A model generated the notes under the pieces. It saw only the letters and a list, made by a program, of their open reading frames with translations, made no database searches and had not been told where the DNA came from. A program made the position numbers and the translations under genes. Below, piece by piece: positions 1 to 64,000 of a stretch of 64,000 bases of DNA. Each line of letters opens with the position of its first letter. The first letter of the stretch is position 1. This DNA is from Methylophaga thalassica MP (GTDB lineage: Bacteria; Pseudomonadota; Gammaproteobacteria; Nitrosococcales; Methylophagaceae): the NCBI RefSeq assembly GCF_000214595.1, contig NZ_AFIG01000003.1, forward strand, positions 62,001 to 126,000. Reading direction: 5' to 3'.

Positions 1-375
1 ACCAAAATGAGTGGTCATTATCACCAGTTGATGCTGCTCTATTTCCAGCCTGAGTTGAATGGCACCTCTGGGCTCATGAGGTGCCAGACTCAAATCAATC
101 AGTTCATGAGAGCTTAATGGATATTTACTTAAAACCGCATTGCCATAATGACGACTTTCACGAAACATTGTCGGTCCGGCAATACCGATCATCCCCGTTT
201 GTTGGGCAATAAAATCCAGCAGGTCGATATCATTGACCATGTGATGCTCGACCTCTTGTAGCGCAATGATGTCAGCATCTATCTCACGGATGACATCCAC
301 TATTCTAAACGGATCAAAATGTCCATCAGTGCCGATACAGGCATGGATGTTATAACTGGCTAACTTAAGGTCCAT
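1..375 (-). CDS. Endonuclease/exonuclease/phosphatase family protein (partial, cut by window edge)
   Basis: Only the N-terminal 125 residues lie in the window; the gene runs off the left edge. It starts at an ATG at 375, and the protein begins MDLKLASYNIHACIG. The pattern SYNIH near residue 7, followed by DIIALQEVEH near residue 37, is typical of the endonuclease/exonuclease/phosphatase (EEP) fold, where the Asn and the Glu of QE bind the catalytic metal. It lies 8 bases downstream of the phospholipase D-VTT gene on the same strand, so the two are probably one operon. EEP proteins of this kind often neighbour PLD-like genes. The substrate is unknown (nucleic acid, phosphoester or lipid headgroup). 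The missing C-terminus carries the catalytic DH motif and cannot be checked here. Confidence 0.8.
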   Translation of the reverse strand, partial: MDLKLASYNIHACIGTDGHFDPFRIVDVIREIDADIIALQEVEHHMVNDIDLLDFIAQQTGMIGIAGPTMFRESRHYGNAVLSKYPLSSHELIDLSLAPHEPRGAIQLRLEIEQHQLVIMTTHFG

Positions 376-383
376 TCAATCTC

Positions 384-2501
384 TTATTCGTCTTCTTTAC
401 GATTAATCAGTCGCTTCAACCCAACCATAATGCCAACAATGACGATGACGACTCCCACAAATATCGCGATTTGTTCAGGGTCTGGATTTTGCACAGTTCG
501 CATCAATGAATCAGCAAACACTGTAATACCCAATATCCCCGGTAACATACCGATCAGCGTACCAATGGTAAAATCACGCGTATTAATATGTGAGCCACCG
601 GCGACAAGATTAATCACTGTAAACGGTGCTACAGGAATAATGCGTACAGTGATAATCGCCAAAACACCATGTTTAGCCAGACGCCTGCTTAATTTATTGA
701 TACTGGAACCGGCTAATTTCTGAATGGTATTTCGCCCCATATAGTGTCCAACGGCATACCCCATCAAGCCACTCACCAGCGATCCAATAATGGAATAAAC
801 AGTTCCCCATAAAGGGCCAAATGTCAGTGCCGTTGTGATAATCAACAGGGTCACCGGAAAGGCAATCAATCCGGCAATGGCAAAAATACCGATCACAATT
901 AATGGTGTTAATGGATGTGACTTAATACCTTCAGCGGCATGTTGTAATGTTTCCGGATTTAACCATTCACTTAATGGTGTCCATCGCCAAATAGCTGTTA
1001 ACGCTAGTACCACAATCAAAACGGCAACAATTTTCCACCACTGTTTTTGGGCTGATTTTGGTTCATCAACCGGAATAAACATCTTAGTCAGTTTTTCCGT
1101 TTCAATCGGCCTTTCAGGATCGACAATGGCAGAATCCGGTAACATCTGATTCGCATAGTCAGAGACCGAACAATCAAGTTCACGTAATGTATGACTGTTT
1201 TCCTGTCGAGCATCTATCAAGCGAATAAGCGAACCTTCCTGAGATAAATTCTGGCGGAGTTCATCTGCTGTCATACCAAAATGTTCTGTCAGTAAACGCT
1301 CGCGAAACCGACTGACAGTAGCTTTGTGTTCATCTGTCTCCGCTTCAATCACCAGATCACATTCACTATCGAAGCCCATGGAACGGTTGCTTAAATTTGC
1401 TGAACCGACTCGCATTAAACAATCATCAATGACCGTGATTTTTGCATGCACGCTGATATAAGAATCACCAAGCTCATCACGATGCGGATAACAAAGACGT
1501 AACCGATTATGTTTGTCAGCCTCTTTCAATTTGCAGGCCACACGATAACGCAAAACATCCATGGTGGCCTGTTCCAACCAGCCACCAGTCATTAATGGCA
1601 AGACTAAAACAACATCGGGCCCGTCTCGTTCCTGCAAGCGTTCGGCTAATAAATCAGCTACTTTCCAGGAGGTAAAATATTGATTCTCCATATATATAAG
1701 ATTTTCAGCCGCTTTCAGGCTATCAATATAGAGTTGTTCAACTTCACGAATTTCTTTCTGATCACGGTACTGAGGCATTGTCCTGCTGATGCCTATCTCG
1801 ATGTCTTTAAACCAGGGCTCGATATATTCAGGCCATGCCGATCCTGATTTTTGTGACGGTTTATTGAGTTTTTCGCCGGTCGCTTTTAACCAGCGTTCTC
1901 GTGCCAGGTCACCTAAGGCGGCTGCCGCTTCACCTTGCACCATCATTTGTACATCATGAAATGGCGGGTAATGATGACCATCAGGATCAATACGTCTTGA
2001 TTCTTTCGCTTTATGTTCCGAGCTATCCCAACGACTTTTGCCAATATCAAAACCACCGGAGAAGGCAATCTCATCGTCTATCACCACCACTTTCTGGTGC
2101 TGAGATGCTCCCATTGGACACTCACCATCGAGTTTAAAATGCAATCTGTTTTGAGATTTCCACGCTGGTTTATACATGGGCAACCACTCACGCTCCATCG
2201 TATAAACCATTGCCCAGTCCCAGTTCAGAATATAAACATGTAAATCAGGGTTTCGGTTAAGCACTTCACTGATAAAAGCACCCAACTCTACGGGTAGGTC
2301 TTCAACTTGATCACTGTTGCGAACAAGTTGCATTCGGCTATCAATATCCCAGGAAAGAATATATACCGAGTGTTTCGCCCGCTGGATAGCAGCATGCAAA
2401 GCACCAAAGTAATTTTCCCCATCGATAAGTAAAGCAACTTGATCTGCATGTGTTTTTTGCCAGCAATTGTTACCTTCTTTCAGTATGGGTGTTTTTGTCA
2501 C
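384..2501 (-). CDS. Phospholipase D-like / VTT (DedA-SNARE type) membrane fusion protein
   Basis: This 705-residue protein joins two modules. Residues about 20-430 form a two-domain phospholipase D-like enzyme: both HKD motifs are visible, HQKVVVIDD around H135-K137 and HAKITVIDD around H352-K354, each followed by the usual downstream GG/GSxN-type residues. After a linker, residues about 485-700 form a membrane region with a transmembrane helix near 487 and a VTT (TVP38/TMEM64/DedA-like) domain. Families of this type combine phosphatidyl transfer or hydrolysis with a lipid-transport-like membrane domain. The likely role is membrane lipid remodelling, such as cardiolipin synthase-like chemistry, but that is inference. 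It is co-oriented with the EEP gene downstream. Confidence 0.85.
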   Translation of the reverse strand: MTKTPILKEGNNCWQKTHADQVALLIDGENYFGALHAAIQRAKHSVYILSWDIDSRMQLVRNSDQVEDLPVELGAFISEVLNRNPDLHVYILNWDWAMVYTMEREWLPMYKPAWKSQNRLHFKLDGECPMGASQHQKVVVIDDEIAFSGGFDIGKSRWDSSEHKAKESRRIDPDGHHYPPFHDVQMMVQGEAAAALGDLARERWLKATGEKLNKPSQKSGSAWPEYIEPWFKDIEIGISRTMPQYRDQKEIREVEQLYIDSLKAAENLIYMENQYFTSWKVADLLAERLQERDGPDVVLVLPLMTGGWLEQATMDVLRYRVACKLKEADKHNRLRLCYPHRDELGDSYISVHAKITVIDDCLMRVGSANLSNRSMGFDSECDLVIEAETDEHKATVSRFRERLLTEHFGMTADELRQNLSQEGSLIRLIDARQENSHTLRELDCSVSDYANQMLPDSAIVDPERPIETEKLTKMFIPVDEPKSAQKQWWKIVAVLIVVLALTAIWRWTPLSEWLNPETLQHAAEGIKSHPLTPLIVIGIFAIAGLIAFPVTLLIITTALTFGPLWGTVYSIIGSLVSGLMGYAVGHYMGRNTIQKLAGSSINKLSRRLAKHGVLAIITVRIIPVAPFTVINLVAGGSHINTRDFTIGTLIGMLPGILGITVFADSLMRTVQNPDPEQIAIFVGVVIVIVGIMVGLKRLINRKEDE

Positions 2502-2798
2502 ACTTGATTCCTAAATGATAGTCAGGGAGGGATTTTGCCACTGAGCATAACACAAGAATGCGTGACCACACACCGCCATCCTCTGCTGAAAACAGCCCTT
2601 TTTCGTATTCTTTGTATCGATACAATATATCTCTATTTTCAGTTAATTCAGTTCTGAATTTTCACAATAATTTCAAGGCTATACAAATAATAATATAAGG
2701 CTTAGACGAATAATTGAAATAGCTATTGATGGCACCGTGTAAGCACGATATGTTTGTTATAAATAATAAAAAATATCTTCAATTGATAGAGAGAGAGA

Positions 2799-4022
2799 AT
2801 GGCGATAAAACGCATTGCTACAAGTGAGTTACAAATCGGTATGTATATTCAGAAACTAGGAGGGTCCTGGATACAGCACCCGTTTGTCCGCAGTAGTTTC
2901 TTGCTCACCGAACCCAATGACATTAAGCGCATCAAAGAAGCAGGTATAAAAGAGTTGTGGATTGATGACGAGAAAGGCGAAATAACCGAAGCAGCCAAAT
3001 CTTCCGACTCATCGCAGAAGACTGATTCGCCCACCGCACAACAAACGACCACAGATAAAACTCACTCTGAGATAAAAGCTTCAGACGCTTCAAGTTCGAT
3101 TGAGAATGAAATCGAACGAGCCAGAAAACTATGCCAGGATGCCAAACCTCAGATCATGTCGATGTTCAACGATATTCGTCTGGGTAAAGCCATCGATCCA
3201 AAAACCACCCTACCACTTGTTGGTGAAATTGACTCGTTGGTTCAACGTAACTCTGCTGCCATACTCAGTGTCGCCCGATTAAAAACGCATGATGATTACA
3301 CATACATGCACTCTGTTGCTGTATGTGCGCTTATGTTGTCACTTGCCAATCAGATGGGGTTAGATAAAGAACAAACTCGCCTGGCTGGTATCGGCGGTCT
3401 GATGCATGACTTGGGTAAAGCCGCTATGCCTCTAGACATCTTAAACAAACCAGGCAAGCTCACAGATGCTGAATATCTGATCATGAAAAAACACACTATC
3501 GTGGGCGCCACAATTCTGCAGGACAGTGGTGCAGAAGCAGAAGTGATTGATATTGCATTAAATCATCACGAGAAGATTAATGGCACCGGTTATCCCAACC
3601 AACTGCCTGCAGAAAAAATTTCTCAGCTGGCTCGTATGGCTGCTATTTGCGATGTCTATGATGCAGTGACCTCTGAACGTGCCTACAAAAAACCTTGGGA
3701 ACCCGCCAATACCATCCGTGAAATGTCGAAATGGGATGGACATTTTGATAAACAAATTTTTAATAGTTTTGTTAAATCTGTAGGTATCTACCCGATTGGC
3801 TCTCTGGTTCGCTTAACGTCTCAACGCTTAGCTGTGGTAATTGAGCCTGCTATAGACTCCTTACTAAAACCTAAAGTCAAAGTGTTCTTCTCAATACGCT
3901 CAAATGCCCCCATTCCTATACAAATCATCGATCTTTCTGCAAAAAACTGTAAAGAAAGCATTGAAGGACCTGAAGAACCCGCAGATTGGGATTTTAAATC
4001 CTTAGAAAATCTATGGTTATGA
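2799..4022 (+). CDS. HD-GYP domain cyclic di-GMP phosphodiesterase with DUF3391 N-terminus
   Basis: The 407-residue protein has an N-terminal DUF3391-type region (residues 1-65, including LQIGMYIQKLGGSWIQHPF), a variable Ser/Thr-rich linker, and an HD-GYP domain from about residue 140. The metal and catalytic signature is present: HDLGK near residue 202 and HHEKINGTGYP near residue 256, so the domain looks active. HD-GYP enzymes hydrolyse c-di-GMP to pGpG or GMP in the cytoplasm. The start is an ATG after a purine-rich GAGAGAGA tract. The next gene encodes a diguanylate cyclase, so synthesis and breakdown of c-di-GMP are encoded side by side. This fits the c-di-GMP-I-like leaders seen near 61.5-62.1 kb. 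Confidence 0.9.
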   Translation: MAIKRIATSELQIGMYIQKLGGSWIQHPFVRSSFLLTEPNDIKRIKEAGIKELWIDDEKGEITEAAKSSDSSQKTDSPTAQQTTTDKTHSEIKASDASSSIENEIERARKLCQDAKPQIMSMFNDIRLGKAIDPKTTLPLVGEIDSLVQRNSAAILSVARLKTHDDYTYMHSVAVCALMLSLANQMGLDKEQTRLAGIGGLMHDLGKAAMPLDILNKPGKLTDAEYLIMKKHTIVGATILQDSGAEAEVIDIALNHHEKINGTGYPNQLPAEKISQLARMAAICDVYDAVTSERAYKKPWEPANTIREMSKWDGHFDKQIFNSFVKSVGIYPIGSLVRLTSQRLAVVIEPAIDSLLKPKVKVFFSIRSNAPIPIQIIDLSAKNCKESIEGPEEPADWDFKSLENLWL

Positions 4023-4115
4023 GTTATTATCCCGGTAAACCTCAATAACTCTTCACAAGACTAATGAAAGTCAGATGGATGAGTTTTAGCTGTTAGACAT
4101 TATTAAAGGATAGAT

Positions 4116-5375
4116 ATGATGGCAGATAAGACACGATCGTCCTTACACACGCTGATTACCAAGCGTTATATGCTGGCTGTAACACTTATTGCTTTGTTAT
4201 CCAGCTTTGCTGCATATACGCTAAAGTCTGCTCTTTCTGATGTTGATAATACGGCCTATATTGTCAATATTTCTGGTAGTCAACGCATGTTGAGTCAACA
4301 TATTGCCCTGGATATTCATCGTTTGTATCAACAACGCTTCGTGATGAATACAGAACAAACAGAAACTGAAAATCTGCTGACTCAGCACATAGACACGATG
4401 AAATCCGCCAATCATCAGCTCGCTTCAGGCCAACTCAATAATGGACATCAGCTTGAACTCTCCCCAACTATCAGAGATATCTATTTTGGTGACATAGACT
4501 TATATGATCGCGTCAATTTTTACTTAAAAATCGCTACCCAAATCCTAGATACAACGTCTGAGGAACCATTTTTACAACTGATGAGCGAGATTGATAGCTC
4601 CTCTGAAAACTTATTAATCGATTTAGATAAGGCCGTTAATCAATATCAACGTGAAGGCGATGAGCGACTGGAGATCATTCAACGACTCGAAGTCGGTGTT
4701 TGGTTAGTCACACTGCTCACACTCATGCTGGAAGTTATTTTTATCTTCAGACCCATGGCAAAAGAAGTCATCAAATCACGCGATGCAGAACAACGGCTGC
4801 TTAACAGCCTTGAAGATCAAGTTGAACTTCGTACCTATAAACTTGAAGCCGCCAACAAAAAACTACAAGAGCTGGCTAGTAAAGATCCTCTCACTAATCT
4901 TAATAACCGACTGACACTTGAAGTCGATATAGAAACCCTTATCAAAGGCTTCTATTCTCATCAGTGTCCATTTGCTATCGCCCTGATTGATATTGATTTT
5001 TTCAAAAGAATCAATGATGAATACGGCCACTTAGCCGGCGATCATGTACTGAAAGAATTTGCTGAAATATTACAATCACAAGGACGTAATACCGATAAAG
5101 TGTACCGTGTCGGCGGGGAAGAGTTTGTCTTACTACTGAACCGTGTTCCCTGTGAGAGAACTGAAGAAATGATGCTGGAATTGATCGACAAAACCCGGTC
5201 TCACCAGTTTAAGTTTGAAGGTCAACAATTCACTGTGACCATAAGCATGGGTTTGTACCATACTGACCTTTTCCCGGTAGCGAATCTCCGAGACTTATTC
5301 TTCGTCACTGATAAAGCACTCTATGAATCAAAAGCTAATGGCAGAGACAGGCTAACCCTGGCTACGCGGATGTAG
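4116..5375 (+). CDS. GGDEF diguanylate cyclase with membrane-anchored PilJ-type sensor domain
   Basis: The 419-residue protein starts with a cytoplasmic stub and a transmembrane helix (about 19-37), then a periplasmic helical domain carrying the GSQRMLSQ motif typical of type IV pili methyl-accepting/PilJ N-terminal domains. A second transmembrane helix (about 190-212), a short coiled coil and a GGDEF domain (about 245-415) follow. The active-site GGEEF is intact near residue 333. An RNTD inhibitory-site motif (RxxD) lies exactly five residues before it, predicting product feedback inhibition. It makes c-di-GMP from two GTP in response to an unknown periplasmic signal. The gene lies 93 bases after the HD-GYP gene in the same direction. 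Confidence 0.9.
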   Translation: MMADKTRSSLHTLITKRYMLAVTLIALLSSFAAYTLKSALSDVDNTAYIVNISGSQRMLSQHIALDIHRLYQQRFVMNTEQTETENLLTQHIDTMKSANHQLASGQLNNGHQLELSPTIRDIYFGDIDLYDRVNFYLKIATQILDTTSEEPFLQLMSEIDSSSENLLIDLDKAVNQYQREGDERLEIIQRLEVGVWLVTLLTLMLEVIFIFRPMAKEVIKSRDAEQRLLNSLEDQVELRTYKLEAANKKLQELASKDPLTNLNNRLTLEVDIETLIKGFYSHQCPFAIALIDIDFFKRINDEYGHLAGDHVLKEFAEILQSQGRNTDKVYRVGGEEFVLLLNRVPCERTEEMMLELIDKTRSHQFKFEGQQFTVTISMGLYHTDLFPVANLRDLFFVTDKALYESKANGRDRLTLATRM

Positions 5376-6046
5376 AACAACAGGCTTTAAAAGTCCTTAA
5401 CATACAATAACTTAATCAGGAGTCAATGTTTTAGCGATGTCGTTTCAGTTCAGTTTGCTAAAAGCACATTCCAGATAGTACATCTTCGCTATCTGCCATT
5501 TTCAACATTAGGGAATAACTCCCAAACTCTCAGTGAGTATCTCCCAAAGCATCGTTAATTAAACGTTGTACACTACCAAACTGTGATTTCAATGGTCTGG
5601 AAGCGGTTTAAATTTCGTCTGTGATTAGCAGATAAATTTTACTTATCGACGCTTGATTGTCCCGTGTCTTTCCATACAGATCATTGTCCTCAAGCTTAAT
5701 ACCTATGCAGTTACCTTCGCTTGGACTGCTCTTTAATTAAGGCATTCTTTGCATGAGGTTAAAGCGGTGAGTTTTGAGATGTAACCGTACTGCTTACCAG
5801 CAGTATTTATGACACGACGAGATAGTCTGAGTGACTAAACAAATAGTCTTTAACAGAAGAGATGGGTGGCGAAACGTATGTTTTAAGACGTATGAAATCG
5901 CTTCAAGTCACATTCAAACAATACAGGTTGACACAGGCATTATCTCGTATCGTTACTCGATATCTGTATAACATTTTTGCGCTCAGAGTCAGGGAAGAAG
6001 TGGCAGGAAAACTGTTCAAAAAAGGCGCTTAAACCGAGGATTCTGA
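5376..6046. other. Gene-free region upstream of the cyo operon
   Basis: About 670 bases with no convincing open frame on either strand. It should hold the cyoA promoter. A TTGACA hexamer lies at 5928-5933, but no good -10 sequence follows at the right distance. I see no clear terminator or RNA motif here. Confidence 0.5.
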
Positions 6047-6955
6047 ATGAAAAAAACTAAGTGTTCTGCTTTTGTCAAAGGGTTATCAATGGCTTCAGCA
6101 GTTCTGTTGAGCGGTTGTAAAGCAGGAGTTTTAGATCCAAAAGGACCGGTAGGTCATGATGAGCGTACGCTTATCATTACTGCCGTATTACTCATGCTGG
6201 TCGTGGTCATTCCTGTCATTGTGATGACACTGGTTTTCGCATGGAAATACCGTGCTTCGAACAAAAAAGCCGAATACAAACCCAACTGGGCTCACTCAAC
6301 CAAAATCGAAGTCATTGTCTGGACGGTGCCCTGTATCATCATTCTCATTTTAGGCACGCTGACCTGGATAACCACGCATTCGCTCGATCCATTCAAACCA
6401 CTTGAAACAGCCGATAGTCAGAAGCCAATCACGATTGAAGTCGTTGCACTCGACTGGAAATGGCTATTTATCTATCCAGAACAACATATAGCCACAGTTA
6501 ACCAAGTTGCCTTCCCTGAAAATGTGCCCGTTCGTTTCAAGGTCACCTCAGATACGGTGATGAATTCGTTCTTTATCCCTCAACTGGGCAGTCAGATATA
6601 TGCGATGGCGGGTATGCAAACGGAAGTCAATTTGCTCGCCCATGAAACCGGTGCTTTTGATGGCATGTCAGCCCACTATAGTGGTGAAGGCTTCTCGCAC
6701 ATGAACTTTAAAGCCCTCTCCCAAACACCATCCCAATTTAATGAGTGGATTAATAAAGTAAAACAGGCCCACCGTGAGCTGGATCAAAACAGTTACGACG
6801 TCTTAGCCAAACCCAGTGAGCAAAATCCCGTTGCTTACTATTCGTCAGTGAAGCCTGACTTGTTCAAATCAATTGTCATGAATTACATGAATACGAACTC
6901 GGATATGGCCTCAGAAGAAATGCAATCAGATTCAGGAGTAACTGATGTTAGGTAA
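6047..6955 (+). CDS. cyoA: Cytochrome bo3 ubiquinol oxidase subunit II
   Basis: The 302-residue protein starts with a lipoprotein signal ending in the lipobox LLSGC (Cys24). Two transmembrane helices (about 40-65 and 85-108) and a periplasmic cupredoxin-like domain follow. As in quinol oxidases, the CuA ligands of cytochrome c oxidases are absent; the region around residue 180 reads [18 protein letters not shown], matching CyoA. It anchors the quinol oxidase, which oxidises ubiquinol, reduces O2 to water and pumps protons. It overlaps cyoB by 11 bases and heads the operon cyoABCDE. Confidence 0.96.
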
Positions 6956-8969
6956 ATTAACGCTTGCGGACATTCCCTACGATAACCCTATCGTAATGAG
7001 TGCGGTCGGCTTTATGGTCCTTTTTGGGCTGATTATTTTTGCCCTGATTACGCGTTATGGTAAGTGGACTTATCTCTGGAAAGAGTGGCTGACATCAGTT
7101 GATCACAAGAAAATTGGTGTGATGTATTTCTTAGTGGCATTGGTGATGCTGCTTCGAGGTTTTTCCGATGCCATCATGATGCGCTCACAACAGGCAGTCG
7201 CTCTGGGCGCCAATCAAGGCTATCTGCCACCTGAGCATTATGATCAAATATTTACGGCGCACGGCGTGATTATGATTTTCTTTGTGGCCATGCCATTCGT
7301 CATTGGTCTCATTAATATTGTGGTTCCATTACAAATTGGTGCCCGTGATGTGGCTTTCCCATACCTCAACTCAGTCAGCTTTTGGTTGTTCGTGGTCGGT
7401 GTGATATTGGTTAACCTGTCACTTGCTGTCGGCGATTTTGCCAAGACAGGCTGGCTAGCCTATCCACCGTTGTCTGAATTGAATTACAGTCCGGATGTCG
7501 GCGTTGACTATTACATATGGAGTCTACAGATATCCGGGCTCGGGACATTACTGACCGGTATCAACTTCTTTGTCACTATCATCAAGATGCGTGCGCCGGG
7601 TATGACATTAATGAAAATGCCGATATTCAGCTGGGCGGCACTATGCACTAATGCCCTGATCGTCGGTGCTTTCCCGGTATTAACAGTAACGTTGGCATTA
7701 TTGACTCTGGATCGCTACCTCGGCATGCATTTTTTCACCAATGCCATGGGCGGCGACATGATGATGTACATCAACCTGATTTGGATTTGGGGCCATCCGG
7801 AAGTGTATATCTTAGTGCTACCGGTATTTGGTGTCTTCTCAGAAGTCGTTGCTACCTACTCTAAAAAACCTTTGTTCGGCTATACATCAATGGTGTATGC
7901 GACGATTGCGATTACCATACTTTCGTTTATAGTCTGGTTGCATCACTTCTTCACCATGGGCTCGGGGGCCAACGTTAACGCCTTCTTTGGCATCATGACA
8001 ATGATTATTGCCATTCCGACCGGTGTGAAAATCTTTAACTGGTTGTTCACGATGTACGGTGGTCGTGTCGAATTCAGCTCACCTTTACTATGGACGCTTG
8101 GTTTTATGATTACCTTCAGTATTGGTGGCATGACCGGTGTGCTTCTATCTGTGCCAGGTGCCGACTTTGTATTGCATAACAGCCTGTTTCTGATTGCACA
8201 CTTCCATAACGTCATCATTGGTGGTGTGGTATTCGGCTCTATGGCTGGCTATGCCTACTGGTTCCCAAAAGCATTTGGTTTCAGACTCAATGAACGCTGG
8301 GGCAAATATTCATTCTGGGCATGGTTTGTAGGCTTCTATCTGGCCTTTATGCCGCTCTACTATCTGGGTTTCCTCGGAATGACTCGTCGCCTCAATCATT
8401 ATGACAACCCTGCCTTCCAACCCTGGTTAATACTGGCTGCAGTGGGGGCAGGAATTATCATGTTGGGCATCATCTTCACCATCGTGCAACTGGTCGTCAG
8501 TATTCGTGAACGTCACGCGAATATGGACGTTACTGGTGATCCATGGGGTGGTCGTACACTGGAATGGTCAACCTCATCACCACCGCCTTTCTATAACTTC
8601 GCGGAAATACCTGTCGCCTCAGAACTCGATGCTTTCCATACGATGAAAGAAAGCGGTGATTACCCGCCAGAGCCTAAGCAATACAAAGAAATTCACATGC
8701 CAAGGAATACTGGTGTGGGTGTCTTTATCGGTCTGTTTAGTTTGATTTTTGGCTTTGCCATGATCTGGTACATCTGGTGGATGGCGATTGCAGGTGTTGT
8801 CGGTATTTTGGGCTGCATGATCTGGCGCAGCTTTGATAATGACGTCGATTACTACGTGCCGGTCGAAGAAATCGAGCGCATTGAAGGCGAATGGCTTGAG
8901 AAAGTACGAAATCACCATGAATCAAATGGCAAGACAAGTGCTGACTCAACATCTACGCAAACTGCGTAG
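6945..8969 (+). CDS. cyoB: Cytochrome bo3 ubiquinol oxidase subunit I
   Basis: The 674-residue heme-copper oxidase catalytic subunit contains about 14-15 transmembrane helices. The heme and CuB ligand motifs are visible: WGHPEVY near residue 284 (the His-Tyr crosslink helix), LHHFF near residue 330 (CuB histidines) and AHFHNV near residue 418 (heme ligands). It carries low-spin heme b and the heme o3/CuB centre where O2 is reduced. Length and order match the Escherichia coli enzyme. It begins inside the last codons of cyoA, so translation is probably coupled. Confidence 0.97.
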
Positions 8970-9010
8970 GTCAATTAATACATTATTAATAAGGTAATCA
9001 GGCATTAATT

Positions 9011-9625
9011 ATGACTACTGATGTTTTAGATAACGCAAATACTCACGAGCATGCACATCACGATGCCTCCTCAACACGAGTGTTCGGCTTCTGGATCTAC
9101 ATAATGAGTGACTGCATTTTGTTTGCGGCGTTGTTCGCGACATTTGCAGTACTCGGACACAATTATGCAGGTGGGCCCACTGGTAAAGAGATTTTTGAGT
9201 TAGATGGTGTACTGATCGAAACCTTCTGCCTGTTATTCAGTAGCATCACCTATGGTTTTGCCATGGTGGCGATGAATAATGGTCAGCGGCAACTTGTCAT
9301 ACTCTGGCTGGCCATCACCTTTTTACTGGGTGTCGGTTTTGTGGGCCTTGAACTAAACGAGTTCAGTCATCTGATTGCTGAAGGCCATAGCTGGCAGCAA
9401 AGTGCATTTCTGTCCTCATTTTTTGCCCTGGTCAGCACACACGGTCTGCACGTGAGTTGTGGTTTGATTTGGATGATATTCATGATGATTCATGTCTATC
9501 GTTATGGATTGAGTGAACTGAACAAATCTCGCTTGATGTGTTTGAGCCTGTTCTGGCATTTTCTGGATATCATCTGGATCTTCGTATTTACCTTTGTTTA
9601 TCTGTTGGGGGTTCTGAATGGATAA
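9011..9625 (+). CDS. cyoC: Cytochrome bo3 ubiquinol oxidase subunit III
   Basis: The 204-residue protein has five predicted transmembrane helices and a short His-rich cytoplasmic N-terminus (HEHAHHD). The segment [18 protein letters not shown] is the subunit III signature, and a conserved STHGLHV motif is near residue 140. It stabilises subunit I and helps keep the proton-pumping site active. It follows cyoB after about 40 bases and overlaps cyoD by 8 bases. Confidence 0.95.
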
Positions 9626-9944
9626 CGGCCATATCGCCGGTGCAGCTCACGGCACCTATAAGTCTTATCTGATTGGTTTTATTCTGTCAGTCGTACTGAC
9701 TGTCATTCCATTCTGGATGGTGATGCATCCTACGATGGCACCGTCCACTATCGCCATCAGCATTCTCGGCTTTGCTGTTGTGCAGGTGCTAGTCCATCTG
9801 TATTTTTTCTTGCACCTCAATACCTCGTCAGAACAACGTTGGAACCTGGTCGCCTTTGCTTATACCTTCATCTTGATATTGTTTATCGTAGTAGGTTCTC
9901 TCTGGATTATGCATAATCTTGGTTACAACATGATGCTCGACTAA
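9618..9944 (+). CDS. cyoD: Cytochrome bo3 ubiquinol oxidase subunit IV
   Basis: This small 108-residue membrane protein has three transmembrane helices and fits CyoD in length and pattern, including [12 protein letters not shown] near residue 57. It supports assembly of the CuB site in subunit I. Its start overlaps the end of cyoC, and cyoE follows after 12 bases. Confidence 0.93.
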
Positions 9945-9956
9945 GACAGGTAATAA

Positions 9957-10811
9957 GTGCTAAAAAAATATTGGCAGGTTGCCAAGCCAGGTATTGTGAT
10001 TGGCAACCTCATTTCATTAGCGGGCGGTTTTTTCCTCGCATCGAAAGGCAGCATCGATTTGATGCTGTTTTTTTATACCGCTTTTGGTGTGTCACTGATC
10101 GTCGCTTCCGGCTGTGTGTTTAACAACTTCATTGACCGGGATATCGACACGCTGATGGAACGCACCCGTGACAGGGTTTTAGTACAAGGACTGATTTCAC
10201 CACGTGTGGCGTTGGTCTATGCTTCAGTGCTTGGCCTGTTAGGGACGTTTGTGCTGTTGTACGGTACCAATATCATCGACGTCACCGTAGTTCTGGTGGG
10301 TTTTATTATCTATGTCGGCGTGTATAGCCTATCGATGAAACGTCACTCCGTTCACGGCACATTGATTGGCAGTCTTGCTGGTGCCATGCCTCCCGTGGTG
10401 GGTTATTGTGCTGTCAGTAACCAGTTTGACCTCGGTGCGGCTATCTTGCTGCTGATTTTCAGCATTTGGCAAATGCCCCACTCTTATGCGATCGCCATTT
10501 TCAGGTTTAATGATTACCGTGCCGCATCCATTCCAGTACTGCCCGTAGCCAAAACTATTCAGAGTGCTAAACACCAGATTTTGCTCTACCTGATTGCATT
10601 TAACCTGGCAACGCCCCTGCTTTACCTGACTGGTTATACCGGTGTTTGGTATCTCATTATCACCTCAGCCTTTGGCTTATATTGGTTATATATAGCTTGG
10701 GCAGGCTTGAAGACAAAAGAAGATACGGCCTGGGCTAAAAAAGTCTTTTTTGTCTCCATCCTTATCGTCATGGTGCAAAGTCTAATGATGTCGGTGGATG
10801 CTGTCGGCTGA
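9957..10811 (+). CDS. cyoE: Protoheme IX farnesyltransferase (heme O synthase)
   Basis: The 284-residue UbiA-superfamily integral membrane enzyme transfers a farnesyl group to heme B to make heme O for the bo3 oxidase. The Asp-rich prenyl-diphosphate motif NNFIDRDID is at about residue 58, and a second conserved loop near residue 110 includes YSLSMKRHS. The start is a GTG at 9957 that directly follows TAA at 9954-9956. It closes the cyo operon. No clear terminator is seen in the 70 bases before the next, converging gene. Confidence 0.95.
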
Positions 10812-10881
10812 GTTAATCGTGGTGTCTCAATCCAATTACCGCTGTAACTGCGCATAAATATTACGTCGCAAAATCGTTTCT

Positions 10882-11673
10882 TTAAAAATTACCACCAGAG
10901 TTACCACCATTTAATTTGCCGCAAATAACTTGATATCGTGGACTTTCTTTAAAAAAGTGTAACGAAATATCAACCTTGATATATTTAATTCCGTCCAAGT
11001 CGATATAACTTAAAATCAATCCTTCGCGTGTTTGAGGTAATTGTGGTTCGTATCCACCAACATAGTAAGTAATATGTTTCTCTGCTGTTTTATCCAATAT
11101 ATGCTCAATAAGCAACGGCTCGAACCCATCGTGACCTAATTCAGCACAACAATATGCATGGGCGATCTTTGCTAACTGTTTTGAGAATGAATGTGGATTG
11201 GCCGTAGGAGAACGAAGACTAATTTTTGACCAACCCAATTTTACTCTAAGCTCTGTGAGTTTCGTTTCGCCCTGTTTGAGAAATTTTGACTCTAATGTGA
11301 ATTGGGACTCTTTCCCAGAAAGTAAGCCTGGTTGAGTATATTTAACAATGATTTGAAAGCTTGGTAGATCACGAACTAAGATATTTTCGGTCACTTTCCT
11401 ACCATTATTGTCTACTCCAGTAACTTCTAAATACTCATTAAGTTTGCCGGCGTTTTTGTTTCGTCTCGACTTAATACCCTCATAAGCCCTATGCAAACCA
11501 TAGAGCTGCCTTGCAATAATTAACTCATTTTTCGAGGTTATTTTTTGGCAGGTGTCACAGCTCGATTTTGGGAGAACCAGCTCACCTCCCAAGGCATATG
11601 GAATAATATGCTCGCGAGTAAGTGAATCATTAACAGTCCCACAATAAATGCACCTTTCAGCAGCTTCATACAT
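10882..11673 (-). CDS. HNH endonuclease family protein
   Basis: This protein of about 263 residues has an N-terminal HNH-type zinc finger nuclease motif: CIYCG, then REHIIPYALGG, then CDTCQ. The two Cys pairs and the EHIIP core are intact. The rest (residues 60-260) has no motif I recognise. I place the start at ATG 11673, because AAGGA lies nine bases before it; an ATG six codons upstream has no ribosome site. It converges on cyoE and lies just outside the tRNA-Cys island, so it may belong to an older insertion at the same locus. Role unknown; defence or mobile-element functions are common for such solitary HNH proteins. Confidence 0.75.
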   Translation of the reverse strand: MYEAAERCIYCGTVNDSLTREHIIPYALGGELVLPKSSCDTCQKITSKNELIIARQLYGLHRAYEGIKSRRNKNAGKLNEYLEVTGVDNNGRKVTENILVRDLPSFQIIVKYTQPGLLSGKESQFTLESKFLKQGETKLTELRVKLGWSKISLRSPTANPHSFSKQLAKIAHAYCCAELGHDGFEPLLIEHILDKTAEKHITYYVGGYEPQLPQTREGLILSYIDLDGIKYIKVDISLHFFKESPRYQVICGKLNGGNSGGNF

Positions 11674-12174
11674 TAGTGAGGTTCCTTCCATGTAGTTTTT
11701 TCTATTTAATTTGCTGTCAGCATATACAAGTTTAGGGTGTCGGTCAGTTGATTGGTCAACCTAGACATTTCATGCCGCTCCCCCCCCCCCGCCAGTAAAG
11801 GGACTACCTAAGTGGGATTCTATACCCCCACTCCATTTCTGCCATGACAAGAAATATACTATGGTGTCGGTCAGGTTGCACACGATACTTAAGATATTGA
11901 GAGATATTGAGGGTCAGAGTAAAAATAACTTATTTTTCGATTCTGAGGATAGGTTTTAGTACGGTCACTTTTATCCCTATCAACATTTCAATCTATTGTC
12001 TGAACTTATCATTGCCTAAAGCTGATGCAAAACCTGTATTGGTAGCTCTTCTCACGCTGTCAGTCATACTTTAGGTAGTAAAGCTTGAAGGCATGTACTT
12101 CAACAAGTGAAAGCGACCCTCAGTGATTATGTGCGGGTAATTATTTAGTGGGTGGTTAAACAGAAATAACAGGC
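11674..12174. other. Gene-free region between HNH gene and tRNA-Cys downstream terminator
   Basis: No convincing coding frame. It includes an 11-base run of C at 11780-11790 and two copies of the short sequence GTGTCGGTCAG (near 11739 and 11863). It is probably the former chromosomal region downstream of tRNA-Cys, disturbed by earlier insertions. Confidence 0.4.
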
Positions 12175-12197
12175 ATAAAAAAAGCGCTTAAAAGCGC
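12175..12197 (-). terminator. Original rho-independent terminator of tRNA-Cys
   Basis: Read on the minus strand, a GCGCTT/AAGCGC hairpin is followed by seven T. It lies about 30 bases beyond the 3' tRNA fragment at 12228-12278, so it was the terminator of tRNA-Cys before the island separated them. Confidence 0.75.
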
Positions 12198-12227
12198 CTG
12201 ATGCTGATTTGTTTATCTGGGGTTGAA

Positions 12228-12278
12228 AAATGGAGGCTGGGGTCGGAATCGAACCGGCGTACACGGAGTTGCAGTCCG
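12228..12278 (-). repeat. attL: 51-bp fragment of the 3' end of tRNA-Cys
   Basis: These 51 bases are identical to 48325-48375, which includes the 3' part of the complete tRNA-Cys gene from the anticodon loop through CCA. Identity stops at 12279, in the anticodon loop, where the island begins. This is the classic footprint of integrase-mediated insertion into a tRNA 3' end. Confidence 0.95.
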
Positions 12279-12437
12279 TTAATTATATATGTATTTCAGA
12301 GTGTTACACAAGAAACACACTCTCTGACACCCAACCTAATAAATTTCTTTATTTTTTTCTTCAAAATTACCACCTAATTGTTAGCTTTGCGCAAACATCA
12401 CTTAATGACAAATATTATCCACTGGCCACGAAGCTTC

Positions 12438-12986
12438 TTAAATAAGATCGCCTATTGGATTTTTCGAAGTCACGGTTAGTGCTCTAATCCAATGAATTCG
12501 ATTCTCTGTATACGTTTCCATGTAAATATATAGCTGCTCTTTAATATACATCATAGCCATTATATCTCTTACAAACTCTTTTCCCATCCATAAGTCAGCT
12601 TCCCAGGTTGGCTTCCCTCTTACCTTACGATAATTCCCAATCCCTTTTGGCGGCGGACTTAGTACTGGGAAGCTATCTTCTTTATACTTTTTATAAATAC
12701 GACTTCCAAAGTCATCTCTCTTGTGAAAGTCATCCAAAGTAGCATTTAGGTTACTTTTCCCTAGCTCACGACCTATGATCTGAGCTGTAAAATTATGACC
12801 AGATAGTTTCTCTGAATAGAGACACTCACCGTAGAGAATGACTGATGGATAGTAATCGTGAATGTGATCGGATGGTTGATAAAATATTGGTCTATTTGTA
12901 TAGAGGTTGTAATGCAGGGATGCATCACACTTGAGGTCTGCACTCCTAACCATAATTACCACTTCATCATAATTTCGTCCGGTCAT
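12438..12986 (-). CDS. Hypothetical protein
   Basis: This 182-residue soluble protein matches no family I recognise. It is rich in aromatic residues and charged in the middle (KRDDFGSRIYKKYKED). The C-terminal part (residues 130-175) looks like an alpha-beta unit with several Met and Tyr residues. A GGAG sits seven bases before the ATG at 12986, supporting this start. It is the first gene inside the left end of the island, and nothing in it suggests a recombinase or regulator. Confidence 0.6.
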   Translation of the reverse strand: MTGRNYDEVVIMVRSADLKCDASLHYNLYTNRPIFYQPSDHIHDYYPSVILYGECLYSEKLSGHNFTAQIIGRELGKSNLNATLDDFHKRDDFGSRIYKKYKEDSFPVLSPPPKGIGNYRKVRGKPTWEADLWMGKEFVRDIMAMMYIKEQLYIYMETYTENRIHWIRALTVTSKNPIGDLI

Positions 12987-13369
12987 AATAGCTCCGCAAC
13001 ACGATTAAGTTTGCCTGATGCTGGTAGTATTTTCTGAGAGATTTTTTGCATTTTGATAAATCCAGTACCTTTCAGGCCATAGATGACATCAAAAATATGT
13101 TAGCTCGATATACGTACGATTAAATATCACCATAAACTTGATGTTCAGTTAGTGGCCTTTTAAACTTTTCTTAAAAAGTAGTGAAGTGACATATGACAAA
13201 CTCAGTTTTCTATCTGGAATTATGAGAACTTTTTTTAAAAGTTGCTGATGGTTATTGATAAATAATGACTTTTGAAAGCCCTTAACTTTTAATGTTGATT
13301 TAGTTTTCCCGAATGAAATATTTTGTTCATAAAATGAGATCCGATAAGTTCCTATTCGCCGGATTGTTG
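12987..13369. other. Gene-free AT-rich stretch
   Basis: About 380 bases without a convincing gene on either strand. It is AT-rich with scattered short stops and probably holds the promoter for the leftward gene at 12986. No terminator hairpin is evident. Confidence 0.4.
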
Positions 13370-13714
13370 TTATTTCATTTGCTTAAATGAAACCCACATA
13401 TCCGCCATATCACGCGGAGCGCCCTCGTACTGCGCGAATTTCACAGCGTTCTTCAAATCAATATTGTTGGTGAAACTATCGATATTCTCGAAACTATCCA
13501 GCTCTTCGAGTTGGTCAGCTGATGAGACGCTGTAAATCTCCTTCAGCTCATCACTCAGATATTCGATTTCATAATCATGTGCAACGAAAAGCGTATGCAG
13601 GCATGGGTTCGCACTCTGATCAGCAGTAAAATCTAAATCTAAGACCCGTTGCCCGCAGAATGGGCAATAGATGTTGTTCATATGGCCGCGGCTAAACTCA
13701 ACACGACTTATCAT
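13370..13714 (-). CDS. Small hypothetical protein with a zinc-ribbon-like CPFCG motif
   Basis: The 114-residue protein begins with a short stretch leading into IYCPFCGQRVLDLD near residue 15, a CxxC knuckle; a lone Cys follows at about residue 38 (NPCLHTLFVAHDYEIEY). The rest is acidic. AGGAGAG lies eight bases before the ATG, so the start is well supported. It sits downstream of the BREX operon terminator, so it is probably transcribed separately. Function unknown; a metal-binding accessory role is possible. Confidence 0.65.
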   Translation of the reverse strand: MISRVEFSRGHMNNIYCPFCGQRVLDLDFTADQSANPCLHTLFVAHDYEIEYLSDELKEIYSVSSADQLEELDSFENIDSFTNNIDLKNAVKFAQYEGAPRDMADMWVSFKQMK

Positions 13715-13764
13715 AAAGTTGCTTCTCTCCTGAAGTTAGGTTGTTAATGGTTGTGTCAAAGCAT

Positions 13765-13803
13765 AAACCCAAAAAGCGACATTTAATGTCGCTTTTTGGG
13801 TTT
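13765..13803 (-). terminator. Strong hairpin terminator after brxL
   Basis: A 39-base nearly perfect inverted repeat whose arms include AAACCCAAAAAGCGACAT and its complement, with A and T runs inside the stem. It lies 35 bases beyond the brxL stop and separates the BREX operon from the small zinc-ribbon gene. It could work in both directions. Confidence 0.8.
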
Positions 13804-13837
13804 CACAATGGTGGAATAAATTTATTTCTGAACTATC

Positions 13838-15892
13838 TTAATGTTGCTTTATGTACGTCACTTCAAAAGCCCTACATTGTCGATACTTCTGCATTCGGTT
13901 TGCAAAACTAAAGGCATCACCCATTTCGTAATGCTGAAAAATATCTAAGCCTCGATCTAAGGAAATCTTCCATCCATGATCTGTCACGATATGCCTAGCA
14001 TGCTGAGCCCCAGAATTGTCGAAATCCCATGAGAAGCTAATACCCAACATTGCACTAGCCTCTTTCATCTTCTCAAAATGCTCTTTTTGCTGCTCACCTT
14101 TGAAGTCATCTTCAACGGTAATTAAGTGAACTGCTACCTCTTCATCATCAGATTTGAATTTCACGATAGTTTCGAGGAGTTCCATAACGTTACGAATTTG
14201 ATAAAAAGCCCTGATGTAAGGATCAGTTATCGTAATATCTGTTGCGCCCCGGAGATAAGCACCAAACAAAGAATCGTATGACAGGCCTTTCTGATTCTCT
14301 TCAAATGTCAGATGTTTTTCTTCAGGTGCTGGATCTGTAGTAGTATTAGTTTGTGTTTGACCAGATGACGTCCCGTCTTGGAACTGATATTCTTCTAAAT
14401 CACCATCATCCCCCTCAGCAACGGTGTGGTGGAAATAGTTGGGGTATTCTTTTTCCTCAAGGGTTCGAACTCGAATTTTCTTACCTGTCTGACTTTGATA
14501 GCTAAAATCGACATCGGCATATGTCGTATCAATTCTTAATAGCTGGTCTTTAACCCGCTTTCTTCCCTCCATAGCCAAGGTGAGAATCTCTTCAATATTT
14601 TCTTGGGTTGCCCCACCATGCGGGAATAAGATCTTCATGAGGCCAGAGAAGGTTTTGTTGATGGCATCACGGTCACGAGTAGATATGTCACTTGATAGGG
14701 TGAAATGCTCTTTGTACTGATCTGAAAAGTCCTGGTTACGCAGGTGACGAAGAATCTCTGCGAGATAATCTACCACAAACCCATATCCATTGGAGAACAT
14801 CTCTCCACGGATAATATCAACCTCCCAACCTGGAATGTAGAAGTGCAGACGATCCAGAAAGGCTGAGTCATAGAATTTTTCTGGTAACGCATCGAACAAG
14901 TCAGAGTGCTTCAACATGTAAGGCACGCTGTGTTCAGTGTTACCGACAAAAACCATTGAAGCATCAGCACCCAAGGTCTCAACACCACGAGAAAATGACT
15001 TATTCGCCATATAGTTTTTCATGATGTCGACAAGTGCCTTATCAACACGCTTCTTCTTGCCCGCGAACTCGTCAAAAGCCACACAATCCCAATAACCCAC
15101 TAAGCCAATCTTACCTGAAGAATTATTCACAAACAGCTTAGGTACAGTAACCTCACCACCAGAAATCAAAATGCCGTGTGGTGAAAACTCAGAATATATA
15201 TGGGACTTACCTGTGCCTTTCGGACCTAGCTCTATAAGATTGTAATTACGCTCACAGAAAGGGATTAGACGTATCAGCTGAATTAACTTACTTCGACGTC
15301 CAAAATACTCAGGGTTAAAACCTACACTCTGGATAAGTACATCAATCCACTCATCTAAGCTGAATTTCTTGCGGGCGTCGATATAACTTTCGTAATCGAA
15401 ATGAGACATCTGGATGGGTTTGAGGCTAGCTAGAATCCAAGGACTCGCATCCTTATCCTCAGTATGCTCATATTCAATGTCAGCAATGCACCAAACACCA
15501 CCCACAAGCAGTTTTGGATGTCTTTTTATGGTGTCTGAATCAATCAAAACCTTTTTTATACCAAGGTTTGAAAACTCAGCTTCATAGACATCCTTTTTAT
15601 CATTCAAAGCAACGCTGATTTTATCGATGACTTTGTGTCGGCCTTTCTCACGAATTGTAGACCTTATCAACCCGGCCTCATTACGATGAACATAATGCTT
15701 TGCCAGAATCTCCTTAACCGTCTCTATACCAGTTTCGATGGTAGCTTCATCGCTGGTTGCACAATACTGTCCCAGCAGATACTCAAGCACATAGGATGGA
15801 ACAATGGCATTCCCCTTGACCGTTTTTACTAGATCTTTACGAACAACCAGGCCAGGAAACTGTTCATTGATTTTTTTATCCAGTTGATTCAT
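13838..15892 (-). CDS. brxL: BREX system Lon-related ATPase BrxL
   Basis: The 684-residue protein is the last gene of the BREX operon. An N-terminal domain (1-200) leads to an AAA+ region with the Walker A motif ELGPKGTGKSH near residue 222 and an acidic WDCVAFDEFAGK motif about 45 residues later. After a low-complexity Gln/Thr linker near 505-520, the C-terminal part (about 530-684) resembles a MIT_C-type, PLD-fold domain: DPYIRAFYQIRN, then GWKISLDRGLDIF. I see no Lon Ser-Lys protease dyad. BrxL is an AAA+ DNA-binding ring needed for phage exclusion in many type 1 systems. The annotated frame opens at a GTG, but the following ATG at 15892 is more likely. It is 13 bases after pglZ. Confidence 0.92.
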   Translation of the reverse strand: MNQLDKKINEQFPGLVVRKDLVKTVKGNAIVPSYVLEYLLGQYCATSDEATIETGIETVKEILAKHYVHRNEAGLIRSTIREKGRHKVIDKISVALNDKKDVYEAEFSNLGIKKVLIDSDTIKRHPKLLVGGVWCIADIEYEHTEDKDASPWILASLKPIQMSHFDYESYIDARKKFSLDEWIDVLIQSVGFNPEYFGRRSKLIQLIRLIPFCERNYNLIELGPKGTGKSHIYSEFSPHGILISGGEVTVPKLFVNNSSGKIGLVGYWDCVAFDEFAGKKKRVDKALVDIMKNYMANKSFSRGVETLGADASMVFVGNTEHSVPYMLKHSDLFDALPEKFYDSAFLDRLHFYIPGWEVDIIRGEMFSNGYGFVVDYLAEILRHLRNQDFSDQYKEHFTLSSDISTRDRDAINKTFSGLMKILFPHGGATQENIEEILTLAMEGRKRVKDQLLRIDTTYADVDFSYQSQTGKKIRVRTLEEKEYPNYFHHTVAEGDDGDLEEYQFQDGTSSGQTQTNTTTDPAPEEKHLTFEENQKGLSYDSLFGAYLRGATDITITDPYIRAFYQIRNVMELLETIVKFKSDDEEVAVHLITVEDDFKGEQQKEHFEKMKEASAMLGISFSWDFDNSGAQHARHIVTDHGWKISLDRGLDIFQHYEMGDAFSFANRMQKYRQCRAFEVTYIKQH

Positions 15893-15905
15893 CACTTATC
15901 CAATC

Positions 15906-18407
15906 CTAAAAGTCGAAATCACTCGTAAAGGAGCGTCGCATTGTATAACGAAGAGATTTATATTCTTTGAAGTGTGAGGTCCCCGCATGCCGCTCCTCGA
16001 GCTTGAGTATCACTTCTTCTCCGTTGGCATCATCAGCTTCACGCGTCAATACAAACCGCATCGGTAACTCACGGTCTCGGGGATTATCAGAGCTCAAATC
16101 AAAAGTCAGCTCATGCGTATCAGAGATCAACTTACCTGATTGAGTGTATATCCCAGCTTTCAATTGACGTGGCTGAAGCTTGTCAGTGACAGGTGCAACT
16201 TGATAGAACGCCACTGCAACCTGTCCTGAGGTAATCACAGTGCTTCCACCGCGCAGGATCTCAACCTCCACTGCACTGACATCACTTTTGCGCTTTTTAT
16301 TGATTTTAATGATCGGAATTACAGTCTCTTGAAGCGTTGCCCCACCGTGAACAAAGCGACTACCCGAACCACTTTTACGCAGTCTGTTGATTGACTTCGG
16401 TACACGAATTTCAACATCACCAGACAACCCAAGCTGTGAAGATGTGAAAGAATGGAGGCTGTTTGAATCACTTAAGCCTTTACCCAAGACAAACCGCCTG
16501 TCTGAGTAAAGAATAGAATCTCCACTAACATCTACGCTTGAAAAATCACTCTCATCAATCGCTCTATGCTGATAAATAAAGCCATGATCGGCTGTCACGA
16601 GTATATTCGAGGCATTCGCAGCAGTGAGCTTTTTGATCAACCTGATTAAATCATCCAATGCTTCTTCAGCGGCCTCAAATGCTCTACCTTCTGAGTGAAT
16701 TTTGTCACCAGTATGGTCGATTCTATTATGGTAAATGTAAACCACATCACTGGCTTTCAGCATTTCACGACTGTCATCTCGACTCAGTGACATAAAGTCT
16801 TCTGCCGTGATTGCCTTACCTCTACCATCAATGGCAGCTTTCAGAATTTTGTCACGATTGGCGGTGCCCATCGAGCTCTGACTATCCACGTGCACTGTCC
16901 CAGTATCATTGTCAGCAATGGCTAGCTCTTGATTAGGCAGCAGGGCTGCCATTCCCAATTGAGTATAGCTAGGCAGCATCGATAAAGCTGGCTCAAGTTC
17001 AGCGCTATATCTATCTTCTTGTCGAATCAAGCTTAATAACTCATCGCCGATTTCATAACGCATTGCATCAGAGATGATGACGCAAACCCTATTATCTCTA
17101 TTCAAGAATGGCCTTACCCAGAGCTCAAAGAAGTTTTTCTGTAATGGCACCGGAGACGCATCCCATTTTTCCACGCCATCCACAAGAGCTTGGAAAGCAT
17201 CTCCAAGCTTCAATAGGTAATTATTGGAGTAGAGGTTCTCAATTTGTTCTGATAAAGCTGCTGTCATTGATGGATGTGCAGCGCGACGAGTATGGTAGAT
17301 AAACTTACGATAGTACTGATCCAACAGATACCAAGTTTGGCAATAACGCTGCACACCATCCGCCAGACTTTCTATCTGAAGCTTAACCTCACCAATGGTT
17401 TGAATAAATAGCGCGGCATAGTCTATGGCTTCATAGAGATGTTGATATTCTTGATACCAGTGCCCCTGACGACGCTGCCGCACCCAGAGTGCCACATCAC
17501 CCGATGAAATAGTTCGCTCACTCAACTCACGAACCAGATCACTGATAATTTTTCTGTCGATTAGCTGGAAATAATCCAACTCGATCAAATCTCGGAAATC
17601 CCTACTGGAAAGATCCTGCTCAATTGCTAAGACCTCAGCACATTCCTCTGATAACTTTTCAAAACACTGTTCATACTGACGACTATCCTTCCAGCGTTTT
17701 AGAAAGACCAACGCATCGCCTCTTAGAGTGAATTCACCATCAGTACCCATTGCAAAACAAGACTTGAAAAGTTCAATGACGAAATCTCTAATACTTGGCG
17801 TTGCAGATTGATAGCCGTAATGTCTTGCCATCTGCTCCCATAAAAAAGACTCCAGCTCACAACGTCGAATAAGCTTAACTTTCTCATCATCACCCTCTGC
17901 AAGTTCTTGCAGAAGAGACTGAACAACCACCTCTATACGTGGCTCATCAGTACCAGCACAAACAGCCAACATCTTCAGTTGAATTACACCAGGCGTATCA
18001 TCAGCGTTTAATAGCTTTTTAAGACCGTCCTTACGCTTAGCCGCTTGGAAAAATTCAGCATGACTCTGAACCAAGTCGGCAAACTCCAAACCCAGACTCA
18101 GCTCTGAAAGCCAGATGGCAATCTGATCGGTCCGAAACTCACCATGAGCCAATTGTACGTCTAGGAGCCAATTATTCAGGTCATCAGGTTGAGGGCCATC
18201 ATGAAACAGCAAAAATTTCTTTTTAGGTTCTTCACGCAGGATATGATGCTTTAACGTAAATTCGTTATTGGCAATCTCCAGCTTTTCTATGCCAGATAAT
18301 TCTAAAGCCTCAAAGTCATCACGAAGTTCATGCTTGGCGTCATACCAAAAGACAATCCTGTGCTTATCAAAAAGGTTGGTAAGAGCTTGAGAGATGCGAT
18401 TGCTCAT
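15906..18407 (-). CDS. pglZ: BREX phosphatase-like protein PglZ (BrxZ)
   Basis: The 833-residue protein has an alkaline-phosphatase-superfamily PglZ domain. The metal-binding motif VCVIISDAMRYEIGDEL is near residue 445 and ILVTADHGFIYQHR near residue 605. The N-terminal 400 residues are helical, and the C-terminal part is a beta-rich domain. PglZ is a core BREX component, required with PglX for host adenine methylation and phage exclusion. Its ATG shares one base with the TAA of the upstream Shedu-like gene (TAATG), so the two are probably translationally coupled. Confidence 0.93.
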   Translation of the reverse strand: MSNRISQALTNLFDKHRIVFWYDAKHELRDDFEALELSGIEKLEIANNEFTLKHHILREEPKKKFLLFHDGPQPDDLNNWLLDVQLAHGEFRTDQIAIWLSELSLGLEFADLVQSHAEFFQAAKRKDGLKKLLNADDTPGVIQLKMLAVCAGTDEPRIEVVVQSLLQELAEGDDEKVKLIRRCELESFLWEQMARHYGYQSATPSIRDFVIELFKSCFAMGTDGEFTLRGDALVFLKRWKDSRQYEQCFEKLSEECAEVLAIEQDLSSRDFRDLIELDYFQLIDRKIISDLVRELSERTISSGDVALWVRQRRQGHWYQEYQHLYEAIDYAALFIQTIGEVKLQIESLADGVQRYCQTWYLLDQYYRKFIYHTRRAAHPSMTAALSEQIENLYSNNYLLKLGDAFQALVDGVEKWDASPVPLQKNFFELWVRPFLNRDNRVCVIISDAMRYEIGDELLSLIRQEDRYSAELEPALSMLPSYTQLGMAALLPNQELAIADNDTGTVHVDSQSSMGTANRDKILKAAIDGRGKAITAEDFMSLSRDDSREMLKASDVVYIYHNRIDHTGDKIHSEGRAFEAAEEALDDLIRLIKKLTAANASNILVTADHGFIYQHRAIDESDFSSVDVSGDSILYSDRRFVLGKGLSDSNSLHSFTSSQLGLSGDVEIRVPKSINRLRKSGSGSRFVHGGATLQETVIPIIKINKKRKSDVSAVEVEILRGGSTVITSGQVAVAFYQVAPVTDKLQPRQLKAGIYTQSGKLISDTHELTFDLSSDNPRDRELPMRFVLTREADDANGEEVILKLEERHAGTSHFKEYKSLRYTMRRSFTSDFDF

Positions 18408-19627
18408 TATTGTCTGAGGCCTCTTTTACTAAACCGAGAATAATTGTGATGAATCATCGAGATGATATTGTCTAGTCTTCTTAAAAGATCATCGTAAGTC
18501 ATTATATCCATGATGTTGGCATACTTACGCCTAATAACTTCAAAATCGAATCTCTGGTCAGCGTTCAAATCATTGACCCGGCCCAGTATCACAATAGCTT
18601 TGGGGTTAGTAATTCTAAGCTCAAAGTTATTAGGTAATTCACTGCTGTGCTTACTAAAAATCGCTTTTTCACCAGCTCTGCCCCACTTGTTTAAATGAAA
18701 GAGATATTTTTCCACCTGCATCACTGCGCCCGTTAGCTCTGACGCCGGGGTGTGACTTTGTCTGTATCGGGGGGTAGCCGAGACAACTTGATTAGACTTT
18801 GGACGTTTGATTTCTATTACATCAATGGTTCCATTGGCATCTACAAGCGCAAGATCAATATAGCGATTGGTTGACTTGTTTGGATTAGAATAGAAATCCT
18901 TAATGTGAACATTTTCAAGCAGAGCAATGTACTTGGGAAAGATAAGTAGCAAAAACTCTGCAATGAGCTTCTGCCAATCATTTTCACTGTAGGAATCTGA
19001 GCTCTTAAGCATAGACTCAAGTTCATCTCTCACAAACTGAAATTTTCTCGGTTCGTAATCTTCAAGAAAAGCTATTCGTGAGACAGGCTCAACAGTTTTT
19101 TTTCGATTGAGATGATTGTCTAGTTTAGTCTGCTCGTCTGACATCGTGCCCAGATAATCTCTGATTACTCCTGCCACTCTGGCACCGCTGTAATGATCTA
19201 ATTCTGTCGATGTTGGGAAGTTCTTAAGTAGTGATTTAAAGGCCTCTTCGGGAATAGCTCCATCAGCAGTTCCACCAATCACGATAGACTCATTAATAAA
19301 CTTATCAATTTTCCTGAAAATAGAAATATTTCGATGAGCTACAAAAGTTTTCCTCTCAATAGGCAAGTCACTAGCCAGACGAAGGTCATGCTTGAGGCCC
19401 AAAATATTTTTATCGATGATGTAATAGCCATCTTCGAGTTTACCGAGCTGAAAGATACGCTGATCCGCATCATGATCATCCAACAAGTGTTGAGAACGGA
19501 AGCTAAAGCAATAGCCAACCGTGACAGATTCGCCTGCTTCAATTTGCTGGTCAATTTCTGAAAGTGGTCGTAATTCAGGACTATACAAAAGCAAAAGTGC
19601 CTTATGAGCCTTTAGTATGGTTATCAC
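18407..19627 (-). CDS. Shedu-like DUF4263 nuclease embedded in BREX operon
   Basis: The 406-residue protein ends in a DUF4263/SduA-type nuclease domain (about 210-390) of the PD-(D/E)xK class: ENDWQKLIAEFLLLIFPKYI, then RYIDLALVD (Asp near 256) and DVIEIKRP (ExK near 275), then MQVEKYLFHLNKW with the conserved Gln. The N-terminal 200 residues have no motif I recognise and may be the sensor part. Shedu is known as a single-gene anti-phage nuclease. Here it is the seventh-position gene in a BREX operon, overlapping the pglZ start by one base. The start is a GTG with GAGG just upstream. The association suggests a second killing activity tied to BREX expression. Confidence 0.8.
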   Translation of the reverse strand: MITILKAHKALLLLYSPELRPLSEIDQQIEAGESVTVGYCFSFRSQHLLDDHDADQRIFQLGKLEDGYYIIDKNILGLKHDLRLASDLPIERKTFVAHRNISIFRKIDKFINESIVIGGTADGAIPEEAFKSLLKNFPTSTELDHYSGARVAGVIRDYLGTMSDEQTKLDNHLNRKKTVEPVSRIAFLEDYEPRKFQFVRDELESMLKSSDSYSENDWQKLIAEFLLLIFPKYIALLENVHIKDFYSNPNKSTNRYIDLALVDANGTIDVIEIKRPKSNQVVSATPRYRQSHTPASELTGAVMQVEKYLFHLNKWGRAGEKAIFSKHSSELPNNFELRITNPKAIVILGRVNDLNADQRFDFEVIRRKYANIMDIMTYDDLLRRLDNIISMIHHNYSRFSKRGLRQ

Positions 19628-19688
19628 AAATAAACCTCAATCTATATGAGCACTGATAATCTGCAATGAAAATTGTTCAATCAAACAT

Positions 19689-21572
19689 TCAAGCCAGTGC
19701 CTCTTCAACCACCTCTTCATCAGAATCATCATCCGATGGTTCTGCAGGCAAAGTTGTGGACATCATGACGCGGCTTTTTAGCCTGTCTCGAAGCGCTTGT
19801 CGGCGTGTAGCAAAAAACTCTGGGAAGGCTTCAAACCTCAAATCCACACCGTTTACTAATAGCGTCTCAGGCGTGAGGTTGACTTTCCCATCACTTAACC
19901 AATCATCTAGTGGACGGTCTTTTTTGCTGATGTTCTGCGAATCATTCAGCAAATGAAGGTTTGGAATTGAGTTCCAATGTTCCGGTTTACTGAAGAAGTT
20001 CATCAGCTCTTCATCATCAGCTAGGACAGAATTTGCTTTTAATTTTTGTAACTCAAAAGAAGCTTTAGGATGCAAATGATCGATATGGAAAACTTCTGTC
20101 TCCCTCATTTCAGGGAACAGCAGGTGCAATAACGCACGACAACGCCCCTCACCATATTGAATAGAGAGCAAACTATCGATGTAGTCTTCATCAAATCGTA
20201 AGTCTTTGTTTGAAGCTCGATAACGCTCAATGATTTCATCAAGTGGAAATAATTCATCATCGATATGCTTGCTAAGGACATCACGCATACTAGACAGAAT
20301 AGTATCTGCTTGACCGCCGAAGACACCTTTGAGGAGTGCCATATATAACCAACGACTGATAACCTCGCGTTGCTCATAATGTTTGGCAAGATTATTAATT
20401 GATTCATACAGCGCCTTACCATCCTGCTGTTTTTTGAAGAGGTAATAGCATATTGGTATAACAGCGTTTTTGGAGGTCAATGACTGGGGATTAATACCAA
20501 AACGGCGAACCAATATTAGTGTTTGCTTAATGCACTCTTTGATGGCTTTCCAGTTTGTCTGCAAAAGTTCAACTTGCTCTGACTTGAAGTTCCTCACTTT
20601 AAAACGGACATCAACATCACACAGCATCAAGCATGTCTTGAGTACCCAATCTCTTTCCATATAGAAGCCCATATCTGAGCTTTGATGAATCTGTTTGGTC
20701 AGGTCCTCTAACTCTTGGCGAAAGTCACCATCCCAATGCGCGATGGCTATCGACATCAATAAGTCGGAGAAGTCTAGCTTAGTGCCGCCACTGTTGGTTC
20801 TGATGAAAACGTCTAATACATGATCAATCTGCTGACTGGTTTCATTGAAGTAGTGGATAACAGGTATTGAACGAATGACATCATACAACTGCCCCAGCGC
20901 ATCCTTGGCAAATTGATTGTCCTGGAGACCATTATCTTCAATATAAGGTTGAAGCACCCCACTCCAAATACGGTTAGGCGCTTCAACTTGAGGCATTTCC
21001 AAAATTTTATGCACACAAAACCAGTGATGGGTTGAATCTGGATTTTCTGCTGCGTTCTGATATTGCTTATCAGTTAGAAACTTGAAGTTGTAGAGCATCA
21101 ATGATTCATCATCTTCAGAATCTAAGGCACTGGCGAGATCCAGATAAAACTTCCGTGGTGGTAAAGCATTATCATCACGGGTGTTAGGCCACCATACTCT
21201 GGGTTGCTTATATGCGTAGGTTCCACACAAGCCAATGTATAAAGATGTTAAGCGCTGTTGGCCATCGATAATCGCTTTAAAGTTTTTGAAGCCTGCATTC
21301 GTTTTAACTATAGGGTTTTCTTCATTAAAACGCTGACAATATGAGCTTAAGAACTCATAAAATTTATAGCCATTTTTGATTTCGTCATCATTCACTTCCC
21401 ACATCATGAACGTATTGATTGGATAACCACGCATGATGGAATCAAATAAGACGCAGATCTGATGACTACTCCAGACAAACTTGCGTTGAATCGCAGGCAA
21501 TAGGAAATCACGATTATTAATGGCATCAATCGCTTCCTTGATTGTCAGCGCCTTTTCATATTCACCGGCCAT
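19689..21572 (-). CDS. brxU: GmrSD-family DUF262/DUF1524 type IV restriction nuclease (BrxU-like)
   Basis: The 627-residue protein has an N-terminal DUF262 domain with LPAIQRKFVWS near residue 27 and IDGQQRLTSLY near residue 101 (the DGQQR nucleotide-binding signature). Its C-terminal DUF1524 HNH-like nuclease has HIDHLHPKA near residue 496 and NSIPNLHLLNDSQN about 45 residues later. This is the GmrS-GmrD fusion layout. BrxU, a family member first described in a BREX locus, cuts phage DNA with modified cytosines such as glucosylated hydroxymethylcytosine, complementing methyl-adenine-based BREX. An AAGGAGGT eight bases before the ATG gives strong initiation. It sits between pglX and the Shedu-like gene. 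Confidence 0.87.
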   Translation of the reverse strand: MAGEYEKALTIKEAIDAINNRDFLLPAIQRKFVWSSHQICVLFDSIMRGYPINTFMMWEVNDDEIKNGYKFYEFLSSYCQRFNEENPIVKTNAGFKNFKAIIDGQQRLTSLYIGLCGTYAYKQPRVWWPNTRDDNALPPRKFYLDLASALDSEDDESLMLYNFKFLTDKQYQNAAENPDSTHHWFCVHKILEMPQVEAPNRIWSGVLQPYIEDNGLQDNQFAKDALGQLYDVIRSIPVIHYFNETSQQIDHVLDVFIRTNSGGTKLDFSDLLMSIAIAHWDGDFRQELEDLTKQIHQSSDMGFYMERDWVLKTCLMLCDVDVRFKVRNFKSEQVELLQTNWKAIKECIKQTLILVRRFGINPQSLTSKNAVIPICYYLFKKQQDGKALYESINNLAKHYEQREVISRWLYMALLKGVFGGQADTILSSMRDVLSKHIDDELFPLDEIIERYRASNKDLRFDEDYIDSLLSIQYGEGRCRALLHLLFPEMRETEVFHIDHLHPKASFELQKLKANSVLADDEELMNFFSKPEHWNSIPNLHLLNDSQNISKKDRPLDDWLSDGKVNLTPETLLVNGVDLRFEAFPEFFATRRQALRDRLKSRVMMSTTLPAEPSDDDSDEEVVEEALA

Positions 21573-21593
21573 GCCGATACCTCCTTGTTTCGA

Positions 21594-24500
21594 TTACGAT
21601 AGGCCAGTAACTTTTTTCAGAGCCTGTCCAAATTTTGGATAATTAACTTTCACACCATCGTCTAGGTCAATCTCAACCTGTTCAGTGGCAAGTGGGTAAA
21701 GTACATCACGCTCGTACTCTTCTAATTCAGCAATCATCTTGCTGAGGTTTTCTATGTCTTTCAGCGCCTTAGTCTTCTCACTTTGTGAGGCGCTGGCACT
21801 GATGCTGATGGCTTCAAGATGTGTTTTCTGAGACGTCAACTTGGTACGGAATTCACGCAGGTAGTCATTAAGGACCACACTCACCGTATCTGGGCGATAA
21901 CGGTGCATGTAGACCAGTGCGTTGAAACTGCCTTTGGGACTAGAGAATAACCAATAGATAGGACGCTTTTTGTAACGCTTCACATGGTCGTTATAAAAGT
22001 CTTTGAGGAAGTATTTACGAATGTCCTTACCCAGAGCATATTCAACAAATTTTAGGTTTTCTTCGTAATGCTCATCGCCAAATGCCACATGGAGAAATTC
22101 TCGGAAACGGTCGACAATATCATCGGTAAACCAGTCGCCGTCGAGCATGGGGATGACATTGTCTTCATCGGCAGGGAAAAGACAGGAACCACGAAAGGCA
22201 CGAAAATCACGAAAGTTTTCTTTGCCTTTCTTTTCGTGTGATTCCTGTTTTTTGTGGTCAATAATCTTTTCGTAGTAGTCCTCGATTGTCTCGCCCTGGT
22301 TGGCCAGGATCAGCCCCGGCATGTCCAGTGCATAGCGGCCGAACATGCAGCCCACCGCATAGGAGACCAGTTCATGCATGGTGTCGGCCCGCAGCAGTGC
22401 CTCCAACTCGCCCTCGCTCTTGTCCTTGCCGTAGCAATAGTGGGGGTTGCAGGTTAGAGTGATTTCGTTGAGCGGAACCTCGGGTGTTAGCTCGTCCTGT
22501 AGGCCGTAGGCTTCGATGAAGATGCGGTTGTTCTCTTGCTCCAGCCGCTGCATTTCCAGCGTCATCTCCCGCCAGTGGGCACGGAGTTTCTGGTAGGTAG
22601 CTTTCAGGGTTGGCTGACGATAATCGGGATTCAGCAGCGGAATGCTGGTGAAGTCCCAAGAGGTTTCGTATGAGTCCCAATCGGACTTGGCATGTTCTAT
22701 CAGCGTTGATGAAAGGGACTCTACACCCGATACAGATTGAAGAACCGGAATGCTTGAAACTGTACCGACAGTAAAATTCAAAGTCGGAGCCAACAACTTC
22801 ATTATTGCTAGGGACGCCTTTGAATTTAAAATAGATAAGCAGTAGCTAATTTTTTCAGAAAACAAACATAGTCCACCGGTATCGAACAGGAAACCCTCGC
22901 TGAAAAATCTAAAGCTCAAAGCTCCACTGCTTACTTTAGACCATGTTACGCCAGGTAAAAAATAATACTTTTCACCACGAATGAATGAGCCACCATATGA
23001 TTTAAGCGCCTGTCCATTATTTTCCCAATTAACTAAAAATTCATTATTCCCATACCACTTTCGATATTCTCCACCCTTATTGTACGGGAACCACTTGAAT
23101 TCGGAATCTGCAGCTGACTGCGATTCCTTAAACCCAAAACCAATTTTTAGGTTAGACACTTCATGCCACATTTTCAGAAATCTATTAACATCGCCTGTTG
23201 TTGTGCCCTCAGCTATCTTTGCCACCTCGGAAAGGCTCGGGCATGTTTCAAACATTCGAATTTGTGATTCTGTAGCCCAATAGGCAATTGGACTGCTGGG
23301 TATCTTCTGGAAGGTAGCAGCGGATGCGCGGTAGAACCAGCCACAGCCAGGATTTTTAATAGCCTCAAGGGCCCGTGACCCCTGGTTTTCTGAGCCCCTA
23401 AAATCGGAAAGCCGTACATATCCGCCTTTGAACTTAGGATGATGCGCGTTCTCAACCGTAAAGGTGCAAATTGGTACTGTGGCGCCATCGAAACCTGAGT
23501 ATTCAAGCTGCACCAACGAGGTGATGGTTCTACTGTTAATTAAAAAATCACGTAACTTTTCATAGGTAGTAATAAACATCCATGTAAATGGCGACATGAA
23601 GCCAAGCTGGCCTTTTGGCAACGTCATCTCAGTGTTGCGAACGATAAAGGCAGAGAAGAGGTCTGACTTTACATCCTCGTAGTTGTCTTTAAGCCATGCA
23701 CCCAACCGCCCATTCATCCCCTTACCACCCATATACGGCGGATTGGCAAGCACCACATGGTATTTGGGACTCAGGTAATCGGCCTGCCGCAGGGCTTGCA
23801 GCACCTTCTGATGGGTCATGCTGATAAACAACTGCCCGGAGACGTTCTTTGACTCCAGAATCCTGAGCATGCCGTCCACCTCGGTGACATCGGGACGGAT
23901 CAGGGAGCCGAAATTGTCGGCCTCTTCGAACTGGCGCAGGGTGGTCTGCAGCGGCGCGTTGAACAGGTCTCGCCCAATAAAGTCGATGTACTCATCCAGC
24001 TCTTGTTCTTCAAAGTGAATGTTTTCAAGTACGCAAATCTTGGGCTTAATGCCTTTGCTGAAAAAGCGACGTTGTTTGGCTCTGGCTTTCATCGTCAAGG
24101 CAAACGCAGCCAGTTCCCCTGCTCGCTCATCGATTTCAATACCAAACAGATTATGGGTCAGAATTTTTTCTGGGATGTCAGAAGGCTGATAACCTTCTTC
24201 TTCATAGATGGCATACAGCAGGTCAAAGGCGTAGGTGAGCATATGGCCTGAGCCACAGGCCGGGTCGCAGATTTTGATGTCTTCTGGGCTATTAATCTTC
24301 AGAAAGTCAGTTTCTGGCTCTTGTGGCTTGATGAAGTAGTCCATTTCTTCAGCCAGTTTGGAATGAGGTCGGTTAAGCAGCCAGAGTCTGCCTAATGAGT
24401 TCTCTACCAGGTAACGAACAATCCAGTGAGGAGTAAAAAGCTGTGTCGCAGCCGGGATATTTTCTGGTGTGACTTTCTTGTTCTTTTTCAGCCCTTCAAA

Positions 24501-25136
24501 GACCAGGTCTTTCTTCTCTGAGATATAGAACTGATACAGCCAACCGATAACTTCGACATCCTGGCAGACTTCTTCTGTCATAGCCTGACGCGTCTGTTCC
24601 AGAATAGAATTGTCAGACAGTAAGTCATCGGGCATTAACAGTTCGGTGTAGTCATCGATACGCTCGAACAGAAATGGCATCGCCTGATTCCAGTAGTTGC
24701 AGGCTGCAACAACTAATAAGCGATACGCTTCACCTTGTGGGTCATGACTGGTGCTTTTACCACTTAATAAAGCTGAAACCTGTTGTCTAGTGGCGTCACT
24801 GACAACGTCATCGTCAATATGCCCCATCTTGGCTTCAGCCAATATTTCCGGCTGTGACTGGCCTTCAGAGGGTGAGACAACACCAATACGGGTGTAGCGG
24901 TTCACATCCATGAAACGCAGGGCACAGAATCGGTTGAACCAGATGTAGGCCACACGCTCAATAACCTGTTCTTTGCCCTGTGTATCGATAGCCACTTCAA
25001 GTCTACCAACGGCTTCTGAGGCTTCACGTCGAGCTGCACTTTCACCAGCCAATACTAACTTGAGCTTAGCAGTGATTTGTTCAATCAAACTGCGGCGTGC
25101 CTGCTGGGCAAATTTCTTTAGCTTTCCTGTTTCCAT
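21594..25136 (-). CDS. pglX: BREX adenine-specific DNA methyltransferase PglX (BrxX)
   Basis: The 1180-residue protein is a class I N6-adenine methyltransferase. SAM-binding motif I DPACGSGHML is near residue 287 and catalytic motif IV ANPPYMGG near residue 463. The middle and C-terminal region (about 600-850) should hold the target recognition domain. It methylates the host at a non-palindromic site and marks self DNA in BREX. Its ATG shares a base with the brxC stop (TGATG). Two oddities: base composition swings from GC-rich flanks to an AT-rich stretch at about 22,700-23,200, suggesting exchange of the recognition region, and residues about 958-982 are a low-complexity insert made of repeated TTCGTG-type DNA (22183-22262). 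Confidence 0.95.
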   Translation of the reverse strand: METGKLKKFAQQARRSLIEQITAKLKLVLAGESAARREASEAVGRLEVAIDTQGKEQVIERVAYIWFNRFCALRFMDVNRYTRIGVVSPSEGQSQPEILAEAKMGHIDDDVVSDATRQQVSALLSGKSTSHDPQGEAYRLLVVAACNYWNQAMPFLFERIDDYTELLMPDDLLSDNSILEQTRQAMTEEVCQDVEVIGWLYQFYISEKKDLVFEGLKKNKKVTPENIPAATQLFTPHWIVRYLVENSLGRLWLLNRPHSKLAEEMDYFIKPQEPETDFLKINSPEDIKICDPACGSGHMLTYAFDLLYAIYEEEGYQPSDIPEKILTHNLFGIEIDERAGELAAFALTMKARAKQRRFFSKGIKPKICVLENIHFEEQELDEYIDFIGRDLFNAPLQTTLRQFEEADNFGSLIRPDVTEVDGMLRILESKNVSGQLFISMTHQKVLQALRQADYLSPKYHVVLANPPYMGGKGMNGRLGAWLKDNYEDVKSDLFSAFIVRNTEMTLPKGQLGFMSPFTWMFITTYEKLRDFLINSRTITSLVQLEYSGFDGATVPICTFTVENAHHPKFKGGYVRLSDFRGSENQGSRALEAIKNPGCGWFYRASAATFQKIPSSPIAYWATESQIRMFETCPSLSEVAKIAEGTTTGDVNRFLKMWHEVSNLKIGFGFKESQSAADSEFKWFPYNKGGEYRKWYGNNEFLVNWENNGQALKSYGGSFIRGEKYYFLPGVTWSKVSSGALSFRFFSEGFLFDTGGLCLFSEKISYCLSILNSKASLAIMKLLAPTLNFTVGTVSSIPVLQSVSGVESLSSTLIEHAKSDWDSYETSWDFTSIPLLNPDYRQPTLKATYQKLRAHWREMTLEMQRLEQENNRIFIEAYGLQDELTPEVPLNEITLTCNPHYCYGKDKSEGELEALLRADTMHELVSYAVGCMFGRYALDMPGLILANQGETIEDYYEKIIDHKKQESHEKKGKENFRDFRAFRGSCLFPADEDNVIPMLDGDWFTDDIVDRFREFLHVAFGDEHYEENLKFVEYALGKDIRKYFLKDFYNDHVKRYKKRPIYWLFSSPKGSFNALVYMHRYRPDTVSVVLNDYLREFRTKLTSQKTHLEAISISASASQSEKTKALKDIENLSKMIAELEEYERDVLYPLATEQVEIDLDDGVKVNYPKFGQALKKVTGLS
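22183..22262 (-). repeat. In-frame insert of CGTGAAA/TTCGTG-type repeat DNA within pglX
   Basis: The plus strand here reads as several imperfect copies of CACGAAA (for example ACCACGAAAGGCACGAAAA), with a complementary TTTTCGTGTG nearby. The encoded segment, about HKKQESHEKKGKENFRDF then RAFRG, interrupts the otherwise well-formed protein just before the DEDNVIPMLDGDWF region. Similar TTTCGTGCCTTTCGTGG repeats occur between genes in many proteobacteria. The reading frame stays open. Confidence 0.5.
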
Positions 25137-28100
25137 CAGATTTGAATTCTTTTTCCTTGGCGTATTTCTTCCATCAAAGCATCACGCATTGATTCTAAGT
25201 AACCTTCTACATCAGTCTCGCTCGCCAAAAGCGGCTTCTGGTAGTTCACTTTGATGCTTTTACTATTAATAATCTGAATTTGAGGCTCTTTCACCTCATT
25301 CGGTTCTACTGGGGTTGTGGCGCCACCGGTAGTCGGAGGATAGGGTTTGACCGGCTCAGGTTGAGGCTGTGACCAGAACATCGCTCGAGAAAGAAGCCTG
25401 TTATAAGTTTCATCTTCAAAGCGACGTAAAGTATCGCTAATAACGGCAATCAGCGTTTTACTAATGATTTCGTTAATGAACTCATCAAACTCTTGGGTAA
25501 GCTGGACCTGTTGTTGCTCATCTAAAGAACTGAACTCATCAGTGTTGGTGAGTTTGTCTTTCAACTCATTAACTCTATCTGTCGCTTTTTCTCGCTCTGA
25601 TTTGAGTGTGTTATCGATTTTTTCTTGCAACTCATCGACAGACCGTTTGATTTGCTGGATGCGATTGCCCTTAAAGCATTCAGGCTCAGCTAGTGTGTTT
25701 TGTATGGTTTTAATTTGCTCATCATCAATGTAAGCAAAGTTTGCATCTTGCTTTTGCAGGAACTGACGAGCTGAATCATAGATTTCTCTCTGAGGTCCGG
25801 ACATGAACTTACGTACTGGATCGATGGTGTTTTCTTTCATATCCAGTAGAGCATCTTCCTGAGATTTTAGTTCTGTTAAATACCAGGTGTAGGGTTTGCC
25901 TGATACTTCTTCAAGACTGGATACAACAGGGGTCAAGGCATTCAAGAACGGGTACTGACTGGCTCGTGCCGAAAGGACCTTTAGTTCATTGATAAGCTCT
26001 GCAAAAGCTTTTGCAGACTCTTGCCCCAGAGATTTTGCTTCACTTAGTTTAGCAGGCGCATCAAAAAAGTCTTCATAGAAGTCTTTTAATCCACGGATTT
26101 GAGATGCCGTGAATTCAATTTGTGGCTCAAGCACCATATTGCCAAAGCCTGCACTATTTCGTAGGCCTCTTGACAGGTCATCATCTTCAAGTAGGTGGCT
26201 ATCACTTCGAACTTCAATCTTGCCACAGGCACAGAGCTTAGCGAGTGTGCAGATTATCGCAGCGTAGTACCAACCGTATGGCTTGCGCTCAAACCTGTCC
26301 ACCAGACTTTTGACTGTCGTTCTAACGCCACCTTTGTTATTGCTTTGGATAAAGGCAAACATTTCCTGTTCAGATTCAGCCAGACCAATAGCGTCATTTT
26401 CGAATAAGCTCTCCTCAGGTTTGAGGCATCTTGAAATGTCATTTTCACTGTAAGTGATACCTCGCAGCATTTTCAAGTTCGGGTAGCTACGAGAAATCAG
26501 GTTATGAAAGCCCTGAATCACACGAGTTTGAGGATCTTCCGTGCCGATCTCTATTTCATTACCTGCAACCAGTAGCTTTGCCTTGCTGATTAAGGTTTTT
26601 ACCCTTAGTCTCAGATCAGCATAACGTTCTTTGTTCTGGAAGCCTTTGTCGTTTAGGATCCGTTTGGCCGTTTCTTTTTGGGTATTAGAGATATTTTGCT
26701 TGATGTACTTTTCTGTTTGTTTGTAAAGCTTTACATCTCTAATAAGACGGTCATCAGCGGGCATTAAGACGAACAGCTCATCCGCTTTGTAAGTTGAGTT
26801 TGTGATGAGCATTTGCTCATTTTCAGCATGCTCATGAAAGGGACTGATAACGTGTACTGCCAACTCATGCTCTCGTCCCTGCAGCTTGTCATCAAGCTTT
26901 CTTGAAAAAGCATAGTCCTGACCATTTTCGTCATAACGCACTTTGCGAAGTCTGATGGCTTCATCGAAGATGAGCTTATCTAACTCACTAGCAACATCTG
27001 CAGACTCAATTTCGGTATTTTTGATCTCCTGCTCGATGTCTTTTTCTTCGTCAGTCAGATACTCGTATGTTTCACCGTTACGCTGAATATAAGTTTGCTG
27101 TTCCAAGAGGTTGAGCGCTTCTTCCACACGCTTACGAAGTGCAGCTACGTCATCATCAAATGACTCCAGCATCAATATGCATAAGTTGCGAACAGTAGCT
27201 TTGAATTCTTTGACGTACTTAATCAAGAACAAAGCCTTGAGCAAACGCTTGGCGAAGTCATCATCAAGCTGGTTTTCAGCCTTCAGTATTGCCTGTTGTG
27301 TTTTTGTTTTTAGAGCTGAGCGGATCCCTTCAAACATCATCTCAAAGGTGGCTAGTCGGCCAACTTCATTCTCACTAATTTGAATAGCAACTTCCTGGAA
27401 AACACCCAGCATAGATCGCTCCCCGACGGAGCTGTGCTTACCCTCAAATGCGCTATGAGCTGATAAATTTTGAATGGCTGATTGGAACAGACCAAACTGA
27501 TACGGAATAAACGGGTAACAATGAATGAAGTGATCCCGATCCTTATAGTTTTTGTAGGACTGAGAACCATCAGCAAAATCAAACAGCGTTTTGAAATTGT
27601 TCGATTCTATATGATAGATGTTTGACAGCAATTGCACGCCATCATCATTTTTCATCAAAAGACGTTTCTGAATAACTTCATCTACGTTCTGACTGGTCAA
27701 CTTCATCTTGTTGGCAAAGCGTGCCTGAATCTTAGAGAAGTCATTAGACTGTTGTTTGTTCATTTCACCGACAACAGTATTCATGTCCTCTTGAGCTGTG
27801 ACGATAATCCATGCGCGACCGCGGGACTTCGTTGCCAAACTTTCAGCGATTGTTTGCAAGTTGGTCATTAACTTCACATTGTCGGCAATATATTGGCCCA
27901 CCTCGTCGACAAAGAAGTTAAGTCTGAAGTTTGGCTCTTGGCGATCTATATATTGATTAACTTGATTGGCAAAGTCTTCGATTGAGACGCGATATTCAGT
28001 TCGATATTTATCTAGGATGCCTTTTGCAGTCTCAACATCACTGCCGCTTACTTCAGCATAGGCTTTTGCGATGTTTGCTGATTCTAGAAGCGCCTGTTCC

Positions 28101-28675
28101 CGACCGATGTGCCAGTGTTTACCTGAAACAGATTCAAAGGCATCTTTAAATTTTTGGAAGAGATCTCGAGAGTCTAAGTCGCGTTCGAATTGTGCAATGT
28201 GCCCTTGCTTGCCATAGTAGCCACACGTTTCGTCAAAGACTTTGACAAAGACGGCCAACAAGGCATCCATCTGTGTCTTACTGATAACGTCGGCTTTTTG
28301 ATCAATATTGAATAAGATGCTTTTAGAGGGAAGTTCTGCCGCTCTCTTGAGATCGCCCTTTAGAATTTCATTGTCATCACACTTGGGAAGAAATAAGTCG
28401 AGTGTATTAGTTCCGTCGACTTCACGGTTCTCCAGAATGAGGGCAAGCATTTTAAGCAGATGCGATTTACCTGAACCAAAAAAGCCTGATACCCACACAC
28501 CGTTAGCGCCTTCGTAATTGTTGTAGGCATCCAGGAATATTCCGAGGCGGTTTTCCACCTCATTGGTGAGCACATATTCCTCAATTTCAATCTTAAGGCT
28601 GGCCTCATCATCAGCTTTGATTACACCCTCAATTGAGCGATCAACTTTCTTGTCAAAAATGGCTCTTAATTTCAT
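25136..28675 (-). CDS. brxC: BREX P-loop ATPase BrxC
   Basis: This large protein of about 1179 residues has Walker A GFFGSGKSHLLKML near residue 66 and a Walker B-like LNFFVDEVGQYIAD near residue 250. A long helical middle and a C-terminal coiled-coil region (about 980-1100, rich in Glu/Lys/Gln) follow. BrxC is the ATPase core of type 1 BREX. I place the start at ATG 28675, with AAGGACG just upstream and the family-typical beginning MKLRAIFDKKVDRSIEG. The longer frame opens at a TTG overlapping the brxB stop, which is less likely. Confidence 0.93.
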   Translation of the reverse strand: MKLRAIFDKKVDRSIEGVIKADDEASLKIEIEEYVLTNEVENRLGIFLDAYNNYEGANGVWVSGFFGSGKSHLLKMLALILENREVDGTNTLDLFLPKCDDNEILKGDLKRAAELPSKSILFNIDQKADVISKTQMDALLAVFVKVFDETCGYYGKQGHIAQFERDLDSRDLFQKFKDAFESVSGKHWHIGREQALLESANIAKAYAEVSGSDVETAKGILDKYRTEYRVSIEDFANQVNQYIDRQEPNFRLNFFVDEVGQYIADNVKLMTNLQTIAESLATKSRGRAWIIVTAQEDMNTVVGEMNKQQSNDFSKIQARFANKMKLTSQNVDEVIQKRLLMKNDDGVQLLSNIYHIESNNFKTLFDFADGSQSYKNYKDRDHFIHCYPFIPYQFGLFQSAIQNLSAHSAFEGKHSSVGERSMLGVFQEVAIQISENEVGRLATFEMMFEGIRSALKTKTQQAILKAENQLDDDFAKRLLKALFLIKYVKEFKATVRNLCILMLESFDDDVAALRKRVEEALNLLEQQTYIQRNGETYEYLTDEEKDIEQEIKNTEIESADVASELDKLIFDEAIRLRKVRYDENGQDYAFSRKLDDKLQGREHELAVHVISPFHEHAENEQMLITNSTYKADELFVLMPADDRLIRDVKLYKQTEKYIKQNISNTQKETAKRILNDKGFQNKERYADLRLRVKTLISKAKLLVAGNEIEIGTEDPQTRVIQGFHNLISRSYPNLKMLRGITYSENDISRCLKPEESLFENDAIGLAESEQEMFAFIQSNNKGGVRTTVKSLVDRFERKPYGWYYAAIICTLAKLCACGKIEVRSDSHLLEDDDLSRGLRNSAGFGNMVLEPQIEFTASQIRGLKDFYEDFFDAPAKLSEAKSLGQESAKAFAELINELKVLSARASQYPFLNALTPVVSSLEEVSGKPYTWYLTELKSQEDALLDMKENTIDPVRKFMSGPQREIYDSARQFLQKQDANFAYIDDEQIKTIQNTLAEPECFKGNRIQQIKRSVDELQEKIDNTLKSEREKATDRVNELKDKLTNTDEFSSLDEQQQVQLTQEFDEFINEIISKTLIAVISDTLRRFEDETYNRLLSRAMFWSQPQPEPVKPYPPTTGGATTPVEPNEVKEPQIQIINSKSIKVNYQKPLLASETDVEGYLESMRDALMEEIRQGKRIQI

Positions 28676-28698
28676 TACGCGTCCTTCGTTATTTTTGC

Positions 28699-29310
28699 TC
28701 AAGGCTCAACATCCAGAATATTGAATGCCCGGTAGTATTTATCATCATGCAGTCGACCAAAGAGGTCTAAAGATGCTCCCGTTTCCAAGGAATGCGTATA
28801 CATCCCGGGAAAGAACATCAGTGTTGGTTTATCTTTAGCTGTGCTTTGTAAGTTGTTGAGTACGTTGTGTGAGCGAATGTAGGGAAATACCTCGCCTACA
28901 CCGGAGATAAACAGAACATCAAACTCGCTATTTGCTAACTTTTCAGCAATAGCAGGGATAAGGTTTGCCGCTGGATCCAATACATTTTGAAATAGTTCTA
29001 TTAGCTCATCTTTTGAAACTGTCGGCTCTACCTCAAAAATCTGCTCCCAAATTCCTCTCTCTTTGAGGATCTCTATAGCCTGGTCGTAGAGATTTATTTC
29101 GAGAATTGAAACACCTGCTTTCTCCAGCCGCTTAGTTAACCTAGCCTGAAGGCGCTCCATCTCTACTGCGATAGCTGGATCGTAAGGACAGATAAAGAAA
29201 GGTATTTCGTTATTCAGGCTTTGCTTATTTCTGAAGCGCTTACCAGAGACAACATTAAAAATGTGTTCATAATTATCATCTATATTTTTTCGAGTAACTG
29301 GCGTAGACAC
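28699..29310 (-). CDS. brxB: BREX protein BrxB (DUF1788)
   Basis: The 203-residue protein matches the DUF1788 family in size and in the core FLISGVGEVFPYIRSHNVL-type motif near residue 130, followed by PTLMFFPGMY. It is required for BREX methylation and exclusion, though its biochemical role is unclear. The start is a GTG with GAGG upstream. It lies 11 bases after brxA and 23 before the brxC ATG. Confidence 0.92.
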   Translation of the reverse strand: MSTPVTRKNIDDNYEHIFNVVSGKRFRNKQSLNNEIPFFICPYDPAIAVEMERLQARLTKRLEKAGVSILEINLYDQAIEILKERGIWEQIFEVEPTVSKDELIELFQNVLDPAANLIPAIAEKLANSEFDVLFISGVGEVFPYIRSHNVLNNLQSTAKDKPTLMFFPGMYTHSLETGASLDLFGRLHDDKYYRAFNILDVEP

Positions 29311-29321
29311 AGTTATTTACC

Positions 29322-29972
29322 TCACTCACCAATTACTGGGAAAAACAACAGCTCACTCTCATTAATTGAGAGCGCTTCTCTCATAGAGCCACTAAGAATC
29401 ACAGAAATAATTTGATTATTTTTATCCAATATCTCAGCTTGTTTGAGTATTCTAAAAATTATCTGCCGGACCTTGTTTCTTGAGCTATCAGTCAGTTTAT
29501 CTATCTCTGGATGCCACTCAGATTTCTTGTTTATAAACGCCTCAAAGTCTTCCTGGGACACTTCTCCTCGGAGATACACGTAATGCTCATGAAGAAGTTC
29601 TACAGCAAATTCAGCGATAAAGTCATAACGTCGGCAAATAGCCAACCATAATGTGTGGGCTTGTTCCTGAATGCTTGCTCCAACAAAAAATTCCAACTGC
29701 TCTGAATCAAGCACACTTAACCTTGAAATGATTTCTGTGGTGAAACGCTTGGCACTCGAAACGCGCTTACTCTGAAGGATATTGTCGGCAATTACCTTTT
29801 CTTTGACTAAGTCCCAGTCTTGAAGCTGAAGATAGAGATTTGCTACATCCAGTGACTCCTGCCTGAGCAGGCTGCCCCCAATGAAGGCCATACTATATTG
29901 CTGTCTCATAATTGTTAGAATTTTATAATTTTGATGCTGACTGATCACTACAGATCGTTTTTCTTGACTCAA
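29322..29972 (-). CDS. brxA: BREX protein BrxA (DUF1819)
   Basis: The 216-residue protein is the first gene of the BREX operon. YSMAFIGGSLLRQESLDVANLY near residue 26 is the start pattern of DUF1819 proteins, a family with a NusB-like DNA-binding fold. The frame opens at a TTG with AAGG six bases upstream; an ATG at 29906 (MRQQYSMAF) is an alternative closer to the usual family start but has a weak ribosome site. No brxR-type WYL regulator precedes it; instead there is a gene-free stretch with what may be a gene remnant. Confidence 0.9.
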   Translation of the reverse strand: MSQEKRSVVISQHQNYKILTIMRQQYSMAFIGGSLLRQESLDVANLYLQLQDWDLVKEKVIADNILQSKRVSSAKRFTTEIISRLSVLDSEQLEFFVGASIQEQAHTLWLAICRRYDFIAEFAVELLHEHYVYLRGEVSQEDFEAFINKKSEWHPEIDKLTDSSRNKVRQIIFRILKQAEILDKNNQIISVILSGSMREALSINESELLFFPVIGE

Positions 29973-30216
29973 AATAACCTTGAATATGATTTATGACTAC
30001 TCGCCACTATAATTCATATCGAACTGATGTTACTTATTAAAATGTATTGTTTTTATGAGCTATGAACTATTTGTATAAATTGTGGAAATCGGAGAATAAC
30101 ATCATCACTGATTCTCAGCCAATGAATAGACTACGACTACACATGTTTAATGATAATCACTGAAGATAAGTTATCTGGTAGTTTTTTTCTATGGAAAATT
30201 AAACCAACTCTAGAAT

Positions 30217-30420
30217 TTAAGTGAGATTTTTAGCCAGTGCTTGATCGAGAATCCCTATCAACTCTTGTTTTAACCATGTTGGTTCAAGTTGTCTAGATAT
30301 GGTGATTGTGATTGCGCTCCAGCCACAACCTTAAATCTTGAGAGTCTATTGTAGTCAATTTTAACTCCAATTCATTCTTCGTATTAATATTAGACCACTT
30401 GGGCATCAGCTAATTGTGAC
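30217..30420 (-). pseudogene. Possible gene remnant upstream of brxA
   Basis: Within the roughly 540 gene-free bases 29973-30512, the minus strand shows two protein-like pieces in different frames. One reads NELELKLTTIDSQDLR; just downstream another reads GWSAITITISRQLEPTWLK, continues QELIGILDQALAKNLT, and stops at 30217-30219. They look like the end of one protein split by a frameshift near 30330. No start codon is clear and I do not recognise the family. The rest of the stretch, from 29973 to 30216, must hold the BREX promoter. Confidence 0.35.
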
Positions 30421-30512
30421 TCCAATAAATGAGGCTTCTGATTGAAGTTCAGAGTCCGTCATACTGATCGTCACATACAAACAGCACAATTACAGCAAGG
30501 AAAATATTCTGG

Positions 30513-31217
30513 TTAAAATAAATCTGGCTGTTGTGATTCGCTGTTTCGATGTGTATCGCAGGAATGATGAATTGAGAGGACTCTTAAGAATGATTTCTTG
30601 TTTTCTAGAGCCTTGTCCAATAATTTTCGATGCTTCAGGGACTGAAAGAGAGCAACTGAATATGCCTGACAATTAATCGATTTCTTTGGATTGAACTCAA
30701 TATCAGTGAATGCATCAAAATCATCTAACTGCTCAATAGCCCATGGATTTTTTTTAAGCGCATTCAAAAAAAGCCAATCATAAAAAGCGGTCTTAGGCTC
30801 TAATCCCCACTCCGTACCAAAAAATTTGAATTTCAGTAAATCACCCGAATTTTTAATTCTTGAGTCTTTCTTTGCAGATAAGGATGAGCCATACAGAAGA
30901 TCTTCATAAGGTCCACCATTCTGAAAAACTTTACTCGACTGGAAAGCAGTCTCCACTGTGAAGGCAGGTTTATGTTTTTCTGTTTTCACTGATAAGTTGA
31001 ACGCGCTCAACTGACAACCAACTTTATCTTCAGACTTAGTAGACACCTCGAGTGGATGCTTGCAGAGATCTTTTTCTCTTGCAGCAGAATGTAATGAAGA
31101 CACCGATCTTTTACGTTGTGATGGAGCTATTCCTGGATACCAAACAAAGTCAACGTACTCTATTCGCACCAAGCAATCTGAATGAAAACAAGGAATGAAA
31201 ATTGGCCTTTGTGCCAT
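30513..31217 (-). CDS. NADAR-family antitoxin (DarT1-associated, DUF6977-like)
   Basis: The protein is about 234 residues from ATG 31217 (MAQRPIFIP), which has GGGAAAG about ten bases upstream; a longer frame starting inside darT lacks support. It carries the pattern of the NADAR antitoxins found beside DarT1 toxins: LSAFNLSV, then VETAFQSSKVFQNGGPYEDLL, then FFGTEWGLEPKTAFYDWLF and AFTDIEFNPKKSINCQA. In the known pairs, NADAR removes ADP-ribose from guanine bases that DarT1 has modified, sparing the host. It starts 16 bases after the toxin stop, so the pair is one transcript with toxin first. Confidence 0.85.
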   Translation of the reverse strand: MAQRPIFIPCFHSDCLVRIEYVDFVWYPGIAPSQRKRSVSSLHSAAREKDLCKHPLEVSTKSEDKVGCQLSAFNLSVKTEKHKPAFTVETAFQSSKVFQNGGPYEDLLYGSSLSAKKDSRIKNSGDLLKFKFFGTEWGLEPKTAFYDWLFLNALKKNPWAIEQLDDFDAFTDIEFNPKKSINCQAYSVALFQSLKHRKLLDKALENKKSFLRVLSIHHSCDTHRNSESQQPDLF

Positions 31218-31233
31218 TATGAAGTCTTTCCCA

Positions 31234-32904
31234 TTAAAACTGGAAATCGTCTGGAGTATATGGATTACCTTTGACCAGTCCATAATCACCCAGCTTAACG
31301 GGTCCCCAAGAATCATAGTCTTTGCGAGGTAAAAACATCATTGGCTCATGAAAAAACTTAAACATGTTTAAGTAGGGTTTTATCGTCTCCTGGACTTGAG
31401 ACAAGTTGTGCATCTCAGTCTTTTGATTGAGGCAGATGCTTTGGATATATTTTGGGCTGATCCCCTCCAAGACAAGCACTTCTGCCTGCGGGTCTGTCGG
31501 GTAGTTATCTGGAATTTTGAGACTTTGTCTTACAGTGTTCCCTAAGTTCTCGTCAAACATCTTCTCGAAAGCTGCAGCGCTCCTCCTGGCGTCCAATGTG
31601 AGTTTCGTACTCGCTTTTCCTGCAGCATTGCTGTAACAAAAAGCACAGTCAAGCTCCCATAAAATAGACGGTTCAAGTTTTATAACAGCCCAGTCAGCAT
31701 GAGGAAACTGGATCTGTTTTCTGTAAAACATTTTGTAGTTCGGAAATGAAATTGATGTAGATATAGCATCGTTCACATTGTCCAATCTTAGAGTGTCATT
31801 CATTAAGCCACCTACGCCGTCTAATTGCAATGAAGTGCGGCTCTTAAGCCCATTTTCTAGGATCTTTGGTAGGTTTTCTATGCGCGTGAAGTGAACCAGA
31901 TAATTGATATTTCTCTTTTCAACAATACCTTTGATTTTTTCCTTATATAATTCTGCTTTAGGCAATCTACCATCGGTCTGCAGGATAACATCGGTGCTCA
32001 CGGTCTGACTGAGAAAGGTGGATGACTTGTGACTTACTCGCTCTTTATGTCGTTCTTCAGAATTAAGTTTTCTTAAATGTCCACTGAGAGACCATTTGTT
32101 AAAAGTCAAAAAAGAAATAAATGGTTTCTTATCAATAACTTTATCAATGTATTCCAGCAGTGACCTCTCTTCAGAAATACGTTTTTCGACTTGTGCAACA
32201 TAATTCAGACATTCTTGAACCTTTTCTATTCTTTGATTCAAAGCCAAAGGAGAGTGGCTTATGTCGGCAGCAAAATGTACTAACGGAATGGTTGATAACT
32301 CTATTTTTCTCTCTTCTACTCCCTCCGCATTAAGCTCTTTCAGACTATTACTTATTTGTATTCGCGTCTGTTCGTATAGCTTTCGTTTTTCAGGCTCATT
32401 TTCATAGAGATGGTCAGACTGATAAGCGGCTTCAGCATTTTTTATTGCATGGTCAACACTAAGTCTAAAAGCATAAAGCTCAAGGAGGAAGTTTTGGTTT
32501 AGTTTATCCTTCTCTGCTTCTTTTTTGAGGTTGTCATTAACACGGTCTAGGGTTTCACTAAATTGAAATAATCCTTTGTTAATGGTTGTCCCAATTTTGT
32601 TTAACGCATTGTCACTTTCACTTTCAGACTCGACAACATCATGCTGAGGTCTGATCTCAGTTTTGAGAGTAGAGTTGTCATTTTTTTTATCAGGCTTACC
32701 AAATAAACCTGAGCACCATGAAATAATCCAAACCGTTCCCCAAGTACTGATCAACTGAAGTACAAATAATGGAGAAGTTTGTAACGCCAAAATGGTCCAA
32801 CCTGTCCAGCACAAAGCAACTACAATCATCAGTACTTTTGAGTGAAGGCGAGAAAGTACAATACTTGCAGTAATAACAGTCTGCCATATCAGGACTGTCT
32901 CCAT
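31234..32904 (-). CDS. DarT1-type DNA ADP-ribosyltransferase toxin with N-terminal membrane/coiled-coil extension
   Basis: Of 556 residues, the last 220 are a DarT (DUF4433-like) domain: YLVHFTRIENLPKILENGL near residue 332 binds NAD, and PQAEVLVLE near residue 490 supplies the expected catalytic Glu. The first about 70 residues are two or three hydrophobic helices with Trp-rich segments, then a long Glu/Lys-rich coiled coil (about 80-290). Most DarT proteins are only about 200-230 residues, so the toxin here appears tethered to the membrane. DarT1 enzymes modify guanine in DNA and are used in phage defence. AAGGAT precedes the ATG. The neighbouring NADAR gene is its antitoxin. Confidence 0.82.
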   Translation of the reverse strand: METVLIWQTVITASIVLSRLHSKVLMIVVALCWTGWTILALQTSPLFVLQLISTWGTVWIISWCSGLFGKPDKKNDNSTLKTEIRPQHDVVESESESDNALNKIGTTINKGLFQFSETLDRVNDNLKKEAEKDKLNQNFLLELYAFRLSVDHAIKNAEAAYQSDHLYENEPEKRKLYEQTRIQISNSLKELNAEGVEERKIELSTIPLVHFAADISHSPLALNQRIEKVQECLNYVAQVEKRISEERSLLEYIDKVIDKKPFISFLTFNKWSLSGHLRKLNSEERHKERVSHKSSTFLSQTVSTDVILQTDGRLPKAELYKEKIKGIVEKRNINYLVHFTRIENLPKILENGLKSRTSLQLDGVGGLMNDTLRLDNVNDAISTSISFPNYKMFYRKQIQFPHADWAVIKLEPSILWELDCAFCYSNAAGKASTKLTLDARRSAAAFEKMFDENLGNTVRQSLKIPDNYPTDPQAEVLVLEGISPKYIQSICLNQKTEMHNLSQVQETIKPYLNMFKFFHEPMMFLPRKDYDSWGPVKLGDYGLVKGNPYTPDDFQF

Positions 32905-33022
32905 AAAAATCCTTATTTGAGGAAGTCAAGGCTTAGTTTATTAACCTTATGCACCTAAAAATTTCTTTCTAACAGCGAATGGAATATTCTTCAAAATCCC
33001 AATCCCACATCTAGAGCATACT

Positions 33023-33598
33023 TCAGATTGGATAATAAGAAAGCTGGATATTTTCTTCATCGTTCAAACTTGCTTCCAGCCTCCCCAAAAAGCTTGGCCA
33101 CTGTTCTATACAGATAGGACCTGACGACAGCCTAGTCGCCAATGTCGCGAGTATCGTATCATGTGTAACCCAGAGATGAGTGCCTGATCTACCAATTATC
33201 AACGTAGTGTGGATCAAAGACTGCATTTCCATTATGGCCATATCGAAATCAACAAAGCCAGGCCATCTGCCTCTCCCTGACAATAGATAGAGATTGACTG
33301 CTTCTGCACCTTTCTCAAGCCAATTCTGCAATGCCAACGCAGAATCACTAATAAAAAACCCAGGATCACCCAGCTTCTTACAAGTTTGAATTTCGTCTAG
33401 TGGGTAACCCAAGTGGTTAGCCATGATTTGTGCAGTTTGAACACACCTGGGGATGGGACTTGTTCTGATTGAAATGACATCAGAGTCGAAACTTTCAGCA
33501 TACACCAGAGTGTCTGCTTTACCTTTTTCTGTAAGAGAAAGCTCATCGCCAACAGTACCATCTGTAATGGCAGGTCTTTCAGCATGCCTAATGCATGA
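33023..33598 (-). pseudogene. Histidine phosphatase family gene, N-terminus damaged or non-AUG start
   Basis: The frame is open from 33598 to 33023. It encodes the catalytic motif RHAERP (33572-33589), then LSLTEKGKAD, SIPRCVQTA-like RTSPIPRCVQTAQIM and a C-terminal THDTILATLA, as in branch-1 histidine phosphatases. No ATG, GTG or TTG lies before the RHAERP motif: the frame reads stop, Ser, Cys, Ile, Arg-His. A GTG at 33505 would remove the catalytic histidine. So either it begins at ATT 33590, or the first beta-strand was lost by a deletion or frameshift. The body is otherwise intact. Confidence 0.6.
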
Positions 33599-33615
33599 TT
33601 AATTTTCTATCAGAC

Positions 33616-33837
33616 TTATTTTTTCTTGAGATTAAGAACTCCTGGCATGACGTCTTTGGGTTTGTCGAGAAATGTATAGTGAGATCCAGATAGCGTTTTA
33701 CCTGTATTTGTTTTTTCATCGTAGTAAAGTATCGGTGTGCTGAGCCTGTAGTGTTTGGCTAACACACTATAACCAATAAAGTGTCTATTCGTATTACCAT
33801 GATAGTCATCAAGCTCAATGATGGCCCAATTACTCAT
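33616..33837 (-). CDS. Small hypothetical protein A, paralogue of the gene at 34686-34994
   Basis: The protein is about 73 residues from ATG 33837, with a GGA nearby; a longer frame to 33879 is possible. It aligns over nearly its full length with the protein at 34686-34994: MSNWAIIEL vs MSDWNIVVI, FIGYSVLAKHYRLST vs FLGYSLHDRDYRISS, YYDEKTNTGKTLSGSHYTFL vs YYDSKSKTGRTRSGSEYRFL. The two paralogues flank the metallophosphoesterase gene. I do not recognise the family. The compact beta-rich pattern suggests a small SH3- or OB-like binding domain, which is inference. Confidence 0.65.
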   Translation of the reverse strand: MSNWAIIELDDYHGNTNRHFIGYSVLAKHYRLSTPILYYDEKTNTGKTLSGSHYTFLDKPKDVMPGVLNLKKK

Positions 33838-33921
33838 CAGTATATTTCCGGGTTTTAAGAGCCTCTTTATCCTAAACATGTCATCAATCTCGATAATTGC
33901 GATCTATCAGTAATCATATTA

Positions 33922-34683
33922 TTAAACCTCTATGACAAGACTAGAATCAAACTTCACTGGCAATCGTTCTTCCCTGTAACCTCTCTGATTACTTACAAGA
34001 CGACAGTTCCCTATCCTCATATCTAAATTGGCATGAGTGTGCCCATAGCACCATAAATCGACTTTTAAAACATAGTCCTCCAAATCAGATATGAATGCAG
34101 GCGAAATGTTATCCATTCCATAGTATGGATGAACACATTTGAGTGATGGCGCATGATGAGTGATAACTATCGTCTTCCCATCAAAAGGTTTATCTAGCTC
34201 GTCTGATAACCACCTTATCGACTCCAAATGAAGTTGAAATGCATCTTCAGGAGTAAATAATTTATCTCTAAATTTTATAAGTCGATGATCCGTTATTTGT
34301 GCAGCATACTGTTGGTACTTCTTTTTTTCAGAATTACCATATTCAGCTCTATAATTTGTCCAAAGTGTAGTACCTAATAACCTAACTCCGAATAGTTCTA
34401 TGGAATTTTTTTCAAGAAAATAAAGGTTATCAATGCCATCAGCAAACTCTCTGAGTTCCTGAGTCAGTTTGTAATACTCTCGTCTGTAATATTCATGATT
34501 CCCAGCGATATAGATAACTGGTTTTTGATGTTTATCTGCAATCTCTGCGGCCCAGTCAATACCATATGAACCCAGATGTATATCCCCAGCAAGAATAATG
34601 GCATCACTGTCCATCACTGGTATGCTATAGCCAACAGAAGGCATGGTTTCTAGATGCAAATCACTGAATAGCTGTAACTTCAT
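33922..34683 (-). CDS. Calcineurin-like metallophosphoesterase
   Basis: The 253-residue protein has all five metal-binding blocks of the family: FSDLHLE at residue 6, LAGDIHLG near 31, AGNHEYYRREYY near 60, ITHHAPS near 171 and CYGHTHANLD near 215. It should be an active two-metal phosphoesterase with an intact site. The substrate may be a nucleotide, nucleic acid or phosphoprotein; the sequence does not say. It starts 2 bases after the stop of paralogue B and ends 84 bases before paralogue A, so the three genes look like one unit. Confidence 0.88.
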   Translation of the reverse strand: MKLQLFSDLHLETMPSVGYSIPVMDSDAIILAGDIHLGSYGIDWAAEIADKHQKPVIYIAGNHEYYRREYYKLTQELREFADGIDNLYFLEKNSIELFGVRLLGTTLWTNYRAEYGNSEKKKYQQYAAQITDHRLIKFRDKLFTPEDAFQLHLESIRWLSDELDKPFDGKTIVITHHAPSLKCVHPYYGMDNISPAFISDLEDYVLKVDLWCYGHTHANLDMRIGNCRLVSNQRGYREERLPVKFDSSLVIEV

Positions 34684-34685
34684 TT

Positions 34686-34994
34686 TTAGCTTTCATCCGA
34701 CATTTCATATTTAAGTTTTATCTCAACGTCATCATGCTGTTCAAGCATATTAAAAATATACTGAGCACGTGGGTGCAATTGCCCTGGCTCACCTAAAAAC
34801 CGATATTCTGAACCTGAACGCGTTCTCCCTGTTTTACTCTTAGAATCATAATATTCAATTTGACTACTGATTCTATAATCTCTGTCATGCAGACTATAGC
34901 CAAGAAATTTTTCAATTGTCTTCCCGTTGTGCTTAATAACAACAATGTTCCAATCAGACATTTCAACATTGGTTGGTGGTACCCAGTGAGCCAT
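34686..34994 (-). CDS. Small hypothetical protein B, paralogue of the gene at 33616-33837
   Basis: The protein is 102 residues from ATG 34994 (MAHWVPPTN), which has a strong AAGGAGAG just upstream; a longer frame to 35093 is less likely. The central 60 residues match paralogue A (see that entry), including the shared YYD-K-TG-T/R-SGS block. The C-terminal tail, rich in His/Glu/Asp, is specific to this copy. It is immediately upstream of the metallophosphoesterase, separated by two bases, so co-expression is expected. Family unknown. Confidence 0.7.
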   Translation of the reverse strand: MAHWVPPTNVEMSDWNIVVIKHNGKTIEKFLGYSLHDRDYRISSQIEYYDSKSKTGRTRSGSEYRFLGEPGQLHPRAQYIFNMLEQHDDVEIKLKYEMSDES

Positions 34995-35188
34995 TTTTCT
35001 CTCCTTTTTAAGCCAAATACTTTCTACCCCTTTATCCATTTGAAAATAATCACTTCCTTTCAAACGAATGAAAGTAGTCTCTACTAAAAACACTCACAAC
35101 ACAAGAATAAAAATATATAATTTTCCATATATATCAAACAGTTATATTGTATTATGTATATATTACGTTTAATAAAAAGAGGTTAGGA

Positions 35189-35494
35189 ATGAGACAAATA
35201 AAAAATGATGACATACAATGTATTACGGACTTAAAAGCATCCTTTCTTAAAGCTCAGAGTGCTCTTCTTGAGGAGCACCTTTTACATAAAGATGACTCTA
35301 TACAGAGCCACATCAACTACCCATTTGATATTGAGATAAAACACGACTGGAAGTTATTCAGTAAAACACTGCAGAGTTTTTCACCAGAGTCTTTAAAAGA
35401 AGCAATCAATTTCGGTGAGTCATATGTATTTACTAGTAATAATCATATCTTCGTGCAAGCAATCCTACAGAATTCTTCTCCGAGGACTAATTGA
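35189..35494 (+). CDS. Small hypothetical protein upstream of HAD-like gene
   Basis: The protein is about 101 residues from ATG 35189 (MRQIKNDDI), which has GGTTAGGA directly upstream; a longer frame begins at 35147 without a ribosome site. It is predicted mostly helical (ITDLKASFLKAQSALLEEHLL), with a YPFDIEIKHDWKLF segment. I recognise no family. Its TGA is directly followed by the ATG of the HAD-like gene, so the two are an operon. It is divergent from the metallophosphoesterase unit, across an AT-rich 194-base promoter region. Confidence 0.6.
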   Translation: MRQIKNDDIQCITDLKASFLKAQSALLEEHLLHKDDSIQSHINYPFDIEIKHDWKLFSKTLQSFSPESLKEAINFGESYVFTSNNHIFVQAILQNSSPRTN

Positions 35495-35941
35495 ATGGAA
35501 GATTTAACGCTCGCGCTAGATTTGGAAGGCGTTCTAATAACGAATGCTTATACTCAATTGCCTCGACCTGGCCTTATGTCGTTTCTTGTAGAGTGTGTTT
35601 CAATCTTTGGGCAAAATAACCTCTGCATCTTTACACGCGTTGAGGAACAACTTTTCAGACAGATTGCCCATAAATTGCGAGACGATAATAAAGTCCCGGA
35701 TTGGTTTCCTGATATTCGTTATATAGACTGGGTAGGAGAGCACAAAGATTTACGCTTTGTAGATGATGATATTGATAGAGTGATCATTATTGATGATTAT
35801 CCACCGTATATTAAGCAATCCCAAAAGCATCGCTTGATTCCAATTAAACAATATACAGATCCATATAGTCATGAGTCACCAGATGACACTGATGATGAAC
35901 TAAGCTTTGTTTTGAAAAAGTTGCTCAACTATATTCAATAA
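35495..35941 (+). CDS. HAD-superfamily (NIF/FCP-like) phosphatase-like protein
   Basis: The 148-residue protein begins with LALDLEGVLITN, the HAD motif I position, but with Glu where most phosphatases have the second Asp (DxE instead of DxD). CIFTRVEEQLF near residue 45 fits motif II (Thr), and VIIIDDYPPY near residue 108 fits motif IV (DD). This arrangement is closest to the NLI-interacting-factor/FCP1 group. The altered motif I suggests changed or weak catalysis. It starts directly at the stop of the preceding small gene. Confidence 0.7.
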   Translation: MEDLTLALDLEGVLITNAYTQLPRPGLMSFLVECVSIFGQNNLCIFTRVEEQLFRQIAHKLRDDNKVPDWFPDIRYIDWVGEHKDLRFVDDDIDRVIIIDDYPPYIKQSQKHRLIPIKQYTDPYSHESPDDTDDELSFVLKKLLNYIQ

Positions 35942-36093
35942 TTTCACTGTGAGTTATATTTCTGAGAGCAAAAATAACCTCTCGGGTGATTATTGATTAA
36001 CAACTCACCAGGAGAAAAACCAGGAATTTTTTGAGGATTAACTGACTGTTTGAAGCCAATAAGACTAAAACGATGACTTCGAGATGATTTAGG

Positions 36094-36552
36094 CTATTTT
36101 TCTAATAAAAGAGTAATTACTGATTTCACATAGTTATAAATCTCTGGGCACTGGCTATGTCGAGGACCGGCAACATTAAGTATCTCAATATCATAGTCAA
36201 TGATGAATTTTTGAAGACTTTCTGTTGCTAGTTCATGTTCTATCAAGTCTATATCAATGAGTTTATATGGCTTTTTATGCTTAATACAAAATGCTACCGT
36301 TAGCTCAGTTCCCCCACTAACATAGCCACTATAAAAAACGGCAGTGCCATCTGCATCCTCAACATTCTTTTTGGTTCTAGCTCTGTAGCCACCACCTATT
36401 TCTGCTAAGTTATAAATTGAGTCTATTTTTCCATCTTCCGCAATACGCCCTATTGGACAGGATCCTGAATATGGGAAAGAGTGCAAGATTGAAGCATCAA
36501 GTGCAGCTCTGTCTGCACCAGTTTGTCCTCCACTAATAATTTTGCACAACAC
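36094..36552 (-). CDS. Putative molybdenum carrier / SLOG-superfamily protein
   Basis: The 152-residue protein has ISGGQTGADRAALDASI at residue 6 and GTAVFYSGYVSGGTELTVAFC near residue 70. These glycine-rich loops define the cpYpsA/putative molybdenum carrier family within the SLOG (Rossmann-like nucleotide-binding) superfamily. The molybdenum function was named by homology; related SLOG proteins bind nucleotides or ADP-ribose-like ligands in conflict systems. It starts at a GTG with AAGGAG upstream. It ends the phosphatase-rich cluster and faces the repeat array. Confidence 0.8.
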   Translation of the reverse strand: MLCKIISGGQTGADRAALDASILHSFPYSGSCPIGRIAEDGKIDSIYNLAEIGGGYRARTKKNVEDADGTAVFYSGYVSGGTELTVAFCIKHKKPYKLIDIDLIEHELATESLQKFIIDYDIEILNVAGPRHSQCPEIYNYVKSVITLLLEK

Positions 36553-36689
36553 AACCTGGCTCCTTGCAGAAGAAATTATCTATGATATTGATACTTACTG
36601 ATTTAACGACTCTCCAGCATTAAGATAATATATCAATGTCAAAGCAAGGTGAGTAATGCTCTTGGAGCAGGTTCTGGAGAAATGCCCTA

Positions 36690-36705
36690 TTTCACGTAGG
36701 TGAAA
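36690..36705. other. Perfect short hairpin beside the repeat array
   Basis: TTTCAC, loop GTAG, GTGAAA: a perfect 6-bp stem with a 4-base loop, about 25 bases before the first copy of the 15-bp palindrome of the array. Confidence 0.5.
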
Positions 36706-36727
36706 CGACATTAGTTATTCCAAAAAG

Positions 36728-37704
36728 TCGTTACTTTGACGAGGCCATAAATGAAAGAACTTAAACTCGTCAACTTTACGACCTTTGATTAAAGTAAATT
36801 AATTCAATTACTTACAAGTCATCCAACCACCTTCCTGGCAAAACATCTTTGGACGAGACAGCGTGAAACCCGCATGAATGCTGTAAGACAGCTGATGTAC
36901 ATTGTTCAATCTTAAGGTCGTTAATTCTACGAGACCATCAACAATTGAACTTATACTCGTTAAATTTACGACCTTTGATTAAAACATTCTAATTCAATAA
37001 CTTCTCTATTGCGCAGGCTTCTGTCGGGTTCAAACAACTTGGTCCGAGACAGCGTAAAACCCGCATGAATGCTGTAAGACAGCTGATGTGCATTGTTCGA
37101 TCTTAAGGTCGTTAATTATACGAGACAATTAAAAAAAATGAACTTATACTCGTTAATTTTACGACCTTTGGTTAATGTAAATTAATTCAGTCACTTATCG
37201 ACTACGCAGGCTTCTATCGGGTTCAAACATCTTGGGTCGAGACAGCGTGAAACTCGCATTAATGCTGTAATACAGCTGATGTACATTGTTCAGTCTCAAA
37301 GTCGTTAATTATACGAGACAATTAAAAAAAATGAACTTATACTCGTTAATTTTACGACCTTTGGTTAATGTAAATTAATTCAGTCACTTATCGGCTACAC
37401 AGGCTTCTATCTGGTTCAAACATCTTGGGTCGAGACAGCGTGAAACTCGCATTAATGCTGTAATACAGCTGATGTACATTGTTCAGTCTCAAGGTCGTTA
37501 ATTATACGAGACAATTAAAAAAAATGAACTTATACTCGTTAATTTTACGACCTTTGGTTAATGTAAATTAATTCAGTCACTTATCGACTACACAGGCTTC
37601 TATCGGGTTCACACAATATGGTTCGATAACTCAGCGAAGCCCACTATTAACAATACATTACAGTTTGTGTTCTTAGATTCTAACTAAGGTCGTAAAATTT
37701 ACGA
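36728..37704. repeat. Array of 193-bp tandem repeats with eleven 15-bp palindromes
   Basis: Five copies (last partial) of a unit begin with GAACTTATACTCGTT at 36757, 36947, 37140, 37333 and 37526, giving periods of 190, 193, 193 and 193 bases. Copies 3 to 5 are nearly identical; copies 1 and 2 are older. Each unit carries a quasi-palindrome TCGTTAATTTTACGA near its left end and TCGTTAATTATACGA near its right end. Including the flanks there are eleven TCGT-N7-ACGA sites: 36728, 36767, 36918, 36957, 37109, 37150, 37302, 37343, 37495, 37536 and 37690. Between the two sites lies a conserved 135-base core with a GAGACAGCGT/ATGCTGT hairpin. There is no open frame. It may be a binding or recombination array, a partition-like locus or repeated small RNA genes. 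Confidence 0.9.
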
Positions 37705-37853
37705 CAACATGCTCATCATAGATCTCATTCTCTAATAAACTTTTCGCTTGATGGAATTAGTCTCTAGATTAAGTATTAGTAATCACAATACCTAGGATAA
37801 GCAGTTATGTTTCTTATATTTTGAGTGTGAATGAGAGAAATGGATGGCGTCAG

Positions 37854-38294
37854 CTAAGTAATGAAGTGTCGTGATTTTTCTCCTTTTTGTACTACCCTTG
37901 GCCAGCGGCTATGTATTTGAGCATCTTCAAGCTCAGGCTCGATTGTCACCACATACACACGGCGCTCACTTCCTTCTTTTGCCAATAAACCCTGAATGTA
38001 TTGTCCTTTTTGCAGGTCATACCAGTGACTAATACCTTCGAGATCTTTTTCCATAAAACTCAAAACAGGTATTTTCACCGGTGTCGGAAAGTATTTATCC
38101 CACCTGCCGGCATAGATAGAATCGAGTCTCGCCCAGCCTGTCATCGGTAAGTTACCAGGTTGTTTTTGTCGCCGCCCCCATGCAATCAATTTGATACCGC
38201 CTTCTGACGTTAATACAGGTAAAACAGCTTTGGGATTAGGATAAAAAATTCGCAGCACATCCTCACCATGCTGGAAATAAACGCCACCACACAT
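37854..38294 (-). CDS. SRAP-like (YedK/HMCES-type) protein next to Y-family polymerase
   Basis: The 146-residue protein begins MCGG, and its spacing and pattern fit a short, divergent SOS-response-associated peptidase: Cys2 exposed after Met removal, IAWGRRQKQPGNLPMTGWARLDSI in place of the usual WG-iP-W-NAR block, and VYVVTIEP near residue 120. SRAP proteins crosslink to abasic sites in single-stranded DNA via Cys2, shielding them. It is shorter than YedK (about 220 residues), so some elements are missing or changed. Its start codon overlaps the stop of the polymerase gene, which strongly suggests a joint role in tolerance of damaged DNA. Confidence 0.6.
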   Translation of the reverse strand: MCGGVYFQHGEDVLRIFYPNPKAVLPVLTSEGGIKLIAWGRRQKQPGNLPMTGWARLDSIYAGRWDKYFPTPVKIPVLSFMEKDLEGISHWYDLQKGQYIQGLLAKEGSERRVYVVTIEPELEDAQIHSRWPRVVQKGEKSRHFIT

Positions 38295-39535
38295 TAGATA
38301 GTTTTCCTATGTCCTGTAGGCTTCCATGCTGGGGCAATCACATTGGGCATTTCACTTCGCCCAATGACGCGTGTCGGGGCAACTGTAAACTCACCGTAAC
38401 GCTCATTAATTTTATCAATAGCCGTATTGAGCGCCTCACGCTTTTGTTTGTGTGACTCATCGACGAACATATCTTGCTGTTTATGATGGGTTGGATTCAA
38501 AGCCGTGACTTGAACCTGACCACATTCTTCACCGCTATAACGACTCTTAATAAATTGCTTACATAGGTCATATATCAATGCCCCATCATCTGTAGCGTTA
38601 TCGATTTTTTGTTTTGTCCCTAGCCAGCCAAAAGGTGTCTTTAAACCAATGAAGAAGGTATCACTCAGGAAGTGATGCTTACGCAAACGAGCACCCACCT
38701 TTTCAGACATATGTTGAAAGAAGGTCAGTATCGTATTCATGTCACGGGTGCCTGGCGGCATGACTTTTCCATGACCAACTGATTTGGGTTCTTTTACTGT
38801 AGTTATAACAGGTTCGGGATCACGTCCCTGAGCCATCAGCCATATCCGTCTCCCTGGGTTACCAAAACGTTTTGCAATGAGGCTCATGGGGACTTTTTTC
38901 ATATCCCCACATTGTGTGATGCCGTACTTACCTAAGAATCTCGCAATACCTTTATTGATACCACTCAGTTCTGTCACGCTCTCATTGCTTAGGCGCTCTT
39001 CAGCTTCCCAAGGGGCAATGATGGTCATGCCATCCGGCTTATTGAGTTTTGCAGCAAATTTGGCTGTCGTTTTATCACCGCTAATGCCAACACTACAGGT
39101 GAGTCCTGACACCTGACTAATCGTATCTTTGATGAGGAAACCAATATGTTCAGGCGATTTATAGATAGTCTGACAAGCAGTTAAATCCAAAAAGGCCTCG
39201 TCAACTGAATAAACCTCTACAGTCGGTGTAATACTAAATAGTGCTTCCATAATATCGGTGGAGACAGCCGCATAACGATATGGCCTGCTAGGAGCCTGGA
39301 TAATATTAGGACACAGCTCTCTTGCCTCTTTTAGGCGCATGCCTGTTTTCACACCGTAACTTCTGGCCTCGTACGATGCCGTGATGATGGTGCTACCAAG
39401 TTTGCCATTGGTGACGCCCACAGGTTTATTTCGCCAGTATGGATAGTCTTGCTGTTCTATCTGAGCAAAGAAGCAATTCATATCAACCAGCGCAATCATT
39501 TTCGGCCAATGATGGGATGATGCGTTTGAGCTCAT
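38294..39535 (-). CDS. Y-family DNA polymerase (UmuC/DinB-like)
   Basis: The 413-residue protein has the Y-family catalytic core: IALVDMNCFFAQIEQ at residue 14 (first metal Asp), TIITASYEARSYGVKTGM near 50, and VYSVDEAFLDLT near 107 (catalytic Asp-Glu). A little-finger-like domain with VGHGKVMPPGTRD near 252 follows. It should be a translesion polymerase. No umuD-like partner is beside it. Instead the SRAP-like gene overlaps its stop. The core is complete, so it is probably active. No clear LexA box was seen in the 244-base upstream region. Confidence 0.88.
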   Translation of the reverse strand: MSSNASSHHWPKMIALVDMNCFFAQIEQQDYPYWRNKPVGVTNGKLGSTIITASYEARSYGVKTGMRLKEARELCPNIIQAPSRPYRYAAVSTDIMEALFSITPTVEVYSVDEAFLDLTACQTIYKSPEHIGFLIKDTISQVSGLTCSVGISGDKTTAKFAAKLNKPDGMTIIAPWEAEERLSNESVTELSGINKGIARFLGKYGITQCGDMKKVPMSLIAKRFGNPGRRIWLMAQGRDPEPVITTVKEPKSVGHGKVMPPGTRDMNTILTFFQHMSEKVGARLRKHHFLSDTFFIGLKTPFGWLGTKQKIDNATDDGALIYDLCKQFIKSRYSGEECGQVQVTALNPTHHKQQDMFVDESHKQKREALNTAIDKINERYGEFTVAPTRVIGRSEMPNVIAPAWKPTGHRKTI

Positions 39536-39779
39536 AGAGTGCTTAGTAACCTAAAACCCTGTTGTGGTGTGTGCATTCGTCTTCTCCTCTTAATCAGCTA
39601 AAAATAGTCTGATTTGGTTTAATAGGTTGAGAACAAAAAGAGAAGAGAAAATATAGAGAATATTCTGTATCAAAGCAAGTATATTAAACACGCCGAATCA
39701 GATTGGTTGGAAAAATAAAGCCTGTACTTTTATTTTTATGACATGAACGCAACTTGCCAAATGGATTATCTACGTCATC

Positions 39780-40127
39780 ATGTTCATTACAACTATGAAC
39801 ACGATTTACAGCTTAATTCACATTATTCCAGATCGCGTCTTACGCTGGATTGGTGGTGGTGATGCGCCATTAGGTGATATGGGTGTTGAACAAGCCAATA
39901 AACAAGCCTTCGGTATTGCGGTTGGTACCGGTTCACAAGCAACAAGCCAAGGTGCTGGCGCCATGGGTAATAAGGGTCAAGCGCCTACACCAGATGGTGA
40001 CAACACTAAAACCCCTGGTAAAGACGATGATAAGCAGAATACGGATGCTGAAATGGAGTCCAGGGAAGACAGTGCCGGCTCAAATAAGGGTGGCAAGACA
40101 CAGGAAGACAATAAATCAGTAAGATAG
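39780..40127 (+). CDS. Small protein resembling the C-terminal tail of a conjugation membrane protein (possible remnant)
   Basis: The 115-residue product starts with a hydrophobic stretch ending in IIPDRVLRWIGGGDAPLGD near residue 15 and continues as a Gly/Ala/Gln-rich, then highly acidic and charged tail. The PDRVLRWIGG block recalls the C-termini of DotA/TraY-type polytopic conjugation proteins. A full-length protein of that kind would be 700 residues or more, so this could be a leftover of a lost transfer region. The identification is by pattern memory only. An efficient terminator follows immediately at 40128, which suggests that the end of an operon has been kept. Confidence 0.5.
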   Translation: MFITTMNTIYSLIHIIPDRVLRWIGGGDAPLGDMGVEQANKQAFGIAVGTGSQATSQGAGAMGNKGQAPTPDGDNTKTPGKDDDKQNTDAEMESREDSAGSNKGGKTQEDNKSVR

Positions 40128-40157
40128 AAAAAAGCCCCGGAAACGGGGCTTTTTTTA
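40128..40157 (+). terminator. Rho-independent terminator
   Basis: AAAAAAGCCCCG, loop GAAA, CGGGGCTTTTTTT: a GC-rich stem with flanking A and T runs, starting at the base after the TAG of the preceding gene. It probably works in both directions and also ends the converging gene at 40180. Confidence 0.9.
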
Positions 40158-40179
40158 GAGGTAAAGAATAGCTATTTAC

Positions 40180-40851
40180 CTATACCACATATCGTTCATT
40201 AGTAAATACATCCGATTTTTCTAGCGCAGACTTGTTTTCTTGACCAGCAGCAATATGGCTTTTGAGCTCCTCATTGAGAAGATTGAACTCGGCATTTAAT
40301 GCTTCTATTGATTGCAGTTTGCTGTACCCATCTTTTTTACTTACATCAGCGGCATCATCTTCCCAGCGCTTTATGGCACGTTTGAGCCCGTCAATGGCTT
40401 CAAATTTCACTTTCGCCACCGCAAAATTGGGGTTGGTGGAGATAAAATACTCATTCACTTCTTGTTGATTTTGACTACCCTTATAACCCAACACTCTTTC
40501 CAGTTCTTCTGGGTTGGCGATAAGGGTTGTATAGTGTTCGACCAGCTTTTTATAACTTTTAATCTGCAGAGAAAGGTTTTGAACGATTGCCACAGCGTCC
40601 TTTATTTTTCTAAGCGATCTATGATGGCCTGCCACCTCTTCATTAAACTCATCAACAAGCTCTTCGTATTTATCAATCCACTTCATGGCCTTATTCATCG
40701 CCTTAAAATACTCTTCCCGCCACTGGGCGGCATTGCGATTGGCTCGTTGCGCCGAGGCCATGGCCGCATTAGCATTGTTCCTCTCTGCATTGATTTGGCC
40801 CATCCGCATACCGGTCATGGCGTTATTGACAATTCCATCATATATGGCCAT
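40180..40851 (-). CDS. Hypothetical helical coiled-coil protein
   Basis: The 223-residue protein is strongly helical. Residues 20-50 are Asn/Ala/Gln-rich, and residues 50-120 and 170-210 show heptad-like Leu/Ile/Lys/Glu patterns. There is no signal peptide or membrane helix. AAGGAGATAAGG precedes the ATG, so expression is well supported. I recognise no family. It converges on the terminator at 40128-40157. A structural or partner-binding role is possible. Confidence 0.6.
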   Translation of the reverse strand: MAIYDGIVNNAMTGMRMGQINAERNNANAAMASAQRANRNAAQWREEYFKAMNKAMKWIDKYEELVDEFNEEVAGHHRSLRKIKDAVAIVQNLSLQIKSYKKLVEHYTTLIANPEELERVLGYKGSQNQQEVNEYFISTNPNFAVAKVKFEAIDGLKRAIKRWEDDAADVSKKDGYSKLQSIEALNAEFNLLNEELKSHIAAGQENKSALEKSDVFTNERYVV

Positions 40852-41104
40852 AAAGTCCTTATCTCCTTACTGTGGGGACCGGGTTAAAGCCCCCTTTATT
40901 AACGTTACCTTTACTTTAAAGCAATCTTTTTTCTTTGTCAGTGAATTTGCTCTCGATAATGACAGCTTCATCGGTAAAGACGGCTTTTAAAATAGGGCAA
41001 TTATAAAAATTATCCTAAAATAAACTCAAAAATTAGTAAGTTTTTTATAAACTTAGTAAGTTAACTCACATATCATCAATACATATTTTTTTGGAATACT
41101 CGGG

Positions 41105-41530
41105 TTAATTACATCCATCTTCGAGATATTGCCGAAACCGCGTTAAATCCATACCTCTCTGAAGGTTGTAGCTCATTGCTAAGTAATCTCTAGCTGGTCT
41201 CTCTGGATGGTATTCAGCAGAGAAGAATGACATAGACGGTGACGCGCTCTTTGGATCGATTTTATCTACCAGCAAAGCTGCGTCAAAAGGTCTAAATCCA
41301 ACAAAAGTAGATAGTGCCTCGGCAAGATATTGAGTTTTTATGTGTGTATCGTGACCATAACTTCGAGATAACTGAATTAGATAATTCCAATTATCGACTG
41401 ACTCTATAAGATGCTTACAAACATTGAAGAAGGTCTCTTCCCAATGACGATACCCATCATAATCTTCTTGAGATCGCAGCAAGTTCAAAACTGACTCACA
41501 GACTTTTTGTTCATCAGTGTATTCATGCAT
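41105..41530 (-). CDS. Hypothetical protein in a three-gene leftward unit
   Basis: The 141-residue protein is helical and acidic, with WNYLIQLSRSYGHDTH near residue 47 and YHPERPARDYLAM near the C-terminus. No family is recognised. It starts two bases after the stop of the nucleotidyltransferase-like gene and is the last gene of a tight unit that also includes 42161-42433. Confidence 0.55.
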   Translation of the reverse strand: MHEYTDEQKVCESVLNLLRSQEDYDGYRHWEETFFNVCKHLIESVDNWNYLIQLSRSYGHDTHIKTQYLAEALSTFVGFRPFDAALLVDKIDPKSASPSMSFFSAEYHPERPARDYLAMSYNLQRGMDLTRFRQYLEDGCN

Positions 41531-41532
41531 AT

Positions 41533-42141
41533 TTATTTAGATGTTTTGCTTGAAAAGTATTCTGTAGCATCCCTAATCCCAGAAAAAATGAGCTTTTTAT
41601 CACCTATGTAACTATCCAGTGTTTCTTTTGCCCTGCTTTCAAACTCACTTCTATTAAAAAAGCCCATATCAGCCAGTTTCTTTATTGCTAAATCACCCCC
41701 ATCATAATATCTCGCTAGTTTTGAAACAGCTAAATCCAAAGGGGATATGACATATAGTGCAATCTTATCTGTGTTAGCAGCATGGCAAATAAATGAAGAG
41801 TCATTTTTATAATCTGGATGCAATAAACCAGCACCATCATGGTAACTCCTATCTAGCCTGATGGTTTTTAATTGCTTTTTCATATCCGTCTCTAACTCAT
41901 CCAGGTAAGTTTCTACCATACCTTCTGGAATAATGAGGCGTTCAGAAAAACAAATTTCGATTGATAACGGTTTAGCCTGCTTAGTGTAAAGATATAATGC
42001 ACTGTCATTTAAGATGTACGCTCTTATAGCAGTGTGTTCAGCTAAATCATCAGACAGACATGAAACTAAGCGACAAACAGCCCTCCAAAAATTTGTTTCA
42101 AATCCAAGATGTCTATTTTCTACAGTGTCAGACCAGCTCAT
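41533..42141 (-). CDS. DUF6036-like (nucleotidyltransferase-fold-like) protein
   Basis: The 202-residue protein has AYILNDSALYLYT near residue 45 and VISPLDLAVSKLARYYDGGDLAIKKLADMG near residue 133. This order (small hydrophobic-ALxLY start, later SPxDLxxxKLAR...D) is seen in DUF6036/AbiEii-like nucleotidyltransferase-fold proteins. The usual GG-S and catalytic DxD residues are not evident, so it may be inactive or divergent. Such proteins often belong to toxin-antitoxin-like pairs. Its neighbours on both sides are within 20 bases, so a three-gene module is likely. Confidence 0.45.
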   Translation of the reverse strand: MSWSDTVENRHLGFETNFWRAVCRLVSCLSDDLAEHTAIRAYILNDSALYLYTKQAKPLSIEICFSERLIIPEGMVETYLDELETDMKKQLKTIRLDRSYHDGAGLLHPDYKNDSSFICHAANTDKIALYVISPLDLAVSKLARYYDGGDLAIKKLADMGFFNRSEFESRAKETLDSYIGDKKLIFSGIRDATEYFSSKTSK

Positions 42142-42160
42142 TTACTCAACTCAGTCAAGC

Positions 42161-42433
42161 TTATAGACCACTGTGTTTATCATCGAACATTTTGAGTTTA
42201 TCAATTAGTTCAGCATCATCGATGTAATATAACTCAGGATATGACTCGCTATTATTAAGAGCATTAATCAGTAGTTGCATCAGTCTCATCTGAGGATGTT
42301 TTTGCCAAACATTTAAAAGTGAATGCAAGAGCTCAAACTGTCCCTCTACACTTCTTGCTGAAGAGGGAGCATCTTCAAGAGACGCCATAGCCTCATTCAA
42401 CCAATCTGTATTACCTTTGTCTCGTGCTGTCAT
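42161..42433 (-). CDS. Small hypothetical protein leading a three-gene unit
   Basis: The protein is about 90 residues from ATG 42433, which has GAGAGGATAT upstream; the frame could begin four codons earlier. It is helical, with FELLHSLLNVWQKHPQMRLMQLLINAL in the middle and an acidic C-terminus. No family is recognised. It is followed 19 bases later by the DUF6036-like gene, suggesting a toxin-antitoxin-like or defence module, which is inference only. Confidence 0.55.
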   Translation of the reverse strand: MTARDKGNTDWLNEAMASLEDAPSSARSVEGQFELLHSLLNVWQKHPQMRLMQLLINALNNSESYPELYYIDDAELIDKLKMFDDKHSGL

Positions 42434-42667
42434 ATATCCTCTCATACAGAATCTTTTTACATGTTGAATTTAATACCTAAACTTTAGTTGTTCGCTTCCC
42501 ACCAATCTATGATTCATAAAAGTCATGACACAGATTACACGACTATTGGTATTCTTCTTTTTCATACATTAACACCAGTTCCATCGGTGAACTATTTTTG
42601 ACTAAAAGACTTGCTAGAAGATATTAGAAAACATCTAAATAACCATCATTAATAACAAGGAGAATTG

Positions 42668-42847
42668 ATGCTAATACTGACAAGAAACATTGGCCAGAAA
42701 GTAGTTATTGCTGACAACGTTGTGATAACAGTTCTTAATGTTGACATCAATGAACAGGTCAAATTTGGTATCACTGCACCGAAGAATATCTCCGTACATC
42801 GTGATGAAATATACAAAAAAATTCGTAACGAAAAAGACTATGACTAG
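42668..42847 (+). CDS. csrA: CsrA/RsmA-family carbon storage regulator
   Basis: The 59-residue protein has the CsrA pattern [16 protein letters not shown], the beta core [19 protein letters not shown] (with V-HR-EIY for RNA contact) and a short Lys/Asp tail. CsrA dimers bind GGA motifs in mRNA leaders and control translation. The true start is ATG 42668, with AAGGAGA seven bases upstream; a TTG directly precedes it. Horizontally acquired csrA copies are known from integrative elements, where they control transfer or lifestyle. Its targets on this island are not known. Confidence 0.92.
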
Positions 42848-42905
42848 AAGCCTATTTAACTGTCATTAGTATTCCCCATTCTCCGCTATCGTTGTCATAA
42901 AGTAG

Positions 42906-43175
42906 TTTTACCTGAAGGTTTTTTCAATCGTTAAAGACAGCCTTACTCCATACTTCAAGCAAGAAAACGAAGAAAACATCTTTGTTGCAAACTGCGTTGT
43001 TGATTTTTATAAACAGATAACACGGTTTGACTCTGGAAGTATGGGTGGGGAGTATGAAAGTGTTTATCTTTTTACGACCCAAAAAAGCTGTCTTTTTTAT
43101 AAAGAAACCTATTGCTCTAAGCGAACTTATTTCTATGCCGATTTTACATATATAGCGCGGTTTTTTTTTGCATAA
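42906..43175 (+). pseudogene. Open protein-like frame without a start codon
   Basis: After a TAG at 42903 the frame stays open for 89 codons to TAA 43173. The translation looks like a real protein (VKDSLTPYFKQENEENIF, then YKQITRFDSGSMGGEYESVYLF, then CSKRTYFYADFTYIA). No ATG, GTG or TTG occurs before an internal Met near codon 47, so the N-terminus is probably lost or shifted. Just before the stop there is a run of nine T at 43161-43169, where slippage could also shift the frame. Family unknown; it follows csrA in the same direction. Confidence 0.45.
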
Positions 43176-43268
43176 TCAAAAAGCAAACATCGTATTTACA
43201 TACCTGAATCTGCAACAATGACTTTGTCATAAAACGATCAGAAATATGCATCAAGGAAACTGAAAAGC

Positions 43269-43910
43269 ATGAAAAGATGCCAGCATACATACTGGGCTAA
43301 TTTTAAAAATATTGATGGATACTTGTTTCGTTTTGACACCAGAATATATTTAAAACCTGTATCTGATGTTTTATCCAGTGACGAATGTATTGGGGCCGTT
43401 GTAGGTAAAAATCCTGGTTCGGCATTGCCTCTCTATCATTCTGATGGAATTACTCCCATCGACATTGGAAACGATAAACTTTTGCCAACACTCAAGTCTC
43501 TCATTGAAAAATCGTATAACAATTCAAACATGAGTTTACCTGAGCGGAAATACATACAGGTGATGAACCTTTTTTATCTTTGCGAGCATAATCTGCCTAT
43601 AGCAATTCATAAAAATATGCGTTTTCAAAAAGCAATAACCTGCAAATCTGAATGTAATAATTATCCTTGGATATGGTATTTATGGGGTAATGGAAGAGAT
43701 AATAATGCCAAACTATTGAACACTTTTAAGCAAAGATTCAGAACAATAAAATCAGAGCATCATTTTTATTTAGATAAGAATACATCGCAGATTGTTTGGT
43801 CTATGCCTGATGCTACTGATTTTGCAAAACACCTTCAAGGCATGCCTCACAGAAAAGTATTACCCACTATCAGCTATTTAATTTTGCAACAAAAAAATGA
43901 GCCTAATTAA
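43269..43910 (+). CDS. DUF1643/UDG-like hypothetical protein
   Basis: The 213-residue protein has CIGAVVGKNPGSALPLY near residue 40, which resembles the NPSxA/NPG motif of DUF1643 and uracil-DNA-glycosylase-fold proteins. A later YPWIWYLWGNGRDNNAKLL segment and a C-terminal GMPHRKVLPTISYLIL recall the GxPxHPL ending of DUF1643. The match is partial. AAGGAAAC lies upstream of the ATG. It converges tail to tail, two bases apart, with the UDG-like gene at 43913, which also has a GENPS motif, so the two may be functionally related. Confidence 0.5.
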   Translation: MKRCQHTYWANFKNIDGYLFRFDTRIYLKPVSDVLSSDECIGAVVGKNPGSALPLYHSDGITPIDIGNDKLLPTLKSLIEKSYNNSNMSLPERKYIQVMNLFYLCEHNLPIAIHKNMRFQKAITCKSECNNYPWIWYLWGNGRDNNAKLLNTFKQRFRTIKSEHHFYLDKNTSQIVWSMPDATDFAKHLQGMPHRKVLPTISYLILQQKNEPN

Positions 43911-43912
43911 GC

Positions 43913-44554
43913 TCATCTTGAATATTTTTTTGCGATAGATTTTATGCTAGCTTTAAATTCAGCAATTCTATCAGGATGTCTTGGCCCTCTATTTGTACCT
44001 GACTCAGGCCTCATCATGATGTATGAATAGTGATGAATCTTTTCAGTTGCCGGTACCTTCAGCCCTAACTTAATCATGTAATGAATAATTTTCTCTGACT
44101 GCCCACCCAGCAATACCAGCACTTTAGGATCACCATTGTCTATTTGTTGCTGAAGTATTGGTAGCCAAAGCTCAGCTTGAACTTTCCAGTAATCAGAGTT
44201 TCTTTTTTTTAGATTTCTTTCTGTAACAATCTCTGGCTCTTTAATTGCGTTAGTGATGTAACAGTTCCATCCCTCATTCAATTCCACTGGCCCTTGCTTG
44301 AGACCGGCATCCGTCATTGCCTCACGTAAAAGTTTATCCCCAGCATGTGAGTTCCATTGTAGATTTTCAGTTTTTTCTGTCTCTGGTGAACGTTTATTAA
44401 CATTGATTACACCATTCAAACTCGGATTTTCACCAATAAACCAAACTGACGCATTTGGATTACCCAAGCATCCAGTCAACCAAGGGTAATCACTCAACCA
44501 ATCGGTTAACTGATTGTCCTTTATCGTAGTTCTGGTGGCTTGCACTATGTCCAT
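43913..44554 (-). CDS. Uracil-DNA-glycosylase-superfamily-like protein
   Basis: The 213-residue protein has VWFIGENPSLNGVINV near residue 38 (position of the UDG water-activating motif), NCYITNAIKEPEIV near 104, VLVLLGGQSEKIIHYMIKLG near 147, and a C-terminal MMRPESGTNRGPRHPDRI that fits the HPS/HP-type leucine-loop motif. This order matches the UDG superfamily. Family 4/5 Fe-S cysteines are absent. The substrate could be uracil or another damaged base in DNA, but some members bind without cleaving. The start follows a TGAGGT. It converges with the gene at 43269. Confidence 0.65.
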   Translation of the reverse strand: MDIVQATRTTIKDNQLTDWLSDYPWLTGCLGNPNASVWFIGENPSLNGVINVNKRSPETEKTENLQWNSHAGDKLLREAMTDAGLKQGPVELNEGWNCYITNAIKEPEIVTERNLKKRNSDYWKVQAELWLPILQQQIDNGDPKVLVLLGGQSEKIIHYMIKLGLKVPATEKIHHYSYIMMRPESGTNRGPRHPDRIAEFKASIKSIAKKYSR

Positions 44555-44597
44555 TAGTTAACCTCAGGATGAGTTATTTGATTGCTATCAATAATAA

Positions 44598-44969
44598 CTA
44601 AACATCAATAAATCCTATTCCTTTGTATGACATTTGATGTGTATTTGCTTCCTTAGGCCAGAGCTTATTCCAGTTAGGATCTAGCTTAAATATAATAATC
44701 TTCCTTCCATCAACATCATGCATTTCATCTTTACCGAGAGAAACTAGTAATGCTTGATGTTTAGCCACTTCTTCATTTGAGGCATCACGTAAACCAATTA
44801 TTTTTCCGCCCTTGTGTGCTCGGTCATTTTTTGATTTATGTAGGGATATATATGACATTTTTTCTTCACGGAGCGATAAATTCCACATCCATGACTCTAG
44901 AACGCCTCTTTCATTACTAGGCAAAATACCGTGTTTTGATATTAAAAAAAGTGTGTTTGGAATAGTCAT
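44598..44969 (-). CDS. Small hypothetical protein (possible PUA-like fold)
   Basis: The 123-residue protein includes SYISLHKSKNDRAHKGGKIIGL, then a Lys/His/Glu-rich stretch, then KIIIFKLDPNWNKLWP and GIGFIDV. Short beta-rich proteins with a GGKIIG-like turn can be PUA/EVE-like nucleic-acid readers, but the evidence is weak and I do not claim the family. It is in the same direction as the UDG-like gene, 43 bases upstream of it. Confidence 0.5.
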   Translation of the reverse strand: MTIPNTLFLISKHGILPSNERGVLESWMWNLSLREEKMSYISLHKSKNDRAHKGGKIIGLRDASNEEVAKHQALLVSLGKDEMHDVDGRKIIIFKLDPNWNKLWPKEANTHQMSYKGIGFIDV

Positions 44970-45077
44970 AACTTATTTATATCCAATCATGCAGTAATTA
45001 TATTTCCTCAAACTAAACTATCGCCATCGCTTTGTCATGCTAATAAGTATGAATTTCACTTTCCAAATAAGTCTTGT

Positions 45078-45386
45078 CTAATTTTGGTGCTTCTTGCTTG
45101 CGCGATATTTCTTGTTAGCCAATTCTTTTTTTCTTAGTGCCATTACCTCTGTTGGTCTTAATTTAATTTCAGGTAACAACATTTCTATGTCATTCAACCG
45201 TCCCAATGCTCTCATGACATTAATGAAGTTGACCATGTCACATCCTCTACCTGACTCAAGCCTTTTTATAGTGCTGAGTGACACCCCCGCTCTATTTGAT
45301 AATGCTAATTGGGATAGATCACTTTTTAACCTGTATTCACGTACAGAGTTTCCAAGTCGTAATAGGATTAGTTGATTCATGGCCAT
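45078..45386 (-). CDS. Xre-family helix-turn-helix regulator
   Basis: The 102-residue protein has a Cro/CI-type HTH: GNSVREYRLKSDLSQLALSN, then AGVSLSTIKRLESGRG near residue 34. A basic tail (ANKKYRASKKHQN) follows. Such proteins control mobile-element genes or act as antitoxins. No HipA-like or other toxin gene is beside it. It is divergent from the recombinase gene at 45613, so a shared promoter region (45387-45612) is likely. Confidence 0.85.
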   Translation of the reverse strand: MAMNQLILLRLGNSVREYRLKSDLSQLALSNRAGVSLSTIKRLESGRGCDMVNFINVMRALGRLNDIEMLLPEIKLRPTEVMALRKKELANKKYRASKKHQN

Positions 45387-45612
45387 ACTGGTGTCATATT
45401 TGAGCTGTTACTACTATTTATAACACTTAACAGCTTATATTTGAACCTTTACAAATCATCAACCAAACACATTTACATGTGATAACTCTATATTCCAGTC
45501 CTATAAGTGGGATTGGATGCATACTAAACACTTCATTTCTGTGAATCTCATAACATTAATGCTCCAGAAACTTCGATAGTGTGAGACTAAATAATAAACC
45601 GAGCATGAAAAC

Positions 45613-46506
45613 ATGCAGGATAAAACACGACAAGAATACCTTAGTCTTGCGCATTACTTTTTCGAAGAACACATGCGAAATTACCCGACTAACCATTTAA
45701 CCAATGTCATTGAGTGTTTAGATGGACTGGCTAAATCATATCGCCCTGATTACTGGAGACGAGTTCGAAAAGGTATTCAGCTCTATTTAGCCGATCACAA
45801 ACGATTTGATGATGCATTAAAGGTTAATCAACATAAAAACCCAGTATCAACAGCTTCAAGAAAAAATACGATTGCAAAGCAGGCACGTATAAAACAAGTT
45901 TCAAATAACGAGTTAAAACAACTTTCCGCTAAGCTTAGAGTAGCTCAAGACAAAGCACTTCTTGGTGCAGTGACTCTGGCAAATTTTTTAGGTTGTAGGC
46001 CTACAGAAATGTGGTCATTAAAATTCACTGACGATGGCACTATCGTTATAGAGGGCGCCAAGAAACGTGAAACAGATGATCGAGGGCTAAACAGAGAAGT
46101 GATACTTCCAGCAGTGTTAACTGAAAGACTAAAGCTTGCTCATACTTGCTTGTTATCAGAGTTACGCACAGAAAATGAATCCCGGCACAAAGCTATGAGA
46201 CGTATCCAAGGAAGGCTGAATACGGTATGCAGACAAATATGGCCAAAACGTAAATATCAGATTTCTTTGTACACCTTCAGACATCAAATCAGTTCTAATC
46301 TCAAGTCTTCAGGTATGGACAGAGTGGAATTGGCGGCAATAATGGGGCATCGAACAACCGACTCATCTGACCGATACGGTAAACCGATAAAAGCAAATAC
46401 TGCAAATGTACTTATCCAATGTACAGAGCATTCCTCATTGCAGGTGAGACTGAAACAAAAATACTCTCCTCCTTCTAGAGGGCTTACACAATCACATAAC
46501 ATTTAA
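45613..46506 (+). CDS. Tyrosine recombinase/phage integrase-family protein (second recombinase)
   Basis: The 297-residue protein has an N-terminal helical arm/core-binding region (1-95) and a catalytic domain. Visible residues: Arg in FLGCRPTEMWSL near residue 128, Lys in GAKKRE near 155, Arg of YTFRHQISSN near 222, His of MGHRTT near 243 and Tyr of SDRYG near 255. The usual first His of the HxxR box is replaced (YTFR). The pattern is that of an active or recently active recombinase. It is not next to the att site and may act on another site in the island, possibly the palindrome array (speculation). Confidence 0.75.
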   Translation: MQDKTRQEYLSLAHYFFEEHMRNYPTNHLTNVIECLDGLAKSYRPDYWRRVRKGIQLYLADHKRFDDALKVNQHKNPVSTASRKNTIAKQARIKQVSNNELKQLSAKLRVAQDKALLGAVTLANFLGCRPTEMWSLKFTDDGTIVIEGAKKRETDDRGLNREVILPAVLTERLKLAHTCLLSELRTENESRHKAMRRIQGRLNTVCRQIWPKRKYQISLYTFRHQISSNLKSSGMDRVELAAIMGHRTTDSSDRYGKPIKANTANVLIQCTEHSSLQVRLKQKYSPPSRGLTQSHNI

Positions 46507-46720
46507 AAAAAGTCAACAACCCTTTGTTTTTAATATATTTATTGCATTATTCCTACAATATATTCATAATATAAATTGTGAGGTAGACTCACGTAACATA
46601 AAAGATCATCAAGATGCATAAAAAAATTAAAACAAGCATCGAACATAGGTTAAGTCTTGTTCATTCCATATTTCTAAATCACTTTAATCAATCCTCAGCA
46701 CAGTTATGGAGGATGAATCA

Positions 46721-47038
46721 ATGAGTGATGATTTCATTCCAAAAACACTGACCTCTGATGAAGTTGCAGAGATATTAAAGTGCAGTGTCAAAACTGTACT
46801 AGATAAAGCAGGATCTGGTGAAATACCAGGTGCTAAAGTCGGGAAAGCGTGGTGCTTCAGATTGAATGATGTTAATACATATTTAGAAGACACCATTCAA
46901 GCCCAATCTGAAGCAAGAAAAGTTCGCTACAATCTGGAAGAGACTTATGAACTCAAGCCAAGGGCTTACGCGCAGCCTAATCTAAAAAAATCGCCTTATC
47001 CAGATCTGACACCTTATCGAAAATATCTAGATCAGTAA
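46721..47038 (+). CDS. Excisionase-like helix-turn-helix protein
   Basis: The protein is about 105 residues from ATG 46721, with GGAGG nine bases upstream; the frame opens five codons earlier. Residues 7-55 match the MerR-type excisionase HTH: TLTSDEVAEILKCSVKTVLD, then GSGEIPGAKVGKAWCFRLND near residue 30. It probably directs the integrase toward excision, or regulates it. Its stop is 13 bases from the converging integrase stop, a common xis-int layout. Confidence 0.8.
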   Translation: MSDDFIPKTLTSDEVAEILKCSVKTVLDKAGSGEIPGAKVGKAWCFRLNDVNTYLEDTIQAQSEARKVRYNLEETYELKPRAYAQPNLKKSPYPDLTPYRKYLDQ

Positions 47039-47051
47039 CAACAGCGATTAT

Positions 47052-48158
47052 TCACCAAAGCCTCTCTGCGAGATTAGAGCCTCGCAGATTGGCGTATCGT
47101 TGTAACGTTTTTAAATTTCTATGACCTGTAATTTTAGCTACCTCGAGATCGGTTAGATTCGTACGTTCATAAATCCGACTCGTGGCCTCATGTCTTAAAT
47201 CATGAAACCGTAAATCCTCACATTCAGCATATTTAAAGATTTTATCCCACTGCTTGGATATATTTGCTGTTGTTTTTTTTAGTGCTTCTTTCGTATATTT
47301 TCCATCAAACCAAGGAAAAACATACTTCGATTCCGGCTTATTAAAAAAATATTCTTTAAGTATTGTCTGAAGTGGACCACTGATTGGTACTTGACGCTTA
47401 TCACCATTTTTCGTCTTGTCCAGAAAAATAGTTCTTTTGGCAAAATCTATTTGAGCAAATTCCAATGTATACATTTCTCTCATACGCATTGCCGACTCTA
47501 TGGCTAAGTAAAAAAAAGTGAGGTATGCCTCAGGATGAGTGATAACTGGCTTTTTGCGTTTGTTTACAGGTTGGTATTGACCAGATATGACAGAGATAAT
47601 CTTATCTTCTTCCCCCAGTTCTAAGCGTCGGTCCCGCTCTATATCTATACGTTTTATTCCTGCTTTCTTAATATCGTCGTCAGTATATGTAGCATAGCCA
47701 CGCTGAAGAAGCCTCAGAGGATTATTCTGAATATAATCATGCCTTATTCCCCAGTCCAGACACCTTGCTAGTGAACCTACATGCTTTTTGATTGTGCTAG
47801 GTGCGAGCTTATAGGTTTGCTTCATATCTTTTACCCAGCTCTCTGTCCATTTATAGGTTATCTTCTCAAGCTCTATATTAGCCAATCTTTTTTTATGTAT
47901 GTCTAGAAGAAGTCTATTGTCATATGTAACGTGCACAGCTTTGACGTAATTGTCGATTAACTCATGCAACTTAACAGACTCTTTTGATACGAGGAATTGT
48001 TTCGGAACAATCCCTTTTGCTAGACAAGCTTCTAAGTCTGCCACATAGGCTTCACCATCTGCCTTATCATCAAAAGTAAAATGAAGTGGTTTAGGGAGTA
48101 ATTTTTTGTTTTTGACTATAAACTGATACTTTCCATTTCGAATCCGTATTGAAGCCAT
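47052..48158 (-). CDS. int: Tyrosine integrase of the tRNA-Cys island
   Basis: The 368-residue protein has an N-terminal arm-binding region (IRIRNGKYQFIV, then KPLHFTFDDKADGEAY), a core-binding domain and a catalytic domain. Catalytic residues: Arg of AMRMREMYTLE near residue 230, Lys of DKTKNGDKRQVPIS near 250, HDLRHEATSR near 318, and GHRNLKTLQRYANL with His and Tyr near 343-352. It reads away from attR, with its start about 170 bases from the 51-bp repeat, as expected for a tRNA-specific island integrase. GAGGAAC precedes its ATG. Confidence 0.93.
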   Translation of the reverse strand: MASIRIRNGKYQFIVKNKKLLPKPLHFTFDDKADGEAYVADLEACLAKGIVPKQFLVSKESVKLHELIDNYVKAVHVTYDNRLLLDIHKKRLANIELEKITYKWTESWVKDMKQTYKLAPSTIKKHVGSLARCLDWGIRHDYIQNNPLRLLQRGYATYTDDDIKKAGIKRIDIERDRRLELGEEDKIISVISGQYQPVNKRKKPVITHPEAYLTFFYLAIESAMRMREMYTLEFAQIDFAKRTIFLDKTKNGDKRQVPISGPLQTILKEYFFNKPESKYVFPWFDGKYTKEALKKTTANISKQWDKIFKYAECEDLRFHDLRHEATSRIYERTNLTDLEVAKITGHRNLKTLQRYANLRGSNLAERLW

Positions 48159-48174
48159 ATCTTCTGTTCCTCAA

Positions 48175-48270
48175 CTGAATGTAACGGAGATACTATCCGT
48201 TGACGGATGGTTTCGCCACCTTTTTGGGGTGGCATGAATGGAAATCACGGGAAATATCATTAAAAACACA
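48175..48270. promoter_or_regulatory. Inverted repeats in the integrase-attR interval
   Basis: The integrase leader holds two small inverted repeats: ACGGA...TCCGT near 48184-48200 and CCACC...GGTGG near 48215-48232. They may be integrase, excisionase or repressor sites. The assignment is positional only. Confidence 0.35.
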
Positions 48271-48274
48271 AGAC

Positions 48275-48299
48275 GAAAAAAAAGCGCCAAAAGCGCTTT
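48275..48299 (-). terminator. Island-borne replacement terminator for tRNA-Cys
   Basis: On the minus strand AAAGCGCTTTTGGCGC followed by eight T forms a hairpin about 30 bases beyond the CCA of the intact tRNA-Cys. It nearly copies the original terminator at 12175-12197 (GCGCTT core, T run), although the surrounding sequence is unrelated. It lies inside the island and restores tRNA termination after integration. Confidence 0.75.
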
Positions 48300-48324
48300 A
48301 ATATATTGTTTTTATTATAATTTT

Positions 48325-48375
48325 AAATGGAGGCTGGGGTCGGAATCGAACCGGCGTACACGGAGTTGCAGTCCG
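48325..48375 (-). repeat. attR: 51-bp direct repeat within intact tRNA-Cys
   Basis: Identical to 12228-12278. It spans the last part of the tRNA-Cys gene (anticodon loop to CCA) plus three bases beyond. The bases beyond 48375 belong to the chromosomal 5' part of the tRNA. Confidence 0.95.
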
Positions 48376-48401
48376 CTGCATGACCACTCTGCCACCCAGC
48401 C
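48328..48401 (-). tRNA. tRNA-Cys (GCA)
   Basis: A 74-base gene read leftward, with acceptor GGCTGGG/CCCAGCC, TTCGATTC T-loop, anticodon GCA in the CTGCAAC loop and encoded CCA. Its 3' 48 bases come from the island's att repeat, so integration kept the gene functional. It is downstream of tRNA-Gly and pgsA. Confidence 0.97.
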
Positions 48402-48423
48402 ATTTTTCATTAAGTCTAAGACT

Positions 48424-48462
48424 AAAAAGCCGCGATAGTGACTTGACTGACCGCGGCTTTTT
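48424..48462 (-). terminator. Hairpin between tRNA-Gly and tRNA-Cys
   Basis: AAAAAGCCGCG and its exact complement CGCGGCTTTTT surround a 17-base loop. In the direction of the tRNAs this looks like a terminator after tRNA-Gly, or a processing hairpin if the two tRNAs are co-transcribed. Confidence 0.6.
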
Positions 48463-48469
48463 ATATTCT

Positions 48470-48545
48470 TGGAGCGGGAAACGAGATTCGAACTCGCGAC
48501 CCCAACCTTGGCAAGGTTGTGCTCTACCAGCTGAGCTATTCCCGC
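48470..48545 (-). tRNA. tRNA-Gly (GCC)
   Basis: A 76-base gene read leftward, with acceptor GCGGGAA/TTCCCGC, TTCGAATC T-loop, anticodon GCC in CTTGCCAAG and encoded CCA. It starts 38 bases after pgsA, the usual gammaproteobacterial order. Confidence 0.97.
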
Positions 48546-48583
48546 TGAGGAAGTCGTGCATTATAGGCACTTCATTTTTTATG

Positions 48584-49141
48584 TCAACCCTTATTTCGCA
48601 TCATTGGCCAGGCAGCTAAAAGATAGTAGTACATTGACTGTATCGTTAACCAGGCTGCCGCGTACAAGAGAGCTACACCAATTTCAAAAACTGGTAATCC
48701 AAATAAGGGCTTATAGTAAATCAAGCAGGCAATCGCCAACATTTGGAAGGTGGTTTTCCATTTTCCCATTTGAGATACCTTAACGGCATTTCTCTGTCCT
48801 AATTCGGCCATCCATTCGCGTAATGCGGAAACAATTAATTCACGTGCGATGATTAAAGTGACGGGTATCAGGATGTACCAATCCGGACTTTTAAACAGCA
48901 CCATGATAAGTGCCATCACGACGATAAGCTTATCGGCTACTGGGTCAAGAAATGCACCGAATGCTGAGGTTTGTTCCCACTTCCTGGCTAAATAACCATC
49001 AAGCCAGTCGGTAAATGCGGCAATGACGAATATCAACGCTGCCCAGCATGATGCTGATGGCATGGGTAAAAAATAAAACAGGATCAAAACGGGAACTAAG
49101 AGAATCCGTAAACAGCTTAAAATATTTGGCAAATTCAACAT
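48584..49141 (-). CDS. pgsA: CDP-diacylglycerol-glycerol-3-phosphate 3-phosphatidyltransferase
   Basis: The 185-residue membrane protein has the CDP-alcohol phosphatidyltransferase signature DWLDGYLARKWEQTSAFGAF, ending in LDPVADK (residues about 46-74), which binds CDP-diacylglycerol and metal. It makes phosphatidylglycerol phosphate, the precursor of phosphatidylglycerol and cardiolipin. About four to five transmembrane helices are predicted. It follows uvrC and precedes the tRNA pair, a conserved arrangement. Confidence 0.96.
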   Translation of the reverse strand: MLNLPNILSCLRILLVPVLILFYFLPMPSASCWAALIFVIAAFTDWLDGYLARKWEQTSAFGAFLDPVADKLIVVMALIMVLFKSPDWYILIPVTLIIARELIVSALREWMAELGQRNAVKVSQMGKWKTTFQMLAIACLIYYKPLFGLPVFEIGVALLYAAAWLTIQSMYYYLLAAWPMMRNKG

Positions 49142-49190
49142 CTTGTGTCACTTAAAATTAAAATCATGGTTATGGTATCACTATGCAGAC

Positions 49191-51032
49191 CTAATGATCG
49201 CCATGAAAAACATCGTAGATTTTTTGGGCGAGGGATTTGCTGATACCGTCTACCTTGGATAAATCTTCCACACCGGCGCGCTGTACTTCCTGCAGGCCAC
49301 CAAATTGTTGTAACAGTTTTTGTCTGCGTTTAGGTCCTAAGCCTTCAATGTGCTCTAGTGTAGAGGTCTTACGGGCTTTAGCACGCCGCTGACGATGTCC
49401 GGTAATGGCGAAACGATGGGCCTCATCCCTGACTTGCTGAAGTAGATGTAAGGCAGGTGAATCGGCGGTCAGAGTGACTTCCCCTTCTCTACCGACAAGA
49501 AATAATGTTTCTTCACCTGGTCGGCGCTCAGGCCCTTTGGCGATACCTAATATAGGTAGGTCAGATAAATTGAGTTCTTCCAGCACTTCCTGTGCTTCTT
49601 TAATCTGGCCTTTACCACCATCAATTAATAAGAGGTCAGGTCTTTTGCCTTCGCCTTTTTGCAAACGCGTGAAACGACGGGTCAAGGCCTGATTCATGGC
49701 CGCGTAATCATCACCGCCCGTAATACCTTCAATATTAAATTTACGATAGTCAGCTTTGATGGCACCCTCAAGCCCAAAAACCACACATGAGGCGACAGTG
49801 CGTTCACCACGGGTATGACTGATATCAAAGCATTCGATACGTTTGGGTAATTCATCAAGGCTTAGCGCATCTTGCAGCATTTCGAAACGCTGCAATAAAT
49901 TGGAGCGGCTACTTAAGCGCTGTGTGAGGCTGATTTCTGCATTGGTTGAGGCCATTTGCATCCAGCGAACACCCTGACCACGTTGCGGCTTTCTTAAGCT
50001 GACTTTATGTCCAGATTCAGTTTGTAGTACTTCTTGAAGCAGGCTTTGGTCTTCTGGTTCATGGCTGAGCAAAATTTCTGTAGGAATATTTTTGCCGAGA
50101 TAATATTGCGGCACAAAGGCAGACAATAATTCCTCGGGGCTACTATCTCCAGAACCTTTAGGGAAATAACTTTTACTGCCGAGGTTGCGACCACCACGTA
50201 TAAAACAGACTTCGACCACGGCCATGCCATCTCTGACAATGGCGGCCAGCACATCAAACTCGCCCTGATCTGAACTGACATATTGGCGCTCTTGCACCCG
50301 ACGTAAGGCAATGACTTTATCTCGAATAACGGCGGCTTGTTCAAAATCGAGCCGTTGTGATGCGGCATCCATTTCAGCACTCAGATCATCCATCACCTGT
50401 TTGTTTTTGCCTTCCAGAAACATGATCGTGTGCTCGACATCTTTCTTATATTCTTCTTCACTTATCAGGCCAACGCAGGGCGCGGTACAGCGTTTTATCT
50501 GATATTGCAGGCAAGGACGGGAGCGGTTTTGATAATAACTGTCTTCACACTGTCTGACAGGGAAAAGCTTTTGCAGTAAGTTAAGGCTATCGCGTACAGC
50601 TCCGGCACTGGGATATGGTCCGAAATAACGGCCAGCTTTGCGCTTTGCACCACGGTGATAACTTAATCGAGGAAATTTATCACCTGAGATTAATAGGTAA
50701 GGGTAGCTCTTATCATCACGAAGCAAGATGTTGTAACGTGGCATCAGCTCCTTGATAAGATTATTTTCAAGAATTAAGGCTTCGTTTTCGGTGTGAGTAA
50801 CGGTGGTTTCGATGGACGCTATTTGAGCGACCATGACACGGGTCTTGGATGTTAACCCTGTTTTGCGAAAGTAACTGGAAACGCGTTTTTTAAGATTTTT
50901 GGCTTTACCGACATAAATCACCGTCCCGGTATCATCGATCATGCGATACACGCCGGGACGGCTGGTCAGATTTTTCAGGAATGAGGCTGAATCAAATTCG
51001 CTCGTTTTTGTTTGCTTAACTGCTTCAGCCAT
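49191..51032 (-). CDS. uvrC: Excinuclease ABC subunit C
   Basis: The 613-residue protein has the N-terminal GIY-YIG nuclease (PGVYRMIDDTGTVIYVGKAKN near residue 25), the Cys-rich YQIKRCTAPC region near 180, a UVR UvrB-binding motif near 210, an RNase H-like endonuclease half (ECFDISHTRGE near 398, DLLLIDGGKGQ near 468) and C-terminal helix-hairpin-helix motifs (EHIEGLGPKRRQKLLQQFGG). It makes both incisions in nucleotide excision repair. Full length and all motifs are present. It is followed by pgsA. Confidence 0.97.
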   Translation of the reverse strand: MAEAVKQTKTSEFDSASFLKNLTSRPGVYRMIDDTGTVIYVGKAKNLKKRVSSYFRKTGLTSKTRVMVAQIASIETTVTHTENEALILENNLIKELMPRYNILLRDDKSYPYLLISGDKFPRLSYHRGAKRKAGRYFGPYPSAGAVRDSLNLLQKLFPVRQCEDSYYQNRSRPCLQYQIKRCTAPCVGLISEEEYKKDVEHTIMFLEGKNKQVMDDLSAEMDAASQRLDFEQAAVIRDKVIALRRVQERQYVSSDQGEFDVLAAIVRDGMAVVEVCFIRGGRNLGSKSYFPKGSGDSSPEELLSAFVPQYYLGKNIPTEILLSHEPEDQSLLQEVLQTESGHKVSLRKPQRGQGVRWMQMASTNAEISLTQRLSSRSNLLQRFEMLQDALSLDELPKRIECFDISHTRGERTVASCVVFGLEGAIKADYRKFNIEGITGGDDYAAMNQALTRRFTRLQKGEGKRPDLLLIDGGKGQIKEAQEVLEELNLSDLPILGIAKGPERRPGEETLFLVGREGEVTLTADSPALHLLQQVRDEAHRFAITGHRQRRAKARKTSTLEHIEGLGPKRRQKLLQQFGGLQEVQRAGVEDLSKVDGISKSLAQKIYDVFHGDH

Positions 51033-51040
51033 GTTTCATT

Positions 51041-51247
51041 TCAAGTTTGGTCGTTTTGTCTGGGTGCGTACTGACGTTGATAACATTTATGCGCTTGATA
51101 AAAGCTATTTGCTGACAGGCCCAGCAAAATAAAACCACCAATCAAAGCTGGCACATCAGTATAAAAAAAGTAAAACATCGCCAAGGCTGCCAACAACTCG
51201 GCACTTCCTATTGTTTTTAACAACACGACATTTTCAATTCGCTTCAT
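51041..51247 (-). CDS. Small hypothetical membrane protein upstream of uvrC
   Basis: The 68-residue protein has two predicted transmembrane helices (about 14-30 and 33-49) and a charged Gln/Arg/Asn-rich C-terminus. GGAGAA lies upstream of the ATG. It ends 8 bases before the uvrC start, so it is probably co-transcribed. Nothing is known of its role. Confidence 0.6.
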   Translation of the reverse strand: MKRIENVVLLKTIGSAELLAALAMFYFFYTDVPALIGGFILLGLSANSFYQAHKCYQRQYAPRQNDQT

Positions 51248-51391
51248 TATTATTCTCCCGCACCTTTGCTAGTTTATTCAAGCATATAATCACTTATAAA
51301 TTATAAGGGATAATGTGCCTTATTCAGGTCTTTGTGACAAGACTTCTTCGTTTTATGTGAAAATAGACGTTTTTGTAACGAATCCAGTCTA

Positions 51392-54300
51392 GTGAATCAT
51401 ACTCAGCCTAATCTGCTCAATCCCAAGTTACCGTCATCCAATAAAGAAGTCCTGTTTGCTGGCCAACTTTATGGCAGCGCACAAGGCCTGTTATTAGCAA
51501 AAGCGGCGCAGCAGCACGACGGCCCGCTATTGGTCATCACCGATGATATGAATAGTGCACATCGGCTGGAATTAGAAGCTAAATTTTTCCTTGGTGAAGA
51601 TAAGCGGCCAGTTTTACATTTCCCCGATTGGGAAACGCTGCCTTACGATACCTTTTCTCCTCACCAGGATATCGTTTCAGAACGCTTAGAAACACTGCAT
51701 CAATTACCTGACTTCAAGCAAGGTCTGTTGATGGTGCCCATCGCGACATTAATGCAGCGTATTGCTCCACGTGCTTTCCTTGAAGGCAACACGCTGATTC
51801 TGAAGACGGGTGATCAGTTTGATATTGAAAGCTGGCGAATGAAGCTGGAGAAAGCCGGCTATCGTAACGTTTCACAAGTCATGGAGCATGGTGAGTTTAC
51901 TGTTCGTGGGGCGATTATTGATTTGTACCCAATGGGTAGCAAACTCCCCTATCGTATTGATCTGTTTGATGATGAAATCGATACCCTCAGAACATTTGAC
52001 CCGGAAACTCAGCGTTCTATAGATACCATTGATAGCATTCAGCTATTGCCTGCGCGCGAATTTCCGATGACCGAAGATGGCATTCAGTTATTCCGGCAAC
52101 AATTCCGTCGCCATTTTGAAGGTGACCCACAGCGAAGCTTTATTTACCGTGAAGTGAGTGACGGTAATGTGCCAGGCGGCATTGAGTTTTATCTGCCCTT
52201 ATTCTTTGAAGAAACCAATAGTCTGCTCGACTATCTGCCGGATAACACTTTGATTGTCAGTGTGGCTGATCCACATGTTGGTGCTGAACGCTACTGGCAG
52301 GAAATCAGTGACCGCTATCGTAATCATCGTGTGAATCCAGAACGGCCTTTGCTCGAACCTCAGCATATTTTCATTCCTGTTGAAGAGTTATTTAGTCGTT
52401 TCAAATCCTATCAACGTCTGCAACTACAAAGCTTTGAACATCAGGATAAAGCCGGTCATATCAACTATGGCTCTGGCATGCCACCACAATTAACGATGAA
52501 TGTGCGTAAGGACAAACCCTGCGAAGCCTTACAGCAATTTATCGATCAGTTTAAAGGGCGAATCTTATTTGCAGCAGAGAGTGCCGGACGCCGGGAAACA
52601 TTACTGGACATGCTGCGCCAGCACGATATCAAATGTCAGCCGGTCAGTAACTGGGATGCCTTTATTCAGAGTAATGACGCTTTAACGATTACGGTTGCGC
52701 CACTTGAACAAGGTTTATTGCTGGGTAATGAAAACCTGGCCGTTATTGCTGAAACGCAGTTGTTCGGCCAACAGGTCATGCAACGCCGTCGTCGCAGTCG
52801 TAAAAAGCGTGATACTGATGCCATTATCCGTAACCTCGCTGAACTCTCCGTCGGTGATGCTGTTGTCCATGAGGATCATGGTGTCGGTCGTTATCTCGGT
52901 CTACAAACACTCGATATCGGTGATGTGACTGCGGAATATGTCACGCTGGAATATGCCAAGGGCGATAAGCTCTATGTGCCTGTCGCGTCTCTGGATTTAA
53001 TCAGTCGATACTCTGGCGCGGCGCCTGAATTGGCTCCATTACACAAGCTGGGCACAGGCCAATGGGAAAAAGCCCGTAAACGCGCGGCTGAAAAAGCACG
53101 TGATGTGGCGGCAGAATTATTGGATATCTACGCTCGTCGGGCAGCCAATAAAAAACAACCGATGGGCATGCCGGATGAAGACTATGCGGCTTTCGCCGCG
53201 GCCTTCCCTTTTGAACCGACACCGGATCAGCAAGATGCGATTGATGCTGTTATTAAAGACATGTTGTCTGAACAGCCGATGGACAGACTGGTGTGTGGTG
53301 ACGTGGGTTTTGGTAAAACCGAAGTGGCTATGCGTGCTGCGTTTATGGCGGTGCATTCAGGTAAACAAGTGATGGTGTTGGTGCCGACCACCTTACTTGC
53401 TCAACAACATTATGAGAACTTCAAAGATCGCTTTGCTGACTGGCCAGTAAAAGTCGAAGTGTTATCGCGTTTCCAATCTAAAAAAGCGCTGGATAAAGTC
53501 AAAACAGGGATTAGTGAAGGCAACGCCGACATCATTATCGGCACACACAAATTATTGCAGCAAGATATTGATCCTAAACGTCTTGGCCTGTTTATTCTGG
53601 ATGAAGAACATCGGTTTGGTGTTACTCAAAAAGAGCAGATAAAAAAATACCGGGCACATATTGATGTACTGACACTGACGGCGACGCCTATCCCACGCAC
53701 ACTGAATATGTCGATTTCCGGTATTCGTGATTTGTCGATTATCGCTACCGCTCCAGCACGTCGATTAGCTATTAAAACCTTTGTTTTACAATGGGATGCT
53801 GAGAAAATCCGTGAGGGTATGCTGCGTGAAATCAAACGTGGCGGCCAGGTTTATTTCTTACATAACAAAGTAGAAGATATTGATCGGGTTGCCAGGGAGA
53901 TAGAAGCGATTCTGCCAGAAGCCAAAGTCGCTGTGGCGCATGGACAAATGCGTGAGCGGGAATTGGAACAAGTCATGCTCGACTTCTATCACCAGCGTTT
54001 TAATGTCTTAGTTTGTACCACCATTATTGAAACCGGTATTGATGTTCCCACTGCCAATACTATCTTTATCGATCGTGCGGATAAATTGGGGCTTGCTCAG
54101 TTGTATCAAATCCGTGGTCGCGTCGGTCGTTCTCATCATCGGGCCTATGCTTACCTCATCACGCCACCGCAAAAAGCCATGACCAAAGACGCGGTAAAAC
54201 GTCTGGAAGCCATTGAGTCTATCGAAGACTTAGGCGCGGGCTTTACCTTAGCTACACACGATATGGAAATTCGTGGCGCGGGCGAGTTATTAGGTGACGA

Positions 54301-54859
54301 GCAAAGTGGCCAGATGCAGGAGATTGGTTTTAATCTGTATAACGAATTACTGGAACGCGCCGTCAGAGCATTGAAATCAGGTAAAGAACCAAGTCTGAAT
54401 CAATCAGACCGTCACTTTGTCGAAATTGATTTGCACGTCCCCGCCCTGATTCCATCAGACTACTTACCTGATGTGCATACACGTTTGGTTTTGTATAAAC
54501 GTATCTCTGCAGCGGCTGACAATGAAGCCTTACATGAATTACAAGTGGAAATGATTGACCGGTTTGGGTTGTTGCCCGATCAGGTCAAAACCTTATTCGC
54601 TATTCATGAACTTCGCTTTAAGGCCAAACAAATCGGTATTCGTAAGATCGATGTCTACGATCAAGGTGGTCGTTTATTATTTGAAGAATCACCCAATGTT
54701 GATCCGATGACCATTATTAATCTCATTCAAAAACAACCAAAAAAGTTCAAATTGGATGGTCAGGACAAATTACGCTTTGTCGAAGACATGCCTGAAGCAG
54801 AGGATCGTATCGTGGCGCTTGATAACTTGTTAGATGCCTTACTGAATAAAAGCGCATGA
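51392..54859 (+). CDS. mfd: Transcription-repair coupling factor
   Basis: The 1155-residue protein has UvrB-like N-terminal domains (FPDWETLPYDTFSPHQDIVSERLETL near residue 88), the RNA polymerase interaction domain (VHEDHGVGRYLG near 492) and an SF2 translocase with Walker A GDVGFGKTEVAMRAAF near 634, DEEH box LDEEHRFGV near 735 and RGRVGRSHH near 909. The C-terminal D7/TRCF domain is complete. Mfd removes RNA polymerase stalled at lesions and recruits UvrA. It starts at a GTG and diverges from uvrC. cmoM overlaps its stop by 4 bases. Confidence 0.96.
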   Translation: MNHTQPNLLNPKLPSSNKEVLFAGQLYGSAQGLLLAKAAQQHDGPLLVITDDMNSAHRLELEAKFFLGEDKRPVLHFPDWETLPYDTFSPHQDIVSERLETLHQLPDFKQGLLMVPIATLMQRIAPRAFLEGNTLILKTGDQFDIESWRMKLEKAGYRNVSQVMEHGEFTVRGAIIDLYPMGSKLPYRIDLFDDEIDTLRTFDPETQRSIDTIDSIQLLPAREFPMTEDGIQLFRQQFRRHFEGDPQRSFIYREVSDGNVPGGIEFYLPLFFEETNSLLDYLPDNTLIVSVADPHVGAERYWQEISDRYRNHRVNPERPLLEPQHIFIPVEELFSRFKSYQRLQLQSFEHQDKAGHINYGSGMPPQLTMNVRKDKPCEALQQFIDQFKGRILFAAESAGRRETLLDMLRQHDIKCQPVSNWDAFIQSNDALTITVAPLEQGLLLGNENLAVIAETQLFGQQVMQRRRRSRKKRDTDAIIRNLAELSVGDAVVHEDHGVGRYLGLQTLDIGDVTAEYVTLEYAKGDKLYVPVASLDLISRYSGAAPELAPLHKLGTGQWEKARKRAAEKARDVAAELLDIYARRAANKKQPMGMPDEDYAAFAAAFPFEPTPDQQDAIDAVIKDMLSEQPMDRLVCGDVGFGKTEVAMRAAFMAVHSGKQVMVLVPTTLLAQQHYENFKDRFADWPVKVEVLSRFQSKKALDKVKTGISEGNADIIIGTHKLLQQDIDPKRLGLFILDEEHRFGVTQKEQIKKYRAHIDVLTLTATPIPRTLNMSISGIRDLSIIATAPARRLAIKTFVLQWDAEKIREGMLREIKRGGQVYFLHNKVEDIDRVAREIEAILPEAKVAVAHGQMRERELEQVMLDFYHQRFNVLVCTTIIETGIDVPTANTIFIDRADKLGLAQLYQIRGRVGRSHHRAYAYLITPPQKAMTKDAVKRLEAIESIEDLGAGFTLATHDMEIRGAGELLGDEQSGQMQEIGFNLYNELLERAVRALKSGKEPSLNQSDRHFVEIDLHVPALIPSDYLPDVHTRLVLYKRISAAADNEALHELQVEMIDRFGLLPDQVKTLFAIHELRFKAKQIGIRKIDVYDQGGRLLFEESPNVDPMTIINLIQKQPKKFKLDGQDKLRFVEDMPEAEDRIVALDNLLDALLNKSA

Positions 54860-55617
54860 CCATCAAACACGATCGTAATTTTGATGATTTATTCGACAGG
54901 TTCGATAGCAAAATCTACGACACGGTCAAAGGTGAGTGGCGACTACGATTGTTAAAAGAAGATCTGGCACAGTTTGTCAGCGCATCCCCGCTTGATGTGT
55001 GGGATGCAGGCTGTGGTCAGGGGCAAATCAGCCTCTGGCTGGCAGAACAGGGTCATCATCTGACCCTGTGTGATCTGTCTGAAAAAATGCTTAATACCGC
55101 TAAAGTCAATTTTGAACAGGCCAATATTACGGCCAACTTCTATCAAAAATCTGCACAGTCACTTGCCAGCGAGCTTCCACAATTTGATTTGGTGATCTGT
55201 CATGCTGTTCTGGAGTGGTTAAGTGAACCGATATCGTCTTTACAGACGATTATGCAGAAGGTTAAACCGAATGGGTATTTGTCATTGCTGTTCTACAATA
55301 GAAATGCCATGGTTTACAGCAATGTATTAAAAGGCGGCTGGCGCCTGCCACCTATTCTTAATGATAGTTATATCGGCAAAGGCAATAAGTTAACACCGCC
55401 GAATCCACAATTTCCGCATGAAATTATTGACGTTATTCATGATGCGGGATTTACTGTAGAAACACATACCGGTGTACGGATATTTAATGATTATATGAGT
55501 CAGCAAGCTCGAGATAACAGTGACCAGACTGTGTTATTCGAACTTGAGCATAAGTATTGTCGTATGCCGACCTATCGGGATATGGGACGATACATCCATT
55601 TGCTGTTAAAACGCTAA
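54856..55617 (+). CDS. cmoM: tRNA 5-carboxymethoxyuridine methyltransferase CmoM
   Basis: The 253-residue class I SAM-dependent methyltransferase has motif I VWDAGCGQGQISLWLAEQGH near residue 48 and LTLCDLSEKML near 71. The beginning NFDDLFDRFDSKIYDTVKGEWRL is characteristic of CmoM/SmtA, which methylates cmo5U34 in tRNA to mcmo5U. It overlaps mfd by four bases (ATGA). Confidence 0.87.
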   Translation: MTIKHDRNFDDLFDRFDSKIYDTVKGEWRLRLLKEDLAQFVSASPLDVWDAGCGQGQISLWLAEQGHHLTLCDLSEKMLNTAKVNFEQANITANFYQKSAQSLASELPQFDLVICHAVLEWLSEPISSLQTIMQKVKPNGYLSLLFYNRNAMVYSNVLKGGWRLPPILNDSYIGKGNKLTPPNPQFPHEIIDVIHDAGFTVETHTGVRIFNDYMSQQARDNSDQTVLFELEHKYCRMPTYRDMGRYIHLLLKR

Positions 55618-55721
55618 ATATAGTCAAGATTTATTAATACTCTGCTTATCAAAGCTACAGCGTCTGCTACAATAGCCGCTATTTTTTAGTGAATCTAATC
55701 AATTATCCTTACAAGGTTATT

Positions 55722-56549
55722 ATGTCTAGACTATTCGTTCTGATTGCAACTTCAACTGTTTTTTTAAGTGCTTGTATTCAACAAGGCCCGCAAACACCTC
55801 CCGTTTCTGCTACCGAATTAACGGAATCGCTACATCAAACAGAATCGCGCCTGATTCAACAGATACAGCAGCAATGTGACGGCTTAAGTAAACAGGAAAA
55901 GTTACAAGCCGATGAGCTACAGAAAATCAGTAAGACACAACGTCAATTTGAAGGACGTATGGATGTCATTGAAGGTAAGATTGACACAGTTATCGTCAAA
56001 CAACACAAAGGAGACGCTGCGCCTCCACTCTGCCCCAAACCTGCAGCGGTCGTAAACAATAACAACAGTATCGGCAATAAACTGGTTGTTGGTAAAACAG
56101 AATGGTTATGGATCGAAGCCGTTAACCGCGTTTATGAAGCCCGTGTTGATACCGGCGCCACCACCTCTTCTATCAGCGCTTTAGATATCACCCCCTTTGA
56201 AAAAGATGGCAAAAACTGGGTGCGTTTCCGCTTAGCACCAGATGATGGTGATGACAGCTTTATCGTAGAAGCCCCTCTGGTTCGTTACGTGAAAATTCGC
56301 CAGGCTTCAGCCGATACATTGGACAAAAGACCAGTTGCTTCGCTGACTGTGCGTTTGGGCAAAATGACGGAAGTAGCAGAGTTCACATTAAATGATCGTA
56401 CCCAAATGACCTACCCGATTCTTTTAGGTCGTGAGTTCTTAAGAGATGTAGCTGTAGTTGATGTAGCGAAAGACAATGTTCAGCCAAAACCTGAGATTGT
56501 TCAAAACCAACCTCAAGCGCCATCTGTCAGCAAAACGAAGAAAAAATAA
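55722..56549 (+). CDS. Retropepsin-like putative zinc/aspartic protease lipoprotein
   Basis: The protein is about 275 residues from ATG 55722, which gives a clean lipoprotein signal (MSRLFVLIATSTVFLSAC); the longer GTG frame at 55689 spoils it. A coiled-coil segment (about 35-85) leads to the ATP-dependent zinc protease (PF05618-type) domain with EARVDTGATTSSISALD near residue 145 and YPILLGREFLRD near 235. The DTGA motif is of retropepsin type, so aspartic protease chemistry is possible despite the family name. It heads a conserved trio with the next two genes. Confidence 0.8.
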   Translation: MSRLFVLIATSTVFLSACIQQGPQTPPVSATELTESLHQTESRLIQQIQQQCDGLSKQEKLQADELQKISKTQRQFEGRMDVIEGKIDTVIVKQHKGDAAPPLCPKPAAVVNNNNSIGNKLVVGKTEWLWIEAVNRVYEARVDTGATTSSISALDITPFEKDGKNWVRFRLAPDDGDDSFIVEAPLVRYVKIRQASADTLDKRPVASLTVRLGKMTEVAEFTLNDRTQMTYPILLGREFLRDVAVVDVAKDNVQPKPEIVQNQPQAPSVSKTKKK

Positions 56550-56561
56550 GGAATCCAGGCC

Positions 56562-58073
56562 GTGACATCTCGTAAAGCATTTTATCTGTTAGTGGGCTTG
56601 CTGATTGTCTCAGGCCTGGGATTAACCTTACATAGACACTACACTTTTGACATCCCCTGGCTTCCAGGGGAGCAACGTCAAACCTGGTCGATTGAGGCCA
56701 AAGTCGAGTTTGAAGCGCAAGATAAAGAAGTGCTGGCATCACTTGCCATCCCCGGCACACAACCCGGTTTCACCCAGCTGAGTCAGCAAACCGCCAGTCC
56801 AGGTTATGGTCTTGCTTATACTAAACGAGATAACGGTGGACACCGCGCTGAATGGTCAATCCGTCATGCCAATGGTGAACAAGCCTTATATTACAAGGTT
56901 GATATGCTGCTGGATCCTTATGCAGTCCCACCTGAACCCAGTCAACCGCCTGCATTAAAAGTCAGTATTGAAAAAGAGCCTTATGCAACGTCTGCCAACC
57001 AGCTGCTTGATCGTGCTCAGGAACGCTCTTCCACACCTTACACGCTGGCAAGAGAGTTAATTCAAGAATTCAAAAACCAATCACAAAACGCCGAATTACT
57101 GGCGCAATTGAAAACACAAACTCAATGGATAGTTCAGTTATTACAACAAGCTGGTGTTCCGGCGCGCCAAGTTCACGCTCTGTTCCTTGAAGATGGCCGA
57201 AGAAGACAGGAATTAGTTACCTATATTCAAGTATTTGATGGCAACGACTATCAGTTATTCAATCCTGAAACGGGTGAACAAGGCCGGCCCGATAATTTAT
57301 TACTGTGGGAATACCACTCAGGTCCGGTTCTTGAACTGATTGGTGGTACTAACTCACATGTAACTTTCTCTATGATTCAGCAAGAGCTGCCTTTTGGTGT
57401 GGCTCTAAACCAAAAATTTGCTGATGAGACCTTGATAAATTTCTCGCTTTATACATTACCACTCGAAAAACAAGCCTTATTTAAAGGTATTTTATTAATA
57501 CCAGTCGGTGTTCTGGTTGTTGTATTGATGCGTATTTTGGTCGGTCTGAAAACATCCGGCACCTTTATGCCAGTATTGATTGCCCTGGCCTTTATCCAGA
57601 CCAGTCTGGTGACCGGCCTCGTCGGCTTCTTATTGATTGTCGGTACTGGTTTATTAATTCGCTCATACTTGTCCTATCTCAACCTACTCCTTGTTGCCCG
57701 AATATCCGCGGTCATCATTATGGTTATAGGCATCATCGCGATATTCTCTATTCTTGCTTACAAGCTTGGTTTAACTGAGGGCATGAAAATCACCTTCTTC
57801 CCGATGATTATTCTGGCATGGACCATTGAACGGATGTCCGTGTTATGGGAAGAAGAAGGTCCACATCAAGTAGTGATTCAAGGTGGTGGTTCGCTGTTAG
57901 TGGCTGTGCTGGCTTACTTAGCCATGAATAACGAATTAATTCGTCATTTAACGTTCAACTTCCTAGGCATCCAGCTTATTTTGATGGGATTAGTATTAAT
58001 GGCAGGTAATTACACCGGCTATCGCTTGCTGGAATTGAAGCGCTTTAAACCCTTAACTGAGGATCACCTATGA
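56562..58073 (+). CDS. Inactive-transglutaminase/7TM membrane protein
   Basis: The 503-residue protein has an N-terminal anchor (about 7-23), a periplasmic transglutaminase-like domain (about 25-290) and a C-terminal seven-helix membrane domain (about 300-490). The transglutaminase part lacks the catalytic Cys, matching the inactive-transglutaminase plus 7TM families (PF14400/PF14402). It starts at a GTG 12 bases after the protease gene and overlaps the ATP-grasp gene by 4 bases. The trio is probably one envelope-associated system whose substrate is not known. Confidence 0.82.
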   Translation: MTSRKAFYLLVGLLIVSGLGLTLHRHYTFDIPWLPGEQRQTWSIEAKVEFEAQDKEVLASLAIPGTQPGFTQLSQQTASPGYGLAYTKRDNGGHRAEWSIRHANGEQALYYKVDMLLDPYAVPPEPSQPPALKVSIEKEPYATSANQLLDRAQERSSTPYTLARELIQEFKNQSQNAELLAQLKTQTQWIVQLLQQAGVPARQVHALFLEDGRRRQELVTYIQVFDGNDYQLFNPETGEQGRPDNLLLWEYHSGPVLELIGGTNSHVTFSMIQQELPFGVALNQKFADETLINFSLYTLPLEKQALFKGILLIPVGVLVVVLMRILVGLKTSGTFMPVLIALAFIQTSLVTGLVGFLLIVGTGLLIRSYLSYLNLLLVARISAVIIMVIGIIAIFSILAYKLGLTEGMKITFFPMIILAWTIERMSVLWEEEGPHQVVIQGGGSLLVAVLAYLAMNNELIRHLTFNFLGIQLILMGLVLMAGNYTGYRLLELKRFKPLTEDHL

Positions 58074-59062
58074 GTCTGAATGTGCTGAATTGGCTGAAAG
58101 ACGTCAAATCTCGGTACGTTCACCCAAACAAGCTTGCCAAGATTGGTGTGCTTGGAATGAACGAACGGAATATTGCTTACATTAGCCGCTATAATCCAAG
58201 ACGACTCTATCCTCTGGTTGATGATAAGCTACAGACAAAAGAAATTGTGCTGGAAGCTGGCGTTAATGCGCCCGATCTTATCGGTACCATCACTGAACAA
58301 CATCAGGTAGATGATCTGCTCGACATTATCAATAATACAGCAGGTTTTTGCATCAAACCTGCTCATGGTTCTGGTGGTAAAGGTATTTTAGTTGTCACCG
58401 GTTCTGATGATTTTGGTTATCACAAGGCGAATGGACAAATATTAAAACTGGCGGATCTACAGCGTCATGTCTCTAACATTCTGGCCGGCTTATTTTCACT
58501 GGGCGGTAGAACTGATGTTGCCATTATTGAAGCCTTGATCCAATTTGATGATTGCTTCAATGGTTATACGTTTGAAGGTGTGCCAGATACACGGGTTATC
58601 GTGTTCAAAGGGTTTCCGGTAATGGCTATGATGCGCTTATCAACCGCTGACTCTAACGGTAAAGCCAACCTTCACCAGGGTGCTGTTGGCGTCGGTCTGG
58701 ACATTCGTAATGGCAGTGCTGTACGTGCAGTACAGTTTGATCGTCCCGTTATGTTACATCCCGATACAGGAAGAAATCTGCTTGATCTTCAAGTTCCGCA
58801 TTGGGATCAGTTACTGCATTTGTCTGCTTCCTGTTATGAAATGTCAGGCTTAGGCTATTTAGGTACAGATATTGTCCTGGATAGGAAAAAAGGCCCCATG
58901 CTGCTTGAGCTCAATGCCCGTCCGGGCCTGAGTATTCAGGTTGCAAATGGCGAAGGCTTATTACCACGGCTGAAAAAAATTGAAGCACTAACTAATGCAA
59001 AAAAAATGACCATTGAGCAACGAATCGCGTTTTCAAAAGAGCATTTCTCCCGTCGATCATAA
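58070..59062 (+). CDS. ATP-grasp alpha-L-glutamate ligase-like protein
   Basis: The 330-residue ATP-grasp protein has GFCIKPAHGSGGKGILVV near residue 97 (ATP-binding Gly-rich loop) and GTDIVLDRKKGPMLLELNARPGLSIQ near 265 (metal-binding Glu/Asn). The family is called alpha-L-glutamate ligase-like because of likeness to RimK; the acceptor is unknown. It is the third member of the trio with the retropepsin-like and 7TM proteins. Confidence 0.85.
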   Translation: MSLNVLNWLKDVKSRYVHPNKLAKIGVLGMNERNIAYISRYNPRRLYPLVDDKLQTKEIVLEAGVNAPDLIGTITEQHQVDDLLDIINNTAGFCIKPAHGSGGKGILVVTGSDDFGYHKANGQILKLADLQRHVSNILAGLFSLGGRTDVAIIEALIQFDDCFNGYTFEGVPDTRVIVFKGFPVMAMMRLSTADSNGKANLHQGAVGVGLDIRNGSAVRAVQFDRPVMLHPDTGRNLLDLQVPHWDQLLHLSASCYEMSGLGYLGTDIVLDRKKGPMLLELNARPGLSIQVANGEGLLPRLKKIEALTNAKKMTIEQRIAFSKEHFSRRS

Positions 59063-59115
59063 GCAATTTTTGATTTACACTGCGGGTATATTCCCTTCTA
59101 TTAGAGGATTCAGCG

Positions 59116-59835
59116 ATGACATCGTTAAACAAAACCAGCAGTCTGATTCTTGGAATTGCTTTAGTTCTCGGCTTTAGCAGTTTAGGCTGGTTTCTCTCTA
59201 ATGCAGCCATCAAATACAAAGAATATGAGCGAACAGTGACAGTGAAAGGCCTGGCTGAAAGAGAGTTCACTGCAGATGTGGTGATATGGCCTATCCAATT
59301 CACACTGGCAAGCAATAATTTGCAAGCTTTATACAATGATGTTGATGCCAATACCAATACCATCATCTCCTTCCTGACTAAACTTGGAATCAAACGTGCT
59401 GATATCACTATCAGTGCACCTGCCATTACAGATAAATCTGCCCAACAATACGGGGGTAATGAGCGTGCCGAGTTCCGCTATACAGCGGTACAAACCGTCA
59501 CGGTTTATTCGGATGCCATTGATACCGTCCGCCAAGTGATGGGGCAACTCTCTGAACTCGGTAAACAAGGTATTGTTTTAACTGGAAATAACTACGCTGC
59601 ACAGCCCGAATATCTGTTTACTCGTCTTAATGAAGTCAAACCGCAAATGATTGAAGAAGCAACCAGAAAAGCACGTGAAGTTGCTGAAAAGTTTGCCCAA
59701 GATTCAGATAGTACACTCGGCAAGATCCGTAAAGCCAGCCAAGGCCAGTTCAGCATCAGTGCTCGCGATAATAATAATCCACAGATCAAAAACGTTCGTG
59801 TTGTGTCAACGATAGAGTATTACTTGTCTGACTAA
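59116..59835 (+). CDS. SIMPL (DUF541) domain exported protein
   Basis: The 239-residue protein has an N-terminal signal/anchor (about 10-30) and a SIMPL/DUF541 domain. KYKEYERTVTVKGLAEREFTAD near residue 37 marks the domain start, and the C-terminus ends VRVVSTIEYYLSD. Members are periplasmic or outer-membrane proteins linked to stress tolerance, but their mechanism is unclear. GAGGATTCAGCG precedes the ATG. The stop shares a base with the next start (TAATG). Confidence 0.85.
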   Translation: MTSLNKTSSLILGIALVLGFSSLGWFLSNAAIKYKEYERTVTVKGLAEREFTADVVIWPIQFTLASNNLQALYNDVDANTNTIISFLTKLGIKRADITISAPAITDKSAQQYGGNERAEFRYTAVQTVTVYSDAIDTVRQVMGQLSELGKQGIVLTGNNYAAQPEYLFTRLNEVKPQMIEEATRKAREVAEKFAQDSDSTLGKIRKASQGQFSISARDNNNPQIKNVRVVSTIEYYLSD

Positions 59836-60893
59836 TGTCAGAAAACTCAAAAATACAAAAAGGCCGGGGAACGCTTAATAATATTGATAGCCGTTTCAAT
59901 GAGTTTCAACGGACTGTAATCGATGATGGTTGGTTTGTAGAAGAACTCCCACCAGCAACGACAGAAATCAGCATAGAAAACGCGCGTAGCATTATCAGTA
60001 GAAATACATCACCTGACGTTCCCTTTGAACAGTCAGTGAATGCTTATCGTGGCTGCGAGCATGGCTGTATCTACTGCTACGCCCGTCCTTCACATGCTTA
60101 TCTCGGACTCTCACCAGGGATCGATTTCGAAACAAAGCTCACCATCAAACCTAACGCTGCAGAATTACTACGAGAAGAGTTGATGGCAAAAAACTATCGC
60201 TGTTCAACATTATCTTTAGGTGCTAACACCGATCCCTATCAACCCATCGAACGTCATTACAGCCTTACTCGGGAAGTACTTGAGGTAATGATTGAATTCA
60301 GTCACCCAGTCAACATCGTGACTAAATCATCATTGATAGAACGTGATATTGATTTACTTAAACAGCTCGCTGAGAAGCAATTGGTACATGTTCATCTATC
60401 CATTACAACGCTGGATAAAACACTTGCTAGGAAACTCGAACCTCGCACCAGCAGCCCACAACGTCGACTGCAAACAATAGAGACATTGAAGGCAAATGGG
60501 ATACCTGTATCTGTTCTTCTTGCCCCAGTCATTCCTGTACTGACGGATATAGAACTAGAAAATATTATTGATGCTTCGGCACAATCAGGGGCTGAAAATA
60601 TAGACTATATTTTCGTTAGATTACCAAGAGAGGTCAGCCCCCTCTTCAATGATTGGCTACATACTCATTATCCTGACAAGGCAGAGCATGTTATGAATCG
60701 TATTAAAGACTCCAGAAATGGCAAAACAAATGATCCCAGGTTTGGTTACAGGCTTGAAGGTCAGGGGCTATATGCAGAAATGATCAAAAAACGATTCGAG
60801 GTTGCGATCAAGAAATACCCATTAAACAAGTCTCCAGCGGTTCTGAGAACCGACTTATTTCATAAACCAACAAAGCAAATGAGCTTGTTTTAA
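59835..60893 (+). CDS. Radical SAM protein (PA0069/SPL-like family)
   Basis: The 352-residue protein has the 4Fe-4S/SAM motif RGCEHGCIYCYARPSH near residue 72 (CxxxCxxC). SLGANTDPYQPIE near 130 and the later VSVLLAPVIPVLTD fit the PA0069 family related to spore photoproduct lyase. The function is unknown; a nucleic-acid repair role has been suggested from the SPL relationship. Its ATG overlaps the SIMPL stop by one base, and a terminator follows at 60919. Confidence 0.85.
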   Translation: MSENSKIQKGRGTLNNIDSRFNEFQRTVIDDGWFVEELPPATTEISIENARSIISRNTSPDVPFEQSVNAYRGCEHGCIYCYARPSHAYLGLSPGIDFETKLTIKPNAAELLREELMAKNYRCSTLSLGANTDPYQPIERHYSLTREVLEVMIEFSHPVNIVTKSSLIERDIDLLKQLAEKQLVHVHLSITTLDKTLARKLEPRTSSPQRRLQTIETLKANGIPVSVLLAPVIPVLTDIELENIIDASAQSGAENIDYIFVRLPREVSPLFNDWLHTHYPDKAEHVMNRIKDSRNGKTNDPRFGYRLEGQGLYAEMIKKRFEVAIKKYPLNKSPAVLRTDLFHKPTKQMSLF

Positions 60894-60918
60894 AAAGAAA
60901 ATATTTATTAGCCATAAA

Positions 60919-60942
60919 AAAGGGGAACCGAAGTTCCCCTTT
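60919..60942 (+). terminator. Rho-independent terminator after radical SAM gene
   Basis: AAAGGGGAAC, loop CGAA, GTTCCCCTTT: a perfect 10-bp stem, 25 bases beyond the TAA. It can also serve the converging VPxPA gene. Confidence 0.88.
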
Positions 60943-60985
60943 CAATCTAACTAACAATTGTTAACTTGATTTTTTACTTCAAGTT

Positions 60986-61513
60986 TTATGCAGCTACTGC
61001 TGTTTTTCTACGCAGGCCCAAGAAACCTAACAGGGCTGGTGCGAATAAAAACAATGCAGCAGGTACTGGTACTGCAGATACAGAGAGCGAATACTCCAGA
61101 CGTCCTGAGTTTGCACCAAATATATCAATAGCGTATACGCCAGCAGTTATGAATGCAGAGAAAACAAAACTTCCCGTAATGTTATAAAGATTTTCATACT
61201 CATAATCATAACCATTAGCCGCAAGCTTGGCTAATCTAAGCGTTGCACTTTCGAAATTATTAGACGGGTTAAACGTCCATTCGACTCTTATTCCTGTACT
61301 ATCATCAGAAGTCAAATTAAACTCTGACTTCCAAGTATCTTGTTTTAACTCTTCAACCGCTCCATTTGCGATTACTAAACTACCATTATTAAAGACAGTA
61401 CTCACCTTCTGGGTAACACCAGGAGTACTTGTAACCGTCTCTAATGATAAGGTAGCAGCATTAACCCCAACTGAAAATAAAAGAGCTACAACAAATAGCA
61501 TCGCTTTTTTCAT
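60986..61513 (-). CDS. Exported protein with VPxPA-CTERM sorting signal
   Basis: The 175-residue protein has a signal peptide (MKKAMLFVVALLFSVGVNA) and a beta-rich middle. Its C-terminal tripartite sorting signal is VPVPAALFLFAPALLGFLGLRRK: a VPxPA motif, a hydrophobic helix and a basic tail. Exosortase-type systems recognise such PEP-CTERM-like tails for export and cell-surface or exopolysaccharide association. The exosortase gene is not in this window. A c-di-GMP-I-like RNA leader lies 30 bases before its ATG, predicting c-di-GMP control. Confidence 0.85.
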   Translation of the reverse strand: MKKAMLFVVALLFSVGVNAATLSLETVTSTPGVTQKVSTVFNNGSLVIANGAVEELKQDTWKSEFNLTSDDSTGIRVEWTFNPSNNFESATLRLAKLAANGYDYEYENLYNITGSFVFSAFITAGVYAIDIFGANSGRLEYSLSVSAVPVPAALFLFAPALLGFLGLRRKTAVAA

Positions 61514-61543
61514 AATAAATTCCTATTTAGTATATGAAGCAAT

Positions 61544-61615
61544 GCAACCCAGCCATCTCTAATCAAACCAGAGACCCGTGGCTTTCCGACCCCGCCTCAC
61601 GACGAGTTTGGCTTT
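61544..61615 (-). ncRNA. GEMM / c-di-GMP-I-like riboswitch leader of the VPxPA gene at 60986
   Basis: Read on the minus strand, the element runs AGCCAAACTC, a hairpin with a GTGA (GNRA) loop, then TCGGAAAGCCACGGGTCTCT, a variable loop, and GAGATGGCTGGGTTGC. The AAAGCCACGGGTCT ... AGATGGCTGGGTTGC halves and the GNRA hairpin match the GEMM (c-di-GMP class I) layout. CGGAAAGC stands where CGCAAAGC is common, so it may be a variant class. It ends 30 bases before the ATG. Confidence 0.6.
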
Positions 61616-61995
61616 AAAAAAATAACACTATTAATATACACTAATAATGATCTTATCTGAACAATTTCAGACGATTCGATAATAAATTCAGTTTAATGTA
61701 AGCGTCTATTGGAAATAGCTATTTTTGCGATAGAACTCACACCATTAACCATTTCTGGTGATATTTATCACAATAATTATGTGCTCTATTCGACAGTTTT
61801 TACAACTCTATTTTCAGCGCCAATATATATCACTTCATAAATTAACTACCAATACTGACTCAGCAAGGCCTTTAATGAGGCGGACATTAATTTTTGTTAA
61901 TATTTGTAAAAATTATTGACATTAGCTATTCCTTAATAAATTTCTTCGGACTATGATTATGTGTGCTGATTTTATCATCAGCCACGTAATTATCG
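61616..61995. promoter_or_regulatory. AT-rich divergent promoter region between two VPxPA genes
   Basis: About 380 gene-free AT-rich bases separate the two riboswitch-like leaders and must hold the two divergent promoters. TTGACATTAGCTATTCCTTAATAAA at about 61916-61940 could be part of the rightward promoter, but I cannot fix -35/-10 positions with confidence. Confidence 0.4.
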
Positions 61996-62072
61996 GAGCC
62001 AACCTTGGTGCGAGCCAAGTACGGAAAGCTACAGATCTCGGCTGATGTACTTAGTTGAGATGGCTGAGTTGC
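61996..62072 (+). ncRNA. GEMM / c-di-GMP-I-like riboswitch leader of the VPxPA gene at 62103
   Basis: GAGCCAACC, a CTTGGT-GCGA-GCCAAG hairpin (GNRA loop), TACGGAAAGCTACAGATCTC, a loop, then GAGATGGCTGAGTTGC. The same parts, order and spacing occur in the minus-strand element at 61544-61615, with compensating changes in stems. It also ends 30 bases before the start codon. Confidence 0.6.
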
Positions 62073-62102
62073 ATTTTCACTTAATTATTAAAGGAAAATG
62101 TC

Positions 62103-62855
62103 ATGCGTAGATATACGAAAACAATCATTCTGACAACCCTAGCTTTATGTTCAATCTCAACACAGTTATTGGCAGCTCCCCAACCTGTCGACTTATCATC
62201 CTGGCAAGCAAATGGAAATGGAAACTGGGTATTGCAGACGGGCAATAATGCGGTAAAGCAAACGCTTAATAACGCCCCTACTGTATTTCACAATAATAAA
62301 AATAGCCAAGGTACAGCATTATCAGGACAAATTACTGTTCAAACAACTTCTGACGATGATTTTATTGGATTTGTATTAGGCTATAACAATAATGATCTAA
62401 CAAATTCATCGGCTGATTATCTGCTTATAGACTGGAAACAAGCTGATCAGTCTTATTTTGGTACAGCAAAAAAAGGCCTTGCAATATCCAGTGTAAGTGG
62501 ACAGTTAGGAGATAACTCAGGGGCTTGGGCTCACAATCCAACGAATAATGTCACCGAGTTAGCCCGTGCAACCAATCTAGGTAATACAGGTTGGTTAGAT
62601 AACACCACATACGACTTTGACATTATATTTACATCCTCTTTAGTCGAAGTGTTCGTAAACGGTATTAAAGAATTAAGCATTGCAGGCACGTTCAGTAATG
62701 GTTCTTTTGGTTTTTACAACTACAGTCAACAAAGTGTTTTATACGCGGGGATTGAAGAAGTTAATGTTCCATCAGCAGTACCGGTTCCAGCTGCAGCATT
62801 TATGTTTGCACCAGCTCTCTTAGGATTTATCGGCTTTCGCCGCAGAGTAAAATAG
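62103..62855 (+). CDS. Exported thrombospondin-C-like protein with VPxPA-CTERM sorting signal
   Basis: The 250-residue protein has a signal peptide (residues 1-24, ending QLLAAPQ). A jelly-roll domain follows, resembling the C-terminal lectin-like domain of thrombospondins: FIGFVLGYNNND near 92, YLLIDWKQADQSYFG near 113 and GWLDNTTYDFDIIFTSSLVEVFVNG near 165. The C-terminal tail AVPVPAAAFMFAPALLGFIGFRRR is the sorting signal. It probably ends up on the cell surface or in matrix. AAAGGAAAA precedes the ATG, and a c-di-GMP-I-like leader lies upstream. Confidence 0.87.
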   Translation: MRRYTKTIILTTLALCSISTQLLAAPQPVDLSSWQANGNGNWVLQTGNNAVKQTLNNAPTVFHNNKNSQGTALSGQITVQTTSDDDFIGFVLGYNNNDLTNSSADYLLIDWKQADQSYFGTAKKGLAISSVSGQLGDNSGAWAHNPTNNVTELARATNLGNTGWLDNTTYDFDIIFTSSLVEVFVNGIKELSIAGTFSNGSFGFYNYSQQSVLYAGIEEVNVPSAVPVPAAAFMFAPALLGFIGFRRRVK

Positions 62856-62866
62856 ACTTGAACAAT

Positions 62867-62899
62867 AAAAAAGCCGTGGTGTTCTCCCACGGCTTTTTT
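62867..62899. terminator. Bidirectional terminator
   Basis: AAAAAAGCCGTGG, loop TGTTCTC, CCACGGCTTTTTT: a 13-bp perfect stem with A and T tracts between two converging genes. Confidence 0.9.
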
Positions 62900-62917
62900 A
62901 TTAATAACGGCCAAACG

Positions 62918-63928
62918 CTAACCAGATAAGTGAATTTTTTTCCCTTCTCTCACTGAAGCAAGTGCGGCACAAATCGCAGCACAATTATTTCTGGCATCAG
63001 CTAATGTCAGTTTGGGGGCTTTCCTCTCTATGATGCAATCAGAGAAATACTCTATTTCCAAATTAAAGTGATTGGCTTTTGGGATTGATACGGTTTGTTC
63101 TTCATTCTCATTCCACCAGCTTATGGTGGCGTCTTCCGTTTCAGGTTGCCAAACGGTGTGACATTTAATGCCACCCTTGGTACCAATAATCTCATATTCG
63201 CTACGTCTGGCATGTTCAAAGCTCATTTCAAAGTGAGCAAACTTACCATCCGCAAAATCAAACACGCCACTTAAGCTGACATCAGCACCACTGTCATTAA
63301 GCTTAGCCATTGCCATAGCAGCGACAGGCTCATTATCAAACCACAATCTTGCCGTATGAATGGCGTAAGGACCAATATCCCACATAGCGCCGCCACCATC
63401 ATTGATGTCACGGTCAATACGATACATTCGCGCCGGTTTCATAGGGAATGCAAACGCCGTTTTTACCGTACGCACGTCACCGACCTTGCCGTCATTAATT
63501 AACTGTCTTACATACTCATGCTGAGGATGGAAGATATACATAAAGCCTTCCATGACTGTTACATTATTTGCTTTTGCAGCGGCTTCAATGGCATCAATAT
63601 CGGCTACTGTCAGCGCCATAGGTTTTTCGATCAACACATGTTTACCATGATTGATGGCTTTGAGTGCCCACTCGGCATGTTCTTCATTCGACATCGGTAG
63701 ATAGATGGCATCAATATTTGGATGAGAAAGTAATGCTTCCGGATCATCCAGCGTTTCTACCGACGTTTGTTGTGGTGCCAGTTTTTGCAACACTTCTGCC
63801 GCCGCCCCAGGACGACGACTGGCAATAGCTATCAGCTCCGCATTAGCTGCTTCAACAATAGCGGGCAGTAGTTTTTCGTTAACACGAGCAGCACCTAAAA
63901 TTCCCCAGCGTAATTGTTTTTCAGCCAT
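62918..63928 (-). CDS. Gfo/Idh/MocA-family oxidoreductase
   Basis: The 336-residue protein has an N-terminal NAD(P)-binding Rossmann motif RWGILGAARVNEKLLPAI at residue 6 and the EKPMALTVADID motif near 100, whose Lys is the family's catalytic lysine. The C-terminal alpha-beta domain includes GGGAMWDIGPYAIHTARLWF near 178. It should oxidise or reduce a sugar or related polyol with NAD(P), but the substrate is unknown. The converging terminator at 62867 serves both this gene and the VPxPA gene. Confidence 0.88.
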   Translation of the reverse strand: MAEKQLRWGILGAARVNEKLLPAIVEAANAELIAIASRRPGAAAEVLQKLAPQQTSVETLDDPEALLSHPNIDAIYLPMSNEEHAEWALKAINHGKHVLIEKPMALTVADIDAIEAAAKANNVTVMEGFMYIFHPQHEYVRQLINDGKVGDVRTVKTAFAFPMKPARMYRIDRDINDGGGAMWDIGPYAIHTARLWFDNEPVAAMAMAKLNDSGADVSLSGVFDFADGKFAHFEMSFEHARRSEYEIIGTKGGIKCHTVWQPETEDATISWWNENEEQTVSIPKANHFNLEIEYFSDCIIERKAPKLTLADARNNCAAICAALASVREGKKIHLSG

Positions 63929-64000
63929 GTGTTTATATCCCTTTAATTCAATTTAGTGATCACCATGATATCGACTCGACAGCACAATTCCAAACTCATA

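Follow-up and report, generated by a model that had tools for sequence, protein, structure and literature searches.

What is the role of an array of eleven short palindromes, with no gene among them, within a genomic island? The array lies in a 64-kb stretch of DNA (hereafter the window; G000:C1:62001-126000) from a 3.26-Mb genome available as three contigs (G000). The coordinates of the array, its sites and its neighbours, given as positions in the window, are collected in Table 1.

Table 1. The array, its sites and neighbouring features of the island (positions in the window)
Feature	Position	Strand	Basis
Genomic island, ~36 kb, integrated at tRNA-Cys	12228..48375	.	51-bp direct repeat of tRNA-Cys end, starts 12228 and 48325
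cpYpsA SLOG-family gene, left of array	36094..36552	-	protein-family scan
Array, 11 iteron-like sites in five ~193-bp units	36728..37704	.	Tandem Repeats Finder, pattern scan, matrix
Site A1	36724..36745	-	15.6 bits, G042 iteron matrix
Site B1	36764..36785	+	19.9 bits, G042 iteron matrix
Site A2	36914..36935	-	14.7 bits, G042 iteron matrix
Site B2	36954..36975	+	27.2 bits, G042 iteron matrix
Site A3	37105..37126	-	14.0 bits, G042 iteron matrix
Site B3	37147..37168	+	25.2 bits, G042 iteron matrix
Site A4	37298..37319	-	exact TCGT-N7-ACGA; not >11 bits with G042 matrix
Site B4	37340..37361	+	25.2 bits, G042 iteron matrix
Site A5	37491..37512	-	14.0 bits, G042 iteron matrix
Site B5	37533..37554	+	25.2 bits, G042 iteron matrix
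Site A6, terminal	37686..37707	-	20.1 bits, G042 iteron matrix
Five non-coding cores between sites, 136-139 bp	36782..37689	.	unit 3 folded: no excess structure
146-aa gene, right of array	37854..38294	-	no Pfam, NCBIfam or PHROG match
Y-family polymerase, after 146-aa gene	38294-39535		protein-family scan
Xre-type regulator	45078..45386	-	protein-family scan
Rec2, second tyrosine-recombinase-like protein	45613..46506	+	protein-family scan, plasmid relatives
Island integrase, tyrosine recombinase, beside tRNA-Cys	47052..48158	-	protein-family scan

Organization of the array

A pattern scan of the window returned eleven exact TCGT-N7-ACGA sites between positions 36728 and 37704 (starts: 36728, 36767, 36918, 36957, 37109, 37150, 37302, 37343, 37495, 37536 and 37690), against a mean of 0.60 and a maximum of 3 in 100 shuffled windows; a twelfth exact match, at position 388, lies away from the array. 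From start to start the sites are spaced 39/151/39/152/41/152/41/152/41/154, and Tandem Repeats Finder reports a period of 193 with 4.5 copies (36757-37615). No open reading frame of 45 or more amino acids was present from 36552 to 37854, the region holding the array. Scan, repeat finder and reading-frame list all agree with the first-pass annotation, which had described eleven palindromes in a ~193-bp tandem array without a gene.

What that description missed is the asymmetry of the sites. Each is a 20-22-mer of the form ACTCGT-N7-ACGACCTT, and orientation alternates along the array: the odd-numbered (A) sites mostly read AAGGTCGT-N7-ACGAG, and the even-numbered (B) sites are the reverse of these, mostly ATACTCGT-N7-ACGACCTT. 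With up to two mismatches the extended site ACTCGT-N7-ACGACCTT occurs once outside the array in the whole of G000, where a reversed control pattern occurs twice per strand. Because the extended site is nearly absent outside the array, the sites are, under this motif, unlike the operators of a wider regulon.

The arms of the sites are conserved beyond their surroundings. In an alignment of units 1-3 (units 4 and 5 were excluded, being respectively a near-copy of unit 3 and half-diverged; gap columns were scored as variable where units differ) all 16 arm columns are invariant, compared with 5 variable columns among the 14 of the 7-bp centres (Fisher p 0.014) and 56 among the 173 other non-centre columns (Fisher p 0.0036). 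Gene conversion between units could account for part of this conservation. The three newest copies had been thought almost identical: this holds for units 3 and 4, which are 97% identical over their length – pointing to recent expansion of the array – but not for the whole of unit 5, where the match to them is 92-100% over the first half but 44-72% per 25-column bin over the second.

Folding was examined for one of the five pairs of facing sites and one of the five cores. The larger inverted repeats that facing palindromes were said to form are real: in single-stranded form the pair at 37100-37172 gives a good fold (z -3.98 for DNA of the plus strand, -4.30 for RNA of the minus strand). The conserved hairpin core is not borne out, the core of unit 3 folding no better than shuffled sequence (z -0.27 on plus, +0.25 on minus), and a small GCTGT-AAK-ACAGC stem that the alignment shows in units 1-4 is lost in unit 5 and in the related genome G053. 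An Rfam scan of the array returned no family at its gathering score (three matches at E 0.73-3.3 fell far below theirs). The idea of repeated small RNAs gains nothing from the Rfam scan or from the fold of the unit-3 core on both strands, and on these results a structured repeated non-coding RNA was rejected. An array of promoters was likewise rejected: three promoter-like matches were found, against 4.5 expected from shuffles. The R-box core of integron attC sites is GTTRRRY; none was seen by eye in the array sites.

A matching array beside a Rep3 gene

Up to two mismatches allowed, the 20-bp site has matches in 41 of the 57 genomes of the family set, mostly scattered singles at about the control rate. 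Besides the arrays of G000 and G053 the search produced one dense cluster only, in G042, another genome of the same genus as G000, where 12 of the 14 matches fall within G042:C16:42711-43954. At up to three mismatches this array comprises 26 copies over 1.6 kb (L115:8883-10501), all on one strand; 14 of the 24 gaps among 25 copies measure 29 or 60-61 bp, and 16 of the sites carry exact TCGT-N7-ACGA.

The G042 array lies upstream of a 442-aa gene and ends 14 bp before its called start. The encoded protein exceeds the Pfam cut-offs for both halves of a Rep3 initiator (PF01051 Rep3_N, 26.0 vs 22.4; PF21205 Rep3_C, 34.9 vs 21.1). Its relatives in the plasmid collection are ten Erwinia/Ewingella records only, at 24-26% identity, eight of them annotated as replication initiation protein; solved structures gave no match at E ≤1. 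Given its position, the simplest reading of the G042 cluster is as the iterons of a Rep3 replicon. Because DnaA-box-like sequences are few and none is exact (four with one mismatch in the 2.1 kb around the array), it is from the Rep3 neighbour that we infer an origin here, and because the contig (51,856 bp, from a draft assembly) has ends without overlap, the plasmid is a presumed one. The contig also carries genes of metal-resistance type, as read from translations, helicase-type matches below cut-off, and a Ter-protein match barely above it (22.5 vs 22).

Agreement between the two arrays was measured in both directions. A matrix built from the 26 G042 sites alone gives ten matches above 11 bits in the 64-kb window, and all ten are array sites; only A4 is missed. 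The same matrix yields a mean of 0.52 and a maximum of 3 matches per shuffled window (50 single-base shuffles; best score 18.8), and two matches in 22 other loci (396,876 bp). The B sites score 20-27 bits and the terminal site A6 scores 20; the other A sites score 14-16 (A4 below 11), and since this falls within the shuffled range, their case, A6 apart, rests on position in the array and on pairing. Conversely, when the G042 contig is scanned with a matrix from the eleven window sites, the top scores (up to 30.6 bits) fall in the array. Of its 33 matches above 9 bits on that contig, 25 are array sites in one orientation, six are array sites read backwards and two lie elsewhere; 20 shuffled contigs gave 1-9 matches each, and control loci 18 in 399,125 bp, the G008 cluster described below included. 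The first-pass annotation had listed a replication locus and a sponge among possible roles: the match of the site to an iteron-like array next to a Rep3 gene lends both of them strong support at the sequence level.

Distribution of related site clusters

The motif CGTAAAANYTACGACCTT, at up to two mismatches, matches in 32 of the 63 genomes of the order set and forms clusters in four: G000 (9), G053 (3), G042 (23) and G008 (4). Occurrence only here was one of the conditions under which, on the earlier reasoning, the array would have been dismissed as probably neutral repeat expansion; clusters in four of the 63 genomes dispose of that condition. A search for TCGT-N7-ACGA clusters had also been proposed: clusters do exist elsewhere, but the exact dyad is not general, being found in 16 sites of G042 and altered in the left arm in G008.

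DNA similarity to the array itself is limited, among the 57 family genomes, to G000 and G053. The latter, a draft genome of the same genus, has the same island backbone at 93-95% DNA identity and a collapsed array of four sites (L015:9886-10137), a copy number that could be underestimated since the genome is a draft. One of the four sites is a hybrid whose left half comes from B1 and whose right half comes from an A site: the collapse is a deletion at the 15-bp core and not a loss of whole 193-bp units. As a single event it fits site-specific recombination and slippage alike.

The remaining cluster comes from a different genus of the family, that of G008. The four related sites there share one orientation and stem from the duplication of a 123-bp segment (copies 94% identical), so that they count as two independent sites. 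Their left arm is not TCGT; the part in common is TAAAA-N-YTACGAC. The same contig carries homologues of proteins of the window island: Rec2 (39% identity), the metallophosphatase (45%) and h135 (31%). Site clusters were looked for around relatives of Rec2, in fetched stretches some of whose contigs end close by: three of the 17 places have one (G000, G053 and G008, the first two representing the same island) and 14 do not. The association of site cluster with Rec2 is suggestive, not general, and Rec2 was rejected as binder of the array on account of the 14 places whose stretches lack a cluster. No arrays were seen beside the SRAP/UmuC homologues of G050 and G010.

Wider searches added little. 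Against 72,556 plasmid records the window array matched one record (E 1) and the G042 array four (best E 0.5), none of them useful; nine Salmonella phage records share 29 bases with the window array (E 0.09). A two-site inverted pattern gave ten single matches in GTDB contigs, where by our own estimate, made without a shuffled control, about seven are expected by chance and where the window's own genome was possibly left out; in viral contigs it gave none, and a search with a direct-repeat iteron pattern gave none either. Among the 369 genomes of the class set, close-spaced TCGT-N7-ACGA pairs occur five times in G000 and once each in three others, which we take as chance because a reversed control pattern matched seven genomes. 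ACTCGT-N7-ACGACCT occurs five times in G000 and once each in 13 others, taken as chance on the same ground, the reversed control having matched at least as many. For the island and for G042 alike, the nearest matches among plasmids are Methylophaga records. On one plasmid of Methylophaga pinxianii (NZ_CP095734.1) four places match the G042 array query, and a 52-bp stretch of the G042 array region (L115:10239-10290) is 79% identical to NZ_CP095734.1:56839-56890.

The island and its genes

The sites recur on the contig of a related island, in G008, yet no homologue of the G042 Rep was detected there: at E ≤0.001 the protein has one match among the 57 family genomes, namely G042 itself, and none in G000, G053 or G008. 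Rep3_N exceeds its cut-off of 22.4 in G042 only, of four genomes scanned (G000, G053 and G054 each have one match of ~15 bits), and Pfam scans of 30 island proteins revealed neither a Rep3 gene nor any other replication gene of the island's own. Around the array, two DnaA-box-like sequences with one mismatch and no exact one occur in 1.5 kb; the AT fraction reaches 0.80 in 50-bp windows.

The island also encodes a BREX system, DarT with a NADAR antitoxin, CsrA and an excisionase-like helix-turn-helix gene. The 146-aa gene to the right of the array we take, by eye, to be SRAP-like. Relatives of Rec2 are found in 45 plasmid records, 43 of which are classed as non-mobilizable by standard typing: they occur on cryptic plasmids of 3.1-3.2 kb in Pseudoalteromonas and Pseudomonas (E 1e-37 and 7e-33), on 2.3-kb Klebsiella plasmids (E 2e-6 and 3e-6), and on much larger replicons. 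The size class of the 2.3-kb plasmids is that of pIGRK. Among viral loci there was no match for Rec2 and one weak match for the SRAP-like gene. Judged by these relatives, Rec2 may be a tyrosine-recombinase-like relaxase; if so, the island would be mobilizable and would encounter plasmids in two roles, as helpers and as rivals. Relaxases of this kind are known, MobK of pIGRK and MpsA of SGI1 being described as such (PMC8152469, PMC6414798); Rec2 may be likened to them through its relatives on small cryptic plasmids, a parallel that concerns a neighbouring gene, not the array.

The DarT toxin and NADAR antitoxin genes (window 30513-32904) adjoin the BREX system. Two small homologous genes (87 and 135 aa) flank a metallophosphatase at window 33616-35093; both recur in the Rec2-bearing stretches L088, L089, L092 and L094, the metallophosphatase in three of these four.

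Comparison with known systems and possible function

The above analyses point to the array as, probably, an orphan cluster of Rep3-type iterons. Like the iterons of Rep3-family theta plasmids it consists of multiple sites of ~20-22 bp in non-coding DNA, and of the properties of Rep3-linked iterons it has the clustering of ~17-22-bp non-coding sites and the match to such iterons themselves (10 of 11 sites). Unlike them, it has no rep that could be found in cis, its sites alternate in orientation instead of forming direct repeats, they are spaced by 151-154 bp across the cores, and they lie in a chromosomal island. Also counted against the iteron reading are the direct-repeat arrangement of the sites in both G042 and G008, the difference between the 7-bp centres of the window sites and those of G042, the paucity of DnaA-like boxes, and the lack of a plasmid with closer iterons in the records searched.

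Cloned iterons inhibit iteron plasmids in trans. Judging from the sites and their setting, we lean towards an active, plasmid-directed role for the array. The Rep of an incoming plasmid with matching iterons would be predicted to bind the eleven island sites; these could titrate or handcuff the visiting initiator, and the plasmid would be destabilised, by incompatibility or as the victim of a decoy. Alternatively, Rep could support replication or persistence of the excised island, at a cost to the plasmid. By analogy with known systems the decoy or incompatibility function is a possibility that we advance with reserve, and a helper-dependent origin is an unlikely one. The fuller proposal is equally tentative: that the island, which bears defence genes and may be mobilizable, is equipped with a dedicated rep-less decoy array by which it expels or parasitises Rep3 plasmids. 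Such a strategy may be common to related islands in at least two genera. Plasmid-record searches with the array, the G042 array and the G042 Rep brought up no named helper plasmid with matching iterons.

SGI1 provides the closest precedent. This mobilizable island, likewise integrated, has short inverted repeats that serve as sites for the maintenance protein of a plasmid: it is described as carrying two parS sites of its helper, the IncC plasmid, and these sites stabilise SGI1 and play a part in driving the helper out (PMC10954446). Our island resembles it in having an integrase, site-specific integration and flanking repeats (of 51 bp in our island). In the accounts cited, however, SGI1 offers two sites that bind ParB at a centromere, where the window array offers eleven that are replication-iteron-like and for which binding is predicted; and SGI1 has its own rep and iteron oriV (PMC7433901), where no replication gene was found among the 30 island proteins scanned. 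A second parallel is drawn from chromosome 2 of V. cholerae, for which extra initiator-binding sites are reported to reduce initiation through titration and handcuffing; a six-site RctB-binding locus far from the origin is likened to E. coli datA (PMC6090056). In such loci, as described there, initiator-binding sites clustered at a distance from the origin reduce initiation, as is proposed for the array; these loci act on the cell's own replicons, whereas the initiator of the array would come from a visiting plasmid.

In the titles and abstracts listed by our literature search, which covered few subscription journals, we recognised no orphan iteron array in an island, the SGI1 papers apart. 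If the proposal is true, the array would be the replication-origin counterpart of the hijacking of IncC parS sites by SGI1. Defence genes are the usual explanation of conflict between islands and plasmids. Plasmid iterons arrayed without any gene would instead be a weapon that acts purely in cis, or a parasitic origin, and gene-based annotation would not see them. A similar search could reveal further orphan iteron arrays in genomic islands.

Alternative explanations

The main rival is a decayed plasmid origin: an integrated Rep3-type plasmid would have lost its rep, and units of its origin would have expanded by unequal crossing-over into a neutral remnant of no present function. A remnant of this kind would account for our finding no rep in cis, for the differing number of sites (11 in G000, 4 in G053) and for the 97% identity of units 3 and 4. 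We nonetheless hold it to be rather unlikely: the arms stayed invariant among units 1-3 while other columns diverged, the array is kept in the backbone common to the G000 and G053 islands, and a related site cluster lies on the contig of the divergent island of G008. The four-base arms had also suggested recombinase sites, which would serve to shuffle or excise units. The collapse in G053, at a hybrid B1/A site across the 15-bp core and not by whole units, agrees with this idea, but it is one junction, slippage between 15-bp direct repeats could explain it equally well, and it is the central 7 bp, not the arms, that differ from site to site; of the explanations considered we think this one very improbable.

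Two further alternatives assign the array to proteins of the island, and both seem improbable to us. The array could be the oriT or relaxosome site of Rec2, were Rec2 a relaxase of the MobK/MpsA kind. The oriTs of MobK and MpsA are described as containing inverted repeats (PMC8152469, PMC6414798), relatives of Rec2 occur on small cryptic plasmids among other replicons, and three of the four site clusters are on Rec2-bearing contigs. Those oriTs, by the same descriptions, adjoin the relaxase gene, and the array is 8 kb from Rec2; moreover the largest array, that of G042, abuts a Rep3 gene on a contig with no Rec2 match at E ≤0.01, and no site cluster was found around the Rec2 relative that G042 does have (L099). 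The array could instead be an operator cluster for an island regulator such as the Xre-type protein. We infer from the dyad geometry that a dimeric helix-turn-helix protein would fit, and a promoter-like TATACT overlaps three B sites; yet promoter-like matches are no more frequent than in shuffles, the site matrix finds nothing at the Xre or Rec2 promoters and outside the array gives only two weak matches in the window (36591 and 36690), both adjoining it, and the array beside the Rep3 gene would be left unexplained.

Additional observations

A 90-bp tandem array of a palindromic repeat occupies a contig end in another genome (L087:1-537, G035:C75). Two divergent c-di-GMP-I riboswitch matches at window 61540-62076 precede two secreted-type proteins with similar C-termini. 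About 20 bp to the left of the array lies a perfect inverted repeat, TTTCAC-GTAG-GTGAAA (window 36690-36705), whose version in G053 is TTTCAC-TTAG-GTGAAA; we take it to resemble a pair of parS half-sites with a 4-bp gap.
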